Shown here: piece after piece, positions 1 to 37,694 of the stretch | Numbering within the stretch: position 1 is the stretch's first letter | Layout of the letters: each line of letters opens with the position of its first letter | Source of the DNA: Nitrospirota bacterium | Lineage (GTDB): Bacteria; Nitrospirota; UBA9217 | Direction of reading: 5' to 3' | Assembly (NCBI GenBank): GCA_035516965.1 | Contig: DATIZR010000012.1 | Coordinates: 1 to 37,694, forward strand | DNA: 37,694 nt | Notes under the pieces: generated by a model | Seen by the model: the letters and a program-made list of their open reading frames with translations, nothing else | What the model was told of the DNA's origin: nothing | Databases searched by the model: none | Translations under genes and position numbers: made by a program

Positions 1-2
1 TC

Positions 3-1154
3 TATCAGCCGATGCTCGAGGTGCTCTCTTACCTGCGTGCGAACGGCTTCAAGAATTATATCGTCTCCGGCGGCGGCATAGAGTTCATGCGCCCGTGGGC
101 GGGGCGGATTTATGGCGTGCCGCCCGAACAGGTCGTCGGCAGCAGCATCAAGACGAAGTTTGAAATGCGAGACGGCAAGCCTGTTCTCGTGCGTCTGCCG
201 GAGCTGAACTTCAATGATGACAAGGGGGACAAGCCCGTCGGCATCAACGAGCACATTGGCCGGCGGCCCATTGCAGCGTTCGGAAATTCCGTTGGCGACA
301 AGGAAATGTTGGAATACACGCAGGGCGGCAGCGGCGCGCGGTTTGAACTTTTGGTGCTGCACGATGATGCGGCGCGCGAATACGCTTACGGCCCGGCCCG
401 CAGTTTGCCTAACGTCAAACTGGGGGCCTTCACGCCGGCGCTTGATGAGCTTGCGAAGAAGAATGGATGGACCGTCGTAAGCATGAAGGACGATTGGAAA
501 CAGGTTTTCCCGGCCGGACAGAGCCAGGTCACGGCTATCGACATCCTGCTGGAGCCGGATGCCACGATGCTCCGACATGCCGAAGCCAGCAACGCCCGCC
601 TGCTCAAAGTCTACCCGAAAGGGTTCGCCCTAGGTGCGACGCACACCCCGCACATCACAATGCTGCAGTGCTTCGTCCGCACGGCCGACCTGGACAAGCT
701 TTATGCCGCAGAAGAAAAAGTTCTCGCCGCCAACGTGACAACGATGAAGTTGAAGGCCTTTAAATACTACTATGCCCCGGCCGGAGCTCTTGGCGTCGCG
801 GGCATTGTCGCCAGGCCGATCCCTGAGTTGCTCAAGTTGCAAGCGGACATCATTGTCGCCGCGAGGCCGTTCACGGTGGAAACCGGTTCCGTCAGCGCGT
901 TCACCGAGCCGATGGACGATCCCGCCAGCAACGCGGCCTTCATCCAATACGTGTCAACGTTCGTGCCGAAGATGAGCGGCGAGAACTTCAATCCGCACGT
1001 CAGCACCGGCGTCGCGCCGAAAGAGTACCTGGACAAGATGCTGGCCGAACCGTTCGAGCCGTTCACCTTCTCGCCGGCGGGCGCGGCCGTGTACCAGCTC
1101 GGCCCGTTCGGTACGGCGGCGAAGAAACTTAAAGAATGGGATTTGAAGCCTTGA
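3..1154 (+). CDS. HAD-family phosphatase fused to 2H phosphoesterase (5' partial)
   Basis: The reading frame is open from base 3 (Tyr-Gln-Pro before the first Met at 12), so the true start and the HAD nucleophile motif DxDxT lie outside the window. Numbering from the Met at 12, HAD motif II is seen as IVSGGG (17-22) and motif IV as GNSVGDKEM (91-99, acidic D96), typical of phosphoserine-phosphatase-like HAD enzymes. This domain ends near residue 167. The remainder (about 172-380) carries two histidine motifs, HITM (214-217) and HVST (329-332), the paired HxT/Sx signature of 2H phosphoesterases (LigT, 2'-5' RNA ligase and cyclic phosphodiesterase fold). Both halves look intact and no stop separates them, so this is a natural fusion or a sequencing read-through. 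Family knowledge suggests phosphomonoester hydrolysis for the first half and cyclic or 2',5'-phosphodiester hydrolysis for the second; the substrates are unknown. Confidence 0.8.
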   Translation, partial: YQPMLEVLSYLRANGFKNYIVSGGGIEFMRPWAGRIYGVPPEQVVGSSIKTKFEMRDGKPVLVRLPELNFNDDKGDKPVGINEHIGRRPIAAFGNSVGDKEMLEYTQGGSGARFELLVLHDDAAREYAYGPARSLPNVKLGAFTPALDELAKKNGWTVVSMKDDWKQVFPAGQSQVTAIDILLEPDATMLRHAEASNARLLKVYPKGFALGATHTPHITMLQCFVRTADLDKLYAAEEKVLAANVTTMKLKAFKYYYAPAGALGVAGIVARPIPELLKLQADIIVAARPFTVETGSVSAFTEPMDDPASNAAFIQYVSTFVPKMSGENFNPHVSTGVAPKEYLDKMLAEPFEPFTFSPAGAAVYQLGPFGTAAKKLKEWDLKP

Positions 1155-1263
1155 GGCATTGAATATAGGAAAGAACGGGGTCCGAGGGGTCGATCGGATG
1201 TTAGTTTTTCACCTGAACCCCTTGCCTCTCGAATCCTTGAACCCTATTTTTAATAAGAGGGAA

Positions 1264-1292
1264 TTGAAGAGTTCTACCGAACTTACTATGAT
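1264..1292 (+). promoter_or_regulatory. Candidate sigma-70 promoter
   Basis: A -35-like TTGAAG (1264-1269) and a -10-like TATGAT (1287-1292, five of six consensus bases) are separated by exactly 17 bases. Transcription would start near 1299, leaving a leader of about 64 bases before the ATG at 1363. It sits in a locally AT-rich gap after the phosphatase gene. The prediction rests on sequence alone. Confidence 0.4.
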
Positions 1293-1362
1293 CAAATACG
1301 TTTTTCTGACTTCTCTATGGTGGATTTTGACAATACGGAGAGATGGGTAAGGAGAGCTTCAT

Positions 1363-1659
1363 ATGACGCGAGCGGTCATTGGATTCATTGTAGCTGTTAT
1401 ATTGCTGTTTCATGACGTTGCGTCTGCATGCTCCATACAAAATAAAAAGGATGTACAGATCGGTGACAGCAAGGGAGTCACGGGCGTCTGCTCGAACAGC
1501 GGAGCGCCGATATCCTGTACTTTCGTCGAAGGAGAAGGGATAACGTGTGATGGTCCGGCAGGGAGCTACAACGGCGATGACCTGAACGCTCTCATCTTTT
1601 CGGCCTGCGGATGCAGTGCGCAGGAGGAGAGGGAGCTGAAGGAAAAAAAAGAATTGTAG
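1363..1659 (+). CDS. Small secreted Cys-rich protein, hypothetical
   Basis: 98 codons preceded by a good ribosome-binding site (TAAGGAGAG, 1348-1356). Residues 1-22 form a signal peptide ending VASA, with Cys23 as the likely first mature residue. The sequence before Cys23 (ASA) is an imperfect lipobox, so export could be by signal peptidase I or, less likely, as a lipoprotein. Six cysteines (23, 43, 52, 62, 82, 84) suggest up to three disulfides in the periplasm. The C-terminus is a short charged Glu/Lys tail. I do not recognise the family. It lies upstream of a beta-barrel protein and a Cys-repeat protein, so it may belong to the same envelope group. The start is well supported; the function is unknown. 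Confidence 0.7.
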   Translation: MTRAVIGFIVAVILLFHDVASACSIQNKKDVQIGDSKGVTGVCSNSGAPISCTFVEGEGITCDGPAGSYNGDDLNALIFSACGCSAQEERELKEKKEL

Positions 1660-1849
1660 AACGCGGTCAGCCGGCAGCCGGGTGTTCTGGTGCGGACCGG
1701 AGAGTTGCCGAACAGGCGTCTGACCCAATGGCTTGCCTGTTGACGTGCCGGCCCTGTGATGCCAACTGCTCGGGTCCGACAGAGAAAGAGAACAGGCGAG
1801 ATACACTGCGAAAAATGAGATAAACTACGGTTAAGGAAAGGAGCATAGG

Positions 1850-2707
1850 ATGAACTCTTTGACTCGCCGACTGCGAACAGTGATGGGACTGATCCTGGTG
1901 GTCGCGATGACGTTTGCGATCTTCACGGCCCCGGCGCAAGCACAATCCGTTACGCCTGCCGACCAGTGGACGTTCTCGATAACGCCCTACCTCTGGCTGC
2001 CGAACATCAACGGCACACTGAAGTACAGCGTTCCGCCGGGTGCCGGAGGGAGCCCGGAGGTCGAGACCGGACCGAACACCTATCTTCAGAACCTTCAGGC
2101 TGTCATCATGATCTCCGGCGAGGTTCGCAAGGAAAGGTGGTCAATGTTCACCGACATCATCTACCTGGACTTTGCCGATCAGAACAGCTCCGTCAAATCG
2201 ATCAATTTCGGAGGCAATCTCGTGAGCTCCAGCCTGAACGTTGTGACCAGTTCTTCGCTAAGGGGCGCGACGGGCACGCTCGGTGCGGGCTACGCGGTCC
2301 AGGTCGGCCAGGCTGCGACGCTCGACGTTTTCGGCGGTCTGCGCTATTTCGGCCTCAAAGCCTCGGCCGACTGGCAACTTGCGGCGGTGGTCACCGGGCC
2401 GGGAGGAGGTCAAACGTTTCCGCGAGCAGGAGGGATCTCCGAGCGGGCGGATCTCTGGGACGGGATCGTCGGTGTCAAGGGGCGCGTTCGGCTTGGCAGC
2501 GGCGACTGGTCGATCCCGTACTACCTCGACGCGGGCACCGGTTCATCGACCCTGACGTGGCAGGGGATGCTCGGCGTCGCCTACGCGTTCAAGTGGGGCG
2601 GGGTGACGCTCGCTTACCGTAACCTTTACTACGACCAGAAGAACGACAAGCTCATCCAGAACTTCCGCTTCACGGGCCCGGCGCTCGGTGTGACGTTTCG
2701 CTTCTGA
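1850..2707 (+). CDS. Outer-membrane beta-barrel protein, hypothetical
   Basis: 285 codons with a strong ribosome-binding site (AAGGAAAGGAG) six bases before ATG. A signal peptide of 31 residues ends AQA. The mature protein begins with an aromatic strand (WTFSITPYLWLP) and shows alternating polar and hydrophobic residues, Gly-rich turns, no further membrane helices, and a C-terminal TFRF whose final Phe is the usual Bam recognition residue. The length suits a barrel of roughly 10-12 strands. No catalytic motif is visible, so transport or structural roles are both possible. It is followed 202 bases later by a Cys-repeat secreted protein, an arrangement repeated twice more in this window. Confidence 0.75.
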   Translation: MNSLTRRLRTVMGLILVVAMTFAIFTAPAQAQSVTPADQWTFSITPYLWLPNINGTLKYSVPPGAGGSPEVETGPNTYLQNLQAVIMISGEVRKERWSMFTDIIYLDFADQNSSVKSINFGGNLVSSSLNVVTSSSLRGATGTLGAGYAVQVGQAATLDVFGGLRYFGLKASADWQLAAVVTGPGGGQTFPRAGGISERADLWDGIVGVKGRVRLGSGDWSIPYYLDAGTGSSTLTWQGMLGVAYAFKWGGVTLAYRNLYYDQKNDKLIQNFRFTGPALGVTFRF

Positions 2708-2909
2708 TCCCCTTGACAGGCGGAAAGATGCCCGTCAGCTGTCTTTCTCCACGAGCTGATGCACATGCTCAGCAGGGAGGCCGGACCAGACAGTGAAGAA
2801 CGAAACCTAAGCTGGAAAACTGAGCAGAACCCCGTGATATCCGCCGAGCAGGTCTCGGCCGGCCATGTCTCTCGTGCGAATGAATAAACGACTGAAGGAG
2901 GAGCAACAT

Positions 2910-3320
2910 ATGCAACGATCGATCTTTGCAGTGCCGACGGCGCTGGCGGAAATAATTGCGGTCCTTGTGACGCTGATGGCAGCGCCGCCAGCATTTGCGC
3001 AGACAGCAAACCCCTGTGCCAAGGACATCAAGCAATACTGCGGCTATGTCACACCGGGAGGCGGTCGCCTGGTCCGCTGCTACGAGGAGCATAAGGACAG
3101 CATGTCAGCCGACTGCAGGGCCTGGGCCGAAGGAGCGAAAGCAAACGCGGCTGTTTTGAAACAGTCGTGCTCCAAGGAGATAGACGATAACTGCAATTTC
3201 GAAAAAGGCGACCCGCTCGAGACGCTGGACTGCCTCCAGGGGCACTATCTCGCTCTATCGCCTGACTGCATAGCAAAGCTGAATGCATTCAAAGGCAGGT
3301 ATCCCAAGCCGGTGAACTAA
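2910..3320 (+). CDS. Secreted cysteine-rich repeat protein (GLG1-like repeat), copy 1
   Basis: 136 codons from the ATG at 2910, chosen because AAGGAGGAG lies just upstream; an in-frame upstream start at 2865 has no such site. A signal peptide ends near residue 30 (AFA). The mature protein has eight cysteines at 36, 44, 57, 69 and 87, 95, 108, 120: two perfect repeats of C-x7-C-x12-C-x11-C. Each repeat carries the signature of the cysteine-rich repeat known from the Golgi protein GLG1 and small bacterial secreted proteins (YC...VTPGGGRLVRC). All cysteines are probably disulfide bonded in the periplasm or outside the cell. No enzyme motif is present. It follows a beta-barrel gene and ends 16 bases before pqiA, so read-through into the lipid-transport operon is possible. 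Confidence 0.8.
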   Translation: MQRSIFAVPTALAEIIAVLVTLMAAPPAFAQTANPCAKDIKQYCGYVTPGGGRLVRCYEEHKDSMSADCRAWAEGAKANAAVLKQSCSKEIDDNCNFEKGDPLETLDCLQGHYLALSPDCIAKLNAFKGRYPKPVN

Positions 3321-3336
3321 TCACGGGAGATGTGAC

Positions 3337-4011
3337 ATGTACAATCAACCGCTCCCTGACGCGTCCCTCATAGCTTGTCCGCACTGCGATCTGCTGCAAC
3401 GCCTCCCGGCGCTTGCGCGGGGCGAGTCGGCCCGGTGCCCGCGCTGCAACGATGATCTGTGGCGGCGTCATGAAGACCCGCTCAACACGCCGCTCGCGCT
3501 GACTATCGCGGCCGTGCTGCTCTACGTGGTCGCGAATGCCGTTCCCATGCTTGGGATCTCGGCGGTCGGGCGGGAGGCCTTCACCACGGTCATCGGCGGC
3601 GCAGTGCATCTCTGGGAAACCGGCTGGCGGAGCGTTGCGGTGCTGGTGCTCTTCACCGCCGTGGTCGCGCCGGGGCTCCAGATCGGTCTGATGCTGGCGA
3701 TCCTGCTCGGGGCGCGTTCCGAACGCCCGCCGAAATGGGTGGGGACACTTCTCCGCTATTATCCGGACATCAGCGCGTGGAGCATGATCGAGGTGATGAT
3801 CCTTGGCGTGCTGGTCGCGTTGTTCAAGATCGCGGATTACGCGAAGGTGACACCGGGCCTGGCACTCTACGTGCTGGGAGCGTTGGTCTTCCTCATCGCT
3901 GCGATCGAAGCCAGCTTCGACCCGCGGGAGGTGTGGGAGCGGGTCGAGTGGGCGGAGACCGCCGAACGGCGTGAAGCCGGCGGGAAGCAAATGACGGAGG
4001 TGACGTCGTGA
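3337..4011 (+). CDS. pqiA: PqiA-domain membrane protein, first half
   Basis: 224 codons. The N-terminus is a cytoplasmic zinc ribbon (C14-x2-C17 and C34-x2-C37), followed by about four membrane helices, the first with the family-typical small-residue/Pro signature (VVANAVPMLG). This matches one PqiA domain; Escherichia coli PqiA and YebS (LetA) each carry two such domains in a single chain, whereas here the second is a separate gene overlapping by four bases. In the family PqiA is the inner-membrane partner of the MCE protein PqiB in moving phospholipids between the membranes. The overlap with the next gene implies translational coupling and equal synthesis of the two halves. The gene starts only 16 bases after the Cys-repeat gene. 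Confidence 0.85.
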   Translation: MYNQPLPDASLIACPHCDLLQRLPALARGESARCPRCNDDLWRRHEDPLNTPLALTIAAVLLYVVANAVPMLGISAVGREAFTTVIGGAVHLWETGWRSVAVLVLFTAVVAPGLQIGLMLAILLGARSERPPKWVGTLLRYYPDISAWSMIEVMILGVLVALFKIADYAKVTPGLALYVLGALVFLIAAIEASFDPREVWERVEWAETAERREAGGKQMTEVTS

Positions 4012-4661
4012 GTACGGTTGCGGGCGCGGCCGCTTTGACGGCGATGCAGCAGGGGCTTCAGAGCTGCGAGTGCTGCGGACTGCTCTCGCGTCCGGCGCTG
4101 CGGAGGAACAAAGGGCGCTGCCCGCGCTGCGACCGTGAACTTTCCTTCCGGAAGCATGCCAGTCTCCAGCGGACGTGGGCCTTCCTGATCGGCGCAGCGA
4201 TCTGCTACATCCCGGCCAATATCCTGCCGGTGGTGACGACGACCACGACCGCGGGAACCGAGTCCGACACCATCCTGCAGGGCGTCGTGCTGCTGTGGTC
4301 GCGCACCGGATGGCCTCTCTCGCTTATCGTGCTTATTGCCAGCATCATGATCCCGATCGGGAAGATAGCGGCTCTCGCCTACCTGCTCCTTTCCGTGCAG
4401 CGGGGCTCGATCAAGAACAACGGACAGCGCGTCCGGCTTTACCGGATGGTCGCGTTCATCGGACGCTGGTCAATGATCGATGTCTTCGTCGACACCTTCA
4501 CCGCCTCGCTCGTGCAGCTGCAGCCGCTCATGTCGGTGGAGCCGGCGCCCGGCCTGGTCTTCTTCGCTGCGGTCGTGGTGCTGTCGATGCTCGCGGCAAA
4601 ATCCTTCGATCCCCGTTTGATCTGGGATCCTGCAAGCTCCAGGGAGGTTTATCATGCCTGA
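4008..4661 (+). CDS. pqiA: PqiA-domain membrane protein, second half
   Basis: 217 codons starting with GTG that overlaps the previous stop (GTGA, 4008-4011). It repeats the layout of its neighbour: zinc ribbon (C20-x2-C23 with an extra C22, and C38-x2-C41), then a hydrophobic segment containing YIPANILPV, the hallmark of PqiA domains, and three further membrane helices. Together the two proteins equal one full-length PqiA/LetA. The end overlaps the start of pqiB by eight bases. I infer that the two chains assemble in the inner membrane as a heteromeric equivalent of PqiA. Confidence 0.85.
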   Translation: MSTVAGAAALTAMQQGLQSCECCGLLSRPALRRNKGRCPRCDRELSFRKHASLQRTWAFLIGAAICYIPANILPVVTTTTTAGTESDTILQGVVLLWSRTGWPLSLIVLIASIMIPIGKIAALAYLLLSVQRGSIKNNGQRVRLYRMVAFIGRWSMIDVFVDTFTASLVQLQPLMSVEPAPGLVFFAAVVVLSMLAAKSFDPRLIWDPASSREVYHA

Positions 4662-6228
4662 TGACGACACCCCAACCACACAGATACCCGAATCGAAAAC
4701 GCTGGCCAGGAAGAAGACGCGCCTCTCCCTCGTCTGGATCGTTCCGATCGTGGCCGCTCTCATCGGTGTTTGGGTCGCCGTGACGGCGATCCTGAACCGG
4801 GGGCCGGAGATCACCATCGTCCTCCGGTCGGCCGAGGGACTCGGAGCGGGCAAGACCAAGATCCATTACAACGGCGTCGACGTCGGCACGATCAAGTCGA
4901 TCCGTCTCACCGATGATCACCGGCACGCGATTGCCACCGCCGAAATGGCTCCGGGGACCGACGAATTTCTTGTCGAAGACACGAAGTTCTGGGTGGTCAG
5001 TCCGCGGGTATCCGGCGCCAGCGTGACGGGGCTGGGCACGCTCATCTCCGGCGCCTACATCGGCATGGAGATCGGCAAGTCACAGAAGAAACAGCGCGGA
5101 TTCACGGCGCTTGACACGCCACCGGTGGTGACGGGCGACGTGCCCGGCCGCTTTTTTGTGCTGAAGACCGCGGACCTGGGCTCCGTAGACTACAGCACGC
5201 CGATCTATTTCAGGCGGCTGCGGGTCGGGCAGGTCGTTTCGTACGAACTCGACAAGGACGGACGTGCGTTGACCATCAGGGTATTCGTGAACGCTCCCTA
5301 CGACCAGTACGTCACGCAGGATACGCTCTTCTGGCAGGCGAGCGGGATCGATGTGTCGCTCTCCGCGAGCGGCGTGAGCGTGGAGACCGAATCGCTCATG
5401 TCCCTGCTGATCGGCGGACTCGCGTTCGAAACACCCGCGACCGGTCCGGCGCTTCCGCCGGCTGAGGCAAACACGGAGTTCAGCCTGTACAACAGCCGCG
5501 CCGAGGCCTACAGGCCGCCGCCCAGGAATCCGCAGACCTACGTGCTCGCCTTCAGGCAATCGGTCCGCGGGCTTGCGCCGGGCGCACCGGTGGAGTTCCG
5601 GGGGATCCCTATCGGACAGGTGGAGGATGTGCACGCCGTGGCCGATACGAAGAATCTCGACTTCAGAATCCTGGTGACCATCAGCGTGGACCCGCAGCGG
5701 CTCGGGGTCAAGATCCATGGCCCTGGCGCGGGGGCTGGCGAGCGCAGCGCCGCCCACCGGCAGATGATCGAGGCGTTGGTGGCGGACGGTCTTCGCGCTC
5801 AGCTTCGGACGGGAAACCTGCTTACCGGGTCGCTCTATGTGTCGTTGGATTTTTTCCCTGATGCGCCGCCGTTCAAGGTGGACTGGTCTCAGTCTCCGGT
5901 GCGTCTGGGAACCATTCCCAGCAAGCTCGAAGGGATCGACGAGAATGTCGCCAGCATCATCAAGAAACTCGACGCGGTGCAGTACCAGGAGATCGGCGGT
6001 GACCTGAGGAAGACACTCGCCGGGGTTGATCGAACGCTCGCCAGCACGAACCGCGCGCTTGATGCCGCCGACAAGCTCATCGGACCGGACTCCGGACTCG
6101 ACCAGGAACTGGCGAATACGCTTCATGAAGTGAAGGGCGCGGCCCGGTCCATCCGGTCGCTCGCAGACTATCTCGAGCGGCATCCGGAGTCCCTCATCAA
6201 GGGGAAGGGCTCCGCGAAAGGAGAATGA
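4654..6228 (+). CDS. pqiB: MCE-domain lipid transport protein PqiB
   Basis: 524 codons, close to the 546 of E. coli PqiB. A single N-terminal membrane anchor (about 26-46) is followed by three MCE domains: about 50-140 (GAGKTKIHYNGVDVGTI), about 165-235 (STPIYFRRLRVGQVVSYEL) and about 295-400 (GAPVEFRGIPIGQVEDV). The C-terminal 90 or so residues are helical and likely form the coiled needle seen in PqiB hexamers. Known family role: a periplasm-spanning tunnel for lipids between inner and outer membranes. The start overlaps the end of the preceding pqiA gene, and the next gene begins one base after the stop, so this is one operon. Three rather than seven MCE domains separates it from YebT/LetB. 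Confidence 0.9.
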   Translation: MPDDDTPTTQIPESKTLARKKTRLSLVWIVPIVAALIGVWVAVTAILNRGPEITIVLRSAEGLGAGKTKIHYNGVDVGTIKSIRLTDDHRHAIATAEMAPGTDEFLVEDTKFWVVSPRVSGASVTGLGTLISGAYIGMEIGKSQKKQRGFTALDTPPVVTGDVPGRFFVLKTADLGSVDYSTPIYFRRLRVGQVVSYELDKDGRALTIRVFVNAPYDQYVTQDTLFWQASGIDVSLSASGVSVETESLMSLLIGGLAFETPATGPALPPAEANTEFSLYNSRAEAYRPPPRNPQTYVLAFRQSVRGLAPGAPVEFRGIPIGQVEDVHAVADTKNLDFRILVTISVDPQRLGVKIHGPGAGAGERSAAHRQMIEALVADGLRAQLRTGNLLTGSLYVSLDFFPDAPPFKVDWSQSPVRLGTIPSKLEGIDENVASIIKKLDAVQYQEIGGDLRKTLAGVDRTLASTNRALDAADKLIGPDSGLDQELANTLHEVKGAARSIRSLADYLERHPESLIKGKGSAKGE

Positions 6229-6229
6229 T

Positions 6230-6871
6230 ATGAGACGAGTTCTTTTCTGCCGCTCCGGTATCGTCGCCCTGGGCCTGACCATGGCGGTCCTGAGCGGATG
6301 CTTCGGCACCTCGCCGCCGGCACGGTTCTACAATTTGAGTTCACTGAGAAGCCCGGAACCGGTGCCGAGTTCCACGCCTGGCGGCAACATCGCGATCCTT
6401 GCCGTAGGTCCGATGATGGTCCCGGATTACCTGAACCGGCCGGAGATCATGACCCGCGCCGGCCGGAACGAGATGCGGGTGAATGAATACCGGCGGTGGG
6501 CCGGAAGCCTGGAGAGCAACCTGTCGCGCAGCATCATCGAGAACCTTTCCGTTCTGCTTCCATCCGAGCGCTACTCCGTTGTCCGCTGGCTGCCCTCGGC
6601 GCAGAGCAATGTTCCCATCAGGTACCGGTTCATGGTGGATGTGATTCGTTTTGATGCCGACCCCGGAGGCACAGTGCTCCTCGAGGCGGACTGGTCGGTC
6701 TACGGAATGGACAAGGAAGTACTGCTGATGCGGAAGTCCACCGTCAGCGGGAAGGTCAACGGGACCGAGTTCGAGGACGTGATAGCTGCCATGAGCAAAA
6801 CGCTCGAGGAGTTGTGCCGCGATATCGCGTCCGCGGTTTCTGCTCTTGACAAGGGGCCTGCGAAGAATTGA
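6230..6871 (+). CDS. pqiC: PqiC-like outer-membrane lipoprotein (ABC-transport auxiliary family)
   Basis: 213 codons, one base after pqiB, with a ribosome-binding site inside the end of pqiB (AAAGGAGAA). A lipoprotein signal ends at the lipobox LSGC with Cys24 as the lipidated residue. The mature start (PARFYNLSSL) and overall length match the ABC-type transport auxiliary lipoprotein family that includes PqiC. In E. coli PqiC sits in the outer membrane and contacts the tip of the PqiB needle. Operon position and family fit agree. Residue 25 is Phe rather than Asp, consistent with sorting to the outer membrane. Confidence 0.88.
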   Translation: MRRVLFCRSGIVALGLTMAVLSGCFGTSPPARFYNLSSLRSPEPVPSSTPGGNIAILAVGPMMVPDYLNRPEIMTRAGRNEMRVNEYRRWAGSLESNLSRSIIENLSVLLPSERYSVVRWLPSAQSNVPIRYRFMVDVIRFDADPGGTVLLEADWSVYGMDKEVLLMRKSTVSGKVNGTEFEDVIAAMSKTLEELCRDIASAVSALDKGPAKN

Positions 6872-6906
6872 ACGACGGCGCACGTGGATATGTATGTCCC
6901 AGGACA

Positions 6907-6932
6907 ATCCTGCATGATGCCCGATGCAGGAT
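6907..6932. other. Nine-base-pair inverted repeat in the pqiC-mscS gap
   Basis: ATCCTGCAT (6907-6915) and ATGCAGGAT (6924-6932) are perfect reverse complements separated by eight bases. There is no following T-tract, so it is not a standard intrinsic terminator. It could be a weak or Rho-assisted 3' end for the pqi operon, an RNA-stabilising hairpin, or an operator for the channel gene at 6977. Confidence 0.4.
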
Positions 6933-6976
6933 ACGTGGCTCCATTCTGTAAATAAAACCGGGAGAATGAGAAGGAT

Positions 6977-9472
6977 ATGATCCACTTTGCGTTGAAAAAC
7001 ATCTGCAAGCCGATGAACGACATTGTCAGATCTCTCGCCATTCGCCGTATCGTGAGCGCCTCCCTGGTCTCTGCGGTCCTGCTCCTTTGGCCTCTCTTTG
7101 TCTCGGGACAGCAATTTCCCCAGTTGGCCACCCAGAAGGCTAAAGAACCAACGGCCTCGTCCCTGATAGGACTTCTCGGAACGGATGCGGACATCGACAA
7201 GGAAATCGACCGGATCAAGGCACAGGTCGACAAGCTCCTTGCGGAAAGCCTTGGCGCTGGCGTTGCCTCCGGGAACGCCCCGGTCCTGGGAGCAAGCCCT
7301 GATGAAGTGGGTAAGCAGGAGAGAGTAAAGAGTGAGCTCGTGATAGACCTGGATAAGCAGATAGACACGCTGAAAGAGCTGAAAGAAATAAGGAAGGATA
7401 ATGCATCCTATGAACGGGAGCGGAAAACCTGGAAGGGCTTCGCAGAAAAACCTCCCTTCCCGATCGCATTTCTTGATGATATCCGGGATTCGCTGCTCTC
7501 CCAGCGGCTTGCACTCCAGTCGTTTGAACTGCGGCTTTCCCTGGCGAGGGCCTTATTCAAGAGGTTTGACGACGCCCTGAAGAAATCACGCAAGGCGCTC
7601 CGCCTTGCACAGGAAGCGAGCTCGCGGAGCGTCGGAACACCCCGGGAGCAGGGAAGCCGTTGGCTCCTTGATCTCGCGCAGCTGCAGAACGACCGGAACG
7701 AGACCGGCCTGGTGCTTGCTGAACTGCAGAGCCTGGCATATGAGACCGCGGTCAAGGGAAAGCGCTTGCAGATTGCATTTCTCGAAGAAAAGCTCAGGAT
7801 AGCCGAGGCCACTTCGCTTCTCTCCAAGGAGGACGTTGAGAAAAAACTCAGCGAGCTTGACGGTCAACGCAGGGATATGGAGGAGGGGTTGCTCAGGGCG
7901 CAAAAGAGCGAGTCTGAACGGAGAAAAAAACTGGATGCTATCCGTGATGTCCTGAGCAGTCTGCCTGCGTCGGGGCAGGAAATGGCGCTTTCCCAGGGCC
8001 CCGTCAAGAAAATGATCCAGACGCTGGCGCCGGCCCGGGAAAGGAAACTTTCCCCCGCAGAACAGCTTCAGCTTCTCAGGCTTGACTTCGAAGCGGAGCA
8101 GGTCTTTGTCGAGACCTCGCGTCTGAAGGTCACCGCGTTCAAAGCGCGGATACAGTTTGTGAACGCCGCGGAAAAGGTCTGGCAGGACCGCTACTGGCTC
8201 ACCCAGAAGCGGGACCTGAAGGAGATCCGGGAAAAGCAGGCAGAGGTGACCGAAGACCTTGCGCGTCTGGGACTTGTCAGGAAATTTGCCGATTCGAACC
8301 TGTCGAGCTGGATGAACCTCATCAAGAGCCAGAAGTACAGAATAGCGTCTCTGAGAAAATCCGACCCGGCGGCGAAGATCCAGGAGCTGATTCTCAGGGC
8401 ATACGAAGAACGTCAGGACATCACCCTGGGGCTCATCGAGGGTCTCGGCAGCCTCGAGCGACTGATCATCGGCCTGAGCGGCGAGCTTTCCCGCCGAATC
8501 GACGAGGCATCATTCACCAGCCGTGTGAAGGAACGTTACCATATCGCGTATGCTTTCATCAAGGCGATCTGGAATACAGAGCTCTACGTCGCCACGGAAA
8601 CGACTGTCGTTGAAGAGCGAAGTATCGTCAGGCCGGTCAGCGTCACGATCGGAAAGGTGGTGCAGGCTCTCATTATTCTCTTTATCGGCACCTGGATCGC
8701 CGGGAGGATCGGGAAGGTCATTCAATGGGCACTGACGACGCGGCTTCAGTGGGCAACAAGCAGCGCAGAACCTGTGGGGAAGCTGGCTTTCGGCGTGATG
8801 TTCATCGGCGTGTCTGTTGTCTCGCTCGTGACAGTCAATATCCCACTTGCGGTCTTTGCCTTTCTGGGCGGCGCCCTTGCCATCGGCCTCGGGTTCGGAG
8901 CACAGCACCTCATCAACAATTTCATCAGCAGCCTGATCCTTCTCTTTGGCCGTTCGGTCAGGGTCGGGGATATCGTGGAAGTGGATGGTCAGGGTGGACG
9001 CGTAACGAACATCGGCATGAGAAACTCCCGGATTCGCCGGTTTGACGGCATTGACATGCTTGTTCCGAACAGTCAGTTCATCCAGCACACCGTCACGAAC
9101 TGGACGCTCTCGGACCTGATGATGCGCTATTCGGTCTCCCTCAGTGTTGCCTATGGCTCTCCCACGAGGGAAACGGAACTCTTGATCAGGAAGGCGATCG
9201 AAGGGAATCCTATGGTTCTGAAGGATCCTCCGCCGACCGTATTATTCGAGGAGTTCGGCGACGGTGCACTCCTGTTCACCGGCTATTTCTGGATTGAGCT
9301 GATATCGAACCGGGACAACCGTATCGCCGTCAGTGAAATACGGCATGAGATCAATGAACTCCTTGACAAAGCAGGCATCGTAATAGCCTTCCCGCAAAGA
9401 GACGTGCATGTAGATTCCTCGAAACCCCTCGAGGTGAAGGTCATAGCATCGGAGGCTCAGACAAAAGAGTAG
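6977..9472 (+). CDS. Large MscS-family mechanosensitive channel with periplasmic coiled-coil domain
   Basis: 831 codons. A signal-like segment (about 20-46, ending SGQ) precedes roughly 500 residues rich in Lys, Glu and Leu, predicted to be helical and coiled-coil, like the long periplasmic domain of MscK. Membrane helices cluster at about 555-660. The pore-lining helix is recognisable (GGALAIGLGFGAQHLINNF), followed by the beta-domain signature (GRSVRVGDIVEVDGQGGRV) and the conserved PNSQFI segment. Family role: opening under membrane tension to release solutes during osmotic downshock. It is shorter than E. coli MscK (1120 residues). The start at 6977 has a modest ribosome site (GGGAG about 12 bases upstream); the in-frame ATG at 7013 has none. 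Confidence 0.85.
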   Translation: MIHFALKNICKPMNDIVRSLAIRRIVSASLVSAVLLLWPLFVSGQQFPQLATQKAKEPTASSLIGLLGTDADIDKEIDRIKAQVDKLLAESLGAGVASGNAPVLGASPDEVGKQERVKSELVIDLDKQIDTLKELKEIRKDNASYERERKTWKGFAEKPPFPIAFLDDIRDSLLSQRLALQSFELRLSLARALFKRFDDALKKSRKALRLAQEASSRSVGTPREQGSRWLLDLAQLQNDRNETGLVLAELQSLAYETAVKGKRLQIAFLEEKLRIAEATSLLSKEDVEKKLSELDGQRRDMEEGLLRAQKSESERRKKLDAIRDVLSSLPASGQEMALSQGPVKKMIQTLAPARERKLSPAEQLQLLRLDFEAEQVFVETSRLKVTAFKARIQFVNAAEKVWQDRYWLTQKRDLKEIREKQAEVTEDLARLGLVRKFADSNLSSWMNLIKSQKYRIASLRKSDPAAKIQELILRAYEERQDITLGLIEGLGSLERLIIGLSGELSRRIDEASFTSRVKERYHIAYAFIKAIWNTELYVATETTVVEERSIVRPVSVTIGKVVQALIILFIGTWIAGRIGKVIQWALTTRLQWATSSAEPVGKLAFGVMFIGVSVVSLVTVNIPLAVFAFLGGALAIGLGFGAQHLINNFISSLILLFGRSVRVGDIVEVDGQGGRVTNIGMRNSRIRRFDGIDMLVPNSQFIQHTVTNWTLSDLMMRYSVSLSVAYGSPTRETELLIRKAIEGNPMVLKDPPPTVLFEEFGDGALLFTGYFWIELISNRDNRIAVSEIRHEINELLDKAGIVIAFPQRDVHVDSSKPLEVKVIASEAQTKE

Positions 9473-9904
9473 CAGCTCGTCGGGTCTCTGGCGGGGGGCG
9501 GCCGGATCATAGTACAGCATGAGAGGAAATGACGCTTTTTGCGAAACGAGGTCACAATGAGGGCGGGATCACGGACCTTCTGAACACCGCGCCGGTTATG
9601 CTCAAAGCGAGGAAATCAACAAGCATTATCACAAATCATCATAATAACAATCGCGACAATAATAAGCATGTCTATTGATGTTTATGCTATATTAAATCAA
9701 GGTGTTTTATAACCTATTTTTCCATCCGGCCTTTGGATTCTTTATTCTATTTTCAATTCAGTCGTTTTACTACTATAGTTCTATCAATAACACTGATAAT
9801 CTGGCAATGCGGCGACCTGATTCGCTATCGGCACTGTCGGCATCAGAGAAACTATTATAGAATAATTTTGAGTCCTACGACAGCCATAACCAAGGATGAA
9901 AGCA
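9473..9904. other. AT-rich intergenic region upstream of the sigma-54 activator
   Basis: This 432-base gap holds no credible gene. From about 9605 to 9895 the base composition turns strongly AT-rich, unlike all surrounding genes. It contains a short direct repeat of ATAATAA near 9641-9665 and an extended -10-like element, TGC followed by TATATT (9685-9693), with no good -35 partner. A start there would leave a leader of about 200 bases. I see no sigma-54 (-24/-12) site. A 60-codon frame at 9733-9915 has no ribosome site and no protein-like composition. Confidence 0.5.
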
Positions 9905-11509
9905 ATGAATCATAAGGAAAAAGACCTGACTCAAGAGCTCAGTGAACGGCTTCGCTTTGAGACAATGCTGACGGAAATCTCGACGGGGTTTATCAATATA
10001 CCCGCGGATCAGTTGGATCGCGCGATCCTGGACTCTCAGCGCCGCGTCTGCGAATGTCTCGATCTGGATCGCTCCACGCTCTGGCAGATTTCCAAAGAAG
10101 ATCGGGACCATGTTCTGCTCACACATATTTATCAGCCGCCGGCAAGCCCCCAGCCTCCTGACCGCATGCAAGCAAAGGATTATTTCCCATGGTCACAGCA
10201 AAAGATGCTTGCCGGCGAGATTGTCGTCATTTCCAGGCTATCCGATTTCCCGCCGGAGGCTGGACGCGACCAAGAGACTTTCCGTCTCTACGAAACGAAA
10301 TCGACCGTGCTGATTCCCTTGTCAGTAGGCGGCAGTGCGATAATCGGAGCGTTGTCCTTTGCCGCCACGAGGGGAGAGCGGCACTGGTCAGACCCGCTCA
10401 TAAAACGGCTTCAACTCGTCGCTCAGATGTTTGCCAATGCGCTCGCCCGAAAAAGGGCGAACGAGGAGCTTCTCAATGTGGTGTCCGAGATAGACCTGTT
10501 GAAAAGTCGTCTTGAGGCCGAGAACGTCTATCTTCGTGAAGATATGAAAATGGTGCACAACTTCGACAAGATCGTCGGTCAGAGCGAGGCATTGCTGTAT
10601 GTTCTGTTCAGGATGGACCAGGTGGCAGGCACCGATGCGACGGTTCTTATCCAGGGAGAGACGGGCACGGGAAAGGGAGTAGTTGCTCATGCCATTCATG
10701 GCCGGAGCCCGCGCAAGGACCGGCCCCTGATCACCGTGAATTGCGCCGCTCTTCCAGCCAACCTCATTGAGAGCGAGCTTTTTGGCAGAGAGAAAGGAGC
10801 CTTCACCGGGGCTCACGCCCGGCAGATGGGGCGGTTCGAAGTCGCCGACAGGGGAACGATCTTTCTGGACGAGATCGGGGAACTGCCCCTGGAACTGCAG
10901 GCAAAGCTGCTGCGGGTGATCCAGGATGGGGAATTTGAACGGCTGGGGAGCCCACACACCATGAAAGTGGATGTCCGGATCATTGTCTCCACCAGCCGGA
11001 ATTTAACAGACGAAATTGACAAGGGCCGGTTTCGGGAGGACCTGTATTACCGGTTGAATGTTTTCCCCATCACCATTCCTCCGCTCCGGCAGCGGCGGGA
11101 TGATGTCCCCCTTCTCGTCGACCATTTCGTGAAGAAATTCAACCGAAAGATGGGAAAGGATATCGAGACGTTGCCCCGGGAAACGATGAAGGCCCTTCAG
11201 GATTATTCATGGCCCGGAAACATTCGGGAACTGGAGCATGTGATCGAACGGGCTGTGATCACTACGCAGGGATCTGTGCTGCGTTTGGCAGAGAAGGTTG
11301 ATTCCAGCCAGACCCGTGACCGAAAAAGTGGCCACATCAGCATCGCTGATGTGGAACGGGAGCATATTTTGAGGGTGCTGGAAAAAACCGAATGGCGCAT
11401 CGAAGGAAATAAGGGTGCGGCCTCTCTCTTGGACCTGAACCCGAGCACTCTGCGTTCACGAATGCAGAAGCTGGAAATATCCCGTCCTGACCGAAAAACC
11501 GACCTTTAG
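9905..11509 (+). CDS. Sigma-54-dependent transcriptional activator with N-terminal GAF domain
   Basis: 534 codons from the ATG at 9905. This start has AAGGA eight bases upstream, whereas for the ATG at 9896 the same AAGGA runs into the start codon. Domains: GAF sensor (about 10-185), short helical linker (about 185-220), AAA+ domain with Walker A GETGTGKG (251-258), the sigma-54 contact loop GAFTGA (298-303), Walker B TIFLDEIGE (318-326), the RFREDLYYRLNVF arginine-finger region (from 376), and a Fis-type helix-turn-helix (about 502-525). All residues needed for ATPase-driven open-complex formation are present. There is no response-regulator receiver domain, so the signal is probably a ligand or redox state sensed by GAF, as in FhlA- or NorR-like activators. 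Targets are not shown; the monooxygenase and the aspartate cluster downstream are candidates. Confidence 0.92.
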   Translation: MNHKEKDLTQELSERLRFETMLTEISTGFINIPADQLDRAILDSQRRVCECLDLDRSTLWQISKEDRDHVLLTHIYQPPASPQPPDRMQAKDYFPWSQQKMLAGEIVVISRLSDFPPEAGRDQETFRLYETKSTVLIPLSVGGSAIIGALSFAATRGERHWSDPLIKRLQLVAQMFANALARKRANEELLNVVSEIDLLKSRLEAENVYLREDMKMVHNFDKIVGQSEALLYVLFRMDQVAGTDATVLIQGETGTGKGVVAHAIHGRSPRKDRPLITVNCAALPANLIESELFGREKGAFTGAHARQMGRFEVADRGTIFLDEIGELPLELQAKLLRVIQDGEFERLGSPHTMKVDVRIIVSTSRNLTDEIDKGRFREDLYYRLNVFPITIPPLRQRRDDVPLLVDHFVKKFNRKMGKDIETLPRETMKALQDYSWPGNIRELEHVIERAVITTQGSVLRLAEKVDSSQTRDRKSGHISIADVEREHILRVLEKTEWRIEGNKGAASLLDLNPSTLRSRMQKLEISRPDRKTDL

Positions 11510-11520
11510 TACTACTATAT

Positions 11521-11545
11521 ATACTTCATATACTTCATATACTTC
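11521..11545. repeat. 9-bp tandem repeat, 2.8 copies
   Basis: The unit ATACTTCAT occurs at 11521-11529 and 11530-11538, followed by a partial ATACTTC at 11539-11545, immediately after the activator stop codon. Such short tandem arrays can arise by slippage or act as iterated binding sites; nothing here distinguishes these. Confidence 0.75.
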
Positions 11546-11572
11546 TGCTCTCTCCCTCGAAAGACTGTGGCT

Positions 11573-11590
11573 GCCACGAAATACCGTGGC
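11573..11590. other. Short inverted repeat downstream of the activator gene
   Basis: GCCACG (11573-11578) and CGTGGC (11585-11590) form a six-base-pair stem around a six-base loop. The octamer GTGGCTGC also appears twice here. No T-tract follows. It could be a weak transcription end or a protein-binding site. Confidence 0.3.
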
Positions 11591-11922
11591 TGCGCACTGA
11601 CAAGTCTTCCCACCCATTATGCATTCTTTCCTGGAGCATTAAATGTATTTCAAAGACTTACCAGGCTTGGATGCATGAGAAAACCTCAGGCACGATGTTT
11701 GTAATGTGTTCTTTGTTCTCCTCATTTCCCATTCAATGATAAGTATTGTGTGCAACAAGCTGGACATCGACACCGGAGACAGGCATGTTCCTTGAGGAGA
11801 GCCCATGCCGCATTGATCCGGATTGTCCTGGAACGAACAGCGGAGCCCCCGGAAAGTGCCGGATGTCAGAGGATTGAGATACTGAAGAATCTGATCAACG
11901 TGTGAAGAGGAAGGAGCGTGTC

Positions 11923-12246
11923 ATGGTCACTACCTCGATTAGAATGACGGTGCCAAAGGAAAAGCGTCAGGAAGTGCTGCAGACGGTAAGTACGCTAACC
12001 GGAACGATGCGAAAGGAGATCGGCTGCCGGGCCTGTGATTTCTACATTGACACCGAGAACGCAGACACGTTTCTCCTGGTTGAAGAATGGGATGCCCAGG
12101 AGGACTTCGACCGCCACGTTCGCGCACCGGCATTCAGCGCGCTGCTCGGGGCAATGACGCTGCTGCACCAGAGGCCGGATGTCCGGATCAACTCGGTCGC
12201 GGAAACGGCCGGAATGGAGAAGATCAAGGCCCTGCGGGCGGCATGA
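11923..12246 (+). CDS. Antibiotic-biosynthesis-monooxygenase (ABM) domain protein, YgiN-like
   Basis: 107 codons from the ATG at 11923; AGGAAGGAG ends six bases upstream, making this better than the in-frame GTG at 11902, which lies before that site. It has the compact ABM ferredoxin-like fold pattern: an N-terminal strand (SIRMTVPKEKRQEVL), the central GC...FYID segment, and the family signature of a strand ending in EEW followed by a helix and His (FLLVEEWDAQEDFDRHV). Family members include cofactor-free quinol monooxygenases such as YgiN and small heme-degrading or peptide-modifying enzymes. Many are stress-related and their substrates cannot be read from sequence. It stands alone between the activator and the antiporter gene, 113 bases upstream of the latter. 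Confidence 0.75.
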   Translation: MVTTSIRMTVPKEKRQEVLQTVSTLTGTMRKEIGCRACDFYIDTENADTFLLVEEWDAQEDFDRHVRAPAFSALLGAMTLLHQRPDVRINSVAETAGMEKIKALRAA

Positions 12247-12359
12247 TCGGGGAAACTTGTCCTCCGACGGGGCGGTCAGGATCACAATCCTTTACGGAAC
12301 GAGGGCGCGAAGCGAGGATCTGAAGAGAAGAGGGATCTCGTGAAGAAAGGAGCACAGAG

Positions 12360-14042
12360 ATGGATTGGATCGTCAAGACCCTTCAGCAATACCCGGAGCT
12401 GGCGATCTTCCTGACGCTGGCTCTCGGCTACTGGATCGGCAGCTTCAAGTTCGGGAAGTTCAATCTCGGGGCGGTGACGGGTGTATTGCTTGCCGGGGTC
12501 CTCATCGGCCAGATGCACATCACCATTTCACCGAATGTAAAATCGGTCTTCTTCCTGATGTTCCTCTTTGCCGTCGGCTATGCGGTCGGGCCCCAGTTCT
12601 TCCGCGGCCTGAAGAGCGACGGTGTGCCGCAGGTCATTTTTGCAGTGCTCCAGTGCGTCGCCTCCCTGGCGACGGCATACATCGTCGCCAGGTTCCTGGG
12701 CTACGACGTCGGTGCTGCGGCGGGGCTCCTGTCCGGTTCCCAGACAATTTCCGCTGTGCTCGGCGTTGCCACGGACGCCGTCAATCAGCTCAGCATCCCG
12801 GCTGAGGAAAAGACAAAGTTCATAAACCAGATGCCGGTCGCGTATGCCGTGACCTACATCTTCGGCACCGCAGGCTCTGCGTGGCTCCTGGCGTCCATCG
12901 GGCCCAAGCTGCTCCGTGTGGACCTCCCGGCGGAGTGCAAGAAGCTCGAAGCCAAGATGGGCGGAACAGAGGCAGAGCCCGGGGTCATCAGTATGGCCCG
13001 CAAATTCGATGTGCGAGCCTACCGCGTGACCAATCAGAACCTTGTGAACAAGACCGTTGCGGAACTCGAAGCGCTCCCCAAGGAAGCGCGTGTCTTCATC
13101 GTGCGGGTCCGCCACGCAGGCGTGGTCATCGAACCGGAGCCAGCGACGATCATTCAGCACGATGACGTGGTCGCCGTGGCCACCCGGCAGGAGATTCATG
13201 TGGAGCGGGGGACCTTGATCGGACCCGAGGTCGACGATAGGGAGCTGCTCGATTTTCCGGCGGCGGCGCTCGACGTGGTGATAACGAACAAGTCTCTCGC
13301 CGGAAAGACCCTTGCTGAAGTAGCGGCCGACAAGGAAAAGGCCCGCGGCGTATTTTTACGAAAGCTCGTGCGTGGGGGACAGGAGATGCCCTTCACGCCG
13401 GGCACCACCCTTGATCGCGGCGACGTGCTGACCCTGGTAGGAGTCAAACGTGATGTCGAGCGGGTGGCAAAGGAGATTGGATACGCCGATCGTCCCACGA
13501 ACATGACCGACATGGTCTTCGTCGGTGTGGGCATCGTGCTGGGCGGCCTCGTAGGCGCCCTGACGATCCGACTCGGCGGCATCCCCCTGAGCCTCAGCAC
13601 GAGCGGCGGTGCGCTCATGGCCGGGCTCGTGTTCGGCTGGCTCCGGTCGGTGCATCGCACCTTCGGCCGAATCCCGGCGCCGGCGCTTTGGATCCTGAAC
13701 AACGTAGGCCTCACCATCTTTATCGCCGTGGTGGGCATCAGCGCCGGCCCGAGCTTTGTAGCAGGCCTGAAAGAAGCCGGAGTGAGTCTGTTCCTCGCCG
13801 GCATCGTGGTGACCTCGGTCCCCCTGATCATAGGCGTGCTGATGGGCAAATATATCTTCAAGTTCCACCCGGGCATCAACCTCGGCGCCTGCGCAGGCGC
13901 CCGGACAACGACGGCGGCCCTGGGCATGATCGAAGATGTCGCAAAAAGCAAGGTGCCCGCCCTCGGATATACCGTTACCTATGCCGTCGGCAACACTCTG
14001 CTGACGATCTGGGGTCTGGTGATCGTGTTACTCATGGCATGA
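12360..14042 (+). CDS. Aspartate:alanine antiporter-type transporter (AspT family), copy 1
   Basis: 560 codons with AAAGGAG seven bases before ATG. Two hydrophobic bundles (about 12-190 and 385-560) flank a soluble region with two RCK_C/TrkA_C domains (about 213-275 and 303-365). This is the layout of the AspT / aspartate:alanine exchanger family, which also includes YidE and YbjL. The symmetric re-entrant-type motifs read SGSQTIS (125-131) and [12 protein letters not shown] (511-522). In Tetragenococcus AspT swaps external aspartate for internal alanine electrogenically. The aspartate 4-decarboxylase gene follows after 27 bases, which is the classical partner and strongly supports the assignment. 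A second paralog of identical length lies at 17091 with different motif residues. Confidence 0.85.
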
Positions 14043-14069
14043 TCTTCTTGCACGAGAAAGGAGCATTCT

Positions 14070-15722
14070 ATGACAGTCAAGACCAGGAAGTCCAAGACGT
14101 CCCGCGCGGAGCAGAAGGAACTGCTCAAGCTGAGCCCTTTCGAGCTTAAGGACAAGCTCATATCGCTCGCCGCAGAGAGCGAACGGGAGAGCGACGCGCA
14201 GATGCTGAACGCCGGCCGCGGCAATCCCAACTGGATCTGCACCACACCGCGTGAGGCCTTCGGCACGCTTTTGCGGTTCGGCATCGAAGAGTCGAAGCGC
14301 GGCACCAGCATTCCCGATGCCGGCCGCATGCCGGAGAAGAAGGATATCGCGAAGCGCTTCGACGCATTCCTCGATACCAACAAAGCCGCTCCCGGAGCAA
14401 AGCTCCTCCGTGACTCCTTCGACTACGGCGTGAAAACGCTCCAGTTCGATCCCGATGCCTTCGTTCATGAGCTTACCGAGGGCATCATCGGCTGCATGTA
14501 TCCGGTGCCGGACCGGATGGCGCGCTGCACCGAGCGGATCGTGCACGAATATCTCGACCAAGAGATGTGCGACGGGAAGCCGCCTGCAGGGAGGTTCGAT
14601 ATTTTCGCGGTCGAAGGCGGCACGGCGGCAATGTGCTACATCTTCGACTCCCTGATGCTCAATCACCTGCTGCGCCGCGGCGACACCATCGCGCTCGGCG
14701 TGCCGACGTTCACGCCGTACATCGAGGTCCCGCATTTCGACCGCTACGCCTTCAAGGTCGTGAACGTCGACGCGAGCACGGAATTGCGCAAGGACGGCAC
14801 CCACACATGGCAGTACTCGGACAAGGAGATCGACAAGCTGGCCAACAAGCGCATCAAGGCGTTCTTCCTCGTCAATCCGAGCAATCCGCCGTCCTTTGCC
14901 ATGCGTGAAAGCTCGCTCAAACGGCTCGTCAGGCTCGTAAAGACGAAGCGGCCCGACCTGATCATCATCACCGACGATGTCTACGGCACCTTTGTGCCGG
15001 GGTTCCGGTCGCTGATGGCCGAGCTGCCGCAGAACACCATCGGCGTCTATTCCTACTCCAAGCACTTCGGGTGCACCGGTTGGCGGCTTGGGGTCGTTGC
15101 CGTTCACCAGAACAACATCTTCGACAAAATGCTGGCGAAACTGCCTGCCAGGGACCGTGCCGTGCTCAACCGCCGCTACAGCAGCATTTCCCTCACGCCG
15201 GAGAAATTGAAGTTCATCGACCGAATGGTGGCGGACAGCCGCCAGGTTGCGCTGAACCACACTGCCGGCCTGTCGCTGCCCCAACAGGTCCAGATGGCAC
15301 TGTTCTCCCTGTTCGCGCTGCTCGATAAGGCGAACAGCTACAAGACGCTCTGCCAGCTCATCGTGCGCCGGAGGTACCAGGCTTTCTGGGAAGGCCTCGC
15401 GATCCCGTCGCCGCCCGATGAGGACCGGGCATACTATTACGCGGAACTCGATCTCATGGTCTGGGCCGAAAAGGTTTATGGCCCCGATTTCGTGAAGTTC
15501 CTCAGGAAGAACTACGAATGCACGGACGTCCTGTTCCGCATTGCAGAGAAATCAGGCGTTGTGCTGATGCACGGCGGCGGTTTCGGCGGACCGGACTGGT
15601 CGGTCAGGGTGTCACTTGCCAACCTGCCGGAGGACACGTACCCGAAGATCGGCAAGTACCTCAGGGAGGCGGCAGAAGGCTACGTCGAGGAGTGGAAGGT
15701 ATCAACGGCGAAAAAGAAGTAA
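14070..15722 (+). CDS. asdA: Aspartate 4-decarboxylase (bifunctional with aspartate aminotransferase)
   Basis: 550 codons, close to the roughly 530 usual for this enzyme, with GAGAAAGGAG just before ATG. It is a PLP fold-type I enzyme: phosphate-binding EGGTAAM (182-188), substrate loop NPSNPPS (269-275), TDDVYG with the pyridine-N aspartate (301-306), and the Schiff-base lysine K331 within YSYSKHFGCTGWRLG. The N-terminal extension and the SKHFGCTGWRLG context mark the L-aspartate beta-decarboxylase family rather than ordinary aminotransferases. Reaction: L-aspartate to L-alanine plus CO2, consuming a cytoplasmic proton, with a side transaminase activity. It is cytoplasmic, with no signal peptide. 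Its place between two AspT-like antiporters and next to asparaginase indicates an Asn/Asp-to-Ala catabolic and energy-conserving role. Confidence 0.92.
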   Translation: MTVKTRKSKTSRAEQKELLKLSPFELKDKLISLAAESERESDAQMLNAGRGNPNWICTTPREAFGTLLRFGIEESKRGTSIPDAGRMPEKKDIAKRFDAFLDTNKAAPGAKLLRDSFDYGVKTLQFDPDAFVHELTEGIIGCMYPVPDRMARCTERIVHEYLDQEMCDGKPPAGRFDIFAVEGGTAAMCYIFDSLMLNHLLRRGDTIALGVPTFTPYIEVPHFDRYAFKVVNVDASTELRKDGTHTWQYSDKEIDKLANKRIKAFFLVNPSNPPSFAMRESSLKRLVRLVKTKRPDLIIITDDVYGTFVPGFRSLMAELPQNTIGVYSYSKHFGCTGWRLGVVAVHQNNIFDKMLAKLPARDRAVLNRRYSSISLTPEKLKFIDRMVADSRQVALNHTAGLSLPQQVQMALFSLFALLDKANSYKTLCQLIVRRRYQAFWEGLAIPSPPDEDRAYYYAELDLMVWAEKVYGPDFVKFLRKNYECTDVLFRIAEKSGVVLMHGGGFGGPDWSVRVSLANLPEDTYPKIGKYLREAAEGYVEEWKVSTAKKK

Positions 15723-15779
15723 ATGGACCAATGTATGCTGTCAGTCAAATGTGACCAAACAGATAAAGGAGGGACTACC

Positions 15780-16853
15780 ATGAACAGAACTGCATTGAAC
15801 ACGTTCAGGAGCGTTTTAATTGCAGTTGTCGCATTATTGCTGATCGCGTCGACTGCGCAGGCCAAGCCGAAGATAATGATCCTCGCCACGGGCGGCACCA
15901 TCGCAGGCGCGCAGGCGAGCACGGCCGAGGCCGGCTACAAGTCAGGCAGTTTCTCCGTCGATGACCTCATCAAGGCGGTGCCCCAGCTCAAGGACCTTGC
16001 GGACATTTCCGGGGAGCAGGTGGCCAACATCGGCAGCCAGACCATGAACCACGAGGTGTGGCTGAAGCTCGCAAAGCGGGTCAATGAGGTGCTCAAGGGC
16101 GACGTCGACGGGGTGGCCATCACCCACGGCACGGACACGATGGAGGAAACGGCCTACTTCCTCAGCCTCGTGGTGAAGAGCGAAAAGCCGGTCGTCCTGG
16201 TGGGGTCCATGCGGCCCGCCACGGCTATCGGCGCGGACGGCCCGGCGAACCTCTATGACGCGGTCGCGCTGGCCGCCAATCCGGAAGCAAAGGGACGCGG
16301 CCCGCTTGTCGTGCTGAACGATGAGATACACTATGCCCGGGAGGCGCAGAAGACGAACAGCACGGCGCTGGACACATTCAAGTCGCCGAACCGCGGCCGC
16401 GCCGGCGTCATGAACACGGGCAAAGCCTATTTCTTCAACACCAACACCACTGTCCACACCACGAAGAGCGAGTTCTCCGTGGAAGGCAAGGCGGAGAAAG
16501 ACCTGCCGTGGGTGGAGATCGTGTATTCGTATGCCAACTTCGGTCGTGACACCATCGACTTCCTTGTCAGCAAGGGGGTGAAAGGCATCGTGCTCGCCGG
16601 CGTGGGCGACGGGAACAGCACCGATACGGCGATCGCCGCGCTTGCGGAGGCGGCCAAGAAGGGTGTCGTCGTTGTACGTTCCACACGTGTGGGCAGCGGC
16701 CTCATCGTTCGCAATGTGGAAGTGAACGACGACAAACTGGGGTTCATTACCGCGATGGAGCTCAATCCCCAGAAGGCACGCATCCTGCTCATGCTTGGTC
16801 TTATGAAGACCAACGACCCCAAGAAGCTGCAGGAGCTTTTCATGAAGTACTGA
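15780..16853 (+). CDS. ansB: Periplasmic L-asparaginase, type II
   Basis: 357 codons from the ATG at 15780, preceded by AAAGGAGGG; the upstream in-frame ATG at 15723 abuts the asdA stop and lacks a site. A signal peptide of about 28 residues ends AQA. Catalytic motifs are intact: ATGGTIAG with nucleophile Thr40, and HGTDTMEETA (116-125) with Thr118 and Asp119. The GSMRP...ADGP...LY substrate loop and the C-terminal LNPQKARILL segment also match E. coli AnsB. Reaction: L-asparagine to L-aspartate plus ammonia in the periplasm. It would feed aspartate to the AspT-type exchangers on either side. The export signal and sequence similarity favour the high-affinity type II enzyme over the cytoplasmic type I. 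Confidence 0.93.
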   Translation: MNRTALNTFRSVLIAVVALLLIASTAQAKPKIMILATGGTIAGAQASTAEAGYKSGSFSVDDLIKAVPQLKDLADISGEQVANIGSQTMNHEVWLKLAKRVNEVLKGDVDGVAITHGTDTMEETAYFLSLVVKSEKPVVLVGSMRPATAIGADGPANLYDAVALAANPEAKGRGPLVVLNDEIHYAREAQKTNSTALDTFKSPNRGRAGVMNTGKAYFFNTNTTVHTTKSEFSVEGKAEKDLPWVEIVYSYANFGRDTIDFLVSKGVKGIVLAGVGDGNSTDTAIAALAEAAKKGVVVVRSTRVGSGLIVRNVEVNDDKLGFITAMELNPQKARILLMLGLMKTNDPKKLQELFMKY

Positions 16854-16923
16854 GTCGCTGCGGCGGGTCCAACATTTCCTGACCCGGCCATGCCGGACGC
16901 TAAAGGCCGGAAGCGAAGGGCAT

Positions 16924-17032
16924 ATCTCGCGGAGCGTGCGGAGGACGCAGAGCATTAAAGCAATAACCGGAAGGTCTTCCATGGCTGATTGTTATCTTGA
17001 TTTTCTCTGCGTGCTCAGCGTTTCCGCGAGAT
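16924..17032. repeat. Imperfect long inverted repeat, dispersed-repeat-like intergenic element
   Basis: The left arm (16924-16952) begins ATCTCGCGGA and ends GACGCAGAG. The right arm (17005-17032) begins CTCTGCGTGCTCAGCG and ends TCCGCGAGAT. The arms are largely reverse complementary, with mismatches in the middle, around a loop of about 50 bases. Sequences of this CTCTGCG...TCCGCGAGA type recur between genes in many environmental bacterial genomes, from memory. No transposase is present. It separates asparaginase from the second antiporter. Confidence 0.55.
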
Positions 17033-17090
17033 AGCTGGTTTGCCGCTTTGTTAAGAATTTGAATTGTTCGTTATTACGGAGGCCGGAGGC

Positions 17091-18773
17091 ATGGACTATT
17101 TTGTGAAGGCTCTTCAGGACCATCCTGAGCTTGCCATTTTTCTGGCTCTCGCCCTGGGATTCTTCATCGGCCGGATCAAGATCGGGTCGTTCAGCCTCGG
17201 GAACGTGGTGGGCACCCTGCTGGCGGGCGTTGTCATCGGCCAGCTCGATGTCAAGGTCCCTGAGATCGTGAAGACCATCTTCTTCGACCTCTTCCTCTTC
17301 ACGACCGGGTACAAGGTCGGTCCCCAGTTCTTCCGTGGGCTGAAGAAGGACGCCCTGTCCCAGGTCGCGGTCACGATCGTACTGTGCGTCACCTGTCTGC
17401 TTTCCGCCTTCACGGTCTCGAAGCTCCTCGGATACGACGTAGGAACAGCGGCGGGTCTGCTGGCCGGCGCCTTCACGGAATCCACGGTCATCGGCACGGC
17501 GAGCGACGCCATCAATCGTCTCAGCATCCCGGCAGGGGAGAAGACCCGGCTCATGAACAACATTCCGGTCGCCTACGCGGTCAGTTACCTCGTCGGCACC
17601 GCCTTTGTCGTGTGGTTCCTGTCGAGTTTTGCACCGAGATTGATGCGGGTCAACCTGCGGGAGGAGGGGAAAAAACTGCAGGCAAAGTTCTTGGGCGGAG
17701 AGGAGCAGGAGCCCGGCGTGCAATCCGCCTTCCAGAGCTTCGGGGTCCGGGCGTACCGCGTTACCAACGAGAGGCTCGTGAACAAGACAGTCTCGGAAAT
17801 CGAAGCAATGCCCAGGGAGATGAGGGTCTTTATCTCGCGGGTCCGCCAGGGCGGCGAGATCATCGAGCCCGAGATGACAACGGTCATTCATCAAGGGGAC
17901 GTGGTCGCGGTGATGACCCGCAACGAAGCCCTCATGGCGCGGGGCACCGAGATCGGCCCCGAAGTGGACGACAGGGCACTCCTCGATTTTCCCCAGGAGT
18001 TCCTGGACGTGGTGATCACGAACAAGGCCGTGGCCGGGAAGTCCCTCAGGGAGCTGGCTGCATTCGAGTTTGCCCGCGGTATCTTTTTGCAGAAGCTTTT
18101 ACGCGTGGGAGAGCCGATGCCGTTCACTCCCGAGACCCGCGTTGACCGGGGCGATGTGATGATGATCGTCGGCGCAAGGCGCGATGTCGAACGGGCGGCG
18201 AAGGAACTGGGGTACGCCGACCGGCCGACGAGCGCCACCGACATGATCTTCGTGGGATCGGGCATCGTTCTCGGGGGGCTGGTCGGCCTGCTCTCTATAA
18301 CGTTCGGCAAGCTGCCGATTTCCCTCACGGCGAGCGGCGGCGCGCTGGTCATGGGCCTCATATTCGGCTGGCTCAGGGCCGTGCGTCCGACCTTCGGCCG
18401 CATTCCGGAGCCTGCGATGTGGGTCTTCGACACGGTCGGGCTCACGACTTTCATTGCCGTTGTCGGTCTGGGGGCCGGCCCCAGCTTCATCGCCGGGCTC
18501 AAGCAATCCGGCATCAGCCTCGTCTTTGTGGGATTGCTGGTGGCAGTGCTGCCTCACATCACAGCGATCCTTTTCGGACGATACGTCTTGAAGATGAATC
18601 CCCTGATCCTCCTGGGCGCGTGCTCGGGAGCGGGGACGGTCACGGCGGCGCTGCGGGCAATCCAGGATGAGGCGCATAGCAAGATCCCGGTACTGGGCTA
18701 TACGGTTCCCTACGCCATCGGGAACATCCTGCTGACGGCATGGGGCCCGGTCATCGTGGCCATGATGGCATGA
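17091..18773 (+). CDS. Aspartate:alanine antiporter-type transporter (AspT family), copy 2
   Basis: 560 codons from the ATG at 17091, with GGAGG upstream; an in-frame TTG at 17064 gives only an unsupported extension. It is collinear with copy 1 at 12360 without apparent length change: two membrane bundles around two RCK_C domains. The paired transport motifs differ: AGAFTES (125-131) in place of SGSQTIS, and CSGAGTVTAALR (511-522) in place of [12 protein letters not shown]. These spots correspond to the symmetric substrate-path loops of the family, so the two copies probably differ in substrate or affinity; Asp/Ala for one and another dicarboxylate or amino acid for the other is possible. It is separated from asparaginase by a repeat element and may have its own promoter. 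Confidence 0.83.
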   Translation: MDYFVKALQDHPELAIFLALALGFFIGRIKIGSFSLGNVVGTLLAGVVIGQLDVKVPEIVKTIFFDLFLFTTGYKVGPQFFRGLKKDALSQVAVTIVLCVTCLLSAFTVSKLLGYDVGTAAGLLAGAFTESTVIGTASDAINRLSIPAGEKTRLMNNIPVAYAVSYLVGTAFVVWFLSSFAPRLMRVNLREEGKKLQAKFLGGEEQEPGVQSAFQSFGVRAYRVTNERLVNKTVSEIEAMPREMRVFISRVRQGGEIIEPEMTTVIHQGDVVAVMTRNEALMARGTEIGPEVDDRALLDFPQEFLDVVITNKAVAGKSLRELAAFEFARGIFLQKLLRVGEPMPFTPETRVDRGDVMMIVGARRDVERAAKELGYADRPTSATDMIFVGSGIVLGGLVGLLSITFGKLPISLTASGGALVMGLIFGWLRAVRPTFGRIPEPAMWVFDTVGLTTFIAVVGLGAGPSFIAGLKQSGISLVFVGLLVAVLPHITAILFGRYVLKMNPLILLGACSGAGTVTAALRAIQDEAHSKIPVLGYTVPYAIGNILLTAWGPVIVAMMA

Positions 18774-18849
18774 GCGAAAAGGAAGCATGATGTGACAATC
18801 GGACCGGAAGTCGAAAGTGAGACCTTGAGAAGAAAGGAGTCATAATAAT

Positions 18850-20013
18850 ATGAAACCGAAAACCGCAATAGGTAAAGGAGTCGTCATTGCTCTTCTCGCG
18901 CTCATCTGCACGGGCGGGCAGGTTCGCGCCGAGGACAAGGCGCATGTGGATGTTTACGGTTTTATCCAACTTGACGCCATCTATGACTTCAACCGCGTCA
19001 ATCCCGACTGGAACGCCGCGCTGCGGCCTACCCAGATCCCCATCGACCCGGTTGGCAAGGACGGAGAAACCATCTTCAGCGTCAAGCAGTCGCGGTTCGG
19101 CGTCAATGGCTTCATCCCCACCGAACTGGGCGAGCTCAAGACGAAGTTCGAGTTCGATATGTTCGGCGTTGGTGTCGACGCAGGCCAGACCACGATCCGG
19201 CTGCGCCATGCCTACGGAGAGATCGGCCAATTCCTTGCGGGCCAGACCAACAGCCTGTTCATGGACATCGACATATACCCCAACACCATCGAATACTGGG
19301 GCCCGGCGGGCATGATCTTCTACCGCAATGTCCAGGCACGGTGGACGTTCCTGAAGCAGGGCGGCATGAAAGCGGCTGTCGCGATTGAACGGCCGGGTTC
19401 GGCCATCGACGCGGGGCAGATCAACGTCCTGGATCCCTCTTTTGCGGCCAATATTCACAGCTGGAACAAATACCCGGACCTCACCGGGCAGTACCGTATG
19501 GACGGGTCCTGGGGCCACTTCCAGGCGGCCGGCATCCTGCGCTGGCTCGGCTACGATACGCCCGATGGGAGCGTGTCGGGCCATAAGACCGGATGGGGAG
19601 CCAACCTGAGCGGAGCCGTGCATACCGTGGGGAAAGACAGCGTCCTGGCGCAGGTCGCCTACGGAGAGGGCATCGCGAACTACTTCAATGACGGCGGCAA
19701 CGACCTGGCCCCCCTCAGCAGCATCGGCGGCGCCGAGGCGCTCCCCATACTCGGACTGGTCCTCTACTACGACCGGTACTGGAGCGACAAATGGAGCAGT
19801 TCGATCGGCTACAGCGAGACGTCTCAGCACAATTCCGGAGGACAAGCGGCGACAGCGTTCACCAAAGGCCAGTACGCCTCGGTGAACCTGCTGCACTACC
19901 CGGCGAAGAACGTGATGGTAGGCGGCGAGTTCCTCTGGGGCAAACTCGAGGAGAAAGACGGCAAGAGCGGGCATGATAACCGTATCCAGTTCTCGTCGAA
20001 GTTTAACTTCTGA
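18850..20013 (+). CDS. DcaP-like trimeric outer-membrane porin
   Basis: 387 codons, with AGAAAGGAG upstream of ATG. A signal peptide of 27 residues ends VRA. The mature protein opens with a typical strand (VDVYGFIQLDAIYDF). It then carries the DcaP-family hallmarks: SRFGVNGF, GELKTKFEFDMFG, RLRHAYGEIGQFLAGQTNS, and FMDIDIYPNTIEYWGPAGM. It ends in SSKFNF, with a C-terminal Phe. DcaP proteins are trimeric porins for negatively charged small molecules such as dicarboxylates. Lying after the antiporter, it is well placed to admit aspartate or asparagine into the periplasm. The family call is firm; the substrate is inferred from context. Confidence 0.85.
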   Translation: MKPKTAIGKGVVIALLALICTGGQVRAEDKAHVDVYGFIQLDAIYDFNRVNPDWNAALRPTQIPIDPVGKDGETIFSVKQSRFGVNGFIPTELGELKTKFEFDMFGVGVDAGQTTIRLRHAYGEIGQFLAGQTNSLFMDIDIYPNTIEYWGPAGMIFYRNVQARWTFLKQGGMKAAVAIERPGSAIDAGQINVLDPSFAANIHSWNKYPDLTGQYRMDGSWGHFQAAGILRWLGYDTPDGSVSGHKTGWGANLSGAVHTVGKDSVLAQVAYGEGIANYFNDGGNDLAPLSSIGGAEALPILGLVLYYDRYWSDKWSSSIGYSETSQHNSGGQAATAFTKGQYASVNLLHYPAKNVMVGGEFLWGKLEEKDGKSGHDNRIQFSSKFNF

Positions 20014-20192
20014 CATGCTCGCGTCGCCGGCTCGTCTGTGAGCGACCTGTCCGGCGGCTCTATAAGGTGTGTCGCCGATGCATTCAACTCTCGGGAGCCG
20101 GGGATTACGGCCGCGGGATTGATCAAGACCTGTATGGCAGGCAGCTTACAGCAATAATGTTGAGAAGTTTATTTTCCTCCGGGAGGTGTTCC

Positions 20193-21431
20193 ATGAGCTG
20201 CAAGACGCAGCGACTGACAAGCAGTACGTCCTTCATGCAGATATTCGCACGGCCCGTTCTTGGTTTCATGCTGCTCGTCCTGGCCGGGACGTCGATCCAC
20301 GGATGCAAAAAAGAAGCAACGGTCAGCGGTCCGCCGGACGTGGAAGTCGTTGATGTTGTCAAACAGGACGTGCAGGTGCAAAAGGAGTGGGTGGGCAGCA
20401 TGGACGGATCGGTCAACGCTGTGATCCGAGCGCAGGTCCAGGGCTACCTGACCAAGCAGGTCTATACCGAGGGGCAGCTTGTCAAAAAAGGACAGACGCT
20501 GTTCCAGATTGATCCCCGGACCTTCCAGGCCGCAGTGAACCAGGCCAAGGCTGATGTTGCGCAGAAGAAGGCGCGGTGGGACCAGACCCAGGCGAACCTG
20601 GCGCGCATCAAGCCGCTGGCCGAGCAGAATGCGGTGAGCAAGAAGGATCTTGATGACGCGATCGGGAACGAAGCGTCGGCGCATTCCGCTTATGATGCGG
20701 CGAAGTCCGCCCTGGACAAGGCGCAGCTCGACCTTGGATTCACGCGGATCACCTCGCCCATCGATGGCGTCGCGGGTGTCGCCAAGGCCCAGATCGGGAA
20801 CCTCGTGGGGCCGGGAACGGTCGAAGAGCTGACCACGGTCTCGACCGTCGATCCGATCAAGGTCTGGGTCCCGATCAGCGAGCAGGAGTTCCTCCATGCC
20901 CAGGCGAGCAGGCCGGCGCCTGGCCAGCCCAAGCGGAAGATCGAGCTGATCCTTGCGGACGGCAGCGTCTATCCGAAGACGGGCGAGTTCGCTTTTGCGG
21001 ACCGGCAGGTGGACGCTTCGACCGGAACGCTCAAAGTCGCGGTCCTTTTCCCGAATCCCGGGAACGTGCTCCGACCGGGGCAGTATGCCAGGGTCCGCGC
21101 GGTCATGGAGACCGTCCCGGGGGCGCTCGTGGTGCCGCAGCGCGCCGTGAACGAGCTTCAGGGTAATTTCCAGGTGGCGGTCGTCGGTTCTGACAACAAG
21201 GTTTCGCTCAGGACCGTGAAGCCGGGCGTCAAGACGGGTTCCCTCGTGGTGATCTCCGACGGTCTGCAGCCCGGGGAGCGCATCGTGGTCGAGGGCCTGC
21301 AGAAGGTAAAGGACGGCATGACCGTCAATCCCAAGCTGGTGTCCCTGGCAACGCCGACAGTGCAGCAGACTGCTCCTTCGTCGCAGCCCACCCCGTCCGA
21401 TATGCCCGTCGCGGGCCACGAGCAGAGGTAA
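20193..21431 (+). CDS. RND efflux membrane-fusion lipoprotein (AcrA/MexA family)
   Basis: 412 codons from the ATG at 20193, which has GGGAGG six bases upstream; the frame stays open further 5' but lacks ribosome sites. An N-terminal export signal leads to a possible lipobox IHGC at about residue 33. Then come the biotinyl-lipoyl half motif (AQVQGYLTKQVYTEGQLVKKGQ), an alpha-hairpin (about 105-165), the second lipoyl half (LGFTRITSPIDGVAG) and the beta-barrel and membrane-proximal domains. It is the periplasmic adaptor linking the inner-membrane pump at 21436 to the channel at 24579, four bases before the pump gene. No local TetR-type repressor gene is seen, unlike many acrAB loci. Confidence 0.9.
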   Translation: MSCKTQRLTSSTSFMQIFARPVLGFMLLVLAGTSIHGCKKEATVSGPPDVEVVDVVKQDVQVQKEWVGSMDGSVNAVIRAQVQGYLTKQVYTEGQLVKKGQTLFQIDPRTFQAAVNQAKADVAQKKARWDQTQANLARIKPLAEQNAVSKKDLDDAIGNEASAHSAYDAAKSALDKAQLDLGFTRITSPIDGVAGVAKAQIGNLVGPGTVEELTTVSTVDPIKVWVPISEQEFLHAQASRPAPGQPKRKIELILADGSVYPKTGEFAFADRQVDASTGTLKVAVLFPNPGNVLRPGQYARVRAVMETVPGALVVPQRAVNELQGNFQVAVVGSDNKVSLRTVKPGVKTGSLVVISDGLQPGERIVVEGLQKVKDGMTVNPKLVSLATPTVQQTAPSSQPTPSDMPVAGHEQR

Positions 21432-21435
21432 CGTC

Positions 21436-24400
21436 ATGGTCAATTTTTTCATCAACCGGCCCATCGTGGCCATCGTGATCTCGATCATCATCGTCATCGT
21501 CGGCATCGTCTCGATCCTCGGCCTCCCCATTGCCCAGTACCCGAACATCGTGCCGCCCGAAATGGTGATCGACACCACCTATGTGGGCGCCGACGCCCAG
21601 ACCGTGGAGCAGTCCGTTGCCACGCCCATCGAGCAGGAGATGAGCGGGGTGGACAACATGAACTACATGTACTCGCTCAACGCGAACAACGGGCAGATGA
21701 AGATGTACGTCAACTTCGACGTGAAGACGGACCCGAACATCGACCAGGTGCTGGCCCAGATGCGCCAGAGCCAGGCCGCGGCCAAGCTTCCGTCCGATGT
21801 CCGCAACTACGGCGTCACGGTCAAGAAGTCCACGTCGTCGCCGCTCATGGTCGTCTCGCTCGTTTCGCCTAAAGGGACCTACGACGACGTGTTCCTGGCC
21901 AACTACGCCAACATCAACATCAATGATCAGCTCACGCGCGTGCCCGGCATCGCCAGCGTCACCGTATTCGGCGCCGGCCAGTACGCCATGCGCGTCTGGG
22001 TGCGGCCCGACCGGCTTGCGACCCTGAACATCACTATCCCTGAGATCACCGCGGCCATCCAGAAGCAGAACACCGTGAACCCGGCCGGCAAGGTGGGCGC
22101 CGAGCCCGCGCCGCCGGGCATGGAGTTCACCTACGCGGTCCGAGCCCAGGGACGGCTCGTGACGCCCGAGGAGTTCGGCCAGGTGGTCTTGAGGGCCAAT
22201 CCTGACGGATCGCTTGTGCGGCTCAAGGACGTGGGCCGCATCGAGCTCGGCGCCCAGACCTACGAGATGAAGGGCAGACTGAACGGGAAACCTGCCGCTG
22301 TGCTCGGCCTGTACCAGCTTCCCGGCACGAACGCCATCAATGCCGTGGACGGCGTCAAAAAACTGATGGCCGAGGTCAGCAAAAACTTTCCGCAGGACCT
22401 GGAGTACGTGATCTCCCTGGACACGACCGAGGCGGTTCGCGAAGGCATCAACGAGATCATGCACACGCTCGTCGAGGCCCTCATCCTCGTGATCATCGTG
22501 GTCTTCATCTTCCTCCAGGGCTGGAGGGCCACGCTCATCCCGGCCCTGGCCGTGCCGGTCTCGCTCATCGGGACCTTTGCCTTCTTCCCGGTCATCGGGT
22601 TCTCGATCAACACGATCGCCCTCATGGGTATGGTGCTCGCCATCGGACTGGTGGTGGACGACGCCATCGTGGTGGTGGAGGCGGTGGAACATCACATCGA
22701 GAAGGGTAAGACGCCGAAAGAAGCTGCCATCAAGGCCATGGAAGAGGTGGCCGGTCCCGTTGTTGCCATCGGACTCGTGCTGTCGGCGGTGTTCCTTCCG
22801 ACCGTGTTTATCCCGGGCATCACGGGCAGGCTCTACCAGCAGTTCGCGGTAACCATCGCCATCTCGATGATGATCTCGGTCTTTGTGGCATTGTCGCTCA
22901 GCCCGGCGCTTTCGGCCCTGATCCTGAAGCCGAGAAAAGAGGCGCGCGGCCTGCTCGGGAAGTTCTACGCCTGGTTCAACGACATGTTCGGCAAGTCGAC
23001 GAACGGGTATGTTCGCGCCTGCGGCATCCTGATCCGAAAATCAGCAATGAGCCTCATCTTCCTCGGCATCATCACGCTGCTGGTCGCCGTACTGGGCAAG
23101 GGGCTGCCGGGAGGGTTCCTGCCCGAGGAGGACCAGGGCTATTTCTACGCAGGCATCCAACTGCCGAACGCCTCGTCGCTCCAGCGGACCGACGCGGCGG
23201 TCAAGGACATGGAAAAGATCATCATGGAGACGCCGGGCGTGGCGTACTGCACCAGCATCATGGGATACAGCATGCTGAGCGGCGTGGTGAACACCTACAG
23301 CGGGTTCTTCTTTGTCACCCTGAAGCCTTGGGGCGAACGAAAGGCCTCTGAGGAAAAGTATGTCAACCTCCTAGCAGGCCTGAACGCCAGGCTTGCCAAA
23401 CTTCCGCAGGGCGTGGCCTTCGCCTTCTCGCCCCCGGCGATCCCGGGCATCGGCACCGCGGGAGGTGTGACCTTCCTGCTCGAGGACCGGGCGGGCAGGG
23501 ACATCGCCTTCCTTGCCCGGAACACCCAGAAGTTCATGGCTGAGGCGGTCAAACGGCCCGAGATCGCACGCGCCTCGACGACCTTCCTGCCCACGGTGCC
23601 GCAGCTCTTCATCAACGTGGACCGCGACAAGGTGTTGAAGCAGGGCGTTGATCTGCAGAACGTTTACGGCACGCTCCAGGCCTTCATGGGCGGCGCCTTT
23701 GTGAACTACTTCAACCGCTTCGGCAGGCAGTGGCAGGTTTACGTACAGGCCGAGGGCGACGCGCGCGTGAGGGCCGAGCAGCTCGGCCAGTTCTATGTAC
23801 GCAACAGCAAGGGCCAGCCGGTTCCGCTGTCGGCGCTTACGAGCATCGAAGAGCGGTCGGGGCCCGAGTTCACCATGCGGTACAACCTGTACCGATCCGC
23901 GCAGATCAACGTCACGCCCAAGCCGGGCTACAGCTCGCTCCAGGCCATGAAGGCGCTCGAGGAGGTTTTTAAGGCGACGATGCCGCAGGAGATGGGCTAC
24001 GACTACCTCGGCATGTCCTACCAGGAGAAGAAGGCCCAGGAAGGCGTACCGGCGTCGGTTGTCTTCGCGCTATCGCTGCTCTTCGTCTTCCTGATCCTGG
24101 CGGCGCAGTACGAAAGCTGGTCGCTGCCCTTTAGTGTGCTCATGGGCACGCCGATCGCGGTGTTCGGCGCCTTTGCCGCCGTCTTCGTCGGCCGGATGGA
24201 GCTGAACATCTACGCCCAGATCGGCCTCGTCATGTTGATTGGCCTGGCTGCGAAGAACGCCATCCTGATCGTGGAGTTCGCGAAGATCGAGTACGACAAG
24301 GGGAAGAGCGCCGAGGACGCGGCCCTGGAAGGAGCCAAGCTCCGGCTGCGGCCGATCCTGATGACCTCCTTCGCCTTTATCCTGGGATGCGTGCCCCTCG

Positions 24401-24579
24401 CCCTTGCGTCGGGCGCCGGCGCGCTGTCACGGAACGTCATGGGCCTGGCCGTGATCGGCGGCATGCTTGCCGCCACGGGTATCGGCGTGTTCCTCATCCC
24501 CGTGACCTTCACGGTGATCGAAAAACTGTCCCATCGCGGCGAGAAACACGGCGGCACAGCGGGAAAGGATGGACATTGA
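21436..24579 (+). CDS. RND multidrug efflux pump, inner-membrane subunit (AcrB/HAE1 family)
   Basis: 1047 codons, the length of AcrB (1049). It starts with the standard FFINRPIVAIVISIIIVIVG helix. The proton-relay residues are intact: D408 and D409 in GLVVDDAIVVVE, and K940 in GLAAKNAILIVEF. The two periplasmic porter and docking halves lie between the membrane blocks. The family role is proton-driven, trimeric export of hydrophobic drugs, solvents or bile-salt-like compounds directly to the outside. Its gene stop overlaps the start of the outer-membrane factor gene by one base, so the three genes form one operon. Substrate range cannot be read from the sequence. Confidence 0.95.
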   Translation: MVNFFINRPIVAIVISIIIVIVGIVSILGLPIAQYPNIVPPEMVIDTTYVGADAQTVEQSVATPIEQEMSGVDNMNYMYSLNANNGQMKMYVNFDVKTDPNIDQVLAQMRQSQAAAKLPSDVRNYGVTVKKSTSSPLMVVSLVSPKGTYDDVFLANYANININDQLTRVPGIASVTVFGAGQYAMRVWVRPDRLATLNITIPEITAAIQKQNTVNPAGKVGAEPAPPGMEFTYAVRAQGRLVTPEEFGQVVLRANPDGSLVRLKDVGRIELGAQTYEMKGRLNGKPAAVLGLYQLPGTNAINAVDGVKKLMAEVSKNFPQDLEYVISLDTTEAVREGINEIMHTLVEALILVIIVVFIFLQGWRATLIPALAVPVSLIGTFAFFPVIGFSINTIALMGMVLAIGLVVDDAIVVVEAVEHHIEKGKTPKEAAIKAMEEVAGPVVAIGLVLSAVFLPTVFIPGITGRLYQQFAVTIAISMMISVFVALSLSPALSALILKPRKEARGLLGKFYAWFNDMFGKSTNGYVRACGILIRKSAMSLIFLGIITLLVAVLGKGLPGGFLPEEDQGYFYAGIQLPNASSLQRTDAAVKDMEKIIMETPGVAYCTSIMGYSMLSGVVNTYSGFFFVTLKPWGERKASEEKYVNLLAGLNARLAKLPQGVAFAFSPPAIPGIGTAGGVTFLLEDRAGRDIAFLARNTQKFMAEAVKRPEIARASTTFLPTVPQLFINVDRDKVLKQGVDLQNVYGTLQAFMGGAFVNYFNRFGRQWQVYVQAEGDARVRAEQLGQFYVRNSKGQPVPLSALTSIEERSGPEFTMRYNLYRSAQINVTPKPGYSSLQAMKALEEVFKATMPQEMGYDYLGMSYQEKKAQEGVPASVVFALSLLFVFLILAAQYESWSLPFSVLMGTPIAVFGAFAAVFVGRMELNIYAQIGLVMLIGLAAKNAILIVEFAKIEYDKGKSAEDAALEGAKLRLRPILMTSFAFILGCVPLALASGAGALSRNVMGLAVIGGMLAATGIGVFLIPVTFTVIEKLSHRGEKHGGTAGKDGH

Positions 24580-26024
24580 TGAAAAGGCGGCTGATCATTT
24601 TTTCATTGACGCTGCTCCTGCTTACGGGATGCGCCATCGGTCCCGACTACCGGAGACCGGAGATCGAGCCGCCGCCAGCATGGCAGGTTGGCATACAGCA
24701 GGCGCAGGAAACGGCGAACACGGCATGGTGGGAGCAGTTCAACGACCCCGTGCTGAACGAACTGATCGGGACATCGCTCAGAGAGAACTACGACCTCCGT
24801 GTCGCCACGGCCCGGGTCGTGGAGTTCTACGGACTGTACGGCGCGACGCGCGCGGACCTGTTCCCGCAGGTCGGCTACGACGGGAGCGCCGGCAGAACGC
24901 ATTCTACCTCGAAGGGTCCTATCCCGATCGTGGGGGGACGGAACTACAGTCTTTACCAGGCCGAGTTCAACGCGAGCTGGGAGATCGACCTCTGGGGTAA
25001 GGTCAGGCGAGCGACCGAGGCTGCGAAGGCGGACCTCCTCTCCGCCGAGGATGCCCGGAGCGGCGTGATCCTGTCGCTTGTTACGTCAATGGCGACGGCG
25101 TACATCGACCTGCGGTCGCTCGACCAGCAGCTCGAGATCGCCCGGAAGACCGCCAAGAGCCGCGAGGAATCAGTAAGGCTCTTTGAGCTCCGGTTCAAAG
25201 GCGGCAACATCTCGGAGATGGAGCTGAGCCAGGTCCGTTCGGAATACTATGTTGCCCTGGCTGCGATCCCGGACCTGGAAAAGCGTGTCAGGCAGCAGGA
25301 GAGCTTCATCAGCATCCTGCTCGGCAGGAACCCCGGACCCATCCTTCGGGGCAGGGCGCTCGACGATATCGCATTGCCGGTCATTCCGGCCGGCATGCCG
25401 TCCGACCTGCTGATGCGCCGTCCCGATGTCCGCCAGGCCGAGCAGAACCTCATCGCTGCGAACGCGCGCATCGGCGTGGCAAAGGCGCAGTACTTCCCGT
25501 CAATCTCGCTCACGGGCTTCTTCGGGTCGGTCAGCACACAGCTCAAGGACCTCTTCACCGGTCCGGCTGGGGCCTGGAGCTATGCGGGCGCCCTTGCGGG
25601 CCCGATCTTCACGGCCGGAAAGATCAAAGGGACCGTAAAGGCCGCCGAGGCCGTCCAGCAGGAAGCATTGTTCGGATATGAGTCCGCGATCCAGAACGGG
25701 TTCCGCGAGTTCGAGGACGCGCTCATCGACCAGGACCGGACGCGTGTGCAACTCGACGCGCAAGCGAAGCAGGTCGAAGCGCTTGCGACCTATGCCCGGC
25801 TGGCGCGTCTTCGCTACGAGAACGGCTACACGAGCTACATCGAAGTGCTGGACGCCGAACGAAGCCTCTTTAACGCTCAGCTCTCGTATGCCCAGACGCA
25901 GGACTCGCTCCTGCGCGCACTCATCAACCTCTACAAGGCCATGGGCGGCGGGTGGGTCGTGGAAGCCGACAAACAGTCGCAGCCGCCTGCAGCGGCATCG
26001 CAGCCGGTCGGCGGGAAGAAATAA
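24579..26024 (+). CDS. Outer-membrane efflux channel lipoprotein (OprM/NodT family)
   Basis: 481 codons. The ATG overlaps the last base of the pump stop codon, with GGGAAAGGA as ribosome site. A lipoprotein signal ends in LTGC, with Cys18 lipidated. The mature start CAIGPDYRRPEIEPP is typical of NodT-type factors. Two outer-membrane-efflux repeats follow (about 55-245 and 270-460), including the MRRPDVRQAEQNLIAANARIGVAKA signature spread around residues 273-297. It forms a trimeric barrel plus tunnel that completes the tripartite pump with the adaptor at 20193 and the transporter at 21436. The C-terminus is a short Gln/Pro/Ala tail. Confidence 0.93.
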   Translation: MKRRLIIFSLTLLLLTGCAIGPDYRRPEIEPPPAWQVGIQQAQETANTAWWEQFNDPVLNELIGTSLRENYDLRVATARVVEFYGLYGATRADLFPQVGYDGSAGRTHSTSKGPIPIVGGRNYSLYQAEFNASWEIDLWGKVRRATEAAKADLLSAEDARSGVILSLVTSMATAYIDLRSLDQQLEIARKTAKSREESVRLFELRFKGGNISEMELSQVRSEYYVALAAIPDLEKRVRQQESFISILLGRNPGPILRGRALDDIALPVIPAGMPSDLLMRRPDVRQAEQNLIAANARIGVAKAQYFPSISLTGFFGSVSTQLKDLFTGPAGAWSYAGALAGPIFTAGKIKGTVKAAEAVQQEALFGYESAIQNGFREFEDALIDQDRTRVQLDAQAKQVEALATYARLARLRYENGYTSYIEVLDAERSLFNAQLSYAQTQDSLLRALINLYKAMGGGWVVEADKQSQPPAAASQPVGGKK

Positions 26025-26115
26025 CAGATGCGTACGCCGAGAGTTCCGGCAAAAGACAGTCGTCGCCGAAATTGAAGACATTCCTCGCGCGGGGAAACGT
26101 TCCGGGAGGTTATCG

Positions 26116-26712
26116 ATGAAGCGCATGATCCTGATAGTATCATGGATGGCGGTTATCACCTTAATCGGAGCGATCGGCATTGCCCAGACAGTCTTTACCG
26201 ACGTCTGGAAGGACAAAGACTATCGCGGCCCCGTAAAGAAGGTCGCCGTCTTCTGGATCCTTCAGGTCCCCGAGAACCGGGTCCTCGCGGAGAGCGAGTT
26301 CGTGCGCCAGTTGAAGGCCCGGGGGGTCTCCGCGATGCCGGTCTACGTCGTTATTCCTCCCGACAAGTTTGTGGAAAGAGACGCTGCGCTGGCGAAGATC
26401 AGGGACCTGGGAGCTGATGTCGTTCTCACCCTGCGACTGACCGACAGGCTGACGGTGCAGTCGCAGATCCCCCAGGCCGGCCCAAAGGATCCCACGCGGC
26501 TATCCGGTTATTACCGGAACGTATACGATGCGCCCACCATCGGCACGTCGGAGCCTGCGTATGTGGAGACGAACCTGTTTGACGTGAAGACCGACAAGCG
26601 CATCTGGACGGCCCGCTCCGTCACGAAGGTCGACGTGGTAGATCAAAAGGCACTGTCGGACTTCATCGGCATCATGATCGACCGCCTAGTATCGGACGGG
26701 ATGATACCCTGA
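26116..26712 (+). CDS. Exported 'WKD' family protein, copy 1 (uncharacterised)
   Basis: 198 codons from the ATG at 26116, chosen for GGGAGG six bases upstream. A signal peptide ends near residue 23 (IGIA); unlike its two paralogs it has no lipobox Cys and is probably soluble in the periplasm. The mature protein opens with VWKDKDY. It then shares with the genes at 28119 and 28720 the pattern R-x3-E-x-EFV (NRVLAESEFVRQLKARG), a following helix ending LGADVVL, and a late strand NLFDVKTDKRIWTA. This looks like a compact alpha/beta domain. I do not recognise a characterised family or catalytic residues. It starts 91 bases after the efflux channel gene and could be read with it. Confidence 0.75.
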   Translation: MKRMILIVSWMAVITLIGAIGIAQTVFTDVWKDKDYRGPVKKVAVFWILQVPENRVLAESEFVRQLKARGVSAMPVYVVIPPDKFVERDAALAKIRDLGADVVLTLRLTDRLTVQSQIPQAGPKDPTRLSGYYRNVYDAPTIGTSEPAYVETNLFDVKTDKRIWTARSVTKVDVVDQKALSDFIGIMIDRLVSDGMIP

Positions 26713-26713
26713 G

Positions 26714-26749
26714 GGGGATCCCCCGGCTCCCGCCGGAGGGGGGCTCCCC
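26714..26749 (+). terminator. GC-rich hairpin after the first WKD gene
   Basis: Two bases after the stop codon, GGGGA (26714-26718) can pair with TCCCC (26745-26749). Inside this, CCC-CCGGC (26720-26727) pairs with GCCGG-A-GGG (26732-26740) around a TCCC loop. The structure should be very stable, but no T-tract follows, so it is a weak candidate for intrinsic termination and may instead protect or attenuate the transcript. Confidence 0.45.
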
Positions 26750-26764
26750 TGATGATAAATTCAA

Positions 26765-26863
26765 CAAGAGGAGGAAATGTTCATGAGACGGATGTTGAGA
26801 ACCAATGTTCCATGCGCGAACCCACGAAAGGAGGAAATGATTATGAGACAAATTCTGAGAATC
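26765..26863 (+). repeat. Tandemly duplicated translation-initiation region, 60-bp period
   Basis: The segments 26765-26803 and 26825-26863 match at about 30 of 39 positions by hand alignment, offset by exactly 60 bases. Each contains GAGGAAATG, a second ATG followed by AGAC, and TGAGA. The first copy therefore has its own ribosome site and an ATG at 26783, in frame with the real start at 26843. Confidence 0.7.
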
Positions 26864-27541
26864 ACCGCTGTCTGCTTGATGGCCGCGATCGTGTGCGTCG
26901 CGGTTCTGGCCACGGACGCCAATGCACAGGCATACACCACGAGCCGCCCGGGAGGCCGCGCCGGGACCTGGGATTTTTTCCTTCCGCTCGCCTTTAACCC
27001 CTCATGGAGTTCAGACGGCCAGTCAGGAACCAGTATCAGCACGGACGCCACCTGGGGCTTTGGATTCGGCTTCGGCTACAATATCACCGATCATTTCCAG
27101 GCGAATGGTCTCTTCTCCTGGAGCGCACGGAACTATCAGGCGCAGATCGTGCAAACCGATGGTCAGACCAGGCAGTACGGGAACACGATGTATACCTCAA
27201 CATTCGCGATTGGCGGGATCTTTTACATCTTGCCGGGGAACATCAGTCCCTTCGTGTCGGCGGGGGCGGGCATGACGTTCATTGATACAAACATTCCTAA
27301 CGGCGTAGGGCAGACCGCATGCTGGTGGGACCCGTGGTACGGATATGTGTGCAACAACTATTCTCCGACCAAGACCCAGAATGACGTAAGCTACAGTGTC
27401 GGCCTTGGCGTCAGGTTCGACCTCAGTCCCCAGTTCAGCCTGCAGCCCAGCTACAACAGGATGTGGGTAGATATCAACAATGCCTCGGGCACGCCCAATT
27501 TTGACGTCTGGAGGCTGGATTTCATTTTCCGGGCATTTTGA
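26843..27541 (+). CDS. Outer-membrane beta-barrel protein, hypothetical (second barrel)
   Basis: 232 codons from the ATG at 26843, which is eight bases after AAAGGAGG; the ATG at 26837 is too close to that site. The signal peptide ends ANA at about residue 28. The mature chain is rich in aromatic residues and Gly, with strands such as WGFGFGFGYNITDHFQANG and a final DFIFRAF ending in Phe, suggesting an eight-stranded barrel of the OmpW/OmpA class. Two cysteines (in TACWWDPWYGYVCNN) lie in what would be an extracellular loop and may form a disulfide. The function is unknown. It is followed by a Cys-repeat protein at 27647. Confidence 0.75.
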   Translation: MRQILRITAVCLMAAIVCVAVLATDANAQAYTTSRPGGRAGTWDFFLPLAFNPSWSSDGQSGTSISTDATWGFGFGFGYNITDHFQANGLFSWSARNYQAQIVQTDGQTRQYGNTMYTSTFAIGGIFYILPGNISPFVSAGAGMTFIDTNIPNGVGQTACWWDPWYGYVCNNYSPTKTQNDVSYSVGLGVRFDLSPQFSLQPSYNRMWVDINNASGTPNFDVWRLDFIFRAF

Positions 27542-27550
27542 GGAAGCGAC

Positions 27551-27589
27551 GGGGCGACACTGATGAGAATAGTAATGCAGCGTTGCCCC
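27551..27589 (+). terminator. Weak hairpin after the second barrel gene
   Basis: GGGGCGAC (27551-27558) can pair with GTTGCCCC (27582-27589), eight pairs with one G-T, around a 23-base loop. There is no T-tract. It is a possible partial transcription end or processing site between the barrel and Cys-repeat genes. Confidence 0.25.
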
Positions 27590-27646
27590 GGCTCGAAGCG
27601 AATACTGTCGTAACCGGCTGTTGTTCAGCTTGAGGAGGAAAGGCGT

Positions 27647-28045
27647 ATGTTCAAAACACCCGGCATCGGAAAACGGTGTTCTGTGATCCCGGCAGCAGTG
27701 CTTGCAACCTTGGCCCTTGCTCTGACGGTGCAGGCCCAGGTCGCGGGTCCCTGTGCCGAGACGATCTCCAAGTTCTGCGGGAATGTGACGCCGGGAGAGG
27801 GCCGCCTATTGAAATGCCTCAACGAACACCGGGGCGACCAGAGCATCGCCTGCCAAGACTGGCTCGATGCCCAGCAGAAGAGCCTGCAGGAGATGAACGT
27901 GGCCTGTTCAGAAGAGATCGCCCGATTGTGCAGTTTCGATCCTCCCGACGGCATCCGTATCTTTCGATGCCTCCAGGACAACTACGTTGCCCTGAGGCTC
28001 GACTGCCGCGCAAAGCTGCGGGAGATCAAGGAGCGGGCCCGGTGA
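27647..28045 (+). CDS. Secreted cysteine-rich repeat protein (GLG1-like repeat), copy 2
   Basis: 132 codons with GAGGAGGAAAGG upstream of ATG. The signal peptide ends near residue 30 (VQA). The eight mature cysteines fall at 36, 44, 57, 69, 87, 95, 108 and 120, exactly the positions found in copy 1 at 2910, giving two C-x7-C-x12-C-x11-C repeats. The first repeat shows the characteristic FCGNVTPGEGRLLKC. It lies 105 bases after a beta-barrel gene and upstream of two lipoproteins of the WKD family. Probable location: disulfide-bonded in the periplasm or on the outer face. There is no enzyme signature; binding to the neighbouring barrel or to a metal or other ligand is speculative. Confidence 0.8.
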   Translation: MFKTPGIGKRCSVIPAAVLATLALALTVQAQVAGPCAETISKFCGNVTPGEGRLLKCLNEHRGDQSIACQDWLDAQQKSLQEMNVACSEEIARLCSFDPPDGIRIFRCLQDNYVALRLDCRAKLREIKERAR

Positions 28046-28074
28046 GCGGCCGCCGCAGTCGTGTGAGCGAAGGG

Positions 28075-28094
28075 CCTTCGGCCTCTGCCGGAGG
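28075..28094 (+). terminator. GC-rich hairpin between Cys-repeat gene and lipoprotein gene
   Basis: CCTTCGGC (28075-28082) pairs with GCCGGAGG (28087-28094), eight pairs with one wobble, around a CTCT tetraloop, in the 73-base gap. The right arm resembles that of the hairpin at 26714-26749 (both contain GCCGGAGGGG). No T-tract follows. It sits just ahead of the ribosome site of the 28119 gene and could modulate expression. Confidence 0.4.
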
Positions 28095-28118
28095 GGTCCA
28101 CTCTAAGGAGGTAATTGC

Positions 28119-28739
28119 GTGTCACAAAGAATGAAGAGGTACACCGGCCTGCTGATCGTTTCCCTGTCGCTGCTTGCCTCCTGTGCCGGAACGAAGCTGG
28201 TCGCTGAATGGAAGGACGAGGCGCACCAAGGGTATCCGAAGAAGATCTTCGTTGTGGGGCTGTCGAAGGAGTACGGGCCCCGGACCCTGGTCGAAGACGA
28301 GTTCGTACGTCAGCTCAAGACGCGCGGGAGCGACGCCATTGCGAGCTATGCCGTGCTCCCCGGCAAAGAAAAACCGGAAAAGGAAGCTGTCCTGGCCAAG
28401 GTGCAGGAACTGGGCGCCGATCAGATCATCGTGGTGAAGTTCTTAAAGAAAGAAGCGGGAGACACGCACACGCCGCTGCGCCGCTATGCCGTACCGCAAG
28501 GTTTTGACACGAGCTGGGACAGCTATTACGGAGGTGTTTCGGGCGATGTCGGCATACGGGACATTTCCTATGATTATAACGTCCTCACCATGGAAACGAC
28601 GCTGTACGATGCCGTGACGCGCCAGCCCATCTGGTCTGCGCTGTCTCAATCGACCTATCAGCAAGGCGCGGTCAAACAGATCAAGCCGTTCACCAGCGCC
28701 ATCGTCGGGAGACTTGCTCATGAGAAACTGGTCCCGTAA
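28119..28739 (+). CDS. 'WKD' family lipoprotein, copy 2 (uncharacterised)
   Basis: 206 codons starting with GTG at 28119. The strong site AAGGAGGT (28105-28111 region) is seven bases upstream, while the in-frame ATG at 28131 is too far from it. The lipobox LASC places the lipidated Cys at residue 22. The mature protein has EWKDEAHQG, then RTLVEDEFVRQLKTRG, then LAKVQELGADQIIVV and a final strand TTLYDAVTRQPIWSA, matching its paralogs at 26116 and 28720. An insertion rich in Tyr and Gly (about 125-150) is unique to the lipoprotein copies. Probable role: an envelope lipoprotein; function unknown. It overlaps the next gene by 20 bases, so the pair is translationally coupled. Confidence 0.78.
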   Translation: MSQRMKRYTGLLIVSLSLLASCAGTKLVAEWKDEAHQGYPKKIFVVGLSKEYGPRTLVEDEFVRQLKTRGSDAIASYAVLPGKEKPEKEAVLAKVQELGADQIIVVKFLKKEAGDTHTPLRRYAVPQGFDTSWDSYYGGVSGDVGIRDISYDYNVLTMETTLYDAVTRQPIWSALSQSTYQQGAVKQIKPFTSAIVGRLAHEKLVP

Positions 28740-29394
28740 CGTCAAGATGTGCCTGTCGGGCGGTTGTCTGGCGCTGTATTTTCTCGCGGTGACGGGCTGC
28801 GCGGCAACGCAGGTGAAAGAGGTATGGAAGGACGAGACCTTTCAGCGTGGACGCATGGACAACGTCCTTGTCATCGGCGTCCTGAAGAACGACACGGCCA
28901 GGAGGACCTTTGAAAGCGAGTTCGTAAAATACTTCACGAGCCGCGGGATCGCCGCGAGGGAGAGCTTCCGTATCCTTCCGACAGGTAGCCTGGAGGGAGA
29001 CGAGGCGCGTGATGCCCTGGTGCAGAAGATAAAAGAACTCGGAATAAATGCCGTACTTTTGACCAGGGTAGTCGGGAGCCGTACGGCAAAGGAAACCATC
29101 CCCGGGATGACCATCACGACCGGGTACGGACTTCCCTACGGCTCGTACGGCGCCTGGGGCGCCTATGCCGGCGTCGGGTACTCTTTCCCGGGGCCGTCGC
29201 AACCGACCACGCAGGGATATTCGCATGAGGACACGTTCCTGGTGCTCGAGACCCGGCTGTTCGATGTCAAGAACGAAAAGCTCATTTGGGCTGCGCAGTC
29301 TGAGACGCGCCTTTCGGGCGCTCCACAGGAGGAGATAAAGCCTTACATCAGGATCATCGCGAACAGGCTTTTCCGCGATAAACTGTTCCCCTAG
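28720..29394 (+). CDS. 'WKD' family lipoprotein, copy 3 (uncharacterised)
   Basis: 224 codons from the ATG at 28720, inside the last codons of copy 2; a GGGAG site lies about eight bases upstream. The lipobox VTGC puts the lipidated Cys near residue 27. It shares VWKDETF, RRTFESEFVKYFTSRG, KIKELGINAVLL and TRLFDVKNEKLIWAA with the other two copies. The central insertion is Gly/Tyr-rich (YGLPYGSYGAWGAYAGVGY). The closely coupled pair of divergent paralogs suggests that two forms act together, perhaps as a hetero-oligomer. No characterised family is recognised. It ends about 50 bases before the third beta-barrel gene. Confidence 0.78.
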   Translation: MRNWSRNVKMCLSGGCLALYFLAVTGCAATQVKEVWKDETFQRGRMDNVLVIGVLKNDTARRTFESEFVKYFTSRGIAARESFRILPTGSLEGDEARDALVQKIKELGINAVLLTRVVGSRTAKETIPGMTITTGYGLPYGSYGAWGAYAGVGYSFPGPSQPTTQGYSHEDTFLVLETRLFDVKNEKLIWAAQSETRLSGAPQEEIKPYIRIIANRLFRDKLFP

Positions 29395-29445
29395 ACCCGG
29401 CCATTATCGGTGCGTGGGGAGACAGCCCGAAGAAAGGACCCTTTT

Positions 29446-30309
29446 ATGAAAACAGTATTGTTTTCCCTGTGCCGTGCGCATCGCCAAACCTCCGTGCCTT
29501 CCCTTTGTTTCGGGCTCCTTGCTGCATGCGCGGCAGGAATAATGCTGCTTGCCGCAGCTCCGGCCCGGGCAGATGAGTTCCCGGACCGGTTCGGGCTGCG
29601 GCTGGGCGGGTATGCCATCCAAAACGCCAGCACGATCGTGCGTCTTGACTCCATCAACGCTCCCATCGGCACCTATGTAGATTTCCAGAATACACTGGGC
29701 GGCGATACCTCGTCGACGGTCTTCAGGCTGGACGGGTTCTTCCGCTTCAACGAGAATCATGCCCTCCTCTTTTCCGGCTATGACGTGAAATTCACCGGTT
29801 CGAGGGTGCTGGACAGGGACATCATCTGGGACGGCCAGACCTACCCGATCTCCGCGTCGGTCGACAGCAAACTCGAGTTCAATATATACAAGCTGAGCTA
29901 TCAGTATTCCGCATACCATAACGATGCCGTCGAGCTTGGAGCGTCTTTCGGTTTGTTCGTCATGCGCTCATCCGTCAGCATCAGCGCAGGCAGGCTCGGT
30001 CTGGCCGATAGTCAGTCGGTAACGGCGCCCCTGCCCGTGTTCGGTCTGTTCGCGGACTACAAGTTTACGCCCCGTTTATCCGCGTATTACAACTACCAGT
30101 TCTTTTTCATCAATTACGAGGACAAGATCAGAGGGGGACTCCAGGATTTCCTCTTCGGGCTTGAGTACCGTCTCCTCCGTCATGTGTCCCTGGGCGCCGC
30201 CTACAACAGGTTCAATGTGAACATGAAGGCGAACCGGGACGACAGCTCGACGCTGTATCTTAATACCAGCTGGAACGGCGGGATGCTGTATGCTGCCGTC
30301 TATTTCTAG
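29446..30309 (+). CDS. Outer-membrane beta-barrel protein, hypothetical (third barrel)
   Basis: 287 codons from the ATG at 29446 (AAAGGA upstream; the in-frame ATG at 29410 lacks a site). An unusually long signal peptide of about 41 residues ends ARA. The mature protein starts DEFPDRFGLRLGGYAIQ. It shows strands such as FRLDGFFRFNENHALLFSGY, YSAYYNYQFFFINYEDK-type alternation and RHVSLGAAYNRFNVN, and ends YAAVYF with a terminal Phe. The length suits a 10-12-stranded barrel. It is preceded by the WKD lipoprotein pair and followed by the third Cys-repeat gene, the same order as at 26116-28045. Function unknown. Confidence 0.75.
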   Translation: MKTVLFSLCRAHRQTSVPSLCFGLLAACAAGIMLLAAAPARADEFPDRFGLRLGGYAIQNASTIVRLDSINAPIGTYVDFQNTLGGDTSSTVFRLDGFFRFNENHALLFSGYDVKFTGSRVLDRDIIWDGQTYPISASVDSKLEFNIYKLSYQYSAYHNDAVELGASFGLFVMRSSVSISAGRLGLADSQSVTAPLPVFGLFADYKFTPRLSAYYNYQFFFINYEDKIRGGLQDFLFGLEYRLLRHVSLGAAYNRFNVNMKANRDDSSTLYLNTSWNGGMLYAAVYF

Positions 30310-30502
30310 CGAGCAGGAAGCAGGAAATTATCAATCCCGGTCAAGAACGTCCAGGGTAAGCCTGCAGAAAGAGGTCAAATCGATGAAACGTTTCGGGTGA
30401 AATGCAATCTAAAGAGCAGACTGATAAGGGTAGCAGAAAAGATGTTTTGATGGAAACAGAATTCCTCATCGAGGAAAAACTTAATATAAGGAGGATATTG
30501 CT

Positions 30503-30916
30503 ATGAAGAAGAAGTTGCTAATCGTTTTGGCGCTTGGCATGGTGCTGGTGTTCGGAACACAGGTTTTGGCTGCGGAGAAACTGGTGGAATCCGTGGCCAA
30601 AGGTTGCAGCAAGGAGCTTGAAGCCTATTGCAAAGACGTGACGCCCGGCGAGGGACGGATACTAGCCTGTCTGTACGCCCGCGAAGACAAGTTGTCCGGG
30701 CAGTGCGAATACGCCCTGTACGATGCCGCTGTGCAGCTCGAACGGGCTCTGACGGCCTTGACCTATGTGGCAAACGAGTGCCGCGACGACCTCGCGAAGT
30801 TCTGTTCCGACATCCAGCCCGGCCAGGGACGCCTGCTGGCCTGCATGGATAAGAATGAGAAGCAACTGGGCAGCCGGTGCAAGCAGGCGATGAAGGACGT
30901 GGGGCTCAAGAAATAG
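30503..30916 (+). CDS. Secreted cysteine-rich repeat protein (GLG1-like repeat), copy 3
   Basis: 137 codons with TAAGGAGGA upstream of ATG. The signal peptide ends VLA/A at about residue 24. The eight cysteines are at 35, 43, 56, 68 and 93, 101, 114, 126: again two exact C-x7-C-x12-C-x11-C repeats, but with a longer linker between repeats (24 rather than 17 residues). Both repeats contain the PGxGR-[IL]-L-A-C core (TPGEGRILAC and QPGQGRLLAC), the closest to the consensus of the three copies. It follows a beta-barrel gene by 193 bases and precedes an OmpA-like lipoprotein. Function unknown; location in or beyond the periplasm is likely. Confidence 0.82.
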   Translation: MKKKLLIVLALGMVLVFGTQVLAAEKLVESVAKGCSKELEAYCKDVTPGEGRILACLYAREDKLSGQCEYALYDAAVQLERALTALTYVANECRDDLAKFCSDIQPGQGRLLACMDKNEKQLGSRCKQAMKDVGLKK

Positions 30917-31022
30917 CCGGTACCGCCGTCTCAAAGGACGATTCTCCGGATGCTTTCACAGAACCGGAGGATCGTTTCTCAATTTTTCTTGAGGAGAACA
31001 TCACGAAAAGGAGGGGAAGCAC

Positions 31023-31817
31023 ATGGCAAGATATCTGCGTTTTTGTATGGCTGCTCTCGCAGCGGGACTCGTCGTGAGCGGCTGCGTCAGCACCGGCACG
31101 TACGAAAAGATGGAAACGGGGAAGAACCAGGAGATCGCCGCCCTTCAGAAGGAAAAGGGCACACTGGAACAGCAGAAGGGCGACCTCGAGAAGCAGAAGA
31201 CCGCACTGGAGAAGGACAACACAGGGTTGAGTCAGCAGATCTCCGCGCTGGAGCAGCAGAAAACTGCGGCCCAACAGCAGGTCGCGTCTCTGGAACAGCA
31301 GAAGTCCTCGCTGATGGCGTCAAGCCAGCAGACGCAGAAACAGTATGAGGCGCTGGTGCAGGGCCTCTCCAAGGAAGTGGAGAAGGGCCAGCTCCAGGTA
31401 AGGCAGTATAAGAACATGCTCTCGGTCGACCTGGCCGAGAAGATCTTCTTCGATTCCGGCCGCGCGACGCTCAAGAAGGGCGGCAAGGAGGTCCTGAAGA
31501 AGGTTGGTGATGCCTTGAAAGGCTACGAGAACAAGATCATCCGCGTCGTAGGCCATACGGACAACGTGCCGGTGGCCAAGTCCCTTCAGAGCACGTACCC
31601 ATCGAACTGGGATCTGTCGGTCGCCCGGGCGACCAACGTGGTCCGCTATCTGCAGGAGGTCGGCGTGCCTCCCGAGCTCATGGTGCCCTCAGGACGTGCT
31701 GAATACGATCCCGTGGCTCCCAACGATACCCCGGAAGGACGCCAGAAGAACCGCCGTATCGAGATCATGCTGATCGATAAAAGTCTGGTGAGCGAGATGA
31801 CCAGGACGGCCGGCTGA
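31023..31817 (+). CDS. OmpA-family peptidoglycan-binding lipoprotein with coiled coil
   Basis: 264 codons with AAAGGAGGGGA before ATG. A lipoprotein signal ends at VSGC, Cys21. Residues about 30-115 are a Gln/Lys/Glu-rich coiled coil with repeated LEQQK blocks. Residues about 135-255 are an OmpA C-terminal domain: IFFDSGRATLKKGG, VVGHTDNVPV, WDLSVARATNVVRYL, and the diaminopimelate-contact region TPEGRQKNRRIEIML. The protein should be anchored in the outer membrane and hold the peptidoglycan through a rod-like spacer. It could tether the neighbouring barrels or large exported protein to the wall; that partner role is an inference. Confidence 0.9.
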   Translation: MARYLRFCMAALAAGLVVSGCVSTGTYEKMETGKNQEIAALQKEKGTLEQQKGDLEKQKTALEKDNTGLSQQISALEQQKTAAQQQVASLEQQKSSLMASSQQTQKQYEALVQGLSKEVEKGQLQVRQYKNMLSVDLAEKIFFDSGRATLKKGGKEVLKKVGDALKGYENKIIRVVGHTDNVPVAKSLQSTYPSNWDLSVARATNVVRYLQEVGVPPELMVPSGRAEYDPVAPNDTPEGRQKNRRIEIMLIDKSLVSEMTRTAG

Positions 31818-31891
31818 CGTTCGTGATCGTTGGTCCGGCTCGCGGGTCCTGACCATCCCCTGAGGGTCGCACCGGCGGTCATCAGTCACCC

Positions 31892-31972
31892 ATGAAGGAT
31901 GCGCAGCAAATGAGATATTTCCGCGTTCGGGTGCCGGCGATGGCCGGCACAGTGCTGCTTTTGGCCGGGTGA
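31892..31972 (+). pseudogene. Truncated lipoprotein signal-peptide stub
   Basis: From ATG at 31892 or 31910 (AAGGA ten bases before the latter) the frame reads a normal lipoprotein leader ending TVLLLAG. Then TGA (31970-31972) falls exactly where the lipobox Cys is expected, and the next codon is TGT (Cys). Downstream, the frame continues only about 15 codons before another stop. It is probably the remnant of a lost lipoprotein gene, or less likely a leader peptide for the gene at 32023. A sequencing error cannot be excluded. Confidence 0.35.
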
Positions 31973-32022
31973 TGTACTGTACGTCATTCGTTCCAGACGA
32001 GGGTGATAAGGAGAGCGATACC

Positions 32023-34419
32023 ATGAAAAGCATAACGCGCTGTCATCGGCAGGAGCACCGGCACTCGGCGATCGTACGCCTTTTTCTGGTCGCGGTTCTC
32101 TGCGCGGGGATAGGCTGGGCCGGACATGCCTGGGGCGTCGACGAGGGGTGGCCGCGGCAGAAACAGCAGGACGGCAATACGCTCGTCTACTATCAGCCGC
32201 AGCTGGACAGCTGGAAGGACCAGAAGGTGCTGAAAGCCCGCATTGCCGTCGAGGTCACGCTCCAGGGACAGAAGCAGCCGATAGCCGGCGCTGTCTGGAT
32301 CAAGGCGGATACCGCGACCGATCTCGAGAGCCGCATGGTCACGCTCGACGACATCGAGGTGGAAAAGGCGACCTTTTCCGTGCTTGACCCCGCCCTCTCG
32401 AGCGCGGCTGAAAAGGCCGTGAAGGCAATGATCCCCCATAAATCAGTGCCGATCTCGCTCGACCGCATCCTGGTGGGACTGAAGCAGACGGAAGAGGCTT
32501 CGGGGAAGAGCATCCCGCTCAAGAACGACCCGCCGCGGATCATCGTGGCTTTCGAGCGCGCGCGACTCCTGATCTTCGACGGCCAGCCCGTGTTCGCCAA
32601 GATAGAGGGCACGAACCTGAAGTACGCCATCAACACGAACTGGACCGTGCTCACCGAAGAGGCCACCTCCAACTACTACATGCTCGACGGCCAGACGTGG
32701 CTGTTCACGAACAAGCTGGGCGACCCCTGGACCGTGGCCAAGTCCCTGCCCGGTGATTTTTCCAAACTTCCCGCGGACGACAGCTTCAAGGACGCCCGCG
32801 AGAATGTGCCGCCGAAGCAGCCCCAGTACAGTAAGGCACCGACCGTCTTCATGACAACGGAGCCGGCGGAACTGATCGTGATCGACGGAAAGCCGAAGTA
32901 CGAGGCCGCCGGGCCGAAAGACCTGGATTATGTTGCGAACACCGAGGCGGACCTCTTCTACTACCGTAAGGACAAGAACTGGTACTTCCTCGTGGCCGGA
33001 CGTTGGTACCGGACGTCGAAGTCGCTCGACGGGCCGTGGGGATTTGCAACGGCCGACCTGCCGAAGGTCTTCGCTTCGATCCCGGCGGGGGGGCCAAAAG
33101 GACGCGTGCTCTACTCGGTACCAGGCACCCCCCAGGCGCAGGAATCGGTGCGCGCTGCAGGGATCCCGCAGACAGCCACGATCAAGCCCGGAGATGTCAA
33201 GCTGACCGTCTCCTATGCAGGGGAGCCCCAGTTCGAACCCATCCCGGGCACGACCCCGCCGCTCCTGTATGCCATAAACGCTTCGGTCGCAGTGATCAAG
33301 GTGAGCGACACGGCGTACTATGCCTGCGACCGCGGAATCTGGTTCGCCGCATCCCAGCCGGCCGGGCCGTGGGTTGTCGCGTCCACGGTCCCGCAAGCGA
33401 TCTATACCATCCCTCCCAGTTCGCCGCTCTATCCTGTTACCTACGTGGTCCAGTACCAGCAGTCGCCCGAAGTTGTGGTTTCGAGCTACTCGTCGGGGTA
33501 CACGGGCTGTTACGTGAGTTTCGGCGTCGTTTTCTGGGGCACGGGTTATTACTACCCGCCGTACTGGCATTACCCCCCCTACGGCTACCCCATTTACTAT
33601 CCCCGTCCCTACACCTACGGGGCTCATGCCTGGTACAACCCCGCAACGAGCACCTATTACCGGGGCGGCGGGTACTATGGTCCCTACGGCGGCTACGGGG
33701 CAGGCGCATCCTACAATGCGGCGACGGGAACGTATAAGCGCGGCTACGGCGCGTATGGCCCTGCAGGCGGGTACAAGGTCGGCCAGGCGTACAACCCGAG
33801 CACCGGCGCCTGGGCTACGGGCGCCGCTGCCTACGGCCCGAACGGGTCGATCCGTGCTGCTCAGGGCTACAACCCATCAACGGGAACGCGGTTTGCCGGC
33901 GCCCAAGGGTCGAGCGTGTACGGGAGCTGGGGAGCAGGTGTCGTTTCGAATGGAGACCAGTGGGCCAAAGGCGCGTACAGGACCACGGACCAGGGCACGG
34001 TGGGCGGCATCAAAACGTCCGAAGGCGGCAGCGTGATCAAGGGGCAGAACAACACCTATGTGGGCAAGGACGGCAATGTTTACCGCAAGAGCGATTCGGG
34101 ATGGCAGAAGTATGAGAACGGAAGCTGGACTTCACCCGACAGGTCGCGGGGAAACACCGCCACTCAGCTCCCGGCACAGGGGGGATCACCCAAGCAGGGA
34201 GCCGTGGGTGACCGGACGGGCCAGGTCAGCACCAGGGACGTGACCAATGATCTGAACCGCGAGAGCGCGAACCGCGCTGCCGGAAACCAGCGGACCGGCC
34301 AGTGGAACAATCAGTACAATCAGCGCACCAGTGCGCCGCAGCCCGCCCAGCGGAGCGCTCCGGCAGCCACGCCTCGCGGCGGCGGAGGCGGCATGCGCGG
34401 AGGCGGAGGACGGCGCTGA
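32023..34419 (+). CDS. Large exported repeat protein with W-x-GPW modules and a 26-residue tandem repeat
   Basis: 798 codons from the ATG at 32023, with AAGGAG nine bases upstream. An N-terminal hydrophobic signal (about 17-38) precedes a long mature region. Three related modules carry an aromatic strand and a D/GPW turn: WLFTNKLGDPW (about 226-236), WYRTSKSLDGPW (about 329-340) and IWFAASQPAGPW (about 440-451). A Tyr/Pro/Gly stretch (about 503-540) leads into four tandem 26-residue repeats starting at 33634, 33712, 33790 and 33868, exactly 78 bases apart, with the core YNP-x-T-G...YGP-x-G. A Ser/Thr/Gln/Asn-rich tail ends in Gly/Arg repeats. Similar proteins are often labelled 'carbohydrate-binding family V/XII', from memory; no biochemical function is established. 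Surface or matrix role inferred. Confidence 0.72.
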   Translation: MKSITRCHRQEHRHSAIVRLFLVAVLCAGIGWAGHAWGVDEGWPRQKQQDGNTLVYYQPQLDSWKDQKVLKARIAVEVTLQGQKQPIAGAVWIKADTATDLESRMVTLDDIEVEKATFSVLDPALSSAAEKAVKAMIPHKSVPISLDRILVGLKQTEEASGKSIPLKNDPPRIIVAFERARLLIFDGQPVFAKIEGTNLKYAINTNWTVLTEEATSNYYMLDGQTWLFTNKLGDPWTVAKSLPGDFSKLPADDSFKDARENVPPKQPQYSKAPTVFMTTEPAELIVIDGKPKYEAAGPKDLDYVANTEADLFYYRKDKNWYFLVAGRWYRTSKSLDGPWGFATADLPKVFASIPAGGPKGRVLYSVPGTPQAQESVRAAGIPQTATIKPGDVKLTVSYAGEPQFEPIPGTTPPLLYAINASVAVIKVSDTAYYACDRGIWFAASQPAGPWVVASTVPQAIYTIPPSSPLYPVTYVVQYQQSPEVVVSSYSSGYTGCYVSFGVVFWGTGYYYPPYWHYPPYGYPIYYPRPYTYGAHAWYNPATSTYYRGGGYYGPYGGYGAGASYNAATGTYKRGYGAYGPAGGYKVGQAYNPSTGAWATGAAAYGPNGSIRAAQGYNPSTGTRFAGAQGSSVYGSWGAGVVSNGDQWAKGAYRTTDQGTVGGIKTSEGGSVIKGQNNTYVGKDGNVYRKSDSGWQKYENGSWTSPDRSRGNTATQLPAQGGSPKQGAVGDRTGQVSTRDVTNDLNRESANRAAGNQRTGQWNNQYNQRTSAPQPAQRSAPAATPRGGGGGMRGGGGRR

Positions 34420-34508
34420 AAGAGAAACTGACGGATGCTCAACAAGGTAGCCTGAACGATGATCTGCTGAAGCCGAAGTCTGCAAGGAATAAAGGAGGGG
34501 CCTGAAGC

Positions 34509-36017
34509 ATGAGAAAGCGCCTGCCGGACACTTTTTACAACCCGGTTTCCCTGATTGGTGCGGTCATCGCCGTGTTCAACGCGGCTTTTACCGTGTTTCT
34601 CGCAATCGCTGAGACTTTTTCGGAGCACCACAGGCCCTATGCCGACCTCGTCATTTTTCTGGTCCTGCCGGCGCTGGTTCTCCTTGGCATCGTGCTCATC
34701 ATAATCGGCATCAGGAGGGAGCGGCGACGGCGGCAGCAAAGGATTCCCGGTGAACGTCCGCTCCTCGTCGTCGATTTCAACGAATCCCGTCACCGCAACG
34801 CGGTCGTTGCTCTCCTGGCGGTGTTCCTCGTGCTCTCGCTGCTGTATGCTTTCGCGGGGTACAAGGTCTATGAGTATACCGAATCGGACATCTTCTGCGC
34901 GAGGCTGTGCCACACCGTTCACAACACGGAGGATCGCTCACATGCCTTTGCGGTGCACGCCCGGATCGGCTGCTCCGCCTGCCATGTCGGGTCGGGCATT
35001 AAATATTTCCTCCTGTATAAAATGAAGGGGACGCGGCAGCTCTTCGACATTTTGACCGACCGCTATCCAAGGCCCATTCCAACTCCCGTTGCCGACCTCC
35101 GGCCCTCGCAGGATGTCTGCGAAAACTGCCACGGTCCAAAATACCGGATCAGCCAGCGGCTCGAGAGCAGGACCTATTTCCTCGCTGATAAGAAGAACAC
35201 CCGGAAAACGATCAACCTGCTTTTGCGCATGGGCAAGGCGGAGCTGGCGACGACGGAGCGGCCGCCCAGAATGCACTGGCACTACAGCACCACGGAAGAG
35301 ATCGTCTACGCTGCGACAGACACGAAGCGGATGGTGATACCCTGGATTCGGGTAAAGCGGCTCGACGGGAAGGAAAGGGTGTACCGCAGTATCGAAGCGA
35401 AGATGTCCGATGCCGAGGCGGCAAAGGCCGGTTCAAGGAGGATGGACTGCGTTGATTGTCATAACCGGCAAGGTCATCCCTTCAACCCGCCCAGCGTCGT
35501 CCTGAATGCGCTTCTTTCTACAAATCTCGTCGATCCCGGGCTGCCGGAGGCGAAAAGCGCTGCCGTCGCGGCTCTCGAGGCAGAGTACCCATCGAGAGAG
35601 GAGGCGCACAGCGGCATCGCCCGGTCGATCAGGGAATTCTATGCGAAGACCCATCCCGAGGTGGCGTCGGCGAAGCAGGCGGCGATAGAGCAGGCAATCG
35701 CGGAGCTCCAGCGCGCCTACGACCGGAACTATGACCCGCACATGAAACTCAGTTGGAAGACCTTTCCGAACAACCAGGGCCACCGGTTCTCGCCCGGATG
35801 CTTCCGTTGTCACGACGGAAAGCACCGGAGCGACGACGGGGCGGTCCTGTCCCGGGACTGCAGCCTCTGTCACCTCCTGATCGAGCGCGCAGGGGCAACC
35901 GGCGCAGGCAGGACGGACAGTGCCGTGTTCCACGTCATGAAATATCCCCATCCCGTGGACATCGGGGACTCGTGGAAGCAGATGCTGTGCCATGAATGCC
36001 ATGGCGCAGGCCAGTGA
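34509..36017 (+). CDS. Seven-heme inner-membrane c-type cytochrome, ImcH/NapC-like
   Basis: 502 codons with AAAGGAGGGG eight bases before ATG. Three membrane helices (about 15-35, 47-67, 97-118) precede a periplasmic domain. Heme sites: one unusual CARLCH (130-135, three residues between cysteines) and six standard CxxCH at 155-159, 204-208, 314-318, 431-435, 451-455 and 494-498. The first four sites and the layout recall NapC/NirT quinol dehydrogenases, and three helices with seven hemes closely recall Geobacter ImcH. The likely role is oxidising menaquinol and passing electrons to periplasmic cytochromes for respiration or metal reduction. No terminal reductase or outer-membrane conduit gene is present nearby. 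It partly overlaps no other gene and is followed by nhaA. Confidence 0.87.
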   Translation: MRKRLPDTFYNPVSLIGAVIAVFNAAFTVFLAIAETFSEHHRPYADLVIFLVLPALVLLGIVLIIIGIRRERRRRQQRIPGERPLLVVDFNESRHRNAVVALLAVFLVLSLLYAFAGYKVYEYTESDIFCARLCHTVHNTEDRSHAFAVHARIGCSACHVGSGIKYFLLYKMKGTRQLFDILTDRYPRPIPTPVADLRPSQDVCENCHGPKYRISQRLESRTYFLADKKNTRKTINLLLRMGKAELATTERPPRMHWHYSTTEEIVYAATDTKRMVIPWIRVKRLDGKERVYRSIEAKMSDAEAAKAGSRRMDCVDCHNRQGHPFNPPSVVLNALLSTNLVDPGLPEAKSAAVAALEAEYPSREEAHSGIARSIREFYAKTHPEVASAKQAAIEQAIAELQRAYDRNYDPHMKLSWKTFPNNQGHRFSPGCFRCHDGKHRSDDGAVLSRDCSLCHLLIERAGATGAGRTDSAVFHVMKYPHPVDIGDSWKQMLCHECHGAGQ

Positions 36018-36096
36018 CGGGCCATTGAAAGCGGTCCTTACGTTGCTCCCCCGGTTGCTCGAAAGGCCGGCACGTAATGGCGAAAGGCCTTCACCC

Positions 36097-37284
36097 ATGT
36101 TCGAGAAGATGACAGGTTTCATCAAGGAGTTCCTGAAGCTCGAATCGGCAGGCGGCCTGCTGCTGATGGCCGCGACAGCGTTCGCACTTATCGCCGCGAA
36201 CTCGCCGGTCTCGGGTATCTATGAGGCATTTCTCGAAACCCCCCTTGAAGTGCACGTGGGCTCGATCGGGGTAGCGAAACCGGCGCTGCTCTGGATCAAT
36301 GACGGCCTGATGGCTGTCTTTTTTTTCCTCATCGGTCTGGAACTGAAGCGCGAGTTCCTGGAGGGTGAGCTTGCGGGCTGGCGGCAGGTGGTCCTGCCGG
36401 CTGCCGGCGCGCTGGGCGGGATGGCCGTGCCAATAGTCGTCTTCGTCGCTCTCAACCACGGCGATGCCGTGTCTTTGCGCGGATGGGCTATCCCGGCCGC
36501 GACGGACATCGCCTTCGCGCTCGCCGTGATGGCCATGCTCGGGAGCCGCGTACCAATCTCCCTCAAGGTCTTCCTCACCTCCCTTGCCATATTCGATGAC
36601 GTAGGAGCGATCCTGATCATTGCAGTCTTCTACACCGAGGAATTGACCATGGCGGCGCTCCTGTTCGCCGGCGTGATGATCATTGCCCTGTTCATCCTGA
36701 ACCGACTCGGCGTGACGAACAAGACCCCCTATATCATCATCGGCCTGGCGCTCTGGATCGCGGTGCTCAAATCCGGCATTCATGCAACGATAGCCGGCGT
36801 GCTCCTTGCGTTCTTTATTCCGCTCCGGACCGGTCATGCGGACGAGCGATCGCCGCTCCGTGAGCTGGAGCAGGATCTGCATTCCACGGTATCCTACGGG
36901 ATCCTGCCGCTCTTTGCGTTCGCGAACGCGGGGATATCGCTCGCAGGGGTCCGGCTGTCGTCGCTTCTCCATCCGCTGCCGCTCGGGATCGCTGCCGGTC
37001 TCTTCTTCGGCAAGCAGATCGGCGTATTCCTGTTCAGTCTCCTGGCCGTGAAGCTGGGATTGGCCCGCCCGCTGGAATCGGTCGGATGGACGGCTTTCTA
37101 CGGCATGGCTGTCCTGTGCGGGATCGGGTTCACCATGAGTCTCTTCATCAGCTCGCTCGCCTTCGAGCCGGGAACCCTCGGCGAGAGCATAGACGAGCGT
37201 CTCGGCATTCTGGCCGGGTCGTTCCTTTCGGCGGTCATCGGGTATATCATCCTGGACCGGACCTTGCCGGAGCCATCGGGCTGA
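36097..37284 (+). CDS. nhaA: Na+/H+ antiporter NhaA
   Basis: 395 codons from the ATG at 36097 (AAAGG nine bases upstream). This start lines the protein up with E. coli NhaA (388 residues); the longer in-frame start at 35992 overlaps the cytochrome gene. The pattern LESAGGLLLM at the N-terminus, AATDIAFAL with D137, and FDDVGAI with D167 and D168 correspond to E. coli D133, D163 and D164, the ion-binding aspartates. KSGIHATIAGV and LPLFAFANAGISL are also diagnostic. It is an inner-membrane protein with 12 helices exchanging two protons for one sodium. It lies 79 bases after the quinol-linked cytochrome gene, consistent with an energy and ion-homeostasis setting. Confidence 0.93.
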   Translation: MFEKMTGFIKEFLKLESAGGLLLMAATAFALIAANSPVSGIYEAFLETPLEVHVGSIGVAKPALLWINDGLMAVFFFLIGLELKREFLEGELAGWRQVVLPAAGALGGMAVPIVVFVALNHGDAVSLRGWAIPAATDIAFALAVMAMLGSRVPISLKVFLTSLAIFDDVGAILIIAVFYTEELTMAALLFAGVMIIALFILNRLGVTNKTPYIIIGLALWIAVLKSGIHATIAGVLLAFFIPLRTGHADERSPLRELEQDLHSTVSYGILPLFAFANAGISLAGVRLSSLLHPLPLGIAAGLFFGKQIGVFLFSLLAVKLGLARPLESVGWTAFYGMAVLCGIGFTMSLFISSLAFEPGTLGESIDERLGILAGSFLSAVIGYIILDRTLPEPSG

Positions 37285-37355
37285 ACGCTGAAAGGTTGTA
37301 AAATCGCATGTTTCACAGTATCGATACGATAAGGTCGGAATCAGGGAGGTGTTGC

Positions 37356-37694
37356 ATGAAGATCAGGGGGATAGTCGGGAGCATGACAATTCTGTTTATG
37401 GCGTTGCTCGTTCCCGCAATTGCGGCGACGGGCGACAGCGGAAATCCGAGCTTCATTATCACCGAGGCCACGACGACGACGGAGAAGGTCGTGGATATCG
37501 ATTATCATGGCCGGAAGGTGACGCTCAAGAACGATGAAGGGCTCGTCAGAACGGTTCAGGTAGGAAATGATGTGAGCAATCTTGGCCGGGTGAAAATAGG
37601 CGATAGAGTGACCGTCGAAACCCACCAGACCATCTCGGTCGAGGTCCAGCCCGGTCCAGGAGATACGATGAACATCGGCTCCGAATCGCAGACC
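37356..37694 (+). CDS. Secreted protein of unknown function (3' partial)
   Basis: The frame opens at the ATG at 37356, with GGGAGG seven bases upstream, and stays open for 113 codons to the window end. A signal peptide of about 23 residues ends AIA. The visible mature part is a small beta-rich region with KVVDIDYHGRKVTLKNDEG and RVKIGDRVTVETHQ, resembling the OB-like folds of small periplasmic proteins. No cysteine or catalytic motif is seen so far. It lies 71 bases after nhaA. The rest is outside the window, so family assignment is not possible. Confidence 0.7.
   Translation, partial: MKIRGIVGSMTILFMALLVPAIAATGDSGNPSFIITEATTTTEKVVDIDYHGRKVTLKNDEGLVRTVQVGNDVSNLGRVKIGDRVTVETHQTISVEVQPGPGDTMNIGSESQT

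Follow-up and report, generated by a model that had tools for sequence, protein, structure and literature searches.

A Nitrospirota gene cluster that probably feeds an aspartate decarboxylation cycle from the periplasm and carries two classes of AspT-family exchanger

The five genes at positions 12360-20013 of a 37,694-nucleotide stretch of Nitrospirota DNA (the window, contig C12 of a genome of 3.8 Mb in 120 contigs) probably encode a periplasm-fed aspartate decarboxylation cycle able to generate proton-motive force or to counter acid, in which the second of two AspT-type exchangers would represent a second exchanger class working on a shared periplasmic pool. Such a cluster would supply a complete outer-membrane-to-cytoplasm asparagine route for a decarboxylation cycle elucidated with free aspartate in a Gram-positive bacterium. 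All five genes are intact and lie on the + strand, in the order aspT1, aspD, ansB, aspT2, dcaP; they are given here with a hairpin and a possible regulator.

9896..11509, + strand: possible regulator, a GAF-AAA-Fis sigma-54-dependent activator upstream of the cluster (PF00158, PF01590, PF02954)
12360..14042, + strand: aspT1, AspT-type exchanger of the AAEx family, predicted Asp(in)/Ala(out) antiporter (TIGR03802, PF06826 twice, TrkA_C twice)
14070..15722, + strand: aspD, PLP-dependent L-aspartate 4-decarboxylase (TIGR03801)
15780..16853, + strand: ansB, exported type II L-asparaginase with predicted Sec signal peptide (TIGR00520)
16922..17034, + strand: long imperfect hairpin in the ansB-aspT2 gap (fold energy)
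17091..18773, + strand: aspT2, second AspT-type exchanger, of a different clade (TIGR03802, tree)
18850..20013, + strand: dcaP, DcaP-type outer-membrane porin with signal peptide (PF19577)

The assignment of these genes is supported by profile matches, all five products scoring above the curated family cut-offs, so that the names and the order given in a preliminary description of this DNA (AspT, decarboxylase, exported asparaginase, AspT, DcaP-like porin) stand as written. AspT1 and AspT2 reach 717 and 669 bits, respectively, against TIGR03802 (cut-off 547), and AspT1 also matches the solved AspT structure 8xw5 over its full length (E 8e-64). AspD scores 781 bits against TIGR03801 (cut-off 435) and matches the solved structure 2zy5 with an E value of 1.7e-155; in the alignment, K17, R37, Y134, K315 and R497 of 2zy5, which we take to be the PLP and substrate residues, are all conserved, as K27, R50, Y144, K331 and R513. 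For AnsB, at 437 bits against TIGR00520 (cut-off 314), the nearest entries in the PDB are 9bad and the asparaginase 1wsa, both matched at about 1e-102 with 345-346 bits, while glutaminase-asparaginases reach about 297 bits at best. The alignment to 1wsa shows the TGGTIAG and THGTDTMEET motifs preserved in AnsB; catalytic residues are retained in both enzymes. For the folds of AspT, AspD and asparaginase, these matches to solved structures are conclusive.

The ansB open frame begins at 15723, with the true start most likely at 15780, preceded by the ribosome-binding site AAAGGAGGG; site and start were chosen by comparison with a second copy of the cluster on contig C92, described below. Read from 15780, the protein opens, by eye, with a Sec signal peptide whose last residues are STAQA, which bears out the earlier prediction of export. 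DcaP scores 97 bits against PF19577 (cut-off 27) in a match that begins at profile position 64, the N-terminal part of the model being missing; its signal peptide is likewise seen by eye, and it matches the solved structure 6eus weakly across its length (E 3e-10). Genes for DcaP, type II asparaginase and AspT-family proteins are confined, across this genome, to the cluster and to C92, in keeping with the description of the porin as a dedicated one.

In the cycle that we propose, the DcaP porin, whose selectivity is predicted, would admit asparagine (and aspartate), and exported AnsB would convert periplasmic asparagine to aspartate and ammonium. AspT1 would then take periplasmic aspartate(1-) in and release cytoplasmic alanine(0), a net inward transfer of one negative charge, and AspD would turn aspartate into alanine and CO2 with consumption of one cytoplasmic proton; the net result per asparagine would be the equivalent of one proton expelled. 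AspT2 would share the periplasmic pool of acidic amino acids, possibly with another exchange partner. The precedent, correctly named in the preliminary description, is the proven proton-motive pair of Tetragenococcus halophilus, in which electrogenic Asp/Ala exchange together with AspD generates proton-motive force (PMC9508256). That description had also called the cycle asparagine-driven, and of this the supply of asparagine survives but the drive does not: amide hydrolysis outside the inner membrane moves no charge, so any proton-motive force would come from the Asp/Ala step, and because the amide-bond energy is dissipated outside, asparagine would be a source of aspartate and not an extra driver. 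The substrates of both exchangers, the selectivity of the porin, co-transcription and the physiological purpose are the parts of this scheme that we infer. Energy, acid resistance and nitrogen supply are all ends that this one chemistry can serve.

The gaps between successive genes measure 27, 57, 237 and 76 bp. A single transcript across all five is plausible; scans for sigma-70 promoters and terminators gave no clear operon boundary. The hairpin at 16922-17034, a 151-nt fold of -62.4 kcal/mol (z -3.4), may modulate or separate transcription between ansB and aspT2; no second copy occurs in the window, and a repeat element was therefore ruled out. Regulation of the cluster by the sigma-54-type activator at 9896..11509 is possible, and no such activator was seen beside the corresponding islands of two relatives, G162 and G182. 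As for a sigma-54 promoter upstream of aspT1, this candidate was rejected, the window holding 33 -24/-12 sites against 36.7 expected by chance.

If the set served chiefly to scavenge nitrogen and carbon, asparagine would yield ammonium and alanine with proton-motive force as a by-product, much as proposed for Actinobacillus succinogenes, where periplasmic AnsB, encoded in a neighbouring cluster (ansB-aspA-dcuA), would supply an aspartate exchanger (PMC10634366), and a sigma-54-type activator upstream would suit such a role. However, alanine exported in exchange would be wasted carbon and nitrogen, the link from activator to cluster is putative, the window shows no excess of sigma-54 sites over chance, and we consider scavenging improbable as the chief purpose.

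Several neighbouring genes may be recorded here. A small ABM-domain protein (PF03992) is encoded at 11902-12246, between the activator and aspT1. Directly downstream of the cluster, at 20067-26024, lies a complete RND efflux operon (adaptor, pump and NodT-type outer membrane factor), and adaptor and pump genes also adjoin the cluster copy on C92. Three further small proteins of the window match the Pfam repeat Cys_rich_FGFR (PF00839), at 2865-3317, 27647-28042 and 30503-30913.

Contig C92 (L013, 9258 bases) carries a partial second copy of the cluster, at 79-84% DNA identity to the window, comprising the end of aspD, then ansB, aspT2, dcaP, a PF03458 gene and the beginning of the RND efflux operon seen in the window. 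The PF03458 'glycine transporter' (UPF0126-type) gene, at 4854-5528 of C92, separates dcaP from the RND adaptor gene there and is absent from the window. C92 either stems from a segmental duplication or belongs to a sister species binned with this genome; the contamination estimate for the genome is 2.95%. Between window and C92, dN/dS (NG86) is about 0.06 for aspD, 0.07 for ansB, 0.10 for aspT2 and 0.18 for dcaP, values which imply that all four genes are under purifying selection. The copy also bears on the start of aspT2, most likely at 17091 after GGAGGC, which is in register with that of the C92 homologue (L013 1768).

Within the phylum, aspD is rare, occurring in 4 of 396 genomes and then in two more from the class of G182. 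Of these six carriers, five (the window's own genome, G162, G182, G506 and G510) have the order aspT1-aspD-ansB-second exchanger-dcaP, with other genes intervening between aspT1 and aspD in G182. The sixth, G353, has aspT-aspD alone, so the five-gene set is not obligatory. Because four other genomes of the phylum share the order and dN/dS against C92 is low, we judge the set to be more than a chance association.

A longer island is present in G162 and G506, reading OKR-type decarboxylase, aspT1, aspD, ansB, second exchanger, exported glutaminase, dcaP. This arrangement recurs in G510 with frame breaks, its okr and ansB (L142) being split into several frames through decay or assembly error, and G182 retains okr and glutaminase as remnants only. 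The OKR-type protein of these relatives is a relative of Rv2531c (9n0o, 740 bits), the activity of which is described as unknown (PMC12910592). Rv2531c-like OKR decarboxylases lie beside aspT/aspD at L030 4522-7335, L141 3916-6714 and L034 7724-9943, and the neighbouring glutaminase and second AspT are hints of an acidic amino acid substrate for this protein family. The glutaminases at L030 13740-14912 and L141 13997-15050 have Sec-type signal peptides and are probably periplasmic. The relatives point in this way to glutamine- and glutamate-using sister modules.

Such islands raise the possibility that acid resistance is the main function, with periplasmic ammonia released by the amidases, protons consumed inside by the decarboxylases, the exchangers trading acidic amino acids for the products formed from them, and energy conservation secondary. 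For the relatives, the additional decarboxylase and glutaminase would speak for acid resistance or for the use of acidic amides in general, since both are found with the same genes in all four (as remnants only in G182), and glutamate decarboxylase lies beside the second exchanger in Acidobacterium L033 and between aspD and ansB in L032. The window's genome, on the other hand, yielded neither a glutaminase nor an OKR decarboxylase, and one acidophile had L-aspartate decarboxylase at pH 5.0 and not at pH 3.9 (PMC8982180). The chemistry is, moreover, identical to that of proton-motive force generation, from which sequence cannot separate it, and we hold acid resistance as the main function to be a substantial possibility that falls somewhat short of an even chance. 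The wider reading, a periplasm-fed cycle that could serve either end, is the one that we carry forward.

The preliminary description counted two antiporters, and both are indeed AspT-family proteins by TIGR03802, 61% identical to each other; AspT2 is nevertheless no spare copy, as it falls in another clade and bears a different residue signature. In a tree of 49 exchanger proteins, some deep branches of which are long or weakly supported, AspT1 groups with the aspT1 products of G162 and G182 inside a many-phyla clade of aspD partners, and second exchangers fall into several other lineages, including AspT2 outside the AspT1 clade. Leu67 and Arg495 (numbering of T. halophilus AspT) are present in all 64 of 64 AspT1-class proteins, AspT1 included, with Arg495 in the second-repeat motif GARTTT; none of 22 second exchangers has Arg495, T. 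halophilus AspT has Asp there, and AspT2 carries Gly495 and Asp67 in place of the AspT1-class pair. In the stretch with these residues, T. halophilus AspT (Asp67, Arg76, TQS) resembles AspT2 (Asp67, Lys76 and TES in place of TIS) more than AspT1, and R76 in TM3 of the T. halophilus protein is replaced by Ala in AspT1 and by Lys in AspT2. PF06826 proteins have two re-entrant helices within two similar repeats (PMC8396727), and repeat alignment would place the positions around 130 and 495 in them. The two classes are thus separable by a simple residue signature, directly testable given the AspT structures in the PDB.

Since clade and signature differ, the two exchangers are probably functionally distinct. 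The predicted Asp/Ala substrates of AspT1 come from gene context, because AspT1 lacks R76 and has Arg495 where the proven T. halophilus AspT has Asp. Neither the tree nor the signature supports aspT2 as a simple recent duplicate of aspT1, and orthology of the window's aspT2 to the second exchanger of the relatives was rejected at 46-47% identity and with separate clades in that tree, a few of whose deep branches are long or of weak support. A redundant AspT2, exchanging Asp for Ala and merely adding capacity, would account for the TIGR03802 score above cut-off and the 61% identity, but not for a position outside the AspT1 clade, for the change of Leu67 to Asp and Arg495 to Gly at positions invariant in 64 AspT1-class proteins, or for the different lineages that occupy the second slot elsewhere; we rather doubt it, while granting it real weight. 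Several AspT lineages fill that slot, in some cases adjoining glutaminase or glutamate decarboxylase; Asp:Ala exchange is thus not a given for AspT2, whose substrate pair may differ. As a partner for AspT2, a glutaminase or OKR decarboxylase was sought in the rest of the genome, and none was found. More tentatively, and with the balance of our judgement against it, the island family might be a modular system that deamidates outside, exchanges, and decarboxylates inside, the second AspT-class exchanger having a pair other than Asp:Ala (for example Glu:GABA beside glutaminase, gad or an OKR-type decarboxylase). AspT2 would then be an AAEx-family exchanger of undescribed specificity that several lineages had recruited independently.

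Beyond the phylum, we surveyed the best 80 named loci from a single genome_contigs scan, a capped sample and not a census. Asparaginase lies near aspD in 29 of these 80, nearly always with a signal-peptide-like N terminus, and in 22, mostly Bacteroidota, aspT is present too. A second AspT-family exchanger occurs at 18 of the 80 (Alcaligenaceae, Actinomycetota, Acidobacteriota), and DcaP stands beside the set at two, both Acidobacteriota; Acidobacterium L033, for example, reads aspD-aspT-dcaP-second exchanger-glutamate decarboxylase. All five genes together were found at none of the best 80. The suggestion that an asparagine version of the cycle is undescribed must accordingly be narrowed: the aspT-aspD-exported asparaginase core is, by these gene neighbourhoods, widespread, and what we regard as new is the five-gene arrangement together with the second class of exchanger. 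In the open-access literature we found no publication coupling asparaginase to AspT/AspD, in searches one of which was so worded that it could miss 'aspartate:alanine'.

The closest functional model is the asp operon of T. halophilus, described as aspD plus aspT (PMC9527358), which likewise joins an aspartate 4-decarboxylase to an AspT-family exchanger in a proton-motive decarboxylation cycle (PMC9508256). The window shares the conserved decarboxylase residues and a linked AspT-family exchanger, 27 bp upstream of aspD, but adds an exported asparaginase, a second exchanger and a porin, and its AspT1 differs from the T. halophilus protein in lacking R76 and having Arg495. Bacteroidota clusters (Flavobacterium, Chitinophaga, Pedobacter, Dysgonomonas) share the three-gene core, whereas neither a second exchanger nor a DcaP porin was found in the DNA examined. 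The islands of G162, G182, G506 and G510 match the window in gene order and differ in the OKR-type decarboxylase upstream and the exported glutaminase before dcaP, both reduced to remnants in G182, and in a second exchanger that is not orthologous to the window's aspT2. The A. succinogenes ansB-aspA-dcuA cluster relies on aspartase and fumarate respiration, not decarboxylation, and DcuA belongs to an unrelated exchanger family. In that cluster, too, a periplasmic asparaginase II feeds an aspartate antiporter from within one gene cluster (PMC10634366), making it the nearest published parallel that we found for the periplasmic feed.
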